From assembly GCA_905221615.1 (NCBI GenBank), contig CAJNDT010003079.1:205001-269000 (forward strand): a stretch of DNA of 64,000 nt. The letters are read 5' to 3'. This DNA comes from Symbiodinium sp. CCMP2592 (taxonomy: Eukaryota > Sar > Dinophyceae > Suessiales > Symbiodiniaceae). Positions within the stretch are counted from its first letter, which is position 1, and each line of letters begins with the position of its first letter. Positions 1-64,000 of this stretch are shown here, in pieces. The position numbers and the translations under genes are program-made. The notes below the pieces were generated by a model. That model ran no database searches. It was given only the letters and a program-made list of their open reading frames with translations, and was not told the origin of the DNA.

Positions 1-322
1 CGACCGGCATCTGGGGCTTGGGCTGTGCCGCTTTGGGCTTGGCTGCAGCTGCCTTTCCGGTGGACGGCGTGGCCTTCACCACGGGGGGCGCTGCTTTCGG
101 CGCCGGTGGCGTTGGCTTTGCAGCCACCTCTTTCTTCGTTTGTGGCGCTGCTTTGGGCACAGAAGCTGCCTTCCAAGGGAGCTTGAGAGTACCAGCAAAG
201 CTCGAGATTCGTGCTAGCTTGGAGTTCCACACACCCGCTGCACATCCTGCTCGGTGTCTATAAACTAAGGCAGTCGAAGAATTATAAACTCGATGAAGTT
301 CGCTGCATTCTTGAAACATCAT
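1..322 (-). CDS. Lys/Ala/Pro-rich protein, partial, runs off the left edge
   Basis: A minus-strand frame is open from an ATG pair at 320-322 to the window edge. The first 55 or so residues have mixed composition. From about position 165 to 1 the product is almost entirely Lys, Ala, Pro, Val and Thr, with short motifs such as PKAAPQTKKEVAAKP. This is the composition of histone H1-like tails, linker regions or basic low-complexity proteins. There is no catalytic or membrane motif. The start is uncertain because an upstream exon could splice into this frame. The nearby Pro/Glu/Ala-rich frame at 766-1455 lies on the same strand and could be an upstream exon of the same gene. Function is unknown. 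Confidence 0.42.
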   Translation of the reverse strand, partial: MMFQECSELHRVYNSSTALVYRHRAGCAAGVWNSKLARISSFAGTLKLPWKAASVPKAAPQTKKEVAAKPTPPAPKAAPPVVKATPSTGKAAAAKPKAAQPKPQMPV

Positions 323-765
323 CCGGTCGTGCCTTGGGAGCCGGCCGCCGCTTCGCTGCAGCGGAGACGGTCTGGTGCAACAGGTCAAGATTTCGCGAGC
401 ATAAGGGCTATTTCTCGGCGTGTGAGTTCGCACATACAATGAACACCTAGACCGGGGTCACTAAGTGTTTCTTGTCGAGGCATCGCCTAATTGGCATGAA
501 TGGGTCCCAGCACCACGGTGGACAAATCCCAAATTGGAGAGGTGAAAAATGCGCCGGTAGAGGTGAACTCTTCTTAGATTCTTAGTTCCTCTGCCTGTGC
601 TGTCATGCCTGCTTTCGGCGCTTTGCCGGAAGTTGGCTTCATGCCTTCGGCTTTCCTGATCTGACGCTGCGACAAGCTGTGACAAGCACCAGTCAGACTT
701 CTCAGCCCCGTGCATGACCGAACTGGCGCTGTCACCGATGCTCTGAGAGAAGGAACCCTACACTC
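323..765. other. no gene seen
   Basis: No convincing coding frame, repeat or RNA is visible. If the minus-strand frames on each side belong to one gene, this would be an intron. Confidence 0.3.
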
Positions 766-1455
766 CTACATGTCCATGCGGCCACGGCACGATGGAGTCT
801 TTGCAGTCGCCAGCCCCGCGGCTGCTGCAAGGCTGGGTTTGGCGACGGCCTGTGCATCCTCAGCCTCTTTGGGCACTTCAACAGGGCCGGGAGCCCCTTT
901 TACAGAATCTGGCTGTGTCTCCACAACTTCGACCTCCATTTTCGGAGGTGTGTCGGTGGTGGCTTCTGCTATTGACGCCGGAAGATTTCCAGCCACCTTT
1001 TCCCGAGCAGCGTCTGCCAAAGGCTGTGGAGTGTCTGTAATGTCTGGCTGTGGCACAAGGAGTTTGGCCGGTTCAGGCTCAATCACGGCCTCCGGATCTT
1101 GCGCTTCTGCTTCAGCTGAAGGCTCCACCGTGGCCTCCGGCTCCTGCGCTTCTGCTTTAGCTGCAGGCTCTACCGACGCCTCCGGCACCTGCGCTTCTGC
1201 TTCAGCTGCAGGTGGTGTCACGGCTGTCACAGGCGGGTCTGCCACGGCTTCGGGAGCAGCAATGGCCAAACGATCTTCTCTGGCCGGTGAGTCTGTGTCG
1301 AAGTGCACTACATCTGGCTCTTGCTGGAAGCGAACACTGCTGCCTGACATGCTTCTTCCACCCATCCCTCTGGTTTCGGGAACTGCTTCGCCAGGCTCCT
1401 CGTCCAGCTCCTTCGCACAAGGTCGCTCGTTTCTTAGGCATTCCCTGTCATGCAT
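766..1455 (-). CDS. Pro/Glu/Ala-rich protein with three 15-residue repeats
   Basis: A 229-codon minus-strand frame starts at an ATG at 1455. The product is strongly biased to Ala, Glu, Pro and Val. Three consecutive 15-residue units (AEAEAQ, then a variable residue, then PEA with E-P spacers) are encoded by exact 45-bp periods at 1082-1216. The bias is coherent only in this frame, which is why it is preferred over the opposite-strand Ser/Thr-rich reading of the same bases. It resembles a disordered linker or surface protein. No known domain is recognised. It lies upstream, on the same strand, of the Lys/Ala/Pro-rich frame at 1-322. The end near 766 could instead be a splice site. Confidence 0.45.
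   Translation of the reverse strand: MHDRECLRNERPCAKELDEEPGEAVPETRGMGGRSMSGSSVRFQQEPDVVHFDTDSPAREDRLAIAAPEAVADPPVTAVTPPAAEAEAQVPEASVEPAAKAEAQEPEATVEPSAEAEAQDPEAVIEPEPAKLLVPQPDITDTPQPLADAAREKVAGNLPASIAEATTDTPPKMEVEVVETQPDSVKGAPGPVEVPKEAEDAQAVAKPSLAAAAGLATAKTPSCRGRMDM
1082..1216 (-). repeat. three tandem 45-bp coding repeats
   Basis: Units begin at 1082, 1127 and 1172. The period is a multiple of three, so the repeat keeps the minus-strand reading frame. Confidence 0.8.
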
Positions 1456-2198
1456 GTATGGATTCCTAAGTGGCAGCCGAAGCCCGCCCAGCTATTCTCC
1501 TAAGTAGGTGGGATGGATCTGGCTCTCCAGCCCCAGTTGGTAAGTTCATCATGCATGTCACGGTCAAGCTCTGCTGGAGTCGACAAGTCGTCGAACAAGA
1601 ACAACAAGATGTCCTATGTTTCCAGCATACAAGGCCGCGCTTGCTGCGCTCGAGGTCTTGTTTCCACTTCGTCGAATGTGGACCCATCGTGCCTGCACCG
1701 GCTCTGCGACGCTGTCGAGGCTGGCAGCAGCTGGACCACCTCAGCGCAAACTCGACACTGTTCGGCACAACCACGGAGCCTGGCCACTTGCTGCTTCTCT
1801 CTACAAGATTAAAGGCTAATTGCTTCGCCCTGCAGGCTGAAGAGGTGCCTAGCCCAGGCACTGGTTCCCGCGACACCTGGGAGGACATGGTGGATGATCA
1901 TCGTGTCCTGCCGACACTCCTATGCCGACAGGGTTTCTCCCACACGCAGCAGACAGCAAAGAGATATCCTCGTCCCAGGGAGCTGGTGATGCCGGAGAAG
2001 GTGGCGACGGCGGATAGGTGACTTGCACTTCATCAGCGCAGTGGCTCCTGGCAGAGGCTCTGAGGCAGCGTAGAGCGCGCGGGACAACTAAGGCTTGGCC
2101 AAAGCATCGATGTGACCAGTAGCTACACTCAGTCACCACAAACCCCCGTCCTGGTCTCCCTCGCTGCCCCATCCACTGCACCTGGAAGGTCCTGCCAG
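1456..2198. other. no gene seen
   Basis: Several short frames exist on both strands, but none has a coherent composition or a motif. Confidence 0.3.
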
Positions 2199-2395
2199 AA
2201 TGATAACAACGATGGCACGTCGGTGTGATAGCGATGCCGCCCTGACGACGACGAGCAGGATGAGGATGCTGACGGTGACGATGACGATGGCTGACCATGG
2301 CGATAATGGTGTAATGGCGATGATGACGATGACGATGACCGACGCTAATAACGATGATGATGATGATGATGACGTAGCTGTTACTGCTGCCATTA
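2199..2395. repeat. degenerate GAT/GAC trinucleotide tract
   Basis: Imperfect GAT, GAC and ATG triplets run through this interval, ending in a purer GAT run near 2352-2372. It lies about 180 bp left of the viral element. The 2396-2568 interval holds a C-run and nothing else recognisable. Confidence 0.7.
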
Positions 2396-2568
2396 CCAGT
2401 ACTATGATTTCTAGTGTCCGCTATTGGGGGTGAACTGAGCTACCCTCCACCTAATCTGCCCCCCCCCGTCCCTTGCCCCCTCACTTCTGCAGCGGCTCTG
2501 CTCTTTCACATTCTGTCACGGTGCTGGTCTCCGGCAGGCCGAGGCGGGCGGCGTAGCGTTAAAGTCAT

Positions 2569-2573
2569 TATTG
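2569..2573. repeat. left target-site duplication TATTG
   Basis: TATTG immediately precedes the left inverted repeat and recurs exactly at 10499-10503, immediately after the right one. With the boundary moved by one base on the right, a 6-bp match TTATTG is also possible (2568-2573 and 10498-10503). Polintons are known to make 6-bp duplications through a retroviral-type integrase. Confidence 0.75.
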
Positions 2574-2930
2574 AGTTAGTATAGACCATTTCCATTTTCA
2601 ACCATGGCACCCCCCCTAGCACCAAAACCATAACAACCTATACCTCAACTCTAACCCAACCCAAGACCCATAGGGGGCACCCTAGGAATAGCTCACCCAA
2701 AGACCCCAAACCATAACAACCTATACCTCAACTACCAAAAAGACCCATATGATGGAACCATTAGAAAACCCATACACCACCACATAGAAAAAACCCACTC
2801 TAAACTCCATACACCAATACCCCCATAGAAAACCCGATAGTATCCACCCGAAATCCCTAACCCTAGAAAATGGAAATGGTCATCTTACATAAATTTACAA
2901 TAATAGGAATGAGGTTTAGGGATAAGGTAG
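2574..2930 (+). repeat. left terminal inverted repeat
   Basis: 2574-2882 matches the reverse complement of 10190-10498 with about 15 differences over about 310 bp, judged by eye. After a divergent gap, 2893-2930 again matches the reverse complement of about 10069-10104. Rich in CCCTAA-like and CCATAAC words on this strand. Confidence 0.9.
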
Positions 2931-2938
2931 TCGCGAAT

Positions 2939-2950
2939 GCCTCGCGAGGC
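2939..2950. other. 12-bp perfect palindrome
   Basis: GCCTCGCGAGGC lies just inside the left TIR and is GC-rich in an AT-rich setting. The right end lacks it. Role unknown. Confidence 0.5.
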
Positions 2951-2971
2951 TTTTGCCGAAGCGTCACCAAT

Positions 2972-2999
2972 CATAATATTATAGTGGAATAATATTATG
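2972..2999 (-). terminator. AT hairpin at the 3' end of the 105-residue gene
   Basis: An 11-bp perfect stem (CATAATATTAT) with a 6-nt loop begins 6 bases after the stop of the minus-strand gene at 3005-3322. Position and form fit a hairpin transcript-end signal as known in mimiviruses and virophages. That function is inferred. Confidence 0.5.
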
Positions 3000-3004
3000 G
3001 TTGC

Positions 3005-3322
3005 TTATTGCTCTCGTTGTTTCTCTTCTTTCCTTAATCTGTGGTATTCTTTTCGTCGCTTTTTGGTTTCTTCAATTTGCTCTCGTATGCTTTCTATTTC
3101 ATCAAAAATCATTTGAATCCTAGTGTCGTAATGAAAATTAGTTATTCTTTCGGATATTTTCGTCTCTGTAAATCTGCTTCTGTCAGCTTCATTATGGGCA
3201 GTGTTAGATGCTTTTGACCGGAACTTCTCTAATCTTTTCACTCTCTCAAGTAACAAATCATTTGTATCATCAATCTCGTCAATCATAAAGTCAAGAATTT
3301 CAACCTGTAAATTATCGCTCAT
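3005..3322 (-). CDS. small helical viral protein (105 aa)
   Basis: 105 residues from an ATG at 3322, preceded by an AT-rich leader, starting MSDN like other genes of the element. The product is highly charged and predicted almost entirely helical, with a heptad-like region around residues 20-35 and a Lys/Arg/Glu-rich coiled coil over about residues 65-105. There is no Cys and no membrane segment. It is the leftmost gene of the element and is followed at once by an AT hairpin. It could be a virion-associated or DNA-associated accessory protein. I do not recognise a family. Confidence 0.7.
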   Translation of the reverse strand: MSDNLQVEILDFMIDEIDDTNDLLLERVKRLEKFRSKASNTAHNEADRSRFTETKISERITNFHYDTRIQMIFDEIESIREQIEETKKRRKEYHRLRKEEKQREQ

Positions 3323-3399
3323 TCTTATCTTAATATATATATGTGTTATTTCTTTAGATGTTTTTCTTTAGAAACTATTTTCTTAGACCGAAACAATAC

Positions 3400-3433
3400 T
3401 CTAATGATTTAATTCTTGAATTAAATCATTAGA
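3400..3433. terminator. 15-bp perfect stem hairpin
   Basis: Arms 3400-3414 and 3419-3433 are exact reverse complements around the loop CTTG. It lies between two minus-strand genes, 160 bp past the stop of the 70-residue gene and 78 bp upstream of the next start. Likely a transcript-end hairpin of the same kind as the others in the element. Confidence 0.5.
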
Positions 3434-3436
3434 ACA

Positions 3437-3562
3437 TTACATAGGGACTATCTGGGGTTTTCTTCTCCTTCTTCCAAAAGCACGAAACAAACTAATTAGA
3501 CCATTACCACATTCTGTTGATGCGCTTATGGAAGCACACGGGGCACTGGCATGCGGGCACTG
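3437..3562 (-). other. possible small Cys-rich basic frame, no ATG
   Basis: A minus-strand frame of 41 codons lies between two viral genes. It has four Cys in its first 18 residues (QCPHASAPC and STEC) and a GRRRRKP basic patch. It has no ATG and is preceded by TGA, so it may be a 5'-damaged small gene or chance. It fills the otherwise empty 270-bp gap in a compact element, which is the main reason to note it. Confidence 0.25.
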
Positions 3563-3591
3563 TCAATATACAACACAAATTAAGTTTTAAA

Positions 3592-3804
3592 TTATTTTAG
3601 TAATTCTTCTAACTGATAAAACTCAAACAACAATTTGAATCGTTTCTTATACTCTTCATAGTGGTAGTAATCCTCTAGTTCATCCAAAATCGCATTTAAT
3701 CTAGCATTGTATTTTCTTATGTTCCTTCGTTCTTCTAACCAATGTTGTTTATCTTCCTCTTTTTCTTTCTTAGGAAACAAACACTCCATATATTTATTAT
3801 ACAA
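3592..3804 (-). CDS. small charged helical viral protein (70 aa)
   Basis: 70 residues from an ATG at 3804, inside the last codons of the upstream gene (which ends at 3797), so the two overlap by 8 bp. Rich in Lys, Glu, Tyr and Leu and predicted helical throughout, with a hydrophobic C-terminal helix (FKLLFEFYQLEELLK). The overlapping arrangement supports a real gene of the same cluster. No family recognised; it may pair with the coiled-coil protein encoded just upstream. Confidence 0.6.
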   Translation of the reverse strand: MYNKYMECLFPKKEKEEDKQHWLEERRNIRKYNARLNAILDELEDYYHYEEYKKRFKLLFEFYQLEELLK

Positions 3805-4207
3805 ATTTCTTACTAATTTTTAGTTTCAAATCATTCAGTTCAAACTCCAATCTTTCTATGTCTTTTTTAATGACTTCAATGTCTGTTTCAGTTCCTTCTA
3901 GTCTTTGTTCGCATTCCTCAGGGGTAATTCTATTGTGTCCCCATCCAGTATCGCATACTTCAACGCTTCCGACTTGACCTTCGGTTTTGAATATCCCGTT
4001 TTCATCGGGCGATATATGACGTCCAGTAGAACCAAATTTCAAATTTCGTCTATCTTCTATAACATTTGTTGTAACTATGTTGTTTTCCTGTGTTGTTTTA
4101 GTCTCCTTTTGATAAGATTGTCTTTTACACCTACAAGGGATACACGATATACCATTAGCGTTTATGAAAAACCCTTTCTTCTTTTCGCTTTCTGTTATAT
4201 CGCTCAT
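3797..4207 (-). CDS. viral protein with Cys-rich start and coiled-coil C-terminus (136 aa)
   Basis: 136 residues. The ATG at 4207 shares an ATGA overlap with the stop of the 56-residue gene upstream. The N-terminal third has a short Cys pattern (CIPCRC) followed by a basic stretch. The middle, about residues 50-90, is Gly/Asp-rich and probably folded. The last 40 residues form a clear Leu/Ile/Glu/Lys coiled coil. Such a layout would suit an oligomeric virion or adaptor protein, but no known family is recognised. It is central to a three-gene overlapping minus-strand cluster (4374 to 3592) that diverges from the ATPase gene. Confidence 0.65.
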   Translation of the reverse strand: MSDITESEKKKGFFINANGISCIPCRCKRQSYQKETKTTQENNIVTTNVIEDRRNLKFGSTGRHISPDENGIFKTEGQVGSVEVCDTGWGHNRITPEECEQRLEGTETDIEVIKKDIERLEFELNDLKLKISKKFV

Positions 4208-4374
4208 TTATACTGTTTAGATTTTTTAACATTTTTCAGGCAAATAATAACTGCTTTTACAAACTCTAATGATAAATAGCAACATCGTTTTACCTTACTA
4301 TCTTTTATTACCTGCGCTTCTACTACTTCTAAACCGTTTATGGTTTCAATATAAGTAGCATAGTTTTCATTCAT
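4204..4374 (-). CDS. 56-residue viral protein, first gene of the minus cluster
   Basis: ATG at 4372-4374, 56 codons, stop at 4204-4206 overlapping the next ATG as ATGA. The product starts MNENYATYIETING. It carries a CC pair near residues 31-32, then a moderately hydrophobic segment (about residues 33-47) and a basic tail. It may be membrane-associated. It faces the ATPase gene across 42 bp, so both promoters must lie in 4375-4416 or within the genes. The exact overlap, ATG start and AT-rich leader support it in spite of its size. Confidence 0.55.
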   Translation of the reverse strand: MNENYATYIETINGLEVVEAQVIKDSKVKRCCYLSLEFVKAVIICLKNVKKSKQYK

Positions 4375-4416
4375 TATATATTTTAATCACATATTTTCTA
4401 GTTAATAATAATTATT
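4375..4416. promoter_or_regulatory. 42-bp divergent AT-rich promoter region
   Basis: Separates the minus-strand cluster from the plus-strand ATPase gene. It is nearly all A and T, with TATAT and TAATAATAATTATT runs. All viral starts in the element are preceded by similar AT-rich leaders. Confidence 0.45.
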
Positions 4417-5184
4417 ATGAGTGAAACGATCCCAACCGTAGAACCAATAGACATACCCGACTACAAGTACAAAAACTCTAAATATGAAATGATGCCCAAA
4501 TTACCCGCTAGGATGTTATGCGTTGCTTCATCAACGGGTGGCAAGACGGTGCTTATCCAAAATCTAATATTAAAAATCTACCGAGACTCTTTTGAAAGGA
4601 TTTACATTTTCTCACCGACCGTTAATGTTGATGACACATGGACGCCCGTTAAGAAATATATAACCGATGTAATGAAGGTTGATACTGAAAAGGAGCAGGT
4701 TTATTATGAAGAATACGACCCTATAGCATTGAAGAAGTTAATAGAAACACAGAATAAAGTCATTGATTTTCAGAAGAAGAATAAACAAAAGGATTTGTTT
4801 AGCATCTTGATAGTTGTTGATGATTTCGCAGATGACCCCAAATTTGTAAGATACTCCAATATTCTTCACGGTTTTTTTACGAGAGGACGACATAACGCCA
4901 TCTCGTGTATATTATCTACCCAAAAATACAATGTTTTAGCACCAATAATTCGCTTAAATGCTAGTGCTTTGTTTATATTCAGGTTGAAGAATATGAATGA
5001 AGTTAATAGCTTCCTAGAAGAAAACAGCGCGCTAGTTGATAAGAAAACACTTTACGATATGTATCAGCAGGCCGTTAATTTTGCTCCTTACTCGTTCTTC
5101 TACATAAACACCAACGCCAAGGATGTTAATAATATGTTTTTCATAAACTTTCAACAGCGTTTTGAAACTGATAATAATCAATAA
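4417..5184 (+). CDS. A32/FtsK-type genome-packaging ATPase
   Basis: 255 residues from an ATG in an AT-rich leader. A P-loop lies at about residues 37-44 (ASSTGGKT), a Walker B at about 130-136 (ILIVVDD), and a conserved RGRHN motif at about 156-160. The last is followed by the STQ motif (about 167-169) that carries the polar residue of this family. Length and motif spacing match the packaging ATPases of polinton-like viruses and virophages, which pump the genome into the capsid. It is the only plus-strand gene of the element, divergent from the small-protein cluster. No frame damage is visible, so it may still be functional. Family assignment is strong; the exact clade needs a tree. Confidence 0.9.
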   Translation: MSETIPTVEPIDIPDYKYKNSKYEMMPKLPARMLCVASSTGGKTVLIQNLILKIYRDSFERIYIFSPTVNVDDTWTPVKKYITDVMKVDTEKEQVYYEEYDPIALKKLIETQNKVIDFQKKNKQKDLFSILIVVDDFADDPKFVRYSNILHGFFTRGRHNAISCILSTQKYNVLAPIIRLNASALFIFRLKNMNEVNSFLEENSALVDKKTLYDMYQQAVNFAPYSFFYINTNAKDVNNMFFINFQQRFETDNNQ

Positions 5185-5205
5185 TATTTTTATGTTTATA
5201 TTATT
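5180..5205. terminator. AT hairpin overlapping the ATPase stop codon
   Basis: 8-bp perfect stem AATAATAT/ATATTATT with a 10-nt loop, between the convergent ATPase gene and the small gene at 5214-5427. Suits a shared transcript end. Confidence 0.45.
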
Positions 5206-5213
5206 AATTATCA

Positions 5214-5427
5214 CTAAAATAATGATACAGGGCAACAGTGTAAAGAAGTAAAATTGAAACAAGGGCATCGCCTTTTCTTTTTTAATGCTTCTACCTTCTT
5301 CTCTTCCATTTCTAACTTATCTAGTAGGTCTTTCATAGCAGTTAATAATATACCTGTTTCGGATACTTCCCTACTTTTCTGTTTTATTAGTTCCATACAC
5401 TTTATACTGATTTTCAAACTCACTCAT
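5214..5427 (-). pseudogene. small coiled-coil viral gene, probably frameshifted
   Basis: A minus-strand frame of about 69 codons ends at 5214 and holds a Lys/Glu/Leu helix followed by a Cys-containing tail (RRCPCF). Its only ATG in frame is internal (near 5396). The ATG in the position and leader context typical of this element is at 5427, reading MSEFENQ, but it hits a stop after 18 codons in a frame one base off. The simplest reading is a single-base indel near the start. The alternative is that translation begins at the internal ATG and gives a shorter protein of about 60 residues. It lies 22 bp downstream of the fibre gene on the same strand. Confidence 0.5.
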
Positions 5428-5448
5428 ATATAACAACATATATTAATT

Positions 5449-7809
5449 CTAATCGCTATCGCTATTATTTTTTACTTTCTTCTTCAACTTTGTTATTTCT
5501 CCTTTAAGGGTGGTCATTTCCTTTTTCATTGCTTTGAATAAATCTTTCATTTCCTCATTTTCTTTAATTTTATGTTGTAAAGCACTCCATAAAATTGGTG
5601 TGGTCATACTATAACCAAACTTTAGATATCCGTCTCTTCCGTCCCTAACGATATTATTCCATTCTTTGGGGAACCCTTTATAATCCATCATATCGTTGGC
5701 AATAAAACCACAACATGACCTATCTCCGTATTTCTTTTCATCAATAAACTTATATGTTTTAGGAACGATGTATTTTACTAGTTCTACTGCTTTTTTAGTT
5801 TCTATCTCTTTTATGTCTTTCTTCAATCTTTGGTCACTGCTAGGGCCAATAGACCCTGTGTAAGAAATGTCACCTATAACATCAATGCCGTCTGTGGTAA
5901 CAGTTAAAGCATTTTTCGTTCCTATTTCGGTTATTGTCTCACCGTCTGTATCTGGATTTCTCAAAAATATTTGTTCCACTGCTCCTACCGCTGTTTGATG
6001 TGTAATACTAAACTTCTCATAGAAATCAACTGAACTACCTAGGACACGAAACTCAGGAGAACCAGTAGCACCAATATCTACACGAAATTCATTTCCGGTT
6101 GATAAATTACCTATTACATCAAGTGTTTCATTACATGTAGTAGGTTTGTTTAATGTAATACCTGCTACATCATTCAATTGTAAATATATTTCTGATGATT
6201 GTTTGTCTGCGCTTCTGTTTGATTGTATTGAAAAATTTTGTTCTATTGTTGAAATGAAATTTAGTGAAAAATTAGCATTTGACTGTTGATATATCCTACC
6301 TCTACTATTGGTTAAGATATTATTGTTAAATGTATTATCACTTCCATTAAATGAACAATTACCACTAAAATTTGAACTACCTCCTCCCGCTACATTTAGT
6401 CTTGTTGCTCCTCCTGCTATTGCTCCAATTCCTAAATTATTACAATATACCGCTCCTCCTGCTGTAGCGGTATTCAATAACAATAACGACTGACTATTGT
6501 TAGAAGTATTATAAGCATTAATATTAAAACTATGTATTTTAAAAAATCCTTGTGCGTTTTTCACTGTTAAAACATTACTTGCGTCTGTTGTATTCTTAAA
6601 CACTTCAATACCATTACCATTTGTTGAAGTTATTGTATCACCATTCATTGTAACATTATTATCAACTTCTAGACTATCTACTTTCGTTGCTCCACCAACA
6701 GATAAAAAATAGCCACTTTCGTTTGCTTTGCCTATCCCTACTTCCGCGCTTGTTAAACTTCCTAATCTCATTCTGTTAGACTTATTTGAAGCACTATTGT
6801 CATTTAGAATCATAATATTTCCATCTCCTTCGTTAGCAGTGGTACATCTTAAATTATTGTTAATATATATCCATTGCGCCGTTCCGTCTCTAATTCGTAA
6901 TGTCGGGTCGGTGTTATTGGATATCCTCCAGAATTGAATACCATTATCAGATACTGGTAAAAATACAGTATCGTTATTGAATATTACTGCTTCATTTAAA
7001 AACACTTGCTGAAAAAATGTTGTTCCGTTCGTTGTATTGTTACATTCAATGTATGTATTTGTATCAGTATCGTCATTAGTTCCGTTGATTAGTCGTATAG
7101 CACTTGCCGTTTCATTGATTGATAAATCTAAAGAAATATTAGATTTCGTAGCGTTTGTATATCTTTCAATGCTTGTATTAGCATCTACTAATTCTATTGG
7201 ATTACTGACACCGCCACCTGCTCCTGCTACTAATGTATCTACCTCGCCCTTATTATAGTAATTGTTTGCTAACTGACTATTTGTTTGGTAGTTTGCTGTT
7301 AGTGTTGCTGTTGTGGCATAAGGTGCTAATGCTGTATTATCTATCCAGTTATTGGCATCAATTTGTGTCTTCGTGTAATAATCGTCATCAAGTTGTGTAT
7401 TGTTTTTGTAGTTATTTGTTAAATTCGCAGTAATGTCATTTATATCACTATAATTATCTAACGCTTTACCATCTACAACAGCAATAGCACTATCAACTTC
7501 TGCTTTACTATAAAAATTTACATTTAACTGTGCCGTCGTTTGAAAATTATTAGTGAGATTATTGTTAATATCGGTAATAACTAAATCTTGTCCTGCGCTT
7601 TGTGCTATGATTGGCGCTAGTTGTGTATCCAACTCTGCTTGTGTGATACCACCACCAGAACCTACGTTAATGTTTGACATTTCATTATCTACATATGTTA
7701 TTGTGGCATAATCCTGCTGTAATGATGACGTGCCTGTCTCACTAACTGTTAAGAACTCAGTAGCATAAACTACATGCGACCCGTCTAATGTTATTGACTG
7801 ATTATTCAT
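5449..7809 (-). CDS. virion fibre protein with S74 intramolecular chaperone
   Basis: 786 residues, ATG at 7809. Residues from about 50 to 205 contain repeated shaft units of the form TQLxxxYYxKxxVD. The middle, to about 640, is a Gly/Asn/Thr/Ser-rich, beta-rich body. From about 655 to the end lies a peptidase S74-type chaperone of the endosialidase class: the cleavage-site motif SSDQRLKKDI, then an alpha/beta core (CCGFIANDM, GYSMTTPILWSALQ) and a trimeric coiled coil over the last 45 residues. In the family the chaperone trimerises the fibre and cleaves itself off at the Ser of SDxR. The protein is probably a receptor-binding spike or decoration of the capsid. It lies 52 bp downstream of the capsid gene on the same strand. 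Frame intact. Confidence 0.85.
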   Translation of the reverse strand: MNNQSITLDGSHVVYATEFLTVSETGTSSLQQDYATITYVDNEMSNINVGSGGGITQAELDTQLAPIIAQSAGQDLVITDINNNLTNNFQTTAQLNVNFYSKAEVDSAIAVVDGKALDNYSDINDITANLTNNYKNNTQLDDDYYTKTQIDANNWIDNTALAPYATTATLTANYQTNSQLANNYYNKGEVDTLVAGAGGGVSNPIELVDANTSIERYTNATKSNISLDLSINETASAIRLINGTNDDTDTNTYIECNNTTNGTTFFQQVFLNEAVIFNNDTVFLPVSDNGIQFWRISNNTDPTLRIRDGTAQWIYINNNLRCTTANEGDGNIMILNDNSASNKSNRMRLGSLTSAEVGIGKANESGYFLSVGGATKVDSLEVDNNVTMNGDTITSTNGNGIEVFKNTTDASNVLTVKNAQGFFKIHSFNINAYNTSNNSQSLLLLNTATAGGAVYCNNLGIGAIAGGATRLNVAGGGSSNFSGNCSFNGSDNTFNNNILTNSRGRIYQQSNANFSLNFISTIEQNFSIQSNRSADKQSSEIYLQLNDVAGITLNKPTTCNETLDVIGNLSTGNEFRVDIGATGSPEFRVLGSSVDFYEKFSITHQTAVGAVEQIFLRNPDTDGETITEIGTKNALTVTTDGIDVIGDISYTGSIGPSSDQRLKKDIKEIETKKAVELVKYIVPKTYKFIDEKKYGDRSCCGFIANDMMDYKGFPKEWNNIVRDGRDGYLKFGYSMTTPILWSALQHKIKENEEMKDLFKAMKKEMTTLKGEITKLKKKVKNNSDSD

Positions 7810-7810
7810 T

Positions 7811-7840
7811 AATATTATTATTATAGAAAATAATAATATT
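7811..7840 (-). terminator. AT hairpin between capsid and fibre genes
   Basis: 12-bp perfect stem (AATATTATTATT) around the loop ATAGAA, filling most of the 52-bp gap after the capsid stop and before the fibre start. It could end the capsid transcript or act as part of the fibre promoter. Confidence 0.5.
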
Positions 7841-7861
7841 ATTTAATGTTTATAAACTTAT

Positions 7862-9457
7862 TTAACCATACACGACGGCACCATCAGAACGAATTTCTAT
7901 CACATTTTCCGAAATGAGATGAACAAATATTTCCTGCATAACTTCATTTTCCGTTAATGTTTTATATGGTTTTTTAATCTTAGCGGTCATCAAAGACCCC
8001 ATCTTAGTATTAATTCCTGTTAGATTTTGCTCATTCATCTTTTCAAATGTTATACCAATAATGAATTTATTCGTTGCGTATTGTTCATAAGTAATACTAC
8101 ATGCGTCTTGGTCTGGGTTCATATATGAAAGCATACGGCGCAAGAAATACATATGTTCGGCGAGAGATTGAGATTCAAATTCAGGATATTTTTTGTTAGC
8201 AATCTGTATCTGCCATGAAATATTATAATTCTTGTCAGCAAATCCATAACCAGCATCATCACCAGTAGCATTAACACCGCGGTCGTTAAATCTTGAGTTA
8301 ATCATAGGATTGTAGAAATAATTAAACCGTTTATTAACGTAGCTGTCGGGTAAATAATAATTGTCTTCTTTTCCGTTTGTTAAATGATTTCCTCGTTGCG
8401 TTCTATAGAAAGTAATGAAAGCACCGTTTAACTTACTTGCCGATTTTACGACATTCATATTAATTTCTGTTCCCGATGCGTTAAATGACTGTGTTATTGT
8501 GTGATACATCGGATAAACAATTTTAAGACTACCACCTTGTAATAAATGACTGGTAATATTATTATTTACGGCACTGTCTAAGGTTACAACTTCTGCTCTT
8601 AAAATGATATTGTTAAGTTGCCATTTTGTCGTAGTGTCTCCTTCAGTAAAATAAGCACCACCTCTATCACCACCGATAGTAGTAGCACTCGCCGTTGTTA
8701 CTCCTTTAATTACTGGTTCATCGGCATCTGATACGATGGTTATTTCAATTTCTAATGGGGCGTATCGCACTGGTAAATAATAGTTGCTTTCCAAAAATCC
8801 ACACTTAAACTGATGCCCGAGTCTAAAATATTCACCTTTACGAATGCCACTGACCGAATGACGAGTATAACGATTGGATATTTTGCCCCATTTGTTATGG
8901 TCGGTATAATCTTTAGCATCTGCTCCTGTTGGTAATTCACCTGCTGTTCTAACAACATCATCATCAGCATTATTAACTCTTACAAATTGGTCTAAGCCAT
9001 TAGCATATTTATGTCGCCAGTCGTCGTCCCATCTAGGATTAGCGCTACTTTCTATATCGTCCATATGACGCGCTTCAACCGATTTAAAACTGTTGTATAA
9101 CTCACAATGTCTATTATATTGGTCAATGTCTTGAACTAACTGACCTCCTACCGTACATCTATAACGATTGAAAAATCCATGTAATCCCGTAAGTGGTCCT
9201 AAGAACTGAGTATCGGTATCACCGTCGTTTTGAAGATTAGCAAATAAACGAAGACTTGATAAATCTAGATAAGTTCCATCTTCACCTGTAACATAAAATC
9301 TAATATTTTTGTTCCCCGTGGCGCTCGTGTAAATATTACTACCTGATGGAAAATAATTAACGTGTCGTCGGTCTGTTACATACTGCGCGGTTTTAGGCAA
9401 TCCAAAGTCTAAGGCTGGACTCATGACATCACTCGCTTCTGCTACTAAATTATCCAT
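7862..9457 (-). CDS. major capsid protein, probable double jelly-roll
   Basis: 531 residues, ATG at 9457 in an AT-rich leader. Length and composition (Asn, Tyr, Asp and beta-strand-forming residues) fit the double jelly-roll capsid proteins of polinton-like viruses. Features I associate with that family are an early LRLFANLQN strand followed by the FLGPLTGLHGFFNRYRC segment, GGQLVQDIDQYNR, a central YYLPVRYAPLEIEI strand pair, and a late FYRTQRG...FYNPMINSR segment. The assignment also rests on linkage to the packaging ATPase and fibre. No stop or frameshift is seen, so the copy may be young or selected. It would build pseudo-hexameric capsomers of an icosahedral particle. The penton protein gene is not seen. 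Confidence 0.8.
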   Translation of the reverse strand: MDNLVAEASDVMSPALDFGLPKTAQYVTDRRHVNYFPSGSNIYTSATGNKNIRFYVTGEDGTYLDLSSLRLFANLQNDGDTDTQFLGPLTGLHGFFNRYRCTVGGQLVQDIDQYNRHCELYNSFKSVEARHMDDIESSANPRWDDDWRHKYANGLDQFVRVNNADDDVVRTAGELPTGADAKDYTDHNKWGKISNRYTRHSVSGIRKGEYFRLGHQFKCGFLESNYYLPVRYAPLEIEITIVSDADEPVIKGVTTASATTIGGDRGGAYFTEGDTTTKWQLNNIILRAEVVTLDSAVNNNITSHLLQGGSLKIVYPMYHTITQSFNASGTEINMNVVKSASKLNGAFITFYRTQRGNHLTNGKEDNYYLPDSYVNKRFNYFYNPMINSRFNDRGVNATGDDAGYGFADKNYNISWQIQIANKKYPEFESQSLAEHMYFLRRMLSYMNPDQDACSITYEQYATNKFIIGITFEKMNEQNLTGINTKMGSLMTAKIKKPYKTLTENEVMQEIFVHLISENVIEIRSDGAVVYG

Positions 9458-9468
9458 TATTATATAAA

Positions 9469-9640
9469 TTAGATTAGATATATTATTTTTTTATATTTCT
9501 TTTTGTTTGATGCTTCGGGTGGCAAAATCTTTCTCGATTTAATATCATTATTGTTTATAATAATTTGTTGCTTTTCTTCTAACATATCTTTTATACTATT
9601 ATAATCTTTTTTATTAATATCATTTTGTATTATACTGCCA
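9469..9640 (-). pseudogene. truncated viral gene, C-terminal remnant
   Basis: A minus-strand frame ends at 9469, only 12 bp before the capsid start, and runs rightwards as about 57 codons rich in Asn, Lys and Ile, with a KILPPEASNKKKYKK basic tail. At about 9638 the AT-rich sequence stops abruptly, GC-rich sequence begins, and the frame meets a stop at once. The 5' part of the gene has therefore been lost. Position next to the capsid gene would suit a minor capsid (penton) protein or maturation protease, but the remnant is too short to say. Confidence 0.6.
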
Positions 9641-9792
9641 AATTTGCTGGCACATCACACTGATTCCTTTCATTGTCTCCAAAGCAGACGAGCTGACCAT
9701 CTGTCCGCACTGCACAAGTATGAAAACCGCCCGCTGCAACTGCCAGGAATGGTCCCAAATCCGCTGGCACGTCACGCTGGTTGCATTCGTTG
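9638..9792 (+). repeat. two 38-bp direct repeats, period 117
   Basis: 9638-9675 and 9755-9792 share the core GCTGGCAC.TCAC.CTG. The first copy starts exactly at the viral/GC-rich junction. Confidence 0.65.
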
Positions 9793-10045
9793 TATGCACT
9801 GCAGGCTAATACACAGTTGCTATAGCGGGTGCCGGAAACAGCTTTCCAGAGAGTGGTGAGAATGCAGAAGCCTGAGTCCGAACGCGCCAGGAGCCAGGGT
9901 GGACTGCAAGAAACGACTGAAATGCAGCTCCCGGTATCCAGGAGAATTTAAGACACACCAGGCCAGCTCGCAGAACCATTGAGAGATGCCAGCGGGAAGG
10001 CATTGTCCACAGAGCTGAAGGACAAGATCGAGAGAAGTAGCTGCA
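9638..10045. other. GC-rich foreign patch inside the viral element
   Basis: About 400 bp with host-like composition sits between the truncated viral gene and the right TIR. It begins with a 38-bp sequence (9638-9675) that recurs at 9755-9792 with 30 of 38 bases identical. It has no coding frame that I trust and no inverted-repeat ends. It may be host filler DNA joined during deletion of the replication genes, or a small insertion. Confidence 0.65.
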
Positions 10046-10068
10046 GATTATAACTATATTATGATTTT

Positions 10069-10498
10069 ACCTTATCCCTAAACCCTATTCCTATTATCGT
10101 AAAATTATTTAAGGTGACGGAGAGCGTAAGCTCTCCCTCAGAGCCGTAGGCTGTGACGGAGTGCGTAAGCTCTCCCTCAACCCTACGGGGTGACCATTTC
10201 CATTTTCAAGGATTAGGGATTTCGGGTTGGGAATATGGGTTTTTCTATCGGGGTATTGGTGTATGGAGTTTAGTGTGGGTTGTTCTATGTGGTGGTGTAT
10301 GGGGTTTCTAATGGTTCCATCATACGGGTCTTTTTGGTAGTTGAGGTATAGGTTGTTATGGTTTTGGGTCTTTGGGTGAGCTATTCCTAGGGTACCCCCT
10401 ATGGGTCTTGGGTTGGACTAGAGTTGAGGTATAGGTTGTTATGGTTTTGGTGCTAGGGGGGGTGCCATGGTTGAAAATGGAAATGGTCTATACTAACT
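10069..10498 (-). repeat. right terminal inverted repeat
   Basis: Reverse complement of the left TIR over 10190-10498 and 10069-10104. Between these blocks it has about 85 bp (10105-10190) where the left copy has only about 10-16 bp. Confidence 0.9.
10105..10190. repeat. duplicated hairpin unit in the right TIR only
   Basis: Two copies of a roughly 38-bp unit contain TGACGGAG, then A or T, then GCGTAAGCTCTCCCTCA. The first copy holds a perfect GGAGAGC/GCTCTCC stem with loop GTAA. GC-rich in an AT-rich element. Confidence 0.7.
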
Positions 10499-10503
10499 TA
10501 TTG
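10499..10503. repeat. right target-site duplication TATTG
   Basis: Matches 2569-2573. Removing the element joins host sequence as ...GTCATTATTGTAGTACTAG. Confidence 0.75.
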
Positions 10504-11317
10504 TAGTACTAGACGTCGTCGTAGTAGTAGTCTTGTTAATGACAGTATTACTAAGTTGTTATTGCTCTGACTCTTTAATTCTTATTATTTTTCTCAATTA
10601 TCGTTGTTCTTACTGCTTTTAGCTGTTTGCTCTTATTCTACTTATTCGCATCCTTGTTAGTCTTGTTATCTCAACGATTACCGTTACTATCGTGTTGTTA
10701 TTACTATCACCACTACACTAACAATTACCATTAGTATTGTGATGATTATAGCTATCGTTCACGATGATGACCGACGACGATGGTGACAGTCACTGGAATG
10801 CTTTCAAGGATGCTGATGATGGTATGGGTACTGCTTAGCAATGATGATGATGATGGTGCTGCTTATGCTAAGACACAACTGGAGATCATCAGCTGGAGTG
10901 ACTTTGGGCCCCTCTGCCTGAAATAATACGTTGCTGCGACCACCCAAAAACCATCTTTGACGTCATGAAGTTGCAGAAGTGGCGAGCACCCGTCCTGAGC
11001 CGCCGAGGCAGGCTCGTGACCTGTCCACCATCAGAACATTATTCAATCAGCCCGGCATATGTGATTCTTGTAAGGTGGGCACAACTAGATTAATTTTTTC
11101 GGTCTAACTTTATTACAAGCACCTGTGGGTGTGTTTCTGTTTGGCAAGCTTTGTCTGCGTGTGCGCCGAAACGTGGACGGAGAGGCGAAAACAGGGTGGC
11201 ACATGGAGCGACAACCTTGATAGCCGTCTCACTGATTCGCTGATGGCACAGTTCTTGTTGCGGGAAATTACCATCCCCGTCAGGGACAACAGCAAGAACA
11301 ATGAAGGCCCGGTCGTC
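10504..11317. other. host sequence, no gene seen
   Basis: Starts with loose GTC/GTA and TTA-type degenerate triplets to about 10870, then ordinary sequence. No supported gene. Confidence 0.3.
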
Positions 11318-11452
11318 AAATCATCATCACCATCACCATCAACAATATCATCAACATCATCACCATCATCACCATCATCACCATCGTCACCATCGTCATC
11401 ATCATCACCGTCGTCAACAGCATCAACATCAGCATCATCATCATCATCATCC
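11318..11452. repeat. (CAT)n/(CAC) trinucleotide array
   Basis: Imperfect CAT, CAC, CGT and CAA triplets. The Asp-rich minus and His- or Ser-rich plus readings across it are by-products of the repeat. Confidence 0.85.
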
Positions 11453-13619
11453 TCGGCGTAGCAGCTCGAATGGAGAGGTGGATTGAAATTCAGGTCTTTG
11501 ACTTTGGAAGCGACTAGACTTGCGAATGCCTTTCCATTCTTCCTCAAGATCCCCCTCTCCGTTCTCTTCACGAGCATGGAGGCAGCTTTTTCGGCTGAGC
11601 AGGCATCAAAGGAAGTTGGGGTCGGCAACGAAGTTGGGTACGTGGGTCGTCTCCTTGCAGGCAACATGGAGCACACATGTTGTTGCTTTCAGCAAACACA
11701 GGCAGCTAGTAGCAGCTTGGTTGCAAGAGGGGCAGCAGCTTCTTGAGCTACGTCTTGTATACCCTGATCTTCTGAGGAGTTCGCTTCGAAGCCATCGCTC
11801 CTTGTCTGCAGAGAGGCCCATCCAATCCGTCCGCGCTTCGATCTCTATCTCGCCGCCTGCTTCCTGGATCCTCACCTGGGAGGCGAGGCCAGGATGCAAA
11901 ACCACTTGCACGTCCGTCTTTCAGGTGCTCTCCCAAAAAATCACTCTTGCAGGATGAAGCAGTTCTATGACATCTCTAAGCTTCGAATCATGGGCTCCCA
12001 CGTAGCGGAAGTTGGGATACTCGCCAAGCTGAATGCTCAAGTGCTATCCTTCTCCCCCAGAACAAGAAAGAGACAAACGGGCCAGAGAGGTCTTCTTGCG
12101 ACATCAGGGTGCACGGTAGGTGCCTTGCGCGTTTCCTTCAGCAGTGGGTGAAGCGACCTGACAGCTGCAACAGAACTGGACCACTCGCAGACATTTACAG
12201 TTGCGGTTAGGACAGAATATAATATTTCGTAAGCATTCAAAGATGCCAAACCATGGCTCCTGTTTACAGAACGGCGAAGGAAAAGCGATCGAACTTAGCG
12301 ACTGCAGCACACGGGCACATGCCCAGGGCATGCCTTTTTGAAGGTGTTCACCTTCCTGGCACCCCATGTGCGCATGTGCTACTGCTACATCGCAAGCTTT
12401 TCTAAAGCATGTACACACACACACACACGCACCCAAAAAATCAAAGAGACGATCCGTGCAGTATACCAAGTCTTGTATTGTTCCACGCATCGTGCGGAGA
12501 TGTGTCCGCCTGCATGCAAGCTTGTTGGTTTGATTGGTGTGCTTGTCTACATAAACAAATATGTAAGCAAACACCGGCCGGTATATGTGCATGTCTGAGT
12601 GAAAGAGGTACACCTGGATGAAAAACGCAGATTGGGTCATTGCCCCTGAATTACTTGAGGACATGATAAGGATCTTGTACTTACAAGATGATGAACAACG
12701 CGACCCTAAGCAGCAACAATAACGAACAAACAAATCAACAAAACAAGCAAGCAGGGTGACAATCACACGAGCAAAAGAAACACGAATAAACGGGCAAAGA
12801 TGCCGTGTCCCTACCCTAGAAGGGAACCAAAGCCGAAGCGACAGGCTCGAAATAAAGCGGCGAGGAAACAAGACCCGACAAGGCACCAGTTACAAACTGA
12901 GCAGCTAAAGCAACAACCACCACGACAGCAACAGCACAACAAAGGCAACAAGGACACTAGTCGCAACGTGAGGGGGGGCCCAGTGCTCAATTTGAAGTAG
13001 AAGAACAATTACTGGCAGAATGCATAACAAAAGACACTTAGCAGCAACAAGGCGCCTTTGCGGGCCGCGCTGACGAAGCACCACAACCAATAGGCAGTAT
13101 GGCAAGCCAGGAACGAAAAGCGTGTGCACCACGTTCACGGACGGAGTTCCGGCATTCGAGAGGAACGACAGTAGAGACTGCAGAAGCTGATCATGACCAC
13201 CGCCGGAAGTATCAGGACAAGCATGACCATTACATCACCATGAAGACTACAATGGGCAGCACTACCCCCCCCCCCCCCACCCACCCCACCCAACCCCACG
13301 CCACCCCCACGACAACATCCCACCATGATGAAGACAACATGACCATCAACATGAACACGACTACATGCAACGATCTGCTAAAATAAATAGTACTGGTGAT
13401 ATCACCTATTAACATAACAGCAGCGTGCGGAATTCAGCTGCCAAAAGGTATGCTGAAGACGAAAGAAAACACATGCACAGACAACACAACAATAAAGCCC
13501 TTCAACAGACAGCTTTTGTGGCTTCTATGAGGTCGCATAGTTCAGACGTCTGCTCGAAGATGTTGCCCTGGATACACTGAAGCACTAAACTTGCAAAACC
13601 AGCATCTGGAATCCGAGCC
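11453..13619. other. no supported gene
   Basis: Contains a short (CA)n at 12410-12430, a poly-C run at about 13265-13280 and CAACAA-like low complexity at 12720-13000. Several short frames exist on each strand but none has a domain or coherent bias. Confidence 0.3.
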
Positions 13620-13763
13620 TTAACCCTAAACCCTAAACCCTAAACCCTAGGCCCTAAACCCTAGGCCCTAAACCCTAAACCCTAAACCCTAAACCCTAAA
13701 CCCTAAACCCTAAACCCTAAACCCTAAACCCTAAACCCTAGGCCCTAAACCCTAAACCCTAAC
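13620..13763 (+). repeat. interstitial telomere-type (CCCTAAA)n array
   Basis: About 20 units of CCCTAAA with regular CCCTAGG variants. CCCTAAA/TTTAGGG is the plant- and dinoflagellate-type telomere repeat. The variants and internal position show an interstitial, ageing array rather than a chromosome end. Confidence 0.9.
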
Positions 13764-13862
13764 CCCACCACCTCCGCCAAAACACTGTCAAGCGGCCTGC
13801 CCCTGCACGCGAAATGCATCGCCCGCCGCCAGGCTGCGGCTCGTTCCTTTGAAGACTCCTCA

Positions 13863-13910
13863 GGGTTTTTAGGGGTTTTGTGGTTTAGGGTTTGGGGCTT
13901 AGGAGTTTAG
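13863..13910 (-). repeat. degenerate TTTAGGG repeats in opposite orientation
   Basis: About six imperfect units, GGTTTTTAGGGGTTTTGTGGTT and following, 100 bp after the CCCTAAA array and inverted to it. The 13911-14184 interval beyond holds no supported gene. Confidence 0.6.
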
Positions 13911-14184
13911 TGTAACTTAGACTCTGCGTTGCAGGTTTATGTCAAACATCTGGTCCCTGATACTGAACCTGTAGACATACACATCGAGCCATACGGACAC
14001 ACCCGTCGCATGCGTGGTACATACTGCATACGCAGACGGGTGAGACATTGTCCTTCGCGGCAAGAATACATCTCGCACGACAAACGGGACATTCTGCTAG
14101 ATAGCACCATGCAAACACTTAAGTTTGGATGCCTCGCATACAGGCACACATGCAAATGCGCGTCCATGTATGAGCATATACGCC

Positions 14185-14500
14185 TGCTACACATGTACGT
14201 GTGTATTCATTTATGCATGCATACATGTACATATGGATGCATGCATGTATGCATGCATGCATGCGTATGCATGTGCATATTGTGCAAACACAGATGTAGT
14301 GCAGCTCTATGCAAGTATGTATGTATGTATGTATGTATGTGTAGAGTGTAGAGTTATATATACATGCATATGCATATATATATATATACTTATATATATT
14401 TATTAATTTACTCATCTATTTCTTTATACATGCGTATGTATGCATGCGCACACACATACATGCGTACGTACATACATGCACACATGCATGGCATGTGCAT
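14185..14500. repeat. ATGC/ATGT tetranucleotide and AT-rich tract
   Basis: Imperfect ATGC, ATGT, TATA and CATA runs. The 14501-14814 interval after it has no recognisable gene. Confidence 0.75.
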
Positions 14501-14814
14501 GTGCTCCGTGCTTGTATGAGCATGCTTACATCGAAATGTACACCAAGCCAATAACAACCTGAAGAGACATGGATGGAACAACATAGTGAGCTGTGTATCG
14601 ACACCGTCAGAATCGTTGCAGGCAAGAAGGGTGAGATAGGGCAGCTCTGGTGATGCTTCGCAGAAGGCTTCACCACACACTGCCTGCCTCCCACCCCCTC
14701 GCCGGATGCAGCGATGTGACGGCGACCTTTAGAGTCCACCACCTTCCCATCGAAGGCTTTCTGGCTCGGGATCGGGAAGGGAGCGGAGGTCAGAAGTTTC
14801 TCGCGCAGCATCAT

Positions 14815-14981
14815 ACCCCTACTCCTACTCCTACTACTACTGCTACTACGACGACCACTACTGCTACTACTACTGCTGCTACTAATATTACTCCTGCAAC
14901 TGCTACTACTACTGCGACTGCTGCTCCTGCTCATACTCCAACTCCTACTCCTACTGCTCCTCCTCATCCTCTACTAAACCA

Positions 14982-15073
<92 letters not shown>

Positions 15074-15483
15074 GCTACCACTACTACAGCTCATAATACT
15101 GCTGACTACTACTGCTACTGCTGCTACTACCACTCCTACTGCTGCCGCTACTGCTACTGCTGCTGCTGCTACTGCTACTGCTACTGCTACTGCTACTACT
15201 ACTACTACTACTACTCCTACTGCTACTGCTCCTGCAACTGCTACTGCTACTGCTACTGCTACTGCCACTACTAGTCACTCACACTCACACTCAGACTCAG
15301 ACTCAGACTCGGACTCATACTCATACGCATATGCATACGCAGACACATACGCATACGCATATGCACACGCACGCTCACACTCATATTCATACTCATACTC
15401 ATACTCATACTCATACTCGTACACCACTCATACTACCACTACCACTACCACTACCACCACCACTACCACTACCACTACCACTA

Positions 15484-15519
<36 letters not shown>

Positions 15520-15633
15520 CTGCTCCTGCTGCTACTACTACTACTACTGCTTCTACCACTACTTCTACTGCGGCTGCTACTACTACTTTTGCTGCTACTA
15601 CAACTCCTGCGGCGACTACAACTACGACGACTT

Positions 15634-15690
<57 letters not shown>

Positions 15691-15757
15691 CTACTCCTAC
15701 TCCTACTCCTACTCCTACTCCTACTCCTACTCCTACTCCTACTCCTACTCCTACTGG

Positions 15758-15788
<31 letters not shown>

Positions 15789-15840
15789 ACTGCTACTACA
15801 CACTACTACTAGTGCTACTACTACTGCTGGTCCTACTACT
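14815..15840 (+). repeat. 1-kb composite (CTA/CTG/CTC) array
   Basis: Includes (CTG)n at about 14983-15015, (CTA)n at 15016-15074, a CACTCA/CATACG hexamer section at 15270-15420, a long ACT run at 15630-15686 and (CCTACT)n at about 15687-15755. The poly-Thr, poly-Leu and poly-Ser readings are products of the array. Confidence 0.95.
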
Positions 15841-17215
15841 GCTTCCACCACCACGGCTACGACGGCTGCTACGGATTGGAGAACTGTATTTCCGTGTTGA
15901 CTGAGGCACTGTTCTGTTGACTGCTTCGCTAGCTTCAGCAACAAGCGTCATTCGACATCCAAGCAAAACTGCAACCACTGAAAGCTTCTGCAGTCATGAC
16001 CCTCGCATGGAAATAGATATGAACTTTTGAGACCCGCCACCACTGAGACACTGCTGCCGTGTCGCCTCCCAGAAGTGCCCGACCACTTCTACGTCGCTCT
16101 CCTTAGACATTTGTTTTCCAATTTCGATAAGCCCTCGCCAATCCAAGGCGACAGCACTTTGCTCAGCGAATGTGCTTGGAAAACGCTTCGCAAAACACTG
16201 CCAAGAGGTCTTCACTTGCAGAACTTGCGTCATGTGTCCTCCCAAGAGAACCGTCCAGAGTCAAAGCCTCCTCGTCAGGAACCTGCCCTTGATGGATCAA
16301 ACAACTACATGGACAGACTTCAACATGTCAGAGCGATGTATGCCGAAGAGGCGCTCGCGCGTTGTTAATCTGGACATCATAGCTGAAGATGAAGGATCCG
16401 TTTTTCCTGCAAGCGAAAATACGCAATGCGGACACTAAGACTGGGAATCTGACCGCACACCATTTTCCCCTGCGATCCTACCACAAGCTGCACTCCCGGG
16501 CGTGCTTCATGATTCCCCCTCACAGGAAAAGAAAAGTCTGGTTTGTCGACACCCCAGTAAGACCGCCTTTCAGGCAGAAAGCGGAGACTTCTCAGACTAG
16601 GGTTCGATGTTCACTGTCTGGCCAGTATTAGCGTTGTTTGCTCGGCCTACACCCGAAGCCTTAAGCATAAACCTGTATCGGATTCGAACCCTGAAAACAA
16701 CAGTCGACACATGTCTAGACGGTAGGCTTTCGATCTCGCCTCCGCACAAGGTCCGCCCGTCCTCCGAGAATCACCTTATTTGGGGGCACGACCTTGAGAC
16801 TAAGGATGACAATGAAAAACTAATTCTACGGCTTTATTGCGTGTGGCATTACATATGTCTATATATTATACTATATATATATATATGTACTCACATACCT
16901 AGACACGCGGTGTGTGTGTGTGTACATACGTACCTACATGACCTACATACGTACACATGTATGTACGGGTGTCAAGATGTATGGATGCATTATGCATGCT
17001 GCTGCAAGCAGGTGCGTCTGGACAGTGAGGCGGATTGCCTGAGAGAGAGGAGGAGACTATACGAAGTTGTCCCAAGAGAATCTTTCATCTCTCCTCCAGC
17101 CAAGCAGCCCGTTCCACTGCCAGGACACTAGTCAGTGGAAGCATGCCTGTCTGAGCACGGCTTAACTGCTTAACTTAGGGAGATCGAGGGAGCGTGTCCA
17201 TTCGTTGCCGCCGTG
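15841..17215. other. no supported gene
   Basis: Frames at 16027-16438 (both strands) have near-protein-like composition but no motif. Short TA/TG repeats lie at 16860-16925. A GATTCGAACC word at 16681 resembles a tRNA T-loop but its stem does not pair. Confidence 0.3.
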
Positions 17216-17400
17216 CTGGTGGTTGCTGTTGCCATTGCCATTGCCATTGCCATTGCCAGTGTCAGTGCGAGTGCTAGTGCTGGTGCTAGTGACTGCTAGT
17301 GCTAGTGCTAGTGTAGCGCTAGTGCTATTGCTATTGCTATTGCCGCTGCTGCTGCTGCTGCTGCTGCTGATGTACTTATCGTTGTCGTTGATGCTCGCTC
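17216..17400. repeat. CATTGC, GTGCTA and GCTGCT hexamer/trinucleotide runs
   Basis: Consecutive short blocks of CCATTG, AGTGCT, TATTGC and (GCT)n. Confidence 0.85.
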
Positions 17401-17459
17401 CGAGATTCTAGGACTAGCACCCGACTGACTGCTACCAGTGCACCAGCAAGACTAGTAAC

Positions 17460-17742
17460 AGTAGTACTAGTGGTAGCAGTAGTAGTAGTAGTAGTAGTAG
17501 TAGCAGCAGCAGCAACAGTAGTAGTAGTGGTAGTAGTTGTAGTAGTAGCAGTAGTAGCAGTAGTAGTAGCAGCAGCAGTAGCAGCAGTAGCAGTAGCAGC
17601 AGTAGCAGCAGTAGCAGTAGCAGCAGAACCAGGAGCAGGAGGATGAGCAGGAGCACTAGCAGAAGCAGTAGCACTAGCAGTAGCAGCAGCCTTGGCAGTA
17701 GAGGCAACGGTGCGGTAGCGGTGGCAGCAGCAGCAGCAGCAG

Positions 17743-17781
<39 letters not shown>

Positions 17782-17940
17782 CCACAGTAGTAGCCGCAGT
17801 AGCAGCACTAGTAGTAGCACTAGTAGTCGTAGTAGTCGTCGTAGTAGTAGTAGTAGTAGTAGTAGTCTTAGTAGTAGTAGTAGTAGCAGCAGCAGGAGTA
17901 GCAGCAGTAGCAGTAGCAGTGGCAGTGGCAGTGGCACTAG

Positions 17941-17979
<39 letters not shown>

Positions 17980-17990
17980 CAGTAGTAGCA
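17460..17990 (-). repeat. (AGT/AGC)n array downstream of the LINE
   Basis: AGT, AGC and GGT triplets on the plus strand, so (ACT)n in the sense of the LINE. It starts about 135 bp past the LINE stop codon and may be its 3' tail or its target. Confidence 0.9.
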
Positions 17991-18125
17991 TTCATTCACC
18001 ACGCAGCGAAGTGTCCGAGTTCGCCTAGCGAGCAGACAGCAACCGGGTGTTCCGGTGGCTGGAACCTCTTTTGGGTTCTGGAGGGCAGTGCCAGCTCCAT
18101 CGACTAAGACTACACTTGCTCAGCA

Positions 18126-18940
18126 TCAGGCACCAGGAGGTAGTACCTGACGTAGCCACACTATATATATGTTGTCATCGTGTTCTGTACTGACTGGCTT
18201 TGCGTTGCAGGAGTCATCAGTGATCCACCACTTTTCTGCTCCAAACAGCGGTTGTCCTCGTAAGATAGTCCTGTAATGCCCCATATCAGGAGTGGCCCCG
18301 TAGTGAAGCTGTACAGCGACGACCTGGTAGTGGACATAGCGAACTTGCATGGTGTGCAGACCTGTAAAGAGTGGCATACGAACTGTAGTCGAGGCCACGA
18401 CCAGTGGTCTGGTGTCCCTGCGCATGACTCCCTCGGCATTTGTGAAGCGTTGAAGTTGTATACAGAGCATGGGAGACGGATTCAGCAGTGCATAGCGAGC
18501 TGTAACCTGAGCACTCCACCCATCAATGGCTGCTTGGAGCTCCAGACTTGGACCTACCGGCAGCGCAATCGGAATGGGAGCTTGGGTAGGCCCCTTGTCA
18601 AGAGTGGCAATACCTCCAGGTACAAAGTTTCGGGCCTCCCAGCCACCATTGAACCCACTATGCGAGAACCTGGGTAGAAGATATTGCAGCAGTTCAGCTG
18701 CATCGTGCTGACGATGCACAAAAGGCCAAGCTTGCAGCAGCATGAGCCACGGTACCGAGTGGAGTACCTGAATGGGGCAATTGGGCGAATCAGTGATTGG
18801 TGGGCACAGCATGGTAAGAGCCTGCGGTGGAGGCGAGATGTAGGCATCATGTAGCCTAGCCTGAAGGATTGTCCACAAAAGGGCATAGATGGTAGAGTGT
18901 AGGTAGCACAAATTCGATGGATTGTGGAAAATCAATCGAA
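18126..18940 (-). CDS. USP-type (C19) ubiquitin protease domain at the LINE C-terminus
   Basis: About 265 residues ending at a stop at 18126. The Cys box reads NPSNLCYLHSTIYALLW, with the presumed nucleophile codon at 18906-18908. A QQDAxEFL-like box reads RQHDAAELLQYLL (about 18676-18715). An LxIQLQRF box precedes the core strands. The His box reads HYGATPDMGHYRTILR (about 18266-18310), and WWITDDS (about 18205-18235) fits the Asp box, followed by a terminal YIVWLRQV strand. Order and spacing follow ubiquitin-specific proteases, though the domain is shorter than usual USPs. It probably removes ubiquitin from element or host proteins, or processes the polyprotein. Its frame is open upstream, but the domain preceding it is in another frame, so a frame change lies near 18950. 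Confidence 0.75.
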
Positions 18941-18967
18941 GGACAGCCTTGAGACTAGGGCGCACAC

Positions 18968-19963
18968 TCAGTATGGCATCTGATGTTGCCACACTTCCTG
19001 GACCAGGGTGTCGTAGTTCGGCCGATCGCGGCGAAGCCTGCAGCCCAGGGTGTGCCACGATGCCTGGCCGATCCACTGGTTCAGCGTGCTCCACATGGCT
19101 CCTCCCTCTGGGCGAAGGGACATGCAGATCTGGAACTGAATCCAGTCGGAGGTCACCTCCGTGGTGAGCTTCCTCATGGACTTGAACCTCACCAGGGTCT
19201 CTTCCGTAACAGCCTTCCTCATCTGAACCAGTTGGGCCAGCAGATCTTCCGCCGGTATTGGCCTCACTGAGTTGTCGACTTCCAGACATTGTTTGGTAGG
19301 ATTCCATGTAAGATGTTTCCAATGTTTCTGATCGTCGATCCAGTTCAGGTTCTTGGCTTTGGCGAGAGCATCCTCGTCCGCAATCATGTTGGTCAACCTC
19401 TGGTGTAAGGTGATGAGCAGCTGCTTGAAGAGCATGAGTTTGAGGGAGTAAGTAATCTTCTCGGGTTCTTCCTCTTTCATCTTCCTCCACTTCTCCGCTG
19501 CTTCGCAGAGAACCGGTACCATCCCTTCTGGCCCTGAGCGTACAAAGAGGTAGAGGACCAGGTCCTGACGGATGGCTGAGATGATTTGCTCCTGACGAAG
19601 GACCAGCTGGGATAGTCGATTCATCCTGTACTCCATCCAGTCTGGATCGTGATTTCCCAGTGGCTGCAGGTCCTGGGTCTGTGTCCAGGGATTGGGTGGA
19701 TGGCTTCCGAAACCATTTGTGTAGCCCGTGACCTGGTTGGCACTGGATGGACTTGGTAGGCCCTGCTTTCCCTTGCCTTTGCCCTTGGTACCCTTGCCCT
19801 TGCCTTTGTTCCGGTCCTGCGGAGCCAGACGCTGCCTCTTGGATTGCTCGGTTTGATGCAGCACATCTCGTCGTGGTTCCTGTTCCCGTTTGACCGGACC
19901 GGCATGGGCCCAAAATTGCTTCTCCTGTTCGTCCAGCTCCATGGGATCCGCGCAGAGTGTCAT
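18968..19963 (-). CDS. Gly-Lys-rich linker and helical domain of the LINE polyprotein
   Basis: 331 codons in a frame different from both neighbours. The first 75 residues are charged and end in a GKGKGTKGKGKGKQG linker that would bind nucleic acid. About residues 100-330 form a helix-rich domain with well-spaced Leu, Trp and charged residues (HDPDWMEYRMNRLSQLVLR, KITYSLKLMLFKQLLITL, WKHLTWNPTKQCLEVD). This composition is much more protein-like than the overlapping frame. It is probably the segment between the last zinc finger and the USP domain. The ATG at 19963 need not be used. Function unknown; I recognise no named family. Confidence 0.65.
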   Translation of the reverse strand: MTLCADPMELDEQEKQFWAHAGPVKREQEPRRDVLHQTEQSKRQRLAPQDRNKGKGKGTKGKGKGKQGLPSPSSANQVTGYTNGFGSHPPNPWTQTQDLQPLGNHDPDWMEYRMNRLSQLVLRQEQIISAIRQDLVLYLFVRSGPEGMVPVLCEAAEKWRKMKEEEPEKITYSLKLMLFKQLLITLHQRLTNMIADEDALAKAKNLNWIDDQKHWKHLTWNPTKQCLEVDNSVRPIPAEDLLAQLVQMRKAVTEETLVRFKSMRKLTTEVTSDWIQFQICMSLRPEGGAMWSTLNQWIGQASWHTLGCRLRRDRPNYDTLVQEVWQHQMPY

Positions 19964-21905
19964 GGTGCACTGCTAGAAAGGCGCAAATGTGCAAAACATG
20001 ACACTGTTTCCAATGACGATCTTTGTTGATGTTTCGCTGATGACAGTATCGACATGGTACAACAGTATGTCGGCGGAAGCCAGTAAGAAGCTTGAGAGTC
20101 GCAGGTTGGCATTCTTTCCACTCTGGATGTTGCATGGTGAGATGATACTTGATGCTGGTAGGAGTGGCTAGCCACTGGTAACACAGCGGGCAGTGGTGCT
20201 GGAGGTACGAGTAGGTCTCCGGTTTCACAAGGAGGTCAGTCCACCTGCGGGCACTTAGTGTCTCAAGCACATGAGATTGCTGATATAGAGGAGCAGCCTC
20301 GTGGCTCGGCGAAGTGGAGCTATCCTGCAGGAGAGCATCCAAGACAGGGGGTTCAGGTATGTCGACAGGAGCAGGCGGGGGCATAGCAGCCTGGTCGTTT
20401 GACAGGATGTGAGTCTCCGGAGGCAGATCCTGGGGTGGCAGAGTAACCGGGTCAGGGACTGGTACAGGATCAGAGTCATCAGAACTCGGAGCCAAGGGTG
20501 GGGCAGCAGCAGGAGGTTGTGTGGCAAGTCTACGAAGTACCTGACACCGATTGCGTTTAATGTGCTTAACGAGGCCATCCCATTGTCGAAAGGGATGGGC
20601 ACAGTGTCTGCACGTTGGAAGTCCTTCTGTTCCATGTGCATACCTGTCAAAAGGCACCGAGACAGCAGCAGGTGTTTTGAGGCCATGCCACTTAGCCTCG
20701 TGAGAGCGGAGGAGTCGAAAGGAGGTAAAGACCCGATGACATTCCTGGCACTGATGTACAGCAGGATCTGTGATGCCTTCTGTGTCCCCAAGAGGAACCT
20801 GCCATTGGCGTTGCACTTGGAGGTGAAGTGTAGCGGCAGTGTCTCGAGCTGATTCCACCTGGGCTTGGGTCACGAAGCTCGTTTCAGTGCTCAGGCGAGT
20901 CAGGCTACGATGCAAGGCAGCGGCTTCCCTCTGTAGGTGCTCCAAAATGGTGGACAAAGAGCATCTGTGTAGAAGGTCCCGTGTGGATTCTTTCTGAAGA
21001 TGTGCAAAGGATCGTGTGATGGCTCGAACCTGCTTGGTCATCATGTGCTGCATTCGCTGTATGTCCTTGGCACCTGGGTTAGATGCTGCGATACCATAGA
21101 GCAGCGTGGGAAGCACTGTGGATGTCCATAGACTGAGACGATGCGTCTGAGCGAGATGCCTGGTGGAGCACAGTACACCACGGAGTCTTTGCCAGGCCTG
21201 ATTCGCAGCCTGCAGCCGGTAGGTGACTGCTTGTTTGGCCTGTGAATGGTAGGAGATACGTATGCCTAAGTACGTGTGGTGGTCACGCAATGGAATTTCA
21301 TACACTGTTCCTCGTGGGCTGCGAAAACGTAGGAGATCCCCCTCGGGTTTGGGTATGAGGTGTCGGCGCAGCCAGCCTCGGATGAAACTGCCCTTGTGTC
21401 TCAGTAGCAATGCTGATTTGGCCGAGTTGATGACCATACCATGGGCCGCAAGGGCATCGAGGATCTTACTAAAGCGATACACCATGTCGTCCAGCTCACG
21501 AGTGTTCTGCACAGTATCCTTGAGGTGTATATCATCAGCATAAATCGTGGAGCATTGCTCTAGCCAAGGGGCTGTGAGAAGCGGGTCCCCTTCAGCAAGG
21601 ATCTCACGATATATCTGTGCTAGGGCGAGTGTCCAGAGCAACGGAGCCAGTTTACACCCTTGTCTAAGTCCTCTTTGGGCCTCCACCTTGGCAGTGTGCC
21701 CAAGGTGAGTAAGGACATAGGAGATTTCAGAGTGCCAGGACATGATTTGGTGTCTGAGCTCAGCCGGAACTTCGGACGCTAGTAAAGCCTTGTCCAGCAG
21801 GCGCCAGTCCATGAGGTCAAAAGCACTGGAAAGGTCCAGCGACAGTTGTGCACCTGCAAAGTGTGGGCAGGGTTTCGGCTGTTGTGCGTGACGATCAACA
21901 ACCGT
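19964..21905 (-). CDS. LINE reverse transcriptase (palm to thumb) and C2H2-like fingers
   Basis: In this frame RT resumes at AGAQLSLDLSSAFD (motif A, about 21815-21860), continues through GLRQGCKLAPLLWTLA (motif B, about 21630-21675), reaches the catalytic YADD at 21531-21542, and proceeds to a thumb-like helical region. Then follow CQECHRVF...HEAKWH (about 20680-20750), CRHCAHPF...HIKRNRC (about 20545-20620), CPLCYQWL...HLTMQH (about 20125-20195) and CRYC...HWKQC (about 20000-20060), all nucleic-acid-binding finger-like motifs. Fingers after RT are common in LINEs. The frame stays open to 18126 but loses protein-like composition after about 19975. The RT is inactive here because its N-terminal finger motifs are missing. 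Confidence 0.8.
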
Positions 21906-24900
21906 AGGTGTTGAAATCGAGCAGGTGAAAGTGGTCGCGGAATCTTGGGAACAAGAGTCAACCATGCGCTTCTCCAAAGCTCTGGTATTTGAGGCCATTG
22001 CCGGCACCATTGGCACAAGAGAGGCGCAACGAGGTCCGAGGTTAGCCTCCATAGAGAGTTGGTGGCTAAGTTCGGAGGTGTAGCTTTATGCGGTGACAAT
22101 TGCGAAAGCGCCAGGGTCATTTCGGCCTCCGTGACTTCAATGTGAATGGGCTGTCGCTGGGGACCCTGTATGCTGCCATCCTCGTCCGCAGCATACAGTT
22201 TGCGATAGTGCGTTTCTAACTGTTTTAGCTGGGTCTTGGGATCCTGCAGATGTCCGCCAGAATCTCGCAGTTGAACCTTCGGCTTGGAGGATTTGGGAGC
22301 TAAGGTACGAATGCCAGCATATAGCTTGCGAGAGTCGCCTGAGCTGGCAGCAGTCTGGAGTTCCTGTAGTCTGCCATGGAACCAGTGCTTTTTGGCTTCT
22401 TTCCCGGCACGACGAAAGGCCTTGTGTGCCGTCTTGAAGTGATGGTAGCACCTGGAAACATAGAGCGGATTATGCTGAGCTTGAGCTTTGGCTGTCTTCC
22501 AGACTCGGTAGGCCTGCCACATGGAGCGAATGCCATCCTGCATAGGCGGTGTTTGCCATAGTGCCAGTCGATGCTGTCCTGCGGGTGGCGGGAAGAATTG
22601 GGAGGCACAGTGGATCAGAGTGTCATGCAATTGCCCAAGATCATGAACCCCTGGTAGGGACGCCTGGACAGCAGAGCGTAGACTTTGAACTCTCGGGTCC
22701 CAGGTAGAGCGGCAAACCTGAATCAGGCCCCAATGGTCCCACGCCCGTTGTGGTGCCACCGATTTGTTAAGGGTGTGGAAACGCTGAAGCGGGATGCTGG
22801 CCTTCAGTGGCAGGTGATACCCACCAAGTCTCCAGGCAGCCAATCCCAGGCGGAGCGGTCTCGCCTGCCTAGCACGATCATCCGCTTGGCTGGAACGCAT
22901 GATGATATGATCGATAAGGCTAGCACCTTTGTTGTGATGGTATGTAGGGCCAGCCGCCTTGCACCACGAGTTGAGGTGTAAGAGGGAAAAGTCCTCTACC
23001 AGGTGCTGTAGCCTTGCCTGATCTGGCGGATGTGTGCTCGTGCTGGTGCCTGAACAGATCCTGGTGCCGGCTGCAGCACACGGCTTGATCTGAGTATTAA
23101 AATCTCCAAGCATGATCACTGTGTTTCGGGCAGGCAGAGCTGCCAGGATCTTGCCAATGCACTCCCAGACAGCTAAACGTATGGTTTTCGAGGATTGCAG
23201 TGCGAGTGGATGAGAGTTGTGCGGCTTTTGATAGATGTGCAGCAGGTCAACTGCCCATTTGTCGTGGAGTATCCTCAAGTGTTGCACCCTGCCCGGTTGA
23301 GGGTCGGCGTAAACAATTCTGCAGTTGCGGGTGGCATTCTTATTGAGAAGAATCAGAAGCCCAGCAGATTTGTTGTCTGTGGTTGGGGAGGTGTACACGT
23401 CCCAGGTAGCAGTGGGGAATGTTGGCGCCACCTTGTCCGTCCAATGGGTTTCTTGGACACACACGATTTGGGGTCGTTCGTCAGGTGGCATGTTTTCAAG
23501 TGTCAGCAAGAATTCCTGCCACAGGGCCTGGGACAAGCCTCCAGCATTCCATGAGAGGAACAGCAGGCGTCCCTGGGAAACTTTCAGAGCGGCCTGCTGC
23601 ATGCGACGCTCAGCCTGAGGGGCGGGTCGATGGCCCCGATAGCCCTTGCAGAGCTGTTGCAGGGTACAGATACGACCGCGATAAATCGTATGCTGGGCCT
23701 CGTCCTGTGCAGCACGACGTAGGGCACGTTTGTAGGATCGCTTCCTGGCAAATGTGTGCGCATTTGTATGGACGGTGGCCTGATTGAGGGTCGCTGAGTG
23801 ATGTGCAGCTGTAGGATGCAGGGGGTGTGCAGATGGCACTCCCCAGATCGACCTTGGTAGTGCAAACAAAGTCGAGAGGAACAGGATGGGGCGAGGGCAT
23901 TGCCTGGGGTACGGCGTCGTGCCCGGGGTCTGGCTGGGGCAATACGTAGTCGACGGAGGGCAAGACCTGTCAGCAGTGTGGGTTGATCGAGTGGCAGGTG
24001 CTAGTGTTTGTACTCCAGGGAAAGGCCTCCGAGAGCGAGAAAGGCCAGGAGAGGTAAGGTGTAGAAGTGCTGGAGCCCGGATGGCAACGAGGCGAACAGG
24101 GAGACCCTGTTTGTAGAGGAAGAAGTACCGGGGCTTGGACTGCAGTGGAACATATCCTAGCAGCAGCTTGTCCAGGCTGTTCGGCACTCCACAGGGGCCT
24201 GCAGTCTGATCACCCGGACCAGCCCACGATGAACAGATGACTGAAAACGGAGTGGAGGTCAGGCTAGGAGAGCAGGCGATGCCTAGAGTAACTCCTAGGT
24301 CAAAGCATGTAGTGTGGTTTTGTGGGGGGTCTCGCAAGACTGCCCTCACAGCAGAGTGTAGTTCATTGGGCTCCTGCCACGGCTTCCCGTCCCCCACCAC
24401 GAAGGTGAGTTTCGGTCTCGTGAGCGGGTGGCAGCCGCTCACAACCCTCGCCCCTACCGACTGTTCGGAGGCTAGATGGACAACCAGCGGGTGTCTGGGA
24501 GATAACAGGTTGTCAGCCGTATGAAAAAGTCGGTCTCCGGAATTGGGACCGGAGTGGCTCAGGGCAGGTATGTTGAGATTATGAGAGAGGCACTTCGGGA
24601 TGCCAGTTGTCCATGTTGTCAGAAATGCTGGCATCGACTTCGAAGGACGGTGCAGCAGTTCATCTACACATCTAATCCATAGTGTGCAGATCCAGGGCCG
24701 GAGGGGAAACCTTGGGTTGCAACGGCTCGGCAGAAACTGACTCACGGGATCTGATCTTGTTGGTCTGCGAGGTGCTAGTTTGTTGCATGCGGGTGGCATA
24801 GGGGGTGCTTCTACGATATTCAAGCCGACACCACTCACAGCATGGGTCCGCCAGACGATAGGCCAGCCACGTGCCCGGGATGTCCTGCACGAATTGGACA

Positions 24901-27900
24901 GGAACATATCTCGAGGTGATGTCTGCTCAATCCGCTGGCCTGCGCCCAATGGCGAAGACAGACCTGAAGGCAGGCTAAGGGAACCGCGAGTTGGGATTAG
25001 CAGCCGCTTGGGGGCGACAGTCTCGAGATCTGAGAGCCCGTCGGGTTGCAGACCAGCTCCTGGTGGTGGAGGTGGACACCGGACCGAAGCAGGTCCAGCA
25101 GCAGATGGTCTGGTGTGTCGAAGGCACACCAGGCAGTGTTCAGGTCTGTCAGTCAGGAAAGCGTCTGGCCACCCCTGCCAGGTGCGATGGCTGGAGCAAT
25201 CATTACGAGAGCAATAGGCATGCAACGGAGTGGGGCCTGTTGCCAGTGCAGCTGACATACCTCGAGGCACGACACAGCGATAGTGAACACGGTGTGGGGA
25301 GGCACCGTAGTGCCATGTGATCCCGACTGGCATTGTCGTAGATGTGCACACCGGACGTTCAAGGCCTGGATGGGTACATGGAAAAGAGCTCAGGTGCCTT
25401 TCAAACCCCCAGTAGATTAACGAAGGGACCTGCAAGGAGTCGGGCGTGCCGGCGGGCATCCGGCAGGTCGGGAGATACAAGCCTGATGGCCCCAAGTGTT
25501 GCAGGCAGTGACTGGTGGAAGGAGCAACGAAGGTTTGTGAGCAGGGAACCCACCCAGGTGGCTGCTCGATCCTAGGTGCAGAGGTCTGCAACTCCGAGCA
25601 CTCAGTAAAGCGATCCCTGCCTGTGTCATCCTGGTTTGGCGAAGCCGCCAGTAGGCCAGACCTTAGGGGAGCGAAGACATGAAGCTTGCCCGATTGATGG
25701 GAGGAGAACATGTGTGCCTTCAGGCAAGACTGACTATGCCGATGCAGACGTGGACATGATGAACAGCAGGCTGGATCCTTGTATGCTGCACTGGGTGAGG
25801 CCGCTGAGTCCGAGTGAAGTCCAGCGGCTCTATTGGCCTGGAAGATTTCTTCCATTTTCTTGGCCATCTTCTTGCGGACGCGTTCTTGGTGCCTCGCAGC
25901 TTTGGTCATCCCAGTGCCACGGCCTTTGGCTGCGGTTGAGGAGGTCGTAGGTGGTGGATCAGCCGGGTTGTCCGTGACGTCAAACCAAATCGATCGTCTC
26001 GGCTTGGGCCGTGTCTGCATCCTCCTTGGTTTCGGAGAGGAAGCATCAGATCGAACCCGTTTGGGTCCTCGTTGAGGTGGATCTGATGGGTCGGCCAAGG
26101 TAGCAGCCGAAACCATGGTCGGAGCATTAGGAGTCTCCGAACTATGTGCTGTGGCCGATCGAAGGACGAGATCTCCTGCCTGTATGGTGAGCTTCGCTTG
26201 TGCAGGTGTGCAGTCCTTCTCAAGTTCAGAAGGGATGTGTGGCAGGCGACCACGAGCTTTGGGTGTCGGCTTGAGTCGGCCTTTGTCGTCGATCGCAGGG
26301 TCAGGCCGCGAACTGGAGCTGGGCAAAGGTCTGGAGGAAGCAGAAAGTGCCGCAAAGTCCACAGCCTGTATCAAAGCACTGCTTCGCCGCTTGGACTCTG
26401 TGAGGCAGGGGTTGGCCTCACGAGCAGGCGTCCATGTGGCCTGCACAGCAGTTCCCTCAGGCAGCATGTTCTCGGAGCGCACGGAGAGCCAGAGGGCCAC
26501 CAGCTCCACCGACTCAGCACTTTGTATAACCTGATCGGTACGCTTGCCATGTTTGTTGCTCCCCGAGGGAGCATACACCACCTCCCACTTGGCAGCCCAA
26601 AAGAGACCATCTCCACATAGTGGTATCCATCGCATGTAGTTCTCCACCTTGTGTTGCAGGCTGTCGCGGTGCAGATACACCCCTGGACAGCCTGCCAGGA
26701 ATCTGTCGCCTTTCGACTCGTCAGTGCTCGGGAGAAGTTGGCCATGGTAGATGATGGAGTAAAGCGCCTCCATCTTACATCCGTGCCAGCCCCTTAGCCA
26801 GCCATCCTGACACAGCAGCTCGCAGTGCCATGGATCCAGTGGTGTCCACGGGAGCCTCCACCAACCATCAGGTTGCGGGACTGGGTCTCCGAGTAGGGTG
26901 GCAAGAGATGTGCCAGTGGGGCCTTGCCGTGTCCCGAAGAAGCTCTGTAGAAACCTCTCCACATCCAGGGTACAAGCAGGAGCACTCGGCGGTTGGGGCA
27001 GCTGTGTCCTGGCCTTGGCCCCCCAGATCAGTACCCGATCTGGAGAGGCAGGTAAAGCATGGTCGGCCAGGTTCCATTCAGAAGGGCCACCAGAAGATCG
27101 GGGATCAAAGGCCGGAGCGGGCTTCCTCTCTGTAGTAGGTGTCCCTGTAGCTGTGGCAGAAGCTGAAGACTGAGTCGTAGAGCTCGTGGTGTTCTGCGGA
27201 GCATCGCTGGTGGGATGCTTTCTCATCCTCTTGGGAGGAGGCGGACTCGGAGTACGAGGTTGGGGAATCGCAGTCTTGCCTCGCCTGGGCTTGGTGGGTC
27301 CAGTCTCCTCTTCCCTCGGAAGAACCAGGGCAGGCCGAGGTTTGCGCCAGGTCACCTGCTTTGTCCCCGGGTGGTAGTAAAAGGGCCGATCGCTAGCTTG
27401 GTCAACGTGTTTTTCCCAGGGTGCCTCAAGCGTAGCATCTTCCACCGGGGGATGGATATAGTGGCCAGCTGGATTCCGTTTGGGTGCCGCCGGAGGCACC
27501 ATGGTCTCCAGGGCCTGATAGCCGAGGAGGTATCGGGCGCTGTAGATGGTTAATGGTGGGGGAGCACATCTCCACCTCAGACTCGGCTCCATTCCATCAC
27601 ACATGGAAGCTTGTGTGGCTTCCAACCCCAGTCGGGGAGCGAGGTGCTCCTTGTCGATTGTAAAAGTACGACGTTGTTCATCCCGAGGGCCTTGTATGAT
27701 CCGCACATTCCGCGTAGTGTTGCGGTCACACTCCAAGGTAGGGAGCACAATCCCTCGGCGGCCGACGAGATGACGTCTGTGACCGTCGATCACCTCTACT
27801 TCAGTCCCCACTGTAAGCGGGACGAGTGCCGCCTGCCACTGCGGCCGGCCAGGCTCGGAGGCAGGCTCCATGATCCCTCGAAGGGCACAGGTGGGGCTCG

Positions 27901-28599
27901 TTATGACAGGATAGTCCCTTGACTTAAGAAGTTGAGGGGATGATACCTGCAAGTATTCGGCGAGAGGTCTCCCAGCCCTAAGGGAAGCAAGAAGGTCGGA
28001 AGTAGTGGCAGTCAACTGTAGGACCCCATGCTCTACCAAAGTCATCAATGTGTCTTGGTTTGTGGAAAGCTGCAGACACACGCGACAACCACATGGTGGG
28101 GCTGCAGAATGCATGCAGGAGCACGGCAGAGTCTCATGTTGGCTGGTCACGGATTGCAGCTGCAGATCTGAGATCCAAGCCCCATGGTGGGCAGGGAGAA
28201 CACCAAAGTGGACGTCTCGAGGGTCCTGAGACCTGTGGCAAGCAGCGTTCGACAAAGGTATGCCAGGTGCAAATGGAGGGCACCGCTGACCTGGAGCCTT
28301 CGCGAAGTCATTGGAGTCTGCCATGAGGTCGGCCTGGGCAGTGCAGTCAGCATAAAGGATAGTCCAAGTTAGCAGTGACAGCTGGCTCCAAGGTGGTGTC
28401 AGTACAAGTGCGCCGACAGAGACAGCACGTCTTTTGTGAGTCCCATTCGAGAGGCTGCTGGGCACAAAACAACAAGTCTGCATACAGGAAGAGACGGCAG
28501 AGAGCTGACAGCTGTCAGGTGCACCTGTAGTGCAAGCTCTGCAGAAAGCTCGTGCCTGGCCACTATAGAACCTGTTGTCTCGTGGCTCAGCTCGGTGGC
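21779..28599 (-). CDS. LINE polyprotein central part: gag-like, WW, ART-like, APE endonuclease, RT start
   Basis: A very long frame whose meaningful part begins near 28600. Landmarks: a Cys-rich segment (FCRAC...CMQTCC, about 28470-28570; CGCRVC, about 28070-28100); a KOW/SH3-like segment (about 27640-27825); a WW domain with both Trp and the YYH centre (about 27335-27425); an ART-like region (WHGCKMEALYSIIYHG to AAKWEVVYAP, about 26560-26800); a Lys/Arg helix (about 25820-25930); a CSSC...H...H finger (about 25690-25775); and an APE-type endonuclease at 22890-23570 with LSWNAGGL, CVQETHW, LGDFNTQ and SLIDHIIM. RT starts with LTLVPKIPRPLSPARF and then loses frame near 21880. The endonuclease residues expected for nicking are present. 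The 23800-25650 part is open but of doubtful composition. Confidence 0.75.
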
Positions 28600-29150
28600 C
28601 TAACCGTAAGCGTGAAAGTCCAGCCCGCCACTTTGGTAGTGATAGTGGCTGGCTGCTGTTGTGCAGGTCCAGCTGGTGTGCCCGAAACTCCCTCTGCTGC
28701 ATTGACACTCGGTGCTGGGGGTGCAGTCGGAGGAGGCAGCAAGGTCGGAGTAGGCGATGGAAGCGTAGGAACAGTTCCCATTGCGACAGTGATAGGCCCT
28801 GTGCTTGGTGGAGCACCCGCTGGTAAGCCTCCTGGAGCCATGGCAGCGAAGGCCTGCACCGGTGTTGTCGGAAGAGACGTGCAGGATGCTGGAGTCGGTG
28901 GAGGCGGCCCCACGGGCTTACTTTTGGCACATCCAACGCTTCCGCGTGGCCTATTGACCGGCACTGGAGGAGGAGGTCCTGCTGGAGCACTTGTGGTAGC
29001 AGCTGGCGGAGCGGTGGCCTCCTCGCCCGAGCTCGGTGGGCTCGGTGGGCTATCAGATGAAGAGGTCTCCGGAGCCACCGTCGCTTTGGCCTTAGGCCTT
29101 CCAGATCGCGACCTCGATGGGTTGCCTCTCCGTGCTTCCTTGGGGGACAT
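28587..29150 (-). CDS. LINE N-terminus, Ser/Pro/Thr-rich
   Basis: 187 codons from an ATG at 29150 (MSPKEARRGNPSRSRSGRPK). A basic RS/RP-like start is followed by an acidic Ser/Pro segment and a long Pro/Ala/Thr linker. It ends at a TGA at 28587, just where the Cys-rich gag-like sequence takes over in another frame, so it is probably the true N-terminus of the polyprotein with a frameshift near 28590. The overlapping reading of the other frame (Leu/Arg/His-rich) is not protein-like here. Confidence 0.55.
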   Translation of the reverse strand: MSPKEARRGNPSRSRSGRPKAKATVAPETSSSDSPPSPPSSGEEATAPPAATTSAPAGPPPPVPVNRPRGSVGCAKSKPVGPPPPTPASCTSLPTTPVQAFAAMAPGGLPAGAPPSTGPITVAMGTVPTLPSPTPTLLPPPTAPPAPSVNAAEGVSGTPAGPAQQQPATITTKVAGWTFTLTVRPPS

Positions 29151-29514
29151 CCTGGGCTGAGCGGGCTATGCGACAGCGAGGCTTGAGCACAGAAGGCGGC
29201 GCTCGGAAACAGCTGCTCTGAAGTGCACCTAGCAACTGGCCACAAAAGTAAGGGAAGCTGCAGATGCTGAGAGCCGGACCAATCACACGGACTGGAGGCT
29301 GTCCAGTTGGGACTCTGTAGCACAAAGTTTGAGCCCTGTTGCCATGGTGGGGCAAGTGGGAACAGACAGGCAAGAAGCGCAGCCATCATGCAGCCTACAG
29401 CCGTGTTGAGGTTGAGGCACTCGTACCTTCTAGTGCACCCGTTACTGTTGGGGTGGCAGGGTCCCGCTGTTTCGACAACATCTCTCTTTCTCATCCTGGC
29501 GGAGCCAAGGGGCT
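29151..29514 (-). other. probable LINE 5' leader
   Basis: 364 bp between the candidate start codon and the (AGT)n array. No gene is supported. A plausible 5' untranslated region. Confidence 0.35.
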
Positions 29515-29700
29515 TAGCAGTAGTAGCAGTAGTAGTAGTAGCAGTAGTAGCAGTAAGTAGTAGTAGCAGTAGTAGTAGTAGTAGCAGTAGTAGTAGTAGT
29601 AGTAGCAGTAGTAGCAGTAAGTAGTAGTAGCAGTAGTAGTAGTAGTAGCAGCAGTAGTAGTAGTAGTAGTAGTAGTAGCAGTAGCAGTAGTAGCAGTTGT
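29515..29700 (-). repeat. (AGT/AGC)n array upstream of the LINE
   Basis: AGT with AGC interruptions, including a duplicated block of about 60 bp containing AGTAAGTAGTAGTAGC (at about 29550 and 29615). Same triplet and same strand as the array at 17460-17990. Confidence 0.9.
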
Positions 29701-31019
29701 TGTGGTGGTTAGGGGTAGTGGCAGTGATTGCGGTTGCGGTAGTGGCAATAGTAATGATGATAGCTGTAATAGCAGTAGTAGCAGTAGTAATCTAATAGGA
29801 AAGGCAGAAGTTGCGGTGCAGACAGCCGCTGTGTCAGATGGCCAGTCAACATCGTCCGTGAGGAAGAAGGACATTCCGACTCAGCTGGATGTAAACCCAC
29901 GACACCAGAGAGCCAAAAAAATCTCTTTCCGGTCCTAGAAGACGCTCCCCCGCGCTGGCCTTCCTCTGCCTCCGACACGCAAGGCACATTCTTTGGCCGC
30001 CCATCCTCCGACAGTGCGAGGCGGCCGACCTGGGCGTGAAGATGTGGCGTTCGGCTCAGTCTTTTGATTCTCGTCTCGCCATATCGAGCGCAGTTGAGAG
30101 CCGAAACGATTCTGTCAAGGTAAGATCGACAACCTGGCCTGACCTGGCCTTCAGGTCCGGGCACAGAGAAACCGAAGAGTAAGAATCCTCCATAGCACTG
30201 TTGGGCACAGACTTACTATCATGCAGCTCCTTCTGGGTCAGACCCTCACGATAAGCATCCCCAAAGCCAACACCTCTTGAAGAATGTCAAACCGCTCTTA
30301 ACAAGACACAACTCTAGGAAGGCACTCTAGACTTTACAAATTGGTCCCGGCCACTCGAGCGCTGAAGGAGCGGCTGTCAAGCCTGATACAGGGCCAGTCT
30401 CGGCAGTCGTTTGGTCTTTTCTTCGTTGTGGCCGACAGCCTTTGCAGAATCCACGAGTGGAGGGGCTGTTTCCCGACATGCCGAAGTTGCACGTGCAGAG
30501 CGCAGGCGCTGTGAAGCCCCCGCCTTTGGCTGCTCTTCAAAATCTCGAACTGGAAGCCTGGTTCACAAGACAAGCCTGCCTGGAGACTGAGTCACTCCTA
30601 GGCCCCAGGCCATCTGCTGCCGGGGTGCTTCCATGCATTGTGCCATGCGGAGTCTTCAGGCGCGTTCCGCTCTCGTAGACCCACTGACCGCCCGGAGGCA
30701 GCACCGGGGTGACACCACGAGCACCTGCCATTCGAAAAGAAGCAGCAAGCGAAGGACATGGCAGATCTCGCACACTGCAGCGAGGAAATCCAATGGTCCA
30801 ATGCCCTTCGCGCTGGGCTGACTACGAGGACCCTTCCTGAAGAGTCGCAATGCCATTGCCCCGAGCCAAGAATGCAGCCCAATGACCCGGGCCCTTCACC
30901 TCTGTCTCCAGTCGGCCCAAGGCATCGACGAAAACCCAGTGCCGTGTCAGCATTTGGACGGTCTCCTGCCAGGTACACTCTTGCAATGGAAAAACCGATC
31001 ACAATCAACATGTGTGCAT
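29701..31019. other. no supported gene
   Basis: Degenerate GT/GGT repeats to about 29790, then ordinary sequence. Overlapping short frames at 30598-31024 on both strands cannot be told apart by composition. Confidence 0.3.
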
Positions 31020-31185
31020 CTTAAGTCTTTACGTATGTACATCTGTATGTTTGTGTGTATGTACGTATTTATGTATGTCTGCATGTATGTATGTATGTAT
31101 GTATGCATGCATGCCTGTACATACATCGATAGATAATACATACCACCTAAGTACCTACATACATACATACATATATACAACTGTA
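31020..31185. repeat. ATGT/ATGC and ATAC tetranucleotide tract
   Basis: (ATGT)n switches to (CATA)n, so the tract is partly self-complementary. Confidence 0.8.
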
Positions 31186-31498
31186 TGTATATCTTTCTAC
31201 ATAAAACCATATGGGTGCCATGTATACTTCTCTACACTACCCGGTACCCCTTACTGCGTCATGGAGTAGCCGTCCAAGTTATCTGTATCCGGAGCCATAT
31301 CCTCGTCACATGCCTTATTTCAGGACCTCTCTAAAATAAGCTGATGGTCCACAACAGCGTCTATCATCCTCACTATCCGGCTACTTGCTGAAACATTGTG
31401 CTCATGCATCCACTCCCTTGTATTCCTCATGTCCTGTTCCACTATAGTAAGATTCCAACCCACACGCAGGGATTTCTCGGTGTAGAGATGCAGACCAG

Positions 31499-31536
31499 CC
31501 GGCTATAGCTCAGTCGGTAGAGCATCTGACTGTAGA
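31499..31536 (+). tRNA. 5' half of a tRNA-Tyr(GTA) gene
   Basis: Acceptor strand CCGGCTA, TA, a perfect D arm GCTC-AGTCGGTA-GAGC with an intact A box, then the anticodon stem start TCTGA and loop CTGTAGA with anticodon GTA. The following bases do not pair with TCTGA, and no T arm or TAGCCGG acceptor end is found in the next 150 bases. Tyr tRNA genes usually carry an intron just after the anticodon, so the break falls at the exon 1 boundary. It is either a truncated pseudogene or a gene with an unusually long intron. Confidence 0.55.
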
Positions 31537-32647
31537 ACTGCAGAGCTTAGTAACGAGTGGAAAAGCATCATCATCTGTATTGGCCGACCACGTCTTTACT
31601 ACAGTCGCGGAATACTCCGGTTGTATATAGGCCCATGATTTCTCGGACCGTGTAATCTTGGCTTGAGCTCCGTTAAACCACTCACTTTAGCACGTCCCAC
31701 AACAACGCAACCTATAGAATTCGCGGGTAGGTGTTGACGAATTGCTGTTTACACAAGGGCTCTGCTAAGACTTTTCTACAACGAACCTATCACATCGTTT
31801 GCCAACCCATGGGTCAAATGAGCGCCACTAAAACCTAAACCTTAAACCATCAAACCCGTAACCCACCGAGCTGTCCAAACGTGAGTCCACGAAACCACTC
31901 GAGATGACATTTTGAACGGCTCGGGGGCAACCCAATCTAGGCATGGTCTTAGTCACGGCTTGCTGTTCCCGCCGACCTCACCGTGGTTCGAGAAGGTCAC
32001 CACGTACTTCCACGCAAATTGGCCTCCGTAGGAACCTCGAGGTCGGGTCGAATAGGTCTAAATAGTGTAGTTGTTTGGGACATATCAAAAACAAACTTCA
32101 AGAGTCTAAACCAAAATAACTCGACAACCATATTGTTTCATGTATATGCATGGCACATTGGTGTTTGTCTTGATATATCGCTTCTGTGCCATTTCTGAAA
32201 TGTCTGCAGTGCGAACTTCGGGAGCTCTACTTAGACTTAGCATCTTAAGAAAAGGAAGCAAGCTAGGGAATGGGTGCCATAGTTATGTTGCTCAGCCCAG
32301 ACGTTTGGGCGACACACTGAATTGCCAGGATATTGGCATGCAAACAGACATCACCCGTCCAACAACCTTGAAACCTGACAGTCTTGGACTGCTCGCAGGT
32401 ACCTTGAAAAATCGACTCTGCATGGAGCTCAACGCTGCCTGGGCTGCGGTGTGACGCGGAGGTCCCAAAGCGGCCAATGTACAAAAAGAAACACAGCTTT
32501 GCGGAGAACAGTAAAGAGATTGGTTTAGACCATTGGTGCCTGCTGTTTGACCCGAAAAAATCATCGGCTTGATGCTACGACTGCCAAGTTCAGGTGGTCT
32601 TTCTTTCAGGGGTCGGAAGTCAACGATGCCAACAGACACTGCCGAGC
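31537..32647. other. no supported gene
   Basis: A frame at 32140-32454 (+) has no motif. A loose CCTAAAC-like cluster lies at 31830-31860. Confidence 0.3.
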
Positions 32648-32760
32648 TAATATAGGGCCCTAAATGATTGCCAATACTATTTTGGGGGGTTCCTTATTAT
32701 AACAACAGCATAACGTGCCCCAAAACCCTAACTATTCTAGTTAGTAAGGCCCCTATATTA
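32648..32760. mobile_element. MITE-like inverted-repeat element, 113 bp
   Basis: Ends are imperfect inverted repeats: TAATATAGGGCCCTAA at the left, and TTAGTAAGGCCCCTATATTA at the right. Inner parts also pair loosely (TTTTGGGG against CCCCAAAA). No clear target duplication. The 32761-33115 interval after it shows nothing. Confidence 0.55.
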
Positions 32761-33115
32761 AACAAGCATCATTGTGTTGCCCTTGACCGATCTCGATCGG
32801 ACCCTTTCCCTCCAGCATTCCTAGATTTCCGGGTGGCCAATGTGTAAGTGCGCTGTTCTGGTCCCTATTGTATGAGTATGCAATCTTACAGCATAGGTGC
32901 AAAACTTCTTCGTAGCACCTTTCCAGACGGGCCTAACACAGCACTTTGAGTAGCAGGCTTGGCTCCAGGCTTCGGTTGGAAAGAGGATTCCCTCGTGTTC
33001 CAGGAGGATGTTAAGTCTATTTGGTCTTCTCTAGATGATAACTTCTATCCTTCGGCCTCGTTTGATTTTACTTCTTCAAAACAGGGTGAAGTCTGCCTGG
33101 CAAGCCTTCCACCGT

Positions 33116-33475
33116 TCAAGGGACAGGCATAGTAACAATCTGTTCTAGCACGAGCTCCATGACGACGGCAGTGAGGAGGAGCGACTGCATGTTGCTGCCG
33201 CGGGGCGAGTCGTGATGCGGCTCTCCGGCGGAAGAGTCTCGCCACACCGCATCTCCGGGCCGAACCTGATTCGAGGGATTAGGGCTGGGCGCTTGCTGCC
33301 TCGCTGCTGCCGACAAAGTCTGCAGACTGCTGCTCTTGATCCACTTACTGCTTGGCCTGTCGACCACCATGCGTTGGCGAATCTCGTCGGGATGTTCCAG
33401 GGGCAGCGGCACAATGTCCTGAGTGCTTGCACAAGAACCTGTTCCAGAAAATGGTGAAAAGTAGAAAGCGTGCAC
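33116..33475 (-). CDS. possible exon, 119 residues with hydrophobic C-terminus
   Basis: A minus-strand frame with protein-like composition from about residue 18. It has a proline-rich motif (DIVPLPLEHPDEIRQRM), a basic and Ser/Ala-rich middle, then a hydrophobic end (MQSLLLTAVVMELVLEQIV) that could be a membrane segment. No family recognised. Splicing is likely and the start is uncertain. Confidence 0.35.
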   Translation of the reverse strand: MHAFYFSPFSGTGSCASTQDIVPLPLEHPDEIRQRMVVDRPSSKWIKSSSLQTLSAAARQQAPSPNPSNQVRPGDAVWRDSSAGEPHHDSPRGSNMQSLLLTAVVMELVLEQIVTMPVP

Positions 33476-35018
33476 GTCACGAAGCGCTGCGAATGATCAT
33501 TCGCCTACTCGACACACTGGTTGGCGCAACACTGACAGATGCAAGTCATGTAGATTGCAAAGAAATTGTTTGACTCATTGTTTGCATCGTCCAACCCCTC
33601 CTCCAAAGGCCACCAAAACCAGCAAGAAGGCGGGAGGAAGCGTCTTGCCAGGTCTTGTCTTGCATTAGGTGCTACATGATCCTCAATTCACCCGAAAGCC
33701 TCAGAATTGAAACCGAAAACCGAACCCCATCCTACTGAGCCATGCCGCACCCGAAATACCTCACATGAAACCCCACACCCTGCCAGACGTCACTGAACAA
33801 TAGATGCACAGCCGCGTCGCCGGCATGTCCGGCTCAGCACGACGTGCCTCGGCATATCGCTGGGCGCTAACACGCTGCCTGGGCTTGGTGTGCAACCTTT
33901 CTTTTGCTCTTGCTGTTGCTTTGTTGGGGCTGCCGTCTCGGGGTGTGAGAGTTCTGGGGCTCGGAGCACGAGTGAGCAAAAGGTCGACAAAATGAAAAGG
34001 TATCTTTCTAGCTGAGTTGCTCGGAAGACTTCGTTTGTGCTTAAAATCTTCACAAATCAGACGGGCCTTGAGCCTGAAGAGCCGGATGAGCCTGGGTGCA
34101 AAGACTCTTGGAATCACGCTAACTCCATCATGCTCGACCCGACTTTGCACGTGCAGGGCCTTACGAATCAACACGCGTGGAGCCTGAGTCGAAGGCCTAG
34201 CTATGAAGGAGGTGTATAGTTGTTACACACAGCAGTGTGGAAACCTTGCTTGCACACTTCCACGAACCATGTCTCCTGCTGTCAGACTCATCTCCCGATC
34301 CGGACAAGGGGCTGCGCATCTATTTCTCTCTCGTTTGTGGCCTTCTTCTGCCTGAGCACCTTGTGGGGGGTTGTGTAGGTGAGGTCTTCGTGCCAATTCA
34401 GACTGGGTGCAGATCGCAACAAGATTTGATCAATGTGAAGGCCCTGACCCTGCACACTGGCCAAGTCCGCATCAACTCCCTGTGCGCTTCTCGATGGCTA
34501 CGTAGGACTTAGGAGTGCTGCTGCCACTGACCGCCAACGAGGGTTTCGTTCATCTGGAGTCATCTGGCCAAGGCTCATCTGCCTCTTCCAGAAGGGTGTC
34601 GGCATTTTTCCTGCAAGATATGATCAGGCCGCGATGTGACACCGCGTGAAACATGACTTGAACAACCTTGGGTAAGAAGGGCCACATGTCTTCGGGGCTG
34701 TCGCAGCTATGGCTCCTTGTCTCCTCCGGCTGCTCCTGTTTCAAGTCCGCGCCTGCAAATGTGCACACGAAGGCAGGTAGGTGTGTAGAATTTCTGATAG
34801 ACTGCAAACACAAAGTCATAGAAGTAAGGGCAATCTAACCTAGCTGTCATAGTCTCATGGAATGTAATTTACTCGTTTTTGATCCAGTTTCGGACCACTA
34901 GTCACTAGGCCGAGGATGGTTCTGAGGCATTGTTGGTCGATTCCGCCTGCCGTCTTGGTGGGCGTCACACTCGCATTGGCAGCGCCAGGCAGCAACAACA
35001 GCTGCAGGTACAAGTCCT
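33476..35018. other. no supported gene
   Basis: Short frames only, with no motif, repeat or RNA. Confidence 0.3.
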
Positions 35019-35483
35019 TCAAGACAACAAGACAACATGGGGTTCCCCAGTCGCTGCTGCGGTAGGTTTTACTTCTACGATGGGCGAGTCGGCTCTTTGA
35101 GGGGAACCGGATGCTCTACGTCTACCCAATACGAGGCATCCCGGCAGACCGGTCTCCTCCAGCACTCTGCCGGTATCAGCCAGAAAGCTGGGAATGAATT
35201 CGGGCGCCTGCCCAGGCCCGCAGTCACACGAAGCGGGGGTCTTTCTCTTTCGTTTCGGAGGGAATCTGGAGGACCAGTGGCTAGTGATGCTTCGCTGAGG
35301 CGTGACAGCACGAATTGCAGAAGCGACTTCAACAGCACGACTGCTGAGGATAAGCCGAGCACCACTGGCTTCTGACTGCTTCACACCCCACAAGACTCGG
35401 AACAGCCCCAGGAGAAAAGGCAGCCCTGGCGCCAGAATTGCCAGCAGCACCGCTACTGCCGAAACCGCCAGCAAGAGTCGCAT
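35019..35483 (-). CDS. possible membrane-anchored or secreted protein (154 aa)
   Basis: Starts at an ATG at 35483 with a strong hydrophobic N-terminus (MRLLLAVSAVAVLLAILAPG, then LPFLLGLFRVLW), which would act as a signal anchor. The rest is basic and Ser/Arg-rich (PPKRKRKTP), with a short C-terminal Pro/Ala/Val part. No domain recognised. The hydrophobic start is the main evidence. The frame may be one exon of a larger gene. Confidence 0.38.
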   Translation of the reverse strand: MRLLLAVSAVAVLLAILAPGLPFLLGLFRVLWGVKQSEASGARLILSSRAVEVASAIRAVTPQRSITSHWSSRFPPKRKRKTPASCDCGPGQAPEFIPSFLADTGRVLEETGLPGCLVLGRRRASGSPQRADSPIVEVKPTAAATGEPHVVLLS

Positions 35484-35629
35484 CGCCAGACGATCTCGGA
35501 AGCCTTTGCGGGCAACTTAACACAGAACACAAACCAGTCAACACACACACACACAAAAAAAAAAATACTAATAAAGGCAGGCAACACAAGAACAAAAGCG
35601 ATTTAAAAAAAGTAGCCTTCTAAGCCTCG

Positions 35630-35950
35630 CTCATGGGTAATTCCAGTTTGCAGGGTCCTGCTTTGCATCGACCCACTAGGAAATTCCAATTTGCGGGGCG
35701 ACAAGCTCATGTGGAATTCCCGATTTGGGCTCTTGTTTTGCGACAAGCAAGTGGGGCAGTCCAATTCGTAGGCGGTGCTTTGCTTCCACACGCTAGAGGA
35801 GGTCGCGTAGCCTTTGGCTGTTGGGGGGGAGGGTTTTTTCTCAAGTTACTGGATAATTCCAACTGGGAGGATCCTGTCTTGCAGAAAGCTATCGGGGAAT
35901 CCGCAGCAAGCTTGTTAGGGATTACGTTTTGCAAGTTGCTGTTGCCTCAG
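35630..35950 (+). repeat. degenerate tandem minisatellite, unit about 40-60 bp
   Basis: Six loosely related units, each with a GGxAATTCCxATTTG-like start followed by CTTGTTTTGC-like words. The open frame across it (35633-35959) is probably a by-product. Confidence 0.45.
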
Positions 35951-38500
35951 GGAGCATGATGGCGACCCGTACAGCAACCTTTATTCCGGCCCCTCCCCTC
36001 TTTCTGAAAGCGAACATCCTACGTACCCTCTCATTGAGGATACCCGAGCCTGCAGGCGACACTCGTGCCCGCTGCCGCAGCACAGCGAATGGCTCCCCCT
36101 AAAGCTCGGTTCTGCACAATTGTGCTTTTGGCCTGCTACTGCCTGGATACCAAAGCGGGCGCTCAGGGGCGTAACTGTTTCGGGCTGTGGGCTCGTCGGG
36201 GATCGTGTGCTGATCTTCGGTTGTGTTCGTGATCGTTCTCCGTCTGGGCAAGCATATAGACACGCTTCGCAATGATAAGATTTTTCGGTTTTGAGAAGCC
36301 CCATGCAAGATTCGATCTTGTGGCTCTTCGGGCTCTGCGGCATGAGCCTTCGATCCCAGCAGCAACGGAGCGGAAAACAGCTCAGGCGCAAAACCGGCAA
36401 AGGCAGAGAGATCTTCATCCCGAAGCATAGGGCTGGGCGAAGCTGAAACCCATCGCGCCTTCGGGTGCCTCCTGAGCCAGCTCCTGGTCAAATTTTGAGA
36501 GCATTGCCGAAGAAGCAACGAGGATGAGGCAAAAGTTTTCTGGATTGGAACATGCTCGTTGCAGGGGCGTGGGTATGGCTGGACAAACTGAAGCATTGGT
36601 GTGACATGCTGGCCGCAAAGTCCTCCTTCTGGTGGCTCTCGGAGAAGGCATCCGCCGTGCTGACTGCACCTTCATGCGCCCCGACAGTAGAGAAAACTTT
36701 GCTGCCACGTTGTGCCACTGAAACACAGTGGGTGACGCAACTTGCACCGGCAAGACCTATCAACCTTCGAGTAAGACTGCTTGCAAACCGGCGTCAACTC
36801 ACAGCACCAACAAACATGCACCCACCACCCTGGCAAGCAAGGTTGCCGGAGGCTCAACTGCCAAAGGCCTAGGCCTAGGCACTCAGGGACCTCAGGGAGA
36901 GAAAAGATGGTGAACCTTTGTAAAGTCTCATGACCCCTGAACAATCACTCACAATCACTCAGAACACTCCAAAGAACCAGGAACAGCTTCAGCACTCCGA
37001 CACGAACAGGTCATTACTTTTTTGCGAGAAACCAACACCCGACTCCAAGAGGGTTCCCTGTAGTCTTACCCCCGCTTGCGCCTCCAGCCGTGAAGTTGAG
37101 GCCCTCCTCGGAGGCCTGACACGAGGAATCTCAGGGACGGTGGGGATGTTGGCTTCGTTGTGGTTTGTGTTGTTTGGGGATTCTTCGAGCGCCACCAATG
37201 CCCGCAAAAACAGTCGAACTAACAACTTGCGTCAGGCGCTTGGTCACAGCTCCGGCTGCGTGGCAGAGGAATCTGGAATCCATGGCAGAGCACGTGCACC
37301 CATAGAAACCCAGCAGGCAGCAGGAGCTATGAACTTGAGACAACACGCTTTAACGTCCCGGCGATCCCAGCCCTTGTCAGGCCATGAAGGGAGACCAAAC
37401 CCTAAATTGTCCTGAAAGCTTCACAAGCAGTGTAATAAGGCATCCGATGAGACGAACAACCAGCCCGCACCTTGCGGCGTTGGCGCTCCAAGAGACCTCA
37501 GGCAAGAAAATACAAAGACTGTAACAGTGCCTTCAGCTGCTGTAGCTTCTCCTCTTCCTCCTCTGCCGGTCGGTTCTGCGTGGAAGAGGGAGATCTTCTG
37601 AAACCGGCTACCCGGATGCTCGAGTTTGCATTCGGATCCGAAGTAAGCTCTGGAGCCTCGAGACCACAAAAGGCGCAGAAAAGCAACCTGACTTTGTGCC
37701 TTTCACGAGACTGCCGCGGCTCGTTGGATTGAAAAAGACTATAGCTCCAGTTCAACAACACCTCCCTTTGGAAACGCCTCACTTATCAGAACAGATAACA
37801 GTGAGTGCAGTTCTAAGTCTGAAAGAAGATGTTTGCAACACATCCAGGCCCAGTCCGACAGCAAAGCGCTGTCGGCTGGGAGGTTTGGGCGTGGTTTGGG
37901 CATGGTTTGGGCTCGACTTGAGCAGTCGAGAGAAGATGATATCGTGAACTTTGCGTGGGAACCACTTGCTCGGGTGACAGGCGATAGCATTGTCTCGGAT
38001 GCACAAGGGGATCCTACGACAGCGCCGGGACGGCAGAACCTGGAGTATGCACCACAGGATCAAGAATCAAGATCATGATGGCGTCGATCCTTACTATCTT
38101 CTCGATCTTCTTGAGGTCGACTCATCCTAGCAATGTGGAAATCGTGCATCTGCCGGTCTGATGGCCTCCGTCTGTCCCAGTTCAGTTGTCATCAAGATGC
38201 CACGTCCGCGTCCGCAAGCTCTACGAGAACTGCTCTGAGTCTGCTTCGAGCACATCGACATTGAATTATCGTCAGCCGCAGCCGAGTGATTCAGCATTTC
38301 AACTCCACTGTCCGCCGGTCCTGCCGAAAGGAACGCGCTCAAGCATCTGTGTTCCACTCAGCTGCGCCGCCAATCCATCCGCGAAAAAAGGCATCGCCAC
38401 GCTTGAGGGTAGACTATTTTGTCTCTGGCATTCCTCGGCCCCTGAACGGCATCGCATCCTCGCACTGTAGTCTACGGTGATGAAGCCTCGATGTTTTACG
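35951..38500. other. no gene firmly supported
   Basis: Minus-strand frames at 36250-36560 have stretches with protein-like composition (WVSASPSPMLRDEDLSAF; LSKFDQELAQEAPEGAMGF) in two frames and may be small exons. The rest shows no motif. Confidence 0.3.
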
Positions 38501-38638
38501 ATCCTTAAGGGAGGGTGGTTCAAGTGGGGAGGGTACAAGGAATCCTTAGGGGACTCTAAGGGAACCTTAGGGAGAACTAGGGAGAATTAGGGATCACTAG
38601 GCTATGTACCCCCCTTGGACCCTCCTCCCTTAAGGATA
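38501..38638. mobile_element. MITE-like inverted-repeat element, 138 bp
   Basis: Left arm 38501-38535 (ATCCTTAAGGGAGGGTGG...) pairs imperfectly with 38605-38638 (...CCCTCCTCCCTTAAGGAT). The 70-bp loop is filled with CCTTAGGG/CTAAGGG words. It could fold into a long hairpin. No clear target duplication seen. Confidence 0.55.
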
Positions 38639-38807
38639 CTATAATCGATGAGACTGTCGGAAAACCGCCTAAGGCCAGAAGGTTTCGACTCCTACGAATT
38701 ACTGCAAGCATCGAGAAAAAGAGATAGAGAGAGAGAGAAGGGGAATATCGTCCGCATCTGTGCCTAGGCGCCAACCCCGAGACCTTCCCCCTAATACCCA
38801 AAATATC

Positions 38808-39050
38808 CCTAATGCCCCCAATGCCCTAATACCCCTAATACCCCTAATACCCCTAATACCCCTAATACCCTTCATACCCCTAAACCCTAAACCGGCCCCT
38901 AACAGCTTGGAGCTCCCGCGGGCCAGCTCACCGCGATGGCCGTTTGTGGCTGGGGCTTTTGCCCGAAAGTGTCGCCTCGGGACTCGGCAGCTTCATACCA
39001 CAGCAACGGTACCCTGACTGCCATCCTAAACCCCTAAACCCTAAATCCTA
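38808..39050 (+). repeat. (CCCCTAATA)n and degenerate CCCTAAA repeats
   Basis: About five 9-bp CCCCTAATA units (to about 38870), then CCCTAAACCCTAAACC, and a second CCCTAAA patch at 39028-39050. Telomere-like but degenerate. Confidence 0.75.
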
Positions 39051-39067
39051 AACCTGCCATCATCATA

Positions 39068-39780
39068 ACTCATAACAGAACCAGCAGCAACCACAGGCAA
39101 CAGCCACAAGAACAAAAACAACAGTAACCAACAACAACCACAAACGCCAAAAAGAACCACAACCAGCAACAACCAGCACCAACCAGCAACAACCAACAAC
39201 AATTAGTAACAACCAACAACAACCAACAATAACCAACAACGATCTACAACCGGCGACAACCACAACAACCTCAACCGCAACCACAACCACAACCAACACC
39301 ACATCCACCGCAACCACAACCACAACCACAACCAAAACCACATCCACCGCAACTACAACCTCAACCACAACCACAACCACGACCAAAACCACATCCACCG
39401 TAAGCGCAACCACCACCACCACCACCACCACCACCACCACCACCACCAGCGCCACCACCACCACCACCACCACAAACACAAGCGCATTGACAACCACAGT
39501 AACAACAACGACAACAGCGACAACAACGACGACGACAACAACAACCACAACCACACCCACAGCCACAACCACAGCCACAACCACAACCAGGACGACGACG
39601 ACAACGACAACACAACGATCGCGGCAAGAGCAGCAGCAACAATACCGCAAGCGCCACCGCCACTTCAACCGCCTCGCAGCGTCAACCACAACCACAAGGA
39701 CATGACAAGTGCCACAACAACTACTAACCACGACGACAACAGCAACACCAACGCTGACCACAACAGATGGCAATAACAGA
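39068..39780 (+). repeat. CAA/CCA-rich composite array
   Basis: CAACAAC, ACCACA and pure (CCA)n at 39411-39472. The Val-rich and Thr-rich readings are products of the array. Confidence 0.95.
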
Positions 39781-42077
39781 GACTAGAAGCTGTAATAGAA
39801 GCAGTGGCTATGACCGCACCAAGATCAAGAGCACTGAACATGCCAAACGAGTCGTCACATGAACATTTGGCGATCGCCGACCGTCAAAATGAGATGACAA
39901 TCACTACGGTCAACAGCACGCCCCGCGTCCCCCCACCACCACCCCAGGACTAACAGCAATGTTTACAACACTGCTAGTAGTAGCAATAGCTAGAAGAGGA
40001 CGGGCGTTTGCGTTCCTAAATATTCCTAACATTACAGTGCAACCATGAGCACTGTTCAAACGGCTGATTAAGAAATGCAAGGGCTATGTCAGCTGGGACA
40101 AAACCAAATGCCGTCGGGCTAGGAAGTGAAGGGTACCCACAGTTCCAAGCCTCGGAATACCCCTAGGAGAAAAAACTCATGGGACTAGATTTCTTATTTA
40201 CAAGTAGGTGTTCTCAGGGCTCCAGCATACCCCAATACAAGGTTTATGCCCTGGCGGGTCTGCAAGCCTCCAGAAGCGCTCAACATAGGCTACGTCTCTC
40301 ATAATGGTGGGTTTTCCATGCCGTGGGCCGAATCAACTGGAGCCTAGAGGCCGAACGTCTGGAGTTTTAGGGACATGCGAAGAAGCGCAGGAGGCTACGT
40401 TTCGTCTTTGGAGGCTTCAAGGCCCTTCGCCCTGTAGTGGAGGTGGGTGTATGTGCGCTCTGCATTGTGTGTTGTGAGTTTCGTGTACCTAGCTGTTCAC
40501 CCAATTAGCAAGTAAGCAAGAAGCTGGGCAGACTAAGTGTAACACATAAGGGGGACCCTACACTCTGAAGTGGCATGTCTTATCCAGCAGATGCACTGTG
40601 ATGGGAAGTGTGTCCTGCTCAAGACAGCCGAAATCCCGTCTCGCTCCCGAAGCTAGGGGTTTGGCTCCTTCTCTTCAAAGGTAGCTGCCGGAGGGCCTAG
40701 CACAAGGGCTCCAGAGGGCGTTCCGGAGCAAACCATGAGTGCAGGTCCGAGCAGCCGGCTAGAATTCGTGACATAGTGCAGAAGCCGGTATGCATGTGCC
40801 GAAACTGAACATGAACATGGCATTCCACGACGATTTAGAGCCCGTCATTTATTGTCACAGTCCGATTCGAGGAGGTTGAAAGGTTAAGAAACAAACCCGT
40901 TCAGTCATCTGAAACGCCCATGATTGTAACCCGTGGTTATATAAATTGATTAACCATGATTTCACAGGACCCGGATGGCAAATGGAGACGTTCACTAGCA
41001 CGGTGTCTTGAGCCCGGCAGCAGCTACCGGTGCTCTCTGGCTCCGAGCAGTGCGCTGTCAAAGTTTAGTACTGCTCGCTAAGTCCGCTTTAAGTCCTTTA
41101 CCACAGGCCTTAGAAAGGCCCGGACAATCTTAGAAACAACTACAGCGACTAAGGACTACCAGGCATGCATTAGGCATGTCGGCGGTTGCTGAAGTGTAGC
41201 ACCGTTGCTTCTGCTAGCAAGCCCTGTTAAAGATCCTATGTTGAAGGTCCCTTCAAACCACCTACCGACAGATCGCTGTCCATAGTCTTTCGTGACCCAT
41301 TCGACCTTCGCCAGTCTCTGGCGCCTGCTGGGCTTCCCTTTCGCCGCCCTGGCTATGCTGGGCTAGCGATTGTGTGGTCCAACAGCTGGACAAAGATCTG
41401 CAGGGAAGTTGTTGAGGATCTCCCATGCAGTGCCGATAGACAGCCGGTCTACAAGCTCCATGTCATCATATTGCCAATTCCCAGTGATGCGACTGCAGAT
41501 CGGCAACAATGACAAACTACAGCCCTTGAAGGGCCGCGTCTTACGCACTGCAGGATTAATCAACATAATGAGGAGCATGGTAGGAGCCAAAGCACATGCA
41601 CACCCTGTACTCAAGTTCTCAGACCCTCAGATGCCAAACCGTGTGCGGATACGGCTCAAATCATGTGTCAAGGCTAGATCAAGGTCGTCTGTTGCAGCAG
41701 TGCCGAAACACTACCAGATCACTACCTCAAGCGCAAACCAGAACCTTGGGGTCACCACATGCCGTCGACCCCTCCAGGTGCTCACAACACGCCCCACATC
41801 ACTACGACAACAGCAGACGGCAACGCTGGAGAAGCTCACTTTGACGTTCAGGCTGCTTTCAGGCAACACAACATGACAACCTTTTGACGACACCCAGCCT
41901 TCATGAGCTGCGCATGCTCCGTCATGAGCTGGTCCAGCTGAGCCTGCTTGTGCGTCTGAGGCGTGTGCGCATGTGCTAATATGCATACATAAAAACTTAT
42001 GTATACGTACGTATGTAAATACATGTAGTATATTTTTATGTGTATATCGAATATTACTTACTTATCTGCCAAATATG
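39781..42077. other. no supported gene
   Basis: Frames at 41363-41876 on both strands have near-protein-like composition but no motif. No repeats of note. Confidence 0.3.
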
Positions 42078-42375
42078 CATGCCCTGCCTGGCCTGGCCTG
42101 GCCTGCTCTGGCCTGGTCTGGCCTGCTCTGCCCTGCCCTGCCCTGCCCTGCCGTGCCGTGCCGTGCGGTGCGTGAATGCATCATACATACATACTGTACC
42201 TACCCCCCTACCTACATACATACCCAAACCTACCTACCTATCCAGACCTACTGTACCCATACCTACCCATACCTACCCACCTGTACCTACCTATCTACCG
42301 ACCGACCTTCCTGCGTACATACATACCTACATAGAAGTGCTCCATCTAGAGCGAGAGAGAGAGCGAGAGAGAGGC

Positions 42376-42439
<64 letters not shown>

Positions 42440-42440
42440 A
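42078..42440. repeat. three adjoining arrays: (CCTGG/CCTGC)n, (CTAC)n, (GA)n
   Basis: Pentamers at 42078-42175, CTAC/CATA tetramers at about 42185-42330 and GA-rich at 42348-42440. Repeat types change abruptly. Confidence 0.9.
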
Positions 42441-44635
42441 TGTCGGATTGTATATATGTGTATGTTTTGTTTGTTATATATATGTACTCTAATATAGATG
42501 TCTGCCACATCGTGGGTGCTTCCGCAATGCCGTGACTGCTTGCTGAGTGGTGAGGGCCGAAAACATCTTAAACATGACTACAGTGCGCTAGCAAGGCCTG
42601 CTGCGCGTCTCTCCCTGTGTGCTCGGATGCCATTGCGAACGAATGTGAGAGTGTTCAGCCTGACAAACTCGACGGAGGCTACGAGGACTGCACATGATCG
42701 CGCAGGGGCGAATGTTGAGCTCCCAGGCTACTGCGTCCTGTCCCATCTGAAACCGTAGACAACCTTATCCCGAACTCGATTGTTTGCGGAGAGCTGTTGC
42801 CGTTCGCAGCTACATCGTCCTGCAACCTAGTCTGGGTCGCGGTCCTAAGTGATTTCACAGCTCCCGCGTGTCCGATAGTGGGAAATGTTCTACATCTATG
42901 TTCTCAAGATAATGGCGCTCTCATTATCCGCACGAAAAACGAGACCCCACAGATTTGCCTGGAGCTCCAATCGCTTGGTCTCCGCATCGCCTGAGAGTGC
43001 CAGGACATTGGCTGTTTGCACACTTGGCTCCTCTTTTGGTGATCCGTCTCGCATCCTCGAAACTACAAACAACAGAACCCCGAAATTTCCCGCAAAGACA
43101 GCGCAGCTCCCCCTCCGGGTGGCCGACCATCCTCGCTGGTTGCCAGGGCATTGAGGTCAATCTTCACCCGCCTTGGGGTGGTCGTTCTAGCTCAAAAGGC
43201 CGGCACGCCTGCTCCTCTTCGGCTCAACGCAGTCTCGTCTGAGGTGTGGCGCAGACCCTGTCGCGCCCCAGCGACTGTGGTTTAAGCTGCCGGCCCAATA
43301 TCTTTTAGCAGGGAAATCCTTGGTCGAAAGACTCGGGGTTAGTCATCACGTGAACGGTTGGGTTGCGATTAGGTGACAGCTCCATGCACAGATGCTCGAA
43401 TTCGGCGAAGAATTGGCATCAAAGAAGTCCGAAGTCTACTCGTGCATGGAGGGGTCTGAAGCAAAGGTTTGGTTTTGTTGTGAAATTTCCACCAGCAGCA
43501 TCTGATACACTGTACTCCTGGTGCCCTGACGGTGCCGTCAAGTCGAGAGTGGGTCGTAGGAAGGGATGATGCAGCGTCTGGGGATCCAAACAGCTGCTGC
43601 GACATGGCTGCCGGCGGGGAGTTTCTTCTTACTTGACCTGAATAGTGTTCGATTGTTGTGAGAGTGGCCCCGTCCTCGGGGGCCAGGGGACTGAGCAATT
43701 AGCTCGACCTCTTTTGTTACAACCAGTGGGCTAGGCCGGCGCAATGGCATAAAACTGTTCAAGCTGCAGTCTGCACCTGGAAACCCTGAACACTGATGTT
43801 GGTGTCACTCCGAGACGTCTACTGAGAGCCAGAATCAGAGCTTGCCCCCTTTGAGCCAGACTTTCAGCTAAGGCGAGACTCCACAGAACACGACACGCAT
43901 GCACCAGAAGTGCTTCGGCGACTCAAGCCACAATAGTCTCCAGAAAGCAGATCCGTTACTTCTTCCGCTCTGCGCATGACACTGCTTAGCATGCGAGGGA
44001 TTCAAACCTATAGCTACGGGCGAAGAAAAGGCCGCCTATCATTCGCGATGGGCTCAGGGGCCGCTTGTCCTATTACTACAAACACTTTTAAACTCTTTTC
44101 AGCTTGTAAACACCAGGCCCACACCCGATATGATACACAGACAGCCATGGTCTCAGCACGACCTGGTAAGAGCCTGAAAGAGGCAGACTGAGTGCAGATT
44201 TGACGGAATGCTTCGGGTCACACGCCCGTTAGAAAATGCCTTCCTTCAAACCCTGCCCTGAAACCTAGTCACCTGGTCTTAACCTTGTCAACTTCAAAGG
44301 CTGCATGTCAAGCAATGGACCCTGACCTCAAGGCTTGCGGACGGGGTCAAACTCAGCTCATTTGCAGCTGAGACAAGACCGTCTGACAGCTGGGGTGCCG
44401 CAACAGTGCTGGTGACGCAGCTGCAGCTGTGAGAGTGTGCATTGCAAAGTCATGGATGTTTCAGCCAGCAGTCTCCCGGCCTCAGGCTATGCTCTGGCCG
44501 GTCAGAACCAGTTTCATGGTGACCGAAAGTGCCGGACTTCGCAACTGCAAGAACGAATAGCAAACAAGAACATAACTCATGACCAAAGATTAACCCTGCT
44601 TTGGCAGCTGCGGATGAGAAGGAGGAGGAGTAGCA
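42441..44635. other. no supported gene
   Basis: Only short frames without motifs. Confidence 0.3.
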
Positions 44636-44968
44636 GTGGCAGCAGGAGAACGAGCAGGAGCAGTGGCAGCAGCAGTACCAGCAGCAGCAGCAGTATTATG
44701 AGTAGCAGTCGCGGTCGCGGTCGCGGTGGCGGTCGCGGTCGCAGTCTCAGCAGCAGCAGCAGCAGCAGCAGCGGTAGCAGTAGCAGTAGCAGTAGCAGTA
44801 GCAGAAGCGGTAGCAGAAGCGGTAGCAGTAGCAGTACTAGTACTAGTACTAGTACTAGTACTAGTACTAGTACTAGTACTACTACTACTACTAGTACTAG
44901 TACTAGTACTAGTACTAGTACTAGTACTAGTACTAGTACTAGTACTAGTACTAGTACTACTACTACTG

Positions 44969-45018
<50 letters not shown>

Positions 45019-45124
45019 GCCACTGCTACTGCCACTGCTACTGCTACTACTACTACTACTCCTCCTTCTCCTACTACTAGTACCATGAGTACTACTAACA
45101 TCACTACTACTAGTAGCACTAGCT
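44636..45124. repeat. strand-switching array (AGC/AGT)n-(AGTACT)n-(ACT)n
   Basis: AGC/AGT triplets to about 44832, then the self-complementary hexamer AGTACT from about 44833 to 44957 (interrupted by ACT at about 44880-44890), then ACT triplets to about 45060. The two flanking halves are complementary, so the whole can form a long hairpin. Confidence 0.9.
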
Positions 45125-46247
45125 AGCAGTACTGCTCACGCTCGAAGTTGCATGTTGCAGCAAAGCTGAACTCCGGCACCTCGTGCATAGGTTTCGGGAA
45201 GTGGCTCTCGTGTGAAAGGCCCAGCGGCCCTTTGAACTAAATCAACAGGATGGCAGAGCCATAACAATGACCCTGTACTGGTGGAGACACGGCTGGCAGG
45301 CTCTGATGCAATGGTCGCTATGCCAAACCAGGAGACCTGAACCGAAGTAGCACAGGGTTTTGACAAGCACGGCCGGAGGGACCGCCACTGGAAGGGGGGC
45401 AAGCCGTCGTCAATAATTTATGATATTGTATATGTATGCATATACGCATATTATATATACACATGCATGTGTACAGATTTACATGCATGAGATGTATGTA
45501 TGTATGCATGCATGTATGCGCTGCTTCGCCGCCATGCTGTCAGTGCTTGTGACATCCCTACTTCCTGCTTCCTTTTGATTTTGTAAGCAATACCTGCATC
45601 GTATTACTTTCTTGTTCTCTGAACTTCCTTGTTATGTTCTCCACCTCCGTTCTGGTAACCTGAAACAATACATAGCATGTTCTCGTATTGCATTAATTAA
45701 GATTACACTGGGCTCTGCTCGTCATCACAGTACACACTGAATTGCAGCAAAGCTAGCTACCTTGCAGATCTCCAGACACTGCGAAGCAACTTCCGTGACC
45801 AGTGTGGGGCCGTCTGGAATTGACCGGCCAGCAGGTCAGGACAACTTAACAGTCGTTCCGACAGGTTGAAATGTGCTCGCCTGCCGACGGTGAATGTGCA
45901 AATCTCCGCTACGCGAGCGATAGCCAAAAAATCGGCAAAGCTAAAACACCGAGCATAGGAGTGCCCTATCAAATGCGATACTTCAAGAAATCGAATCTGC
46001 ACATTTGCCCGACGCCCATCGTCGACATGGTGGAGGGCAAAGACACACGAAGCGAGCAATTTCATTGTCAGCTGATGGGCTCGAAGCCACGCTCAGGCAA
46101 AGGAATCCTACCTGATGACCACAGGAGAGCTTGGAGCAATGACATTTAGTCTGCAAGCTCAGGCAAGCTATGCTGCCTAACCTTTCCGTCTGAGCCTGAT
46201 GCAAACTCATAATGCTCCCAAAACTCCGCACAAACAGCTCAGCTCCT
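45125..46247. other. no supported gene
   Basis: ATGC/ATGT tract at 45425-45525. Otherwise only short frames. Confidence 0.3.
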
Positions 46248-46493
46248 TCAGCGAAAGACAGAGGCACTACAGGACCAGCCTCTGCCGTCCGAGTCCCCTT
46301 CCCGGAATAGTTGAGCCCTAAGCCGACACATCTCGGCCTCATCGCGCCGCCGGGCTGCCATCTTCCTTGCGGGCGCCTCTGCAGGCTTTAGGCTGTAATC
46401 GAGGATTGGGGCTTCAAAGAGCTTGGGACTCGGAGTGCAGGGTCTTAAACGGAACTGGGCAATATCAGTGCGCACATCAGTGCAGAAGTGCAT
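46248..46493 (-). CDS. possible exon downstream of the Cys/Gly-rich exon
   Basis: 81 codons with protein-like composition: an Arg/Asp/Pro start (DVRTDIAQFRLRPCTPSPKLFEAPILDYSLKP), then a basic helix (ARKMAARRRDEAEMCRLRAQLFREG). It follows the Cys/Gly-rich frame on the same strand by about 60 bp, with CTGTAG and CTGAG acceptor-like words between them. The two may be exons of one gene. No family recognised. Confidence 0.4.
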   Translation of the reverse strand: MHFCTDVRTDIAQFRLRPCTPSPKLFEAPILDYSLKPAEAPARKMAARRRDEAEMCRLRAQLFREGDSDGRGWSCSASVFR

Positions 46494-46551
46494 GATTCTC
46501 AGAAAAGGGATCCAGCATTTCTGCTACAGCATTGTAGGGACCAGACGAGTC

Positions 46552-46989
46552 TCAACATTCACGCCCGCCTTCGAAGGTGGGGCTGTCTGGAACCAGTGCA
46601 CCACATGGAAGGCTGCAGCCATTGCCACAGGCTCCACAAGGCCCACAAGGCCCGCAACCTGGGCAACTTGGCCCACAAGGACCCGAGCAAGGCATGCAGC
46701 CGCCGGTCACGCAGCCGCCGACGGGACATCCACAGCCACAGCTGCCCTCGCAGCCGCATGGCGTGCAGGGCCCACAAGGCGTGCAGGGCCCACCCATGCA
46801 CACATCGCCACAACCCGGTCCGCATCCGCAGCAGCCGCCACATGGCACGCAACCACCACAGCCGGGGCAGCCTCCACAGCACCCTCCACAGCCGCAGCAT
46901 CCGCCCTGCCCGACGAAGCTAACGCCGTCGCCGCTGTAGGGACCACTGAAGTTGACCGGACCTCCAAGTGGCTCAAACGGGCCAAAACA
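46552..46989 (-). CDS. Cys/Gly/Pro-rich protein, partial
   Basis: A minus-strand frame open from 46989 to a TGA at 46552. It begins with a mixed segment ([21 protein letters not shown]), then has about 100 residues in which about every third residue is Cys, mostly in GGC, CGPC and CTPC units. It ends [14 protein letters not shown]. The Cys spacing is regular only in this frame. The plus strand gives Pro/Gln/His-rich text. Such proteins resemble metal-binding or disulfide-rich surface proteins. There is no ATG at the natural start, so an upstream exon or start inside the frame (46848) is possible. Function unknown. Confidence 0.5.
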
Positions 46990-48512
46990 TCACAAAGCAG
47001 AGCCTTAAGCGCCTTCATGGTATGATTCTGGGACCACTGCACCTGCATTCTGACGACACTTTGCCGGCTCTAGGCCTCCGTTGCAGGGCATGGCGCCGAA
47101 ATCTCCGGCAGGAACCTGAGTTCGAGGTGCTCCGCGCAGTGTACAACGTGTCGATGAGCCCGAACATCATGATTCAACCTCCTGCCTGCACGGCAAGATG
47201 GGAGCTTTCTTTGAATGCACACGGCCCTGGACCCAGCTCCAACTTAAAAAAAAGCTGGAACCCTAGAACGTCCGTATGTCACTTCCCGAAACCCAATCCC
47301 GACAACGAGTCTTGCTCCCGACCACGAGTCTTGCTCCAAGCATCAAGACTGTGCATCTGCCCAGGCTACGAGCTAAGACATCGCGCAATGTATGTCACGT
47401 CGCACAGTGCAGTGCAAGACCATTCATATGCAGATGCCGTACACAGGCACGTTGCGAATTGCATCACACCGCAGACAGCAGAATCAGGGCCACAGCTTTC
47501 TTTGTGTTTATATCTATGCGTGTACACTCTATCTACATAGATATACACATATTGTTGAGATAAACGAGCATAGAGCATAGATTCCATAGATATACTGCAG
47601 TCTCTGTTCACGTTCGCAGAAACATTTGAGACAACATGGCAGACGGCATTGCGAACTGAATGCCGTTCGTGTGGTGCACGTTCTATGCTGGTGTTTAAAC
47701 ACTATATAGATTACATGTGCCACAGTGCAAACAACGAACCACTGTACCTTATACCTGTGCACAACAACACCTTTGTCGCAGACTTCACTACATCATCTCT
47801 TATTACATCTGAGTACATGCTTCCCCGCATATGCAATACGCATTCTACTGCACTGCTCTATGCAGAAAAACACCAGCGCACGAAGATCTGAGTGTCTCCA
47901 TGCTCATATTCATGAGTATAGGTATACATCATGTACTGTTTTGTACATGTCCACACGCGCAGTTCTACGTTTGCTTGTCAAAAACCGGTTCAGAAGAGTG
48001 TCTGCAATGAGCTACGTAACGGGCATCTACTACGTAGGTGCTTGTATTGTGCATACTTCACTTATCCACCACCACTCAGGTGGTGAACCACAGTTGTGGC
48101 TTTCATGAAACATGGCTACATGATATATGGTTTAGGATTGTACGCATATGAGCAACTGAACTCTTGTATACGCAGATGTAAACGTCTGTTTTTGCACCTC
48201 TCAGTATCCGCATCCTGGGTATGTGTGTGTGTGTGTGCTTGGTTACTTGCCACTTCAAAACGTCAGAGATAGACTGGATCGCACGTTGTACAGCATGAGC
48301 ACCTGAGACATGCAAATATGTGCAGTTCTACATGTACATATACACAGGTACAGATGCAAATCATTCTACCTACAATGGGCGCATCTGCACACCATCTACA
48401 TATTATGTGTGTGTATATATATATATATATGTATTTATGAATATACACAGGTGTGGATAAATTAAGATAGGCTGTCCCGAAGATAAGCAGACCGACGGCT
48501 AGACACATGGAT
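46990..48512. other. no supported gene
   Basis: Short TG/TA microsatellites at 48219-48238 and 48410-48432. No gene seen. Confidence 0.3.
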
Positions 48513-48720
48513 ACATAGACAGATTGATAGACAGACAGACAGACGGACAGACAGACAGACAGGCACGGACAGACGGTCAGAGAAATAGGTAGATAGACAG
48601 ATCAGGTAAAATAGATAGATTAAGCAGATTAGGAAGATTAGACTGGATGAGGTGAGACTACATTAAATTAGGTTGAGAGATAGATAGATACACAGGCAGA
48701 CAGACAGATGGATAGGTCCA
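48513..48720. repeat. (GACA)n/(GATA)n tetranucleotide tract
   Basis: GACA and GACG to about 48580, then degenerate GATA and GATTA words. Confidence 0.85.
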
Positions 48721-51094
48721 CCGATAGATGGGCAGGTCAGCAAAGACATGTACAAAGAGACCTAGTCACCGGTCCTAGGTCGCAGTTGTGGTTGACATAG
48801 TGACACAGTACCAGCAGAAGCCACCAAAACAAAAAGACACGACGGTTATTACAGAATGGTTCTTGGTGTCGCTGTCTCTGTCCTGTTTCTGACCATCGCT
48901 GCATCACTAGGATACCCAAGCGCTGTAGGCCCCTTACCGCCATGACGACCATTTCGCCGCTTTGCGCAGCCTGTACTTCAACAGGTGAACCCGAATGTGA
49001 CAGGTCGGGGCGATGGATTAAGGAAGTTTTGGGCGTCCAAATCTTGAGCCTAAGCTGGCCAAGCGAGCAAAAATCCCCACCTCGCTGCCCTGCCAGAAGA
49101 GGATGCCTGGCCACAAGCGATGAGGGACTCCAACTTCGTGCTCACACGACCACCACAAACCACTTTGCGTCCTGTGCCAGAACAATCCTGCCTACTCGCA
49201 AAGACTATCATACTCTGAGGTCGAGCTCGCTCCAATGCTACGGTCGGAAGCTAGCGACCTGCTTCCTCGACCCTCCCCTCACCGAGGTCAGCGCTTCCGT
49301 TCGGAAGCTGCAGCGGAGGGTGCTGCCACCTTCAACGTGGGCTCGCTGTCATGAGCAATGCATCCTGTTCCTGGAGTCTTAAAGAAGTCAGTTGTAAACA
49401 GTTTTCCTATTCTGCCTACTGCTGAACCATCGTTCGCTGGGGCTTTAGATTATGGCAGCTCGTTCCTCTGACGTGTGAAAAACTGAAGCTTCTGCCGATG
49501 TCTACGTCCTCACTATACTTTGCATGCTCTTTGCTACTACATACTTGATCCACTGACCCTCTCCGTCCGCGGTGGCATCTGATGCTTTCACTTTGACCGC
49601 CCTTTGCTAACATTCAAACACGCTGCCCGTTCGCCAGCTGAACTGGCCCATGGATTCCGCAACATCTTGCGACACTTGCTACAGACATGGTTTGCTGCGC
49701 TTCAAGGAATTATGAGTAAGTTGCACATGACCCGAACACATCACAGGCTCCGTTGAATCGTGGTGGACATTGCTCCATCGCGAGTGACTGAAGCAACTAG
49801 CTCTTTCTTTCCCATGCTGTTCCGAGAAGTTGGATGGTGCACATTGACCCGCTTGAAGGCCCACTTGGGCAGGATCGCCACTGCTCACCGTTGCTGTTGG
49901 GCGGCCAGTCAGCCCCCGGTCCCCGGTCTTCAAGTTTGCAACTGCGCATTGACTCTCCTAGGAAGAGCATGGACTAGCCACACATAAGAAAAGAGATGAG
50001 AAGAGAAGCGAAGAGGACAGAGAGAGAGAGAGAGAGACAAAGAGAACCGCAAACACTGACAGATATTGCGCGCACACATACTTGACGCACACCTCCTGAT
50101 CCGGAATGTCGCCGGTGTTGTGGCTCTGTTGCATCTTTGCTTGCACTGTACATCATTTGTAGAACCAATTCTTTTGTGCAGGAATTTGTAATGGACGCCA
50201 GGCTCAAATTACAGAAACTGGGCCAAAGGACATGACAACTGTGCATACTCACATGTCAAAGCTTGAACTGCGAATGATGGCCGTTAGACGGAGTAAATCT
50301 CCCCGAATCCACCATCTCGCAGGCACGTTTGCATTACAATCACAACATCGTCTTCGTTGGGGGGGAGACTGCGGCGATGCACTCCAGCCCCCTGCTTTGT
50401 CTATTCATGCTCTCAACTTTACTTAGCCAGGGATGGCACGCACACACACACAGAGAGAGAAATGCACGTGTACACACAAAAGACACGAACAAGGTAACGC
50501 CGCCGTCTTTGCGGCCGGCGCCATGTGTTGTTTCATAGGAGTGTTACTCTCAGGTAAAATGTCGTTTTTCAAGTTGGCAGGTTATTTGGCAGAAGCAACA
50601 TCGCGTAGGCATGGAAGTTTTCGGAGATGACTTGCTGAGATTGTCAATGCCAGAGAGACGATTTCCCTTGCAAAAAGCAGCACTTTGGAACCTTGCATGC
50701 CATGATGCTCGAATGGTGCTTTCACGGCTTATTCTGGGAGAGTTATGATCACATGCATTTCAGTTTATGAGGAAAAGCAGGATAGGGACAAGAAGTTGCA
50801 GCATCAGTATCCACTACAGCAGTAATACTCTCGCGACGGTGATGAATGAAATCTCCTGATCATACTTATGGTGTGTCTTTCTTGTGGTTAGGAGAAAGAG
50901 AAAGATTCTGCTGAGGAATACGACGAATGCGTGGGTGAGAGTGATTGAGAGAAGCATTGTGATGATGAAAATCATGGTGATTGGAAGATGGAGGATAAAG
51001 AAGATGCCCCCCCCAAACCGAAACATGCAAAACATTTTGGGGTCAAAGCATATCCCGCGGGTCGTGAAGGGTGGCACAAACACAAATAAGCACA
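48721..51094. other. no supported gene
   Basis: Short GA-rich run at 50015-50042 and small frames only. Confidence 0.3.
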
Positions 51095-51345
51095 CGCACT
51101 ACACACACACACACACACACTCTCTTCCTCCACTCAGCCAGAAGGGTTAACTGTCGCTTACCCGCAGCGCGATATCACACACACTCTCTCTCTCCCGCAA
51201 ACACACATACAAACTAGCAAACGGTCACAGGAACGAACCACAATCGGGAAAAAACAACAAACGAACGATCAAGCGAACACAGAAACAAACAAGCAAGCAA
51301 GTAGGCAAGCAAGCAAGCAAACAAACGTGAACACCAAACGGGCAA
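51095..51345. repeat. (CA)n and (CAAG)n microsatellites
   Basis: (CA)n at 51098-51120, a short (CT)n at about 51184-51196 and CAAG/CAAA tetramers at 51280-51345. Confidence 0.85.
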
Positions 51346-51520
51346 GCAGGACAAACAAGCACACAAGGAAACAGGTGCGCTGATGTCCATGTCCAAAGGC
51401 ATGTGCTGCTTTGCCCGGTGTGCCTGCACGTCTCCCCTCTCGGGCAGTAGCCATTTTGGACCCACTCCCAGCAAACGTCCCACGTTTCCTGCATTCGGTG
51501 CAATGTGGAGGTGCGATAGA
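51346..51520 (-). CDS. possible exon with a CCCH-like zinc finger
   Basis: A minus-strand frame reads VCWEWVQNGYCPRGETCRHT. The C-x8-C-x5-C spacing is that of CCCH RNA-binding fingers, but the His follows the last Cys after one residue instead of three. The following residues are a by-product of the repeat tract. It may be a decayed finger or the end of an exon. The exon's limits are not resolved. Confidence 0.35.
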
Positions 51521-53255
51521 ACGAACGGCAACAACCCTGTCCTCTGCCGCAGGCATATCAGCAACCGCCATCTCCATCTGATGCATCGGCTGCATGGAGG
51601 ACCTGGGCACCGCAAAGAAAGGACCAAGCCTACTCGCAACCCTCGCTTGATCTCGGCCCCTTTGGGCCACCGCATCGGCTGGAAGGTCATGGCCTGGGGC
51701 ATCTCGCGACGCAGGGGTCTGGCTCTCTGTGGTTTAGATGGCTCGCTTGAGGCTCGATCCGCCACGACACCGACTAGCGGACTAGCGACTGGCGGTGACT
51801 GCGCTCGGCTGGGACAGAATAGGAAAAGAAAACTTTTTGCATCCTTCCGCCACGGCTGAGCCCCCGAAGGATCTCTGGATCAGACTTAGCTGGGGCTCCC
51901 GGCATCACCGGCTGGTCCAGGGTCAAAGCCCTGATCGGCATGGGGCATTGCAACATCCCCCATGAAACTAACTCTGTTTTGTGGGAAAAGCATGGGAAAA
52001 GCGCTCGCAACAAACTTCCCCTCGGCCACGGTTTGGCGCACAGGAGACAGCATTCAAGCTGAAGCCCTGCTCAGACATTCACGTTCGGCGCGCAGCCACA
52101 GCCACCGCTCATCATCATCATCGACCTAAGCGGAGTGGGATCCGACCGAAGGAGGGTTAAAGGTTCGGATTCTGCTCGGGGCAAAAGAAAGCAACTGTCA
52201 GATTTCTATTCGGGCAAAAACTGAAACTATCTTGGCTGCGGAAAGAGCTGATGCGAAAGACAACACCGGACATCCTGAAAATCCAAACCCTCGAGCGGCA
52301 ACAAAGTCAACCAATACCGTGGCCGGGGCTCGGCTGGCTCCGTGCCTCAAGAACTTTCAGAGGTCTGATCTAAGGATTTTCCCGGCCGTTGGTCTTCAGC
52401 TTGGTGGTCTGAGCATCCGACATCGGGTCCGCCAAAGACGGAACGTCCAAGAGACAATCGATCAAAGTAGTGGAACAAGAATGCTCAGTTGCAATTCGGT
52501 CTGAAGCGGCTGTGAACTGCTAGTTCCTGACCAATCGCTCGGCTTCAATCAATGGGATCAGTCCTTCTTGTCAGCTCTGCCAGGCTCTGCTCACGTCTAA
52601 GACCCCTGCTGGGGCTTGGCCTGTCAAGGAGTCGACTTTCGAGCTGTTCGGCCTTAGACCGACCCCTCCTAATCCCTCCAACCTCCAGAGCGGCGTTTCT
52701 CGCGGAGCTCTGAGTGGAGTCCTGGAGTTCAAACTTTTGGCACGGGGACCGCTTGAAAATCATAGGTGTTTTGAGATGCTGCACGAACAACCTGCAGTCA
52801 GTCCGACTCCAAGCGAAAATCATGCTCGTCACCAGCGTTCTTTCATAACATCATTGCAACAATCATTCCCCTCCCCTCAACAGCAACTACAGGCTCCCAC
52901 CACCACCAGCATCATCATCATCGTCACTAGCGGCAAAAACAATACAGCAGCACAACCACCACCAGCGCTACTACCAAAGCCATTGTCATCACCACCACGC
53001 TCGGCACGGGAAGCCTCATCCTCCAACCCAGTCAACAAAATGGCAAGGCTCCTTCCCATCGTGACAGAAGTTCCCAGAGAGGGCGCCTGCGTGAAGAGCA
53101 TCTTTGGAAAGGTTGTGTGAGCTCAGCAGCATGTGTTGATTACCCTGTTTTCGTTCTGATCCCCGAAACATGTTCAAGTGCAGCACACATAGCTGCAAAG
53201 GCCCGGCCTCCGTGGGCGGCTTCTGCATCTCCTCCGGTCGTAGCTTTGGTTTGGC
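51521..53255. other. no supported gene
   Basis: Short frames on both strands with no recognisable motif. Low-complexity CAACAC/CATCAT at about 52880-52960. Confidence 0.3.
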
Positions 53256-53807
53256 ATGGCGGCTCAAGACTCACATATAGATCTCCACATTGAGCATTTG
53301 GGCACTGGGGGCCATAGAGGTGTCAACGCCCGTTGCCCCCGGCCCGGCCCTCTCCTGAAGATTGTCCCAAGGCTCAGGGCTTCCAGTGTCCTTCGGGCTG
53401 ACGCAAACAGTGCCGAACTGCTTCGGCTTGACGTGGCACTGGCAATACTTGACTACGTAAGGTTCCTGTCTGCTTCTACTTTCGTACGGGAACTTCTGCC
53501 GGCAGCTCCTCTGAACTGTGAAGCGACAGCTATTAGGCCGATACACGTTGACTTGCCAGTTTGGCAAGCCGCTCTTGTCGGCGATCTTAGTTTCTTAGTA
53601 CAAGAAAGGCAAGAAGCTGCATTGGCGGTTGCAGCGGCAACAGATTACATATCAGCAGCGACAGCAACACCAGTGCACAGGCAGACGATGCAGAAACAGT
53701 GGAAGCAGGACTTCAACAAGCACAAGCAGCGGTCGCAGCAGCAGAAGCAGCAAGACAGCAGTTGCAATAGCAGCACCATCAGCAGTGGCAGTTGTGGCAC
53801 TCACTGA
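53256..53807 (+). CDS. possible protein, 183 aa, with Gln-rich repeat tail
   Basis: ATG at 53256. Residues about 45-130 have a good amphipathic, helical composition (LLRLDVALAILDYVRFL, WQAALVGDLSFLVQERQEAALAVAAATDYI). The last 45 residues fall in a CAG-type microsatellite and are Gln/Ser-rich. The minus strand also has an open frame over the first half. No family recognised. Confidence 0.35.
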   Translation: MAAQDSHIDLHIEHLGTGGHRGVNARCPRPGPLLKIVPRLRASSVLRADANSAELLRLDVALAILDYVRFLSASTFVRELLPAAPLNCEATAIRPIHVDLPVWQAALVGDLSFLVQERQEAALAVAAATDYISAATATPVHRQTMQKQWKQDFNKHKQRSQQQKQQDSSCNSSTISSGSCGTH

Positions 53808-54770
53808 CAGTAGTAGGGTAGTAGCAGTAGCAATACGAAGGATGGAAGAAGCGGAAGCTGAACTGTCGTATCACTGGCAGCCATTGTTGGACGCATGCAA
53901 AGCCATAAAAGCTTTATGCTTAAGTTGGCCACTATTATCAGCAAGTCTAAGTAGAAGCTACAGCATCAGCCGACGGAAGGTAAAGCACCTGATAACTATG
54001 GTGACACTGAAAGCACGGATTTGGGGAGCGTCCGCAACGAGCACCCACACATGCGGGCTCACTCAATCCTGGCGCTCGCTGAAGGTGGCCGCGCTTTGCA
54101 GCGCCTCGAGACATGCAAGACTTTGTTGCTCTCGACCCGGCGTGATTAAAAGGACTTGAAGGTGAAGGCTGTGGCAGACGAAACAAGACTTCTCTACTTC
54201 TTCTGTTATGAATTTGGCCAAGCCATGGAAACAGGAGAGAAGCAACGGGCGAACCCTCTCGAAACCGCGCGACGGTATTGAAATGGAAGCCATGTCAACA
54301 GCATCCGCCGGCGCTTGGTTTGGTTGCTAGGCTATGCTAGGTTCCAGGATGCAGCAACGCCTGCACCATGGGCCCCGCATAAAGCAAAACAAGGACGGCA
54401 AGTATGGTCATGGTGATGTGATGATGATGATGATGATGCCAGATGCCAGGGTGCCTAGCGTGGAAATGTCAACAATCAGAGAGGCAGCAGTAGCCGTTGG
54501 CAAATGGGCTGCAGCAGTCCCAGTAGTGGTGATACTCGTCATGGGCCCTGTAGCCAGAGCAGCAGTAACAGAAGCGAATTACGCGTAGTAAGTGGAGAAG
54601 AATGGCAGCAGCACCACGATGACGATCATGGCGATGGCAACGGTGATGGCAATGAAGGTGACGGTGGTGATGATGGTGAACATGTAGGTCAATCTAGGAC
54701 CCAAGGCCCTAGGAGGTACCATGGTGTTGGCCAGTAGAAAGAAGTTCATGATGCTGGAGGTACAAGCAGA
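53808..54770. other. no supported gene
   Basis: Short GTAGCA and GATGAT runs. No gene seen. Confidence 0.3.
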
Positions 54771-54915
54771 AGCAGAACCACAACAGCAACCACCACAATC
54801 ACAACCACAATCGCCACAACCGCAATCACCACAACCACCACAACCGCAATCACCACAACCACAACCACCACAATCGCAACCACAGCCACAACGACAGCAG
54901 CAGCAGCCACACACA
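54771..54915 (+). repeat. (CCACAAC/AATCA)n array
   Basis: Imperfect CCACAA, TCGCAA and TCACCA units. Reads as Pro/Gln on the plus strand. Confidence 0.85.
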
Positions 54916-56869
54916 ACGCATACAATTGGTACCGATCCAGCTTTAGTCCTGTCACGCAGGCAGAACAGGACAAGCAACGCTCAGGCTGTCGTCTGTAAAA
55001 CATGTAATGTATATACCCAGAAGGCCCGAATGCCAGAGCTTGACATGAAAGAGGCACGCAGCATGCAGCCCCGCTTGCCTTCTTGAGTTGCAGCTCTGCA
55101 AGTTTCCGCCTGGGCGATATGAAGCTCAAGCGTTCCATTTCTTCTGCTGTACGACTGCGTGACCCCTCTCCGGGACATGTCACTGTGACTGATACGCCCC
55201 TGAGTACTGCACGCAATTTCAGGACCTTTCTGCAGCTTTTCCATCTGCAAGGTGTCCAGCTCCTGGACATGCCATCCCTCACTCCTCCCCGCACCTTAAC
55301 TACCTGCAGCTGCATACCTATGCCACTGTCCTCTCCGCCTTCGTGTTTCTGCTTGAGCTTCTCGACCTGCAAGGGTCTCCGACAGCGGGTCGGAGTTGCT
55401 GGGTAAGCAACAGATGGCAGGAAGAGCTTTCAGGCTTGCTTGAAAACTCCAACGACTGAGAATGTTTCTCGGTTGCGCACATTAAGAAGGAAACAACACG
55501 AGATATCCAATATTAACTATATAAGGTGACCGGAAGTATTCAGTCTTCAGCCACTCACCCAGGCATCATAGTGCGGAAGCGGCTTGGATCGGGGTTATGG
55601 TATTGACATACGACTGACAAGACCTCATTGTAAGGGAAGACACTATTCTGCAGTTTACAACTTTGGCTAGGTTCCATCACTTCGTACATAGACAAACTGG
55701 GTACTGCTAGTTCCAAACATCATTCCAGGGAAGCAAGGCTTTAAGGACATAAGGCTAAAGATGTGGTGAGCAAGCACTACTTTGCAGCTTACAAGCTGTT
55801 ACGTTTCTCCACTCGGTTCACAGAAATACTTCTAGCAACGCTGCTTCCAATTACATGAGGATGAACTATGAAAAGCAATCGAGGAGTGACACGGTGTGTT
55901 TTCGAGCAATTTCAAGCAGCGTCGCCAAGGAACAGCCATGATACATGGTAGTTTTTTGCTGGCATCAGCAAGGTTGCAAGCATGAGCACGGTATGAACAT
56001 TCTCCCGCACGGGTTTTCCAACCGCACATGCCTTTATATGATATATATATATATATATACATACATACACATACCGAATACCCAAAACGAAAAAAGCAAG
56101 ATCTAGACCGAGAGAATAACTTCCCTAGGTGTGTGCAAGAACACGAACAGAAATGTCGCAGGGCACTGGAATAGCAGGGTCGACAGAACATGCGATGTCA
56201 AACTCATTATAGGGACAAGCAGTATTCTGCATCTCACAGACTGGCTACGCCATCACGACTCGGACAAGCCAGATGAGGTCCCATGGCTTGCAGTCGGCTC
56301 TCTATGAGATGGTTCCGGTATGCTGATACAGGAAGCAAACATTTCATCACTCAGTATTCAGAACATTGTCAAGAGCATGGGACCTGTATTGTCTTAAGAA
56401 ACGACAGTTATGTTGTCCCCCGGGAGAAACAATAGGCACCGTTCGCTAAACGTGTAATGCAATCGTTATAAGAATTCAGAAGGAATATCGAAGAATTAAG
56501 AAATGCGGCACCTAAATGCTGGAATGAACTGGATATTCGAGTGTCGAAATGTAACCGCACACGGGCACAAACATATGTTGAGGAGAGCTGTGGGTAGCCA
56601 ACGCCCCGCAGCAATTAGTAAAACTGAGGTTCTAACGTGATTGCGTCTTTACAGTACAAATACGGAAACCTCGTTGTTCGAGAAATTCAGTTCACTTAGG
56701 GAATGGATGATAAAGACATATATAAGGACTAAAGGCGCGTTGGCTAGTAAATTGGATATACAAGGGTTTCGAATGCAATGTACTACAGTTTAACACAGCA
56801 CAAAGCAATGCAATGCAACACAACAAACTACATCACAAAAACTGCATTTCATTCATTCCATACATTACA
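54916..56869. other. no supported gene
   Basis: A frame at 55083-55406 (+) is Ser/Leu/Arg-rich without motif. (TA)n at 56041-56060. Confidence 0.3.
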
Positions 56870-57245
56870 TACATTACATACCATACATACATACATGCAT
56901 GCATGCATACACACATACATAGCCTACTTACCTACCTATAAATGCACACACATGCAGGCATAGACGTATACATACACATATACAACATGCATATACATGC
57001 ATGCATGCATGCATCCATCCATCCATCCATCCATCCATCCATCGCTGCATATGTAGAAACATCACGTGTGATACATACAGATGTACATACATACGTTCAT
57101 CAATACCTTACAAACATACCTACATGCATACATGCATACATGCATCCATGCATCCGTGCATCCATACATGCACGCATGCATACATACGCACATACATACG
57201 TACGTGCCTGCGTGCATACATGCATACGCTACTACATACATACGG
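56870..57245. repeat. CATA/CATG/CATC tetranucleotide tract
   Basis: CATA and CATG to 57010, pure (CATC)n at 57011-57045, then CATA/CATG again. Confidence 0.9.
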
Positions 57246-57793
57246 CATCTCGAGTGCCTTGGCGTCACCCCGCCGGTTTCCATTTCGGAGGTCGCTGGGC
57301 CGTGGTGGGATTTGGAAGGGGTCACACGCCTCGCGGCTCTTCTTCTCCATGCGCATCAACTCCTTCTCAAGCGGCCTCGGCAGTGACTTACCGAAAAAAG
57401 CAACACACATAATATACTAAATCTAGTTGTCATCAAAACTACACACACACACATCCGTGCACGCACACGCACCCGACCCCCCAGACCAGAGGTTGACCAT
57501 CCGTCCACGGCTTTGGGCTCCGGCGACAAGGTTGAAGCATGCTGCGACACCTTCTCTTTCTCCTCCTTTCGGAATAGACGCTGATGACTTTGAGATATGG
57601 CTTCAGGCCATGAAGCTCAGCATTTCAAGACAAACACCAAAAAATGCTCGGGGATTTAGAAGCCGGAGATCCGACCCTTAAGTCACCCTTCAGCCGCTGT
57701 CCTGCACAGGCTCGTCGGGGCCTCACCGGAGCTATCGGGGTGGAGCGGAACCCTTTGCTACGGAACACATGGTAAGGGTCGAAAATAGAGGTA
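57246..57793. other. no supported gene
   Basis: A short (CA)n lies at 57441-57452. Otherwise unremarkable. Confidence 0.3.
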
Positions 57794-58138
57794 CTACCGT
57801 GATTGTTGGAATTCATCCCTAAGAAGGTACATTACAAAAGAGCTTAGCAATGCCGCTGCCTTCCACAGAACCCTGCTACGCCCCCGGCCTTTCGCATCTT
57901 CCGCGATCGGCCTCGGGGGCATGAACCGGTGCTTGGAAAACACAGACATGACCTGGTGCCCGATAACAGATAACGACAAATACCCGCGAGATGACGACGT
58001 TGCTGTGACTGTTCGGAGGATTTTGTCAGCTTCAAACCCACACCAAACGTGACTAAAACAAAAACAGCGCCAAGGTTTCGACAGGCTGCTGCACTTTCTA
58101 CAAGCTAATAGCTTGATGCATGCTGTGACTTCCTGCAT
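57794..58138 (-). CDS. possible exon, 114 residues
   Basis: A minus-strand frame with protein-like composition over FEADKILRTVTATSSSRGYLS and a C-terminal hydrophobic helix (ALLSSFVMYLLRDEF). No motif. Weak evidence. Confidence 0.3.
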   Translation of the reverse strand: MQEVTACIKLLACRKCSSLSKPWRCFCFSHVWCGFEADKILRTVTATSSSRGYLSLSVIGHQVMSVFSKHRFMPPRPIAEDAKGRGRSRVLWKAAALLSSFVMYLLRDEFQQSR

Positions 58139-59150
58139 GGGCTTTCAGACATAGTCGCGCACGTAGATGCGAGCGTGCGGCAAAACTGACGACTACTTCT
58201 GCGGCTTAGCAACATAGGTTATCGTTTTTGGCATTCAACGTTATCGCTGACCAGTCAGACTGAACTGCCTGCTTTGTGACAGTGCATTTCACAACAAAAG
58301 ATTCTTTAACGTTCCGGGAATGGGGCGGAGGCTTCGCTTGGCAGTCTGCTACAAACCCCAAGTTGCAGGTTTGGACCGCATTTCAGAGGTCTGAGAAAGG
58401 ATTTTGTAGGTTGGGCTGCTTTGAAGACGCACGCTGTAAGCCGCTTTCCAACAAAGCTACTCTGCAGAAAGGCTTCAAACCCGGGATCTCTGTCGGCGGC
58501 ATTTTGGGGGCAATGGACCGCCAAGCCTACTTTTTGTCGTTTTCGACGCAATGTGGTCGTCTGACCCCTTTGCTACGCTAGCCGCTAGCCCTCCCATGAA
58601 ATCAAACGCCTGCAAAGCGTTCTTTGGACTTCCCAAGCTCAGGATGAAAGTGAAAATGCTGGAAACAAGGGCTGAAGTAGGCGCGTGTATTCGATGTATT
58701 TTGCCACTGGAAAGCAGCAAGCGATAGCCTCATCGTTTTTCGTATTTCGCGTTGTCGCGGCCCATAGAAACCCAATATCGTCCCTTTAGCATACACGTTA
58801 CCGCGGCCCACAGACGCGGAGCTCTCACCTGCAACGATCTCCTGCTTATCCCCCCACAGACAGTCTAGCTCTTCAGAGAGAAACGCCTGTCGCTGCCGTG
58901 ATTGGTCTTCCGGGGTCCAACTCGCCTGCCTTGTACCGAGACCTGATCAACCGTACCCGTTGCGAACATAATTTGCCCGTGCTGAAGCCAAGCGCCGTGC
59001 GCAGGGGTCTCCTTCAGCATCGCGGGCGCCTCGTCAGAGCCGAGGATGGGATGCTGACGGGTTCGCATGCTTTAGCACCGAAGCGCTGACAGCCTACCAG
59101 TGCAACACGGCTCTTCCCTGCGATCTCTTCAACCGGTAAGCACCGTGTGA
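58139..59150. other. no supported gene
   Basis: Overlapping frames at 58276-58581 (+) and 58306-58551 (-) cannot be separated. No repeats. Confidence 0.3.
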
Positions 59151-59381
59151 GCAGAACCTATCAGACCGCAGAGCCCAAGAGCCTCTGGCGCCGGCGTTGC
59201 TGGCTCGGCCGCTTTTGCTGTAGCTGCTGCTTCGGCTGCTGCTTCTGCTGGTGCTTCGGCTGGCGGTGTTGCCGGTGCTGCTGGTGCTGCTGCTCTGCCC
59301 AAACTATCGGCAGCACTGTCACCTGAGTTTGATCACGGCAGCGCTGTGATGCGCTGTGAGAATGCAGCTGGAGGTACCTAG
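59151..59381 (+). CDS. Ala/Gly-rich exon-like frame
   Basis: 76 codons plus TAG with no ATG in a natural place, after an in-frame TGA at 59148. The first 45 residues are Ala, Gly, Ser and Val with GAGVAGSAAFAVAAAS-type text. The end is a mixed segment (LPKLSAALSPEFDHGSAVMRC) that looks like ordinary protein. The switch from low complexity to mixed composition in one frame favours an exon over a simple GCT repeat. Confidence 0.35.
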   Translation, partial: AEPIRPQSPRASGAGVAGSAAFAVAAASAAASAGASAGGVAGAAGAAALPKLSAALSPEFDHGSAVMRCENAAGGT

Positions 59382-61429
59382 GTTTGAACTGCGTCGTAAT
59401 GCATTGATCATGTGGTGTTCCGGAGTGCTACATGGCCGTAAGGAACACAGATATTCCAAAGACTTAATCTAAAGAACTGGCCCAGAAATCAATGAGGGGT
59501 GTATGACGGGTCGCCTGACCTCTGAATTAGTTCAGTTGTGCAGCCACTCCCCACTGTTTATGGCTGGTCGCTTGTGGCCCATACGCATTGCTCATGCGTC
59601 GAAAACGTATAGTCACTTCTCTACTAGAACAACTGCATGTTTCCGGATCTCGATTGCTCACATCGATAGTCCAAGGCGAGAAACGAACACCGCACGACTC
59701 GCTGGGTCATGTCGCACTCCTAACCTCTATTTAAGGCACAGTGGGAAGATGGCTTCTGTTTTCAGTCAAAACTGCAAGGATGCTTCTGCTCTAATGCCAA
59801 GAGAATCCGGCGAGCACAGCCCGAGCCAAAGATATCCCAAGCTCAGCTGCGGGCTGCCGCTCCGGGACGTCCGCGCCTGCACAGCTCGTCGCAGGGTTGC
59901 TGGCAATAAGCACGCTCACACACGGAATGGCTGTTTGCACTTCGTGCCAAGGGTGTCCGTCTGCCCTACAGACAGAGACATGACTGGGTAAGGCTAAAGA
60001 TCCGAGCATCAACGCATGAGGTGAGGTGACATGGACAAGAGCGCAGCAGGCATTCGCCACAAGTTCGGGCCAGGGCTCTGCACACACAGGGACCACGAAC
60101 AACGCCGCGATGCCCGGAATACGCGAACAAGCAGCAAAGAAGGCTCAAATGAACATCTAGTGAATGACTGCATGCATCCAGGCCACAAAGCCCTGTGCTT
60201 CCAAAGACCCTGAGCCTCAATGACTCAAAGGCCTCGAGTCTTAAGCCTGATCATGCTTCGGAGCCTACATCCCAGAGAGTGTGGCCTCGGCTGCCCGCGC
60301 TTTGGGCTTCCGCTTCTTGCCAACGAGGAACTCAAACCCATCCTCAGCGGATTACTTCAGACTCCAGCAACAAGGAGTAACATGAGCTCCATCATTTTTG
60401 ATAAGTTGACGCCTAGGCGTTCATCTTTAAAGCAACTTCACGGCTTCGTGGGTTGTGGAAGGCACGGAGCTCGAAGCCCGCTCGGCGCGACAGAAGACCA
60501 TACTCATGCTGCAGCAGAGCATCATGTATGAGCGAACATGCGGCTGGAGGAATATGACACTGAAACGATTGCACAACGATAAATGATGCTGGCCAAATTC
60601 GTGCAGCATCTTCACGCAGGACATCGGTACGAAAATGCCTCAATAGCCAGCAAGAGGACGCATACTACCATAGAAACATATGTTTCACGGCGAGCAGCAA
60701 TCTAGCACCCTTAAAAATGAAGCAGTAAGCCCGCTGGTGAGGAGAGTGGCAAATCGGGGACGCGACGAAGAATTTGAGCCCAACAGGAATTAGATGAATT
60801 AGAGGCAAAGCCTCACACTCCACAAGGATGTCTTGACCCTCCATGGCAGACCCCATCAAAGATCCATGGAAGACAACAAGCGTCCCATCGAAGACATTTC
60901 TGCAACTCCACCCGTGAACCCCATGAACCGCTAAGTACAGTGCATCGGGGTCATCAGCTGTCTTCTCGCTAATGGGCCTCGGAGCATGTGCAGAGGCTGC
61001 TTCTTATCTGAATTCCTTGTGTGGTACCTTTGGAGGTTCGATCCTAGCGGTCCTAGTCAGTCACACTTGGTTAACTTATGCCGTGGGACCTGGTTGCGCT
61101 TCCATGTCAGATCAACGGCATGCTGTGTCAGAGTGCAACTTAGAATCAGTCCGTTCTCAAGGATCGTGTAGCTGGAAGGGCCAACGATGCAAGCACCCAA
61201 CATTTGATGGGGCCATTGGCTCAAAGATCATTGCCATGCGTCCCCTCTCTTGGCAAACGTCATGGCAGTGCTTCTTCGTACAGGGGTACTGCTCGGATGC
61301 GAGAAAGCATGCTGCTAGGTATCGCAAAGCTGAAAGTACCGGAATTGATCATACGAGTATAGCGCGGTCGGCATCTTTCCTGCTCAACCCAATTCCTGTC
61401 TGATTCTCACGCGTAGTTTATGGTGGTCG
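59382..61429. other. no supported gene
   Basis: A 143-codon frame at 60972-61403 (+) has eight Cys but no recognised pattern. Nothing else of note. Confidence 0.3.
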
Positions 61430-61545
61430 CAGTAGTAGTAGCAGGAGACGCCGAAGTGATAGCTGTCGTCGTCGTCTTGTTGTTGTTCTTGCTGTTGTTG
61501 CTGCTGTTGCTGTTGCTCTTGCTGTTGTTGTTTTCCTTCTGACTG
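61430..61545. repeat. GTTGTT/GCTGTT degenerate triplet tract
   Basis: Imperfect GTC, GTT, GCT and CTT triplets. Confidence 0.7.
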
Positions 61546-63169
61546 CTCGGACTTGTGTGCTTCTCCGTTCCACCGCTACTGTTCCTTGCTGGGGACAAGA
61601 CATCATCCCGGACTCTGGCTCGCCCGTCGTCTCGGGCAAAGCAGGCTTCACCTGGGCCAAGATGGAACAAACGGTGCTTGGTGCAGTTCGGGGTTCAGGG
61701 CTTCGGATTAAAATTTTTCGCTTGGGTTGAAGCTTAGTTTGATGGCTCCAGACCCGACCTCCATCCAAACCTGCGTCGTTCACCCGACCGCGACGCCTAA
61801 ACGGTACGGTACATCCGCTTGAACACGACGAGAGCCTCAACGACCCTGCACCTCTGACCTACAAAGCTTTCTGAGAGGCAGACTGACACTGTCAGCTCTG
61901 CCGGTTGCGGCGAGGGCGGCGGAGTGCCCTGGAGCCGTGCTCGGTGAACGGGTGGCTTCGGAGACGCAAGCCTTCATGATGGTGATGGCAATCACCATCG
62001 ACGTCATCGTCGTCATGAACATCAGCACCATCACCTTGCCCATCCGTATCCTCAGCATCTAGATCAAGAGCAGCATCAGCTCAGGACCATCCTCGTTTAT
62101 GTTTGCGTGCATACAAGAGCATGTAGCACAGGTACTTATACATGCCCGCACCATGATTGAAATATTATTGAATAGACACATAGGTCGATCAACAGATAAA
62201 TATAGATGCAGACGAAATGCACAAACACATGTACACCCACGTAAGCATCCTTCACCATTTGCTTCTACCTCTTCTTCTACATCGATGTCCTTCACTGCCA
62301 CCGCCAACACTAACCTCCTGTCGCAGTCGTCATCCTCATCTTCATCAGCCTCCTTATGCCCAAAGTAATGCGGTAACAGCATCCTCGTCCGCTTTCCCTG
62401 GCCTCAGGCGGTATGTCGGCCCAGGCCTCTTGAGGCTGTCGGAGCTTCAACGGGCGGGGGCTTGGCAGTCAGGCGGGTCTAGAATAAACAGCACAGCTGA
62501 TGACACGAATGCTCACGCGACTTCTTTCTGCAATGATTGTATCAGCTCTGTTCATAAGAGTCATAAGATCCGATCAGCTATGGATCACAACTGTCAGAAT
62601 AGAAACATTCGCAGTGGAACTGTTGCGTACTGTAGATTTAGTGAATTGGAGGTGGCGAGCTTTAGCAGATCAAAAAAAAACTGATCTTTTGGTATTCGTG
62701 CACGGTGCGGCGGCAGCGGGGGGTTGACCGGGCTCAAATCCACTCGGCAGCCAGTGCATTGTTCGTAAGATGTGATTCTGGAATGCTCCGTTTGGGGAAG
62801 CAGTTCGCACTGTGGAGGCTACTCCAATCACGAACCCACACAACCCCGCAAGGCTGCATGGTCCGACCTGAGCATCGCATCTATTCTGAAACATCCCTGC
62901 TATCTCAAGAGTACCAGGGAACCCGAAATCTTCAACGCAGACCTCAAACCGTCACGTCCTGTCTGCTGAACCATGCGAACCGAAAACCCTTCAACACATG
63001 CAGGTAAAGAGCTTCTAAGCTCTACGCTCTACAACCGAAGCAGCAATCCATAGCCATCCTTTACGTCGCTGGGGACGTCACCTTCCCGCCGCGCTTCTTC
63101 GGCGCGGCCTTTCTGCCGAACCGCCAAGCTACAAGATGGCAACGACGCTAGGACAAAGAAGACGACAGA
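61546..63169. other. no supported gene
   Basis: Short CAT-type run at about 61990-62060. No gene seen. Confidence 0.3.
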
Positions 63170-63255
63170 GATGATGATGTCGATGCTTCGGCGAGGAACA
63201 GATGGCGATGGCCATGACGATGACGGTGTTCATGATGATGATGATGATGATGACC
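63170..63255. repeat. GAT-rich triplet tract
   Basis: GATGAT and GACGAT units. A second weak patch lies near 63400. Confidence 0.7.
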
Positions 63256-63444
63256 TGATCGTGGTCCTTAGTTGCTGGCTCGATTCTTGCTGTTGCTTTG
63301 CAGACAGTGCATCAGTCGCTGAAGTAATGATAATCGGGGCCAACATGCCTTCCACCCGATGCTACCACTGTCGTTTGTCTCGCTCATGACTGTCTTAAAA
63401 CGGTGACGATGATGACGGCGACCCAACATAATGATCACCACATG

Positions 63445-63900
63445 TCACCACCCACGGAATGGTACTGGCGACAGCGAACCTGCTAGCTCTAGCTCCGACC
63501 CGAAGACCCTCCGCTCCCACAGAAACGCACTAGAACCCCAACTTCTTGGCCCCGAGTTCAAAGCCTTCTCGGTCTTTTCGGCCTTCTCGGGCTTGACTGG
63601 CACATCTTTCACCTGGAGGTGTGGATCGCTTAACCATTGAGGGTATCATTTCTGAAGCAAGGCGATGCGGAATCCAGGAGTCCAAGAGGAAGCGTGTCTT
63701 CACCCGTTGCGCCCTCCGAAGCTCTGGAGCAAAGCTACTCGAGCGGTGGTCCCTGCCTTCTCCTCGAAGGTCTCCGCCACTTTGGGCGCCGGTGCGGGGG
63801 CCCGTGGAGGAGTCTTCTGGCCGGGGCTCAAAACAGGGGGCCAGGGCATTCCGGTATTCACCGGGTCTTGTTGCAGGATGTTTCTGGGGGCCGGGGGCAT
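63445..63900 (-). CDS. possible Lys/Pro/Glu-rich gene, two exon-like segments
   Basis: Two minus-strand segments in different frames look coding. 63700-63900 holds a Pro/Ala-rich linker then KVAETFEEKAGTTARVALL. 63445-63640 begins QVKDVPVKPEKAEKTEKAL and ends at a TGA. A third minus-strand frame is open from the right edge to 63538. The composition resembles the Lys/Ala/Pro-rich frame at the left edge. Splicing between 63640 and 63700 would join the two segments. No domain recognised. Confidence 0.33.
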
Positions 63901-64000
63901 GGGCGGTGATGACGTCTAAGGGCGGACAAGCATCTTGGCAGTCGCTGAATCCAAAATCGCCAACCCCACAGCAGGAAATGTTCAGGACTTGGGAAACGCC

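Follow-up and report, generated by a model that had tools for sequence, protein, structure and literature searches.

A LINE of the dinoflagellate Symbiodinium sp. CCMP2592 has a coding region that ends in a domain of the ubiquitin-specific protease type (USP, C19). The element lies in a window of 64,000 nucleotides (the whole stretch of DNA that was analysed here), and our data support the fusion of a USP to the LINE polyprotein. The fusion is found in many families and on a single frame, and the USP is inherited together with the reverse transcriptase (RT) and is under selection. A further-reaching interpretation, to which we give a probability of about 0.55, is that dinoflagellates harbour a large and old LINE clade, active until recently, which encodes a cis-acting deubiquitinase of its own, linked to the RT by a tether whose residues would be unimportant. 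The DNA of this tether also holds a nested conserved gene, ORF M, which would start from an ATG of its own, in an overlap predating the divergence of the families. One RNA would give both the giant polyprotein with RT and USP and, via an internal start or spliced-leader addition, M as a separate protein of a new type.

A USP domain at the end of a LINE polyprotein

The LINE copy, about 11.5 kb long, probably occupies 17991..29514 of the minus strand, with its ends placed where (AGT/TAG)n trinucleotide arrays start. The flanking (AGT)n arrays (17460-17988 and 29515-29697) match in unit and run in one orientation on both sides, and this microsatellite may be a target of the LINE. All features given below are likewise on the minus strand. 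The N-terminal part is a stop-free frame of 2670 codons (21779..29791), which contains a WW domain (27338-27430; Pfam WW, E 2.7e-6) and an APE-type endonuclease (22892-23557; Exo_endo_phos, E 2.8e-7). After the WW domain in this frame, at 26660-26803, the stretch WHGCKMEALYSIIYHG...PGVYLHRDS resembles ADP-ribosyltransferases by eye and had no Pfam match. A further stop-free frame of 1319 codons (18126-22085) holds the RT domain (21387..21848; RVT_1, E 2.2e-15, with YADD at 21531-21542) and, C-terminally, the USP (18126..18941; 271 residues and the stop; Pfam UCH, E 1.1e-7). Between the two lie four zinc-finger-like Cys/His clusters spanning 20001..20750 (20685-20750, 20544-20612, 20127-20192 and 20001-20054) and a tether of 331 residues (18972..19964) rich in Gly, Ser, Arg and Pro, a composition that would be that of a flexible linker. 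The order of the polyprotein is N-terminal region with the WW domain, APE endonuclease, RT, zinc fingers, flexible tether and USP. Across 14 distant relatives the Cys and His residues of all four clusters vary hardly or not at all (the window was matched to them by eye); C2H2 Pfam matches to the window's clusters stay below the cut-off.

The element has the LINE-type RT and APE endonuclease of a non-LTR retrotransposon, both recognised by Pfam, and a profile of alignment A3 matched LINE-1 ORF2p (1.3e-40) and an R2 protein (7.3e-13) among PDB sequences. Its copies are dispersed: M was found full-length, at 93-100% identity and in an unbroken frame of 334 codons, in 39 places including that of the window, a count that does not separate retrotransposed copies from duplicated chromosome segments. 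Because these 39 places hold near-identical, unbroken M, the family looks young and has probably been active recently. The copy in the window, on the other hand, is probably dead, because a piece of the RT upstream of the RVT_1 match is absent. At this point, about 22085, the frame breaks, so that endonuclease and RT are no longer read in the same frame (judged by eye against P0001). No further relatives of the LINE were found elsewhere within the window. At 4402-9490 it holds an AT-rich island (34% GC) with virus-type genes. They include one for a packaging ATPase of the Pox_A32-like type (1.1e-13) and one for a protein with a C-terminal S74 chaperone domain (1.5e-9); a third product, of 542 residues, is capsid-like by eye and has no Pfam match. 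This island is possibly an integrated Polinton-like virus.

The profile match, the predicted fold and the ordered boxes all bear out the original prediction that the LINE coding region ends in a USP. The profile search that it had proposed gave 32.1 bits to UCH (PF00443) for the domain alone and 25.5 bits within the whole frame, against a cut-off of 23.9. Relatives scored up to 59.7 (L011), 55.2 (L033) and 53.1 bits (L010), and some (P0066, P0052 and P0045) fell under the cut-off. The domain had been placed correctly, except that a start at 18940 is one base out of frame and runs into four stops; the correct start is 18941. The Cys, His and Asp/Asn boxes follow each other in USP order (NPSNLCYLHS, RQHDAAEL, QLQRF, GHYRT and WWITDD), and we take the catalytic residues to be Asn7 (18921-18923), Cys12 (18906-18908), His222 (18276-18278) and Asp242/243 (18213-18218). 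These are indeed intact, as had been claimed. The accompanying claim that other parts of the copy are broken holds for the missing RT piece, and not for the stretch from the zinc fingers to the USP, which is a conserved overlap.

An AlphaFold model of the domain, based on an alignment of 23 sequences, had a pLDDT of 90.6 and a pTM of 0.90. In a Foldseek search of the PDB this model gave 280 matches at E <= 0.001, and all of the 50 listed are USPs, among them USP30, USP4, USP12, USP46, USP2 and Ubp8. The best match among those listed was USP30 (2.0e-13), and TMq ranged from 0.60 to 0.73 over the 50. The predicted structure is that of a USP fold. When the profile of the same 23-sequence alignment was compared with PDB sequences, it matched LINE-1 ORF2p (1.3e-40) as well as USP12, USP2 and USP46 (3e-13 to 9e-13); the window's sequence used singly matched weakly, with USP46 as the best hit (E 0.024). 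Zinc-binding CxxC pairs in the fingers are common in USPs, though not universal. The window's USP is short and differs from the many that have such fingers, as no CxxC pair was found in its 271 residues.

In an alignment of 43 USP segments of relatives, the catalytic Cys was kept in 35 of the 41 rows with a letter, the His in 36 of 39 and Asp243 in 37 of 37. Ser stands in the Cys column of four rows (P0090, P0027, P0011 and P0080), whose matches start late in the profile, and we took these as edges of gene models. P0023 (Ala/Lys) and P0031 (Phe/Tyr) have other letters at Cys/His and fall in one RT group, so that one related lineage seems to have lost the catalytic residues. This lineage, P0023, P0031 and their relatives, has M in the overlap and a diverged USP. 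Over 12 pairs of loci dN/dS was 0.10-0.27 for the USP and 0.02-0.08 for a stretch of 430 codons from the RT part, and the USP evolves under purifying selection. Between the window's USP and those of seven fetched copies of the same family there are 1-34 nonsynonymous and 7-64 synonymous differences. All seven copies have kept the Cys and His boxes; in L037 the USP is 13 codons shorter.

A protein search with the window's USP returned 14 relatives, several with an RT on the same protein; one of these, P0003 from Symbiodinium sp. CCMP2592, shows full identity across 79% of the window's USP. With the RT part of P0006 as the query, 72 relatives were obtained, for 23 of which precomputed Pfam lists UCH. 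Our own USP profile matched 42 of the 72 at E < 1e-3, a few of them weakly, and found no USP in the other 30, some of which may be short gene models. For 29 elements the tree of the RT agrees with that of the USP (Mantel r 0.82; 0 of 5000 permutations), and therefore the two parts have travelled together. Since gene models can mislead, we examined the DNA. There are 148 UCH matches in the window's own genome, and the 20 loci with the longest open frames among them, chosen for that openness, were fetched. All 20, on 20 contigs, encode RT and USP in a single unbroken frame that runs for 2243-3229 codons inside the fetched piece; some of the stop-free frames among the loci thus exceed 3000 codons. 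The search for further joint RT and USP frames suggested beforehand was thus answered positively, in these loci and in proteins of other records. L012-L014, L018/L028 and L017/L027 are near-identical copies, and therefore the 20 represent fewer than 20 independent families. L033 shows the same arrangement. A search of genome contigs gave one distant RT locus, L001, with no match to USP or M, and no relatives were confirmed in viral contigs.

The other UCH loci inspected (L005, L009 and L030-L032) are of a different kind, with the USP at the N-terminus. They share this USP with L034, at the same locus as L005, where a frame of 1631 codons (57-4949; C1007:44300-49300 of the own genome) has an N-terminal USP (UCH, 3.4e-24), Helitron_like_N (6.4e-7) and helicase-type domains; a Helitron-like nature was confirmed for L034 only. 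L030 has two USPs of the N-terminal type about 3 kb apart. In L010 (2-9688) a Copia-type RVT_2 (1.2e-23) stands upstream of the LINE endonuclease, RT and USP in the same stop-free frame, either as a chimera or as an in-frame neighbour. In one tree, computed on a comparison set that lacks a proper set of host USPs, 49 LINE USPs group together with one USP of the gene model P0012 (support 0.74). Outside this group fall two further USPs and five from other frames in which the USP is N-terminal, one of these frames being Helitron-like. P0012 has a partial LINE USP and, after it, another USP-like domain of a different kind (residues about 1240-1433), which stands beside P0045 in the tree. The earlier proposal that the element captured a host deubiquitinase is supported in part by this tree, in which the LINE USPs appear as a group apart.

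The overlap between ORF M and the tether

The DNA that encodes the tether also contains ORF M, which was absent from the original prediction. M (18968..19963) has 331 codons and a TGA and is read in the +1 frame relative to both RT and USP. Its ATG (19961-19963) stands three codons after an in-frame TAG (19973-19975), and the same Met begins all 13 aligned M sequences (12 picked from 38 homologous proteins, and the window). The own genome contains 122 matches to M, and in all 20 longest-frame loci it lies in the +1 frame to the USP (E 1e-17 to 1e-33). To five relatives the identity of M is 52-66%, compared with 30-38% for the tether encoded by the same DNA. Within the overlap, 12 pairs gave a dN/dS of 0.04-0.21 for M, while in the RT frame dN exceeded dS in all 12 (ratio 1.4-5.5). 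It follows that M is the selected protein and that the residues of the tether are nearly free; the changes by codon position fit M alone in three stretches. As judged from sequence, M is a conserved overlapping gene of about 330 residues. We also considered decay by a frameshift in the middle of the protein and rejected it, as M is in +1 in 20 of 20 loci and the RT frame is open in 18 of 18.

M came nowhere near the cut-off of any Pfam family and had no match among PDB sequences (best E 0.35). Its predicted structure had a mean pLDDT of 56 and no Foldseek match at E <= 0.001. A basic KGKGKG stretch suggests that M could bind nucleic acid.

In proteins of other records, a pairwise test covering 9 of 32 rows asked how long a tether and a separate M protein could share one coding DNA. 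The uninterrupted runs were 123 residues for the tether of P0006 with P0084, 112 for P0017 with P0093 and 97 for P0015 with P0082, against 20 residues or fewer in the other-frame control. For P0014 no long run was found in this test (14, control 10). Tests for M on protein sequence only, in distant relatives, were mixed. With a single sequence several relatives scored above their shuffles, and with a sharp M profile most distant relatives did not. A softer profile, tried afterwards, gave 25 of 30 proteins a score reached by none of 200 shuffles (USP-less controls, 0 of 12). The scores of the others were reached by one shuffle for P0047, P0052 and P0058, by four for P0060 and by 76 for P0076; as to position, P0062 scored equally in the other frame and the match of P0053 was in the wrong place. 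The case for the overlap therefore rests on the DNA tests.

Along the window's tether there are 0 stops in 331 codons, compared with means of 10.6, 11.3 and 20.2 under three nulls in which M was recoded synonymously; none of 5000 draws was stop-free in any of them. Using the 122 M matches, we picked 18 loci with unbroken M (31-100% identity) blind to the RT frame. None of the 18 has a stop in the RT frame along M, a length of 276-339 codons for which shuffles predict 6.5-11.7 stops and 0-1 of 500 draws were stop-free; the third frame has 6-19 stops. For the 20 longest-frame loci and the window, 0-6 of 1000 draws were stop-free. Overall, the RT frame is open across M in 39 of 39 loci, 20 of which are open by choice. 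On the simplest reading, stops are kept out of this drifting tether because ribosomes would have to cross it on their way to the USP, which would thus be translated in a single chain with the RT. The USP follows M in the RT frame in 16 of the 18 loci chosen by M, behind a stop in one of these, L045. It is in another frame in L042 and L046, and in L006, which bears a stop, M and USP have no frame offset. We infer that L042, L045, L046 and L006 are decayed copies.

Dinoflagellate mRNAs receive a spliced leader (PMC12014239). In the window, one sequence, a tttctag ends 9 bases before the ATG of M and is a possible acceptor. A search of the window for a relic of the spliced leader gave three matches with three mismatches each, where 2.1 are expected by chance.

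Possible roles of the USP and of M

From the sequences and the predicted fold, the most likely function, which we rate at roughly even odds, is that of an active deubiquitinase that is tethered to the LINE polyprotein and acts in cis on the element's own complex. It would strip ubiquitin from the LINE's own protein/RNA complex, or from partners at the target site. The complex would thereby escape proteasomal removal until target-primed reverse transcription ends. M would be a separate protein that aids the same retrotransposition cycle, perhaps through nucleic-acid binding by its KGKGKG stretch.

The main rival, with a clearly smaller share of our confidence, is that the deubiquitinase acts on proteins of the host that serve chromatin, repair or replication where the element inserts, and opens or tunes this site for integration. 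Being on one chain with the endonuclease and RT, the USP would be delivered to the target, and the authors of the Ginger paper propose a role of this kind for the Ulp1 and OTU domains of transposons (PMC2836005).

For M itself, introns could switch translation out of the RT frame, through M and on into the USP, so that M would be a domain of the polyprotein. The public gene models P0001, P0002, P0003 and P0005 join the three parts in this way, and on the window's DNA the junctions of P0001 fit GT-AG borders. Such introns would, however, be merely 25 and 47 nt long, and retrotransposition of a spliced RNA would presumably strip them. Splicing would not require the unspliced frame to be open, as it is in all 39 loci, nor does it sit well with the single Met at which all 13 aligned M begin. 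We regard splicing as rather doubtful, and M as a separate overlapping gene remains the reading that we prefer.

It had also been suggested that the USP might process the polyprotein, cutting the giant chain into its working parts. With stop-free frames of more than 3000 codons, processing would be useful. USPs cut after ubiquitin-like tails. Pfam scans of the polyproteins revealed no ubiquitin-like domain, and an LRGG-like site was present in 0 of 6 proteins, with one LRAG in the N-terminal frame. For these two reasons processing is disfavoured and seems unlikely to us.

Even less probable is that the USP persists solely to bind ubiquitin and catalyses nothing: the catalytic residues are changed in one lineage, yet Cys, His and Asp are retained in most others and the Cys and His boxes in 7 of 7 fetched copies of the same family. 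Finally, the USP part could be an assembly join or a host gene next to the element, the latter being an outcome that the original prediction had named as refuting it. Both can be set aside as having a negligible chance, since all 20 loci, each on a contig of its own, repeat the arrangement, as do proteins of other records.

Relation to known mobile elements and significance

In agreement with the original prediction, which knew of no described LINE with a USP, we recognised none among the papers listed by full-text searches of an open-access library. The combination of RVT_1 and UCH on public proteins is already visible in precomputed Pfam, so others may have noticed it. We file the LINE with a USP domain as an extension of the known set of mobile elements with ubiquitin-type proteases.

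Dualen elements carry an OTU-like protease. Dualen/RandI elements are LINEs with two endonucleases and an RNase H (PMC4640811). They resemble the element described here in having an APE endonuclease together with extra domains. The fold of the protease differs, and Pfam detected no RNase H in the window's element and its relatives. Some non-LTR elements of the Utopia/NeSL type have an Ulp1-like cysteine protease in the polyprotein (PMC4640811), which is likewise a protease domain for ubiquitin-like proteins. There it is Ulp1-like and N-terminal and accompanies a restriction-like endonuclease, whereas here a C-terminal USP fold accompanies an APE-type endonuclease; the scanned frames of the window's element gave no Ulp1 match at E <= 1.

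Another parallel is SymbioLINE-Dnmt, a group of Symbiodinium LINEs with a cytosine methyltransferase and a Ka/Ks below 0.2 (PMC5890265). Both cases involve, by inference, the same genus, the uptake of a host-type enzyme and purifying selection. In SymbioLINE-Dnmt, however, the enzyme is a DNMT that is mostly found in an ORF upstream of the RT, in contrast to the C-terminal USP described here, and the words ubiquitin, protease and USP are absent from the main text of PMC5890265. No DNMT was matched by Pfam at E <= 1 in the scanned frames of the window's element. Among other mobile elements, Ginger1 transposons end in an OTU or Ulp1 domain, and transposase_11 occurs together with Peptidase C19 in a protein of Trichomonas (PMC2836005). 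These too have ubiquitin-type proteases, one of them a C19; they are DNA transposons and not LINEs. The Helitron-like element at L034 in the same genome is likewise a mobile element with a USP. It differs in that its USP is N-terminal, is accompanied by Helitron_like_N and a helicase, and falls outside the group of LINE USPs (as L005, the same locus).

Part of the control of retrotransposon proteins is generally attributed to their ubiquitin-dependent removal. A deubiquitinase fused to the RT and under selection in many families makes an arms race between element and host directly testable. In addition, an out-of-frame gene of about 300 codons is nested in the pol frame, with one frame conserved and the other only kept open, which makes the overlap of M and tether a clean natural case of overlapping genes. 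Annotators are warned that public gene models cut such loci with possibly false introns.
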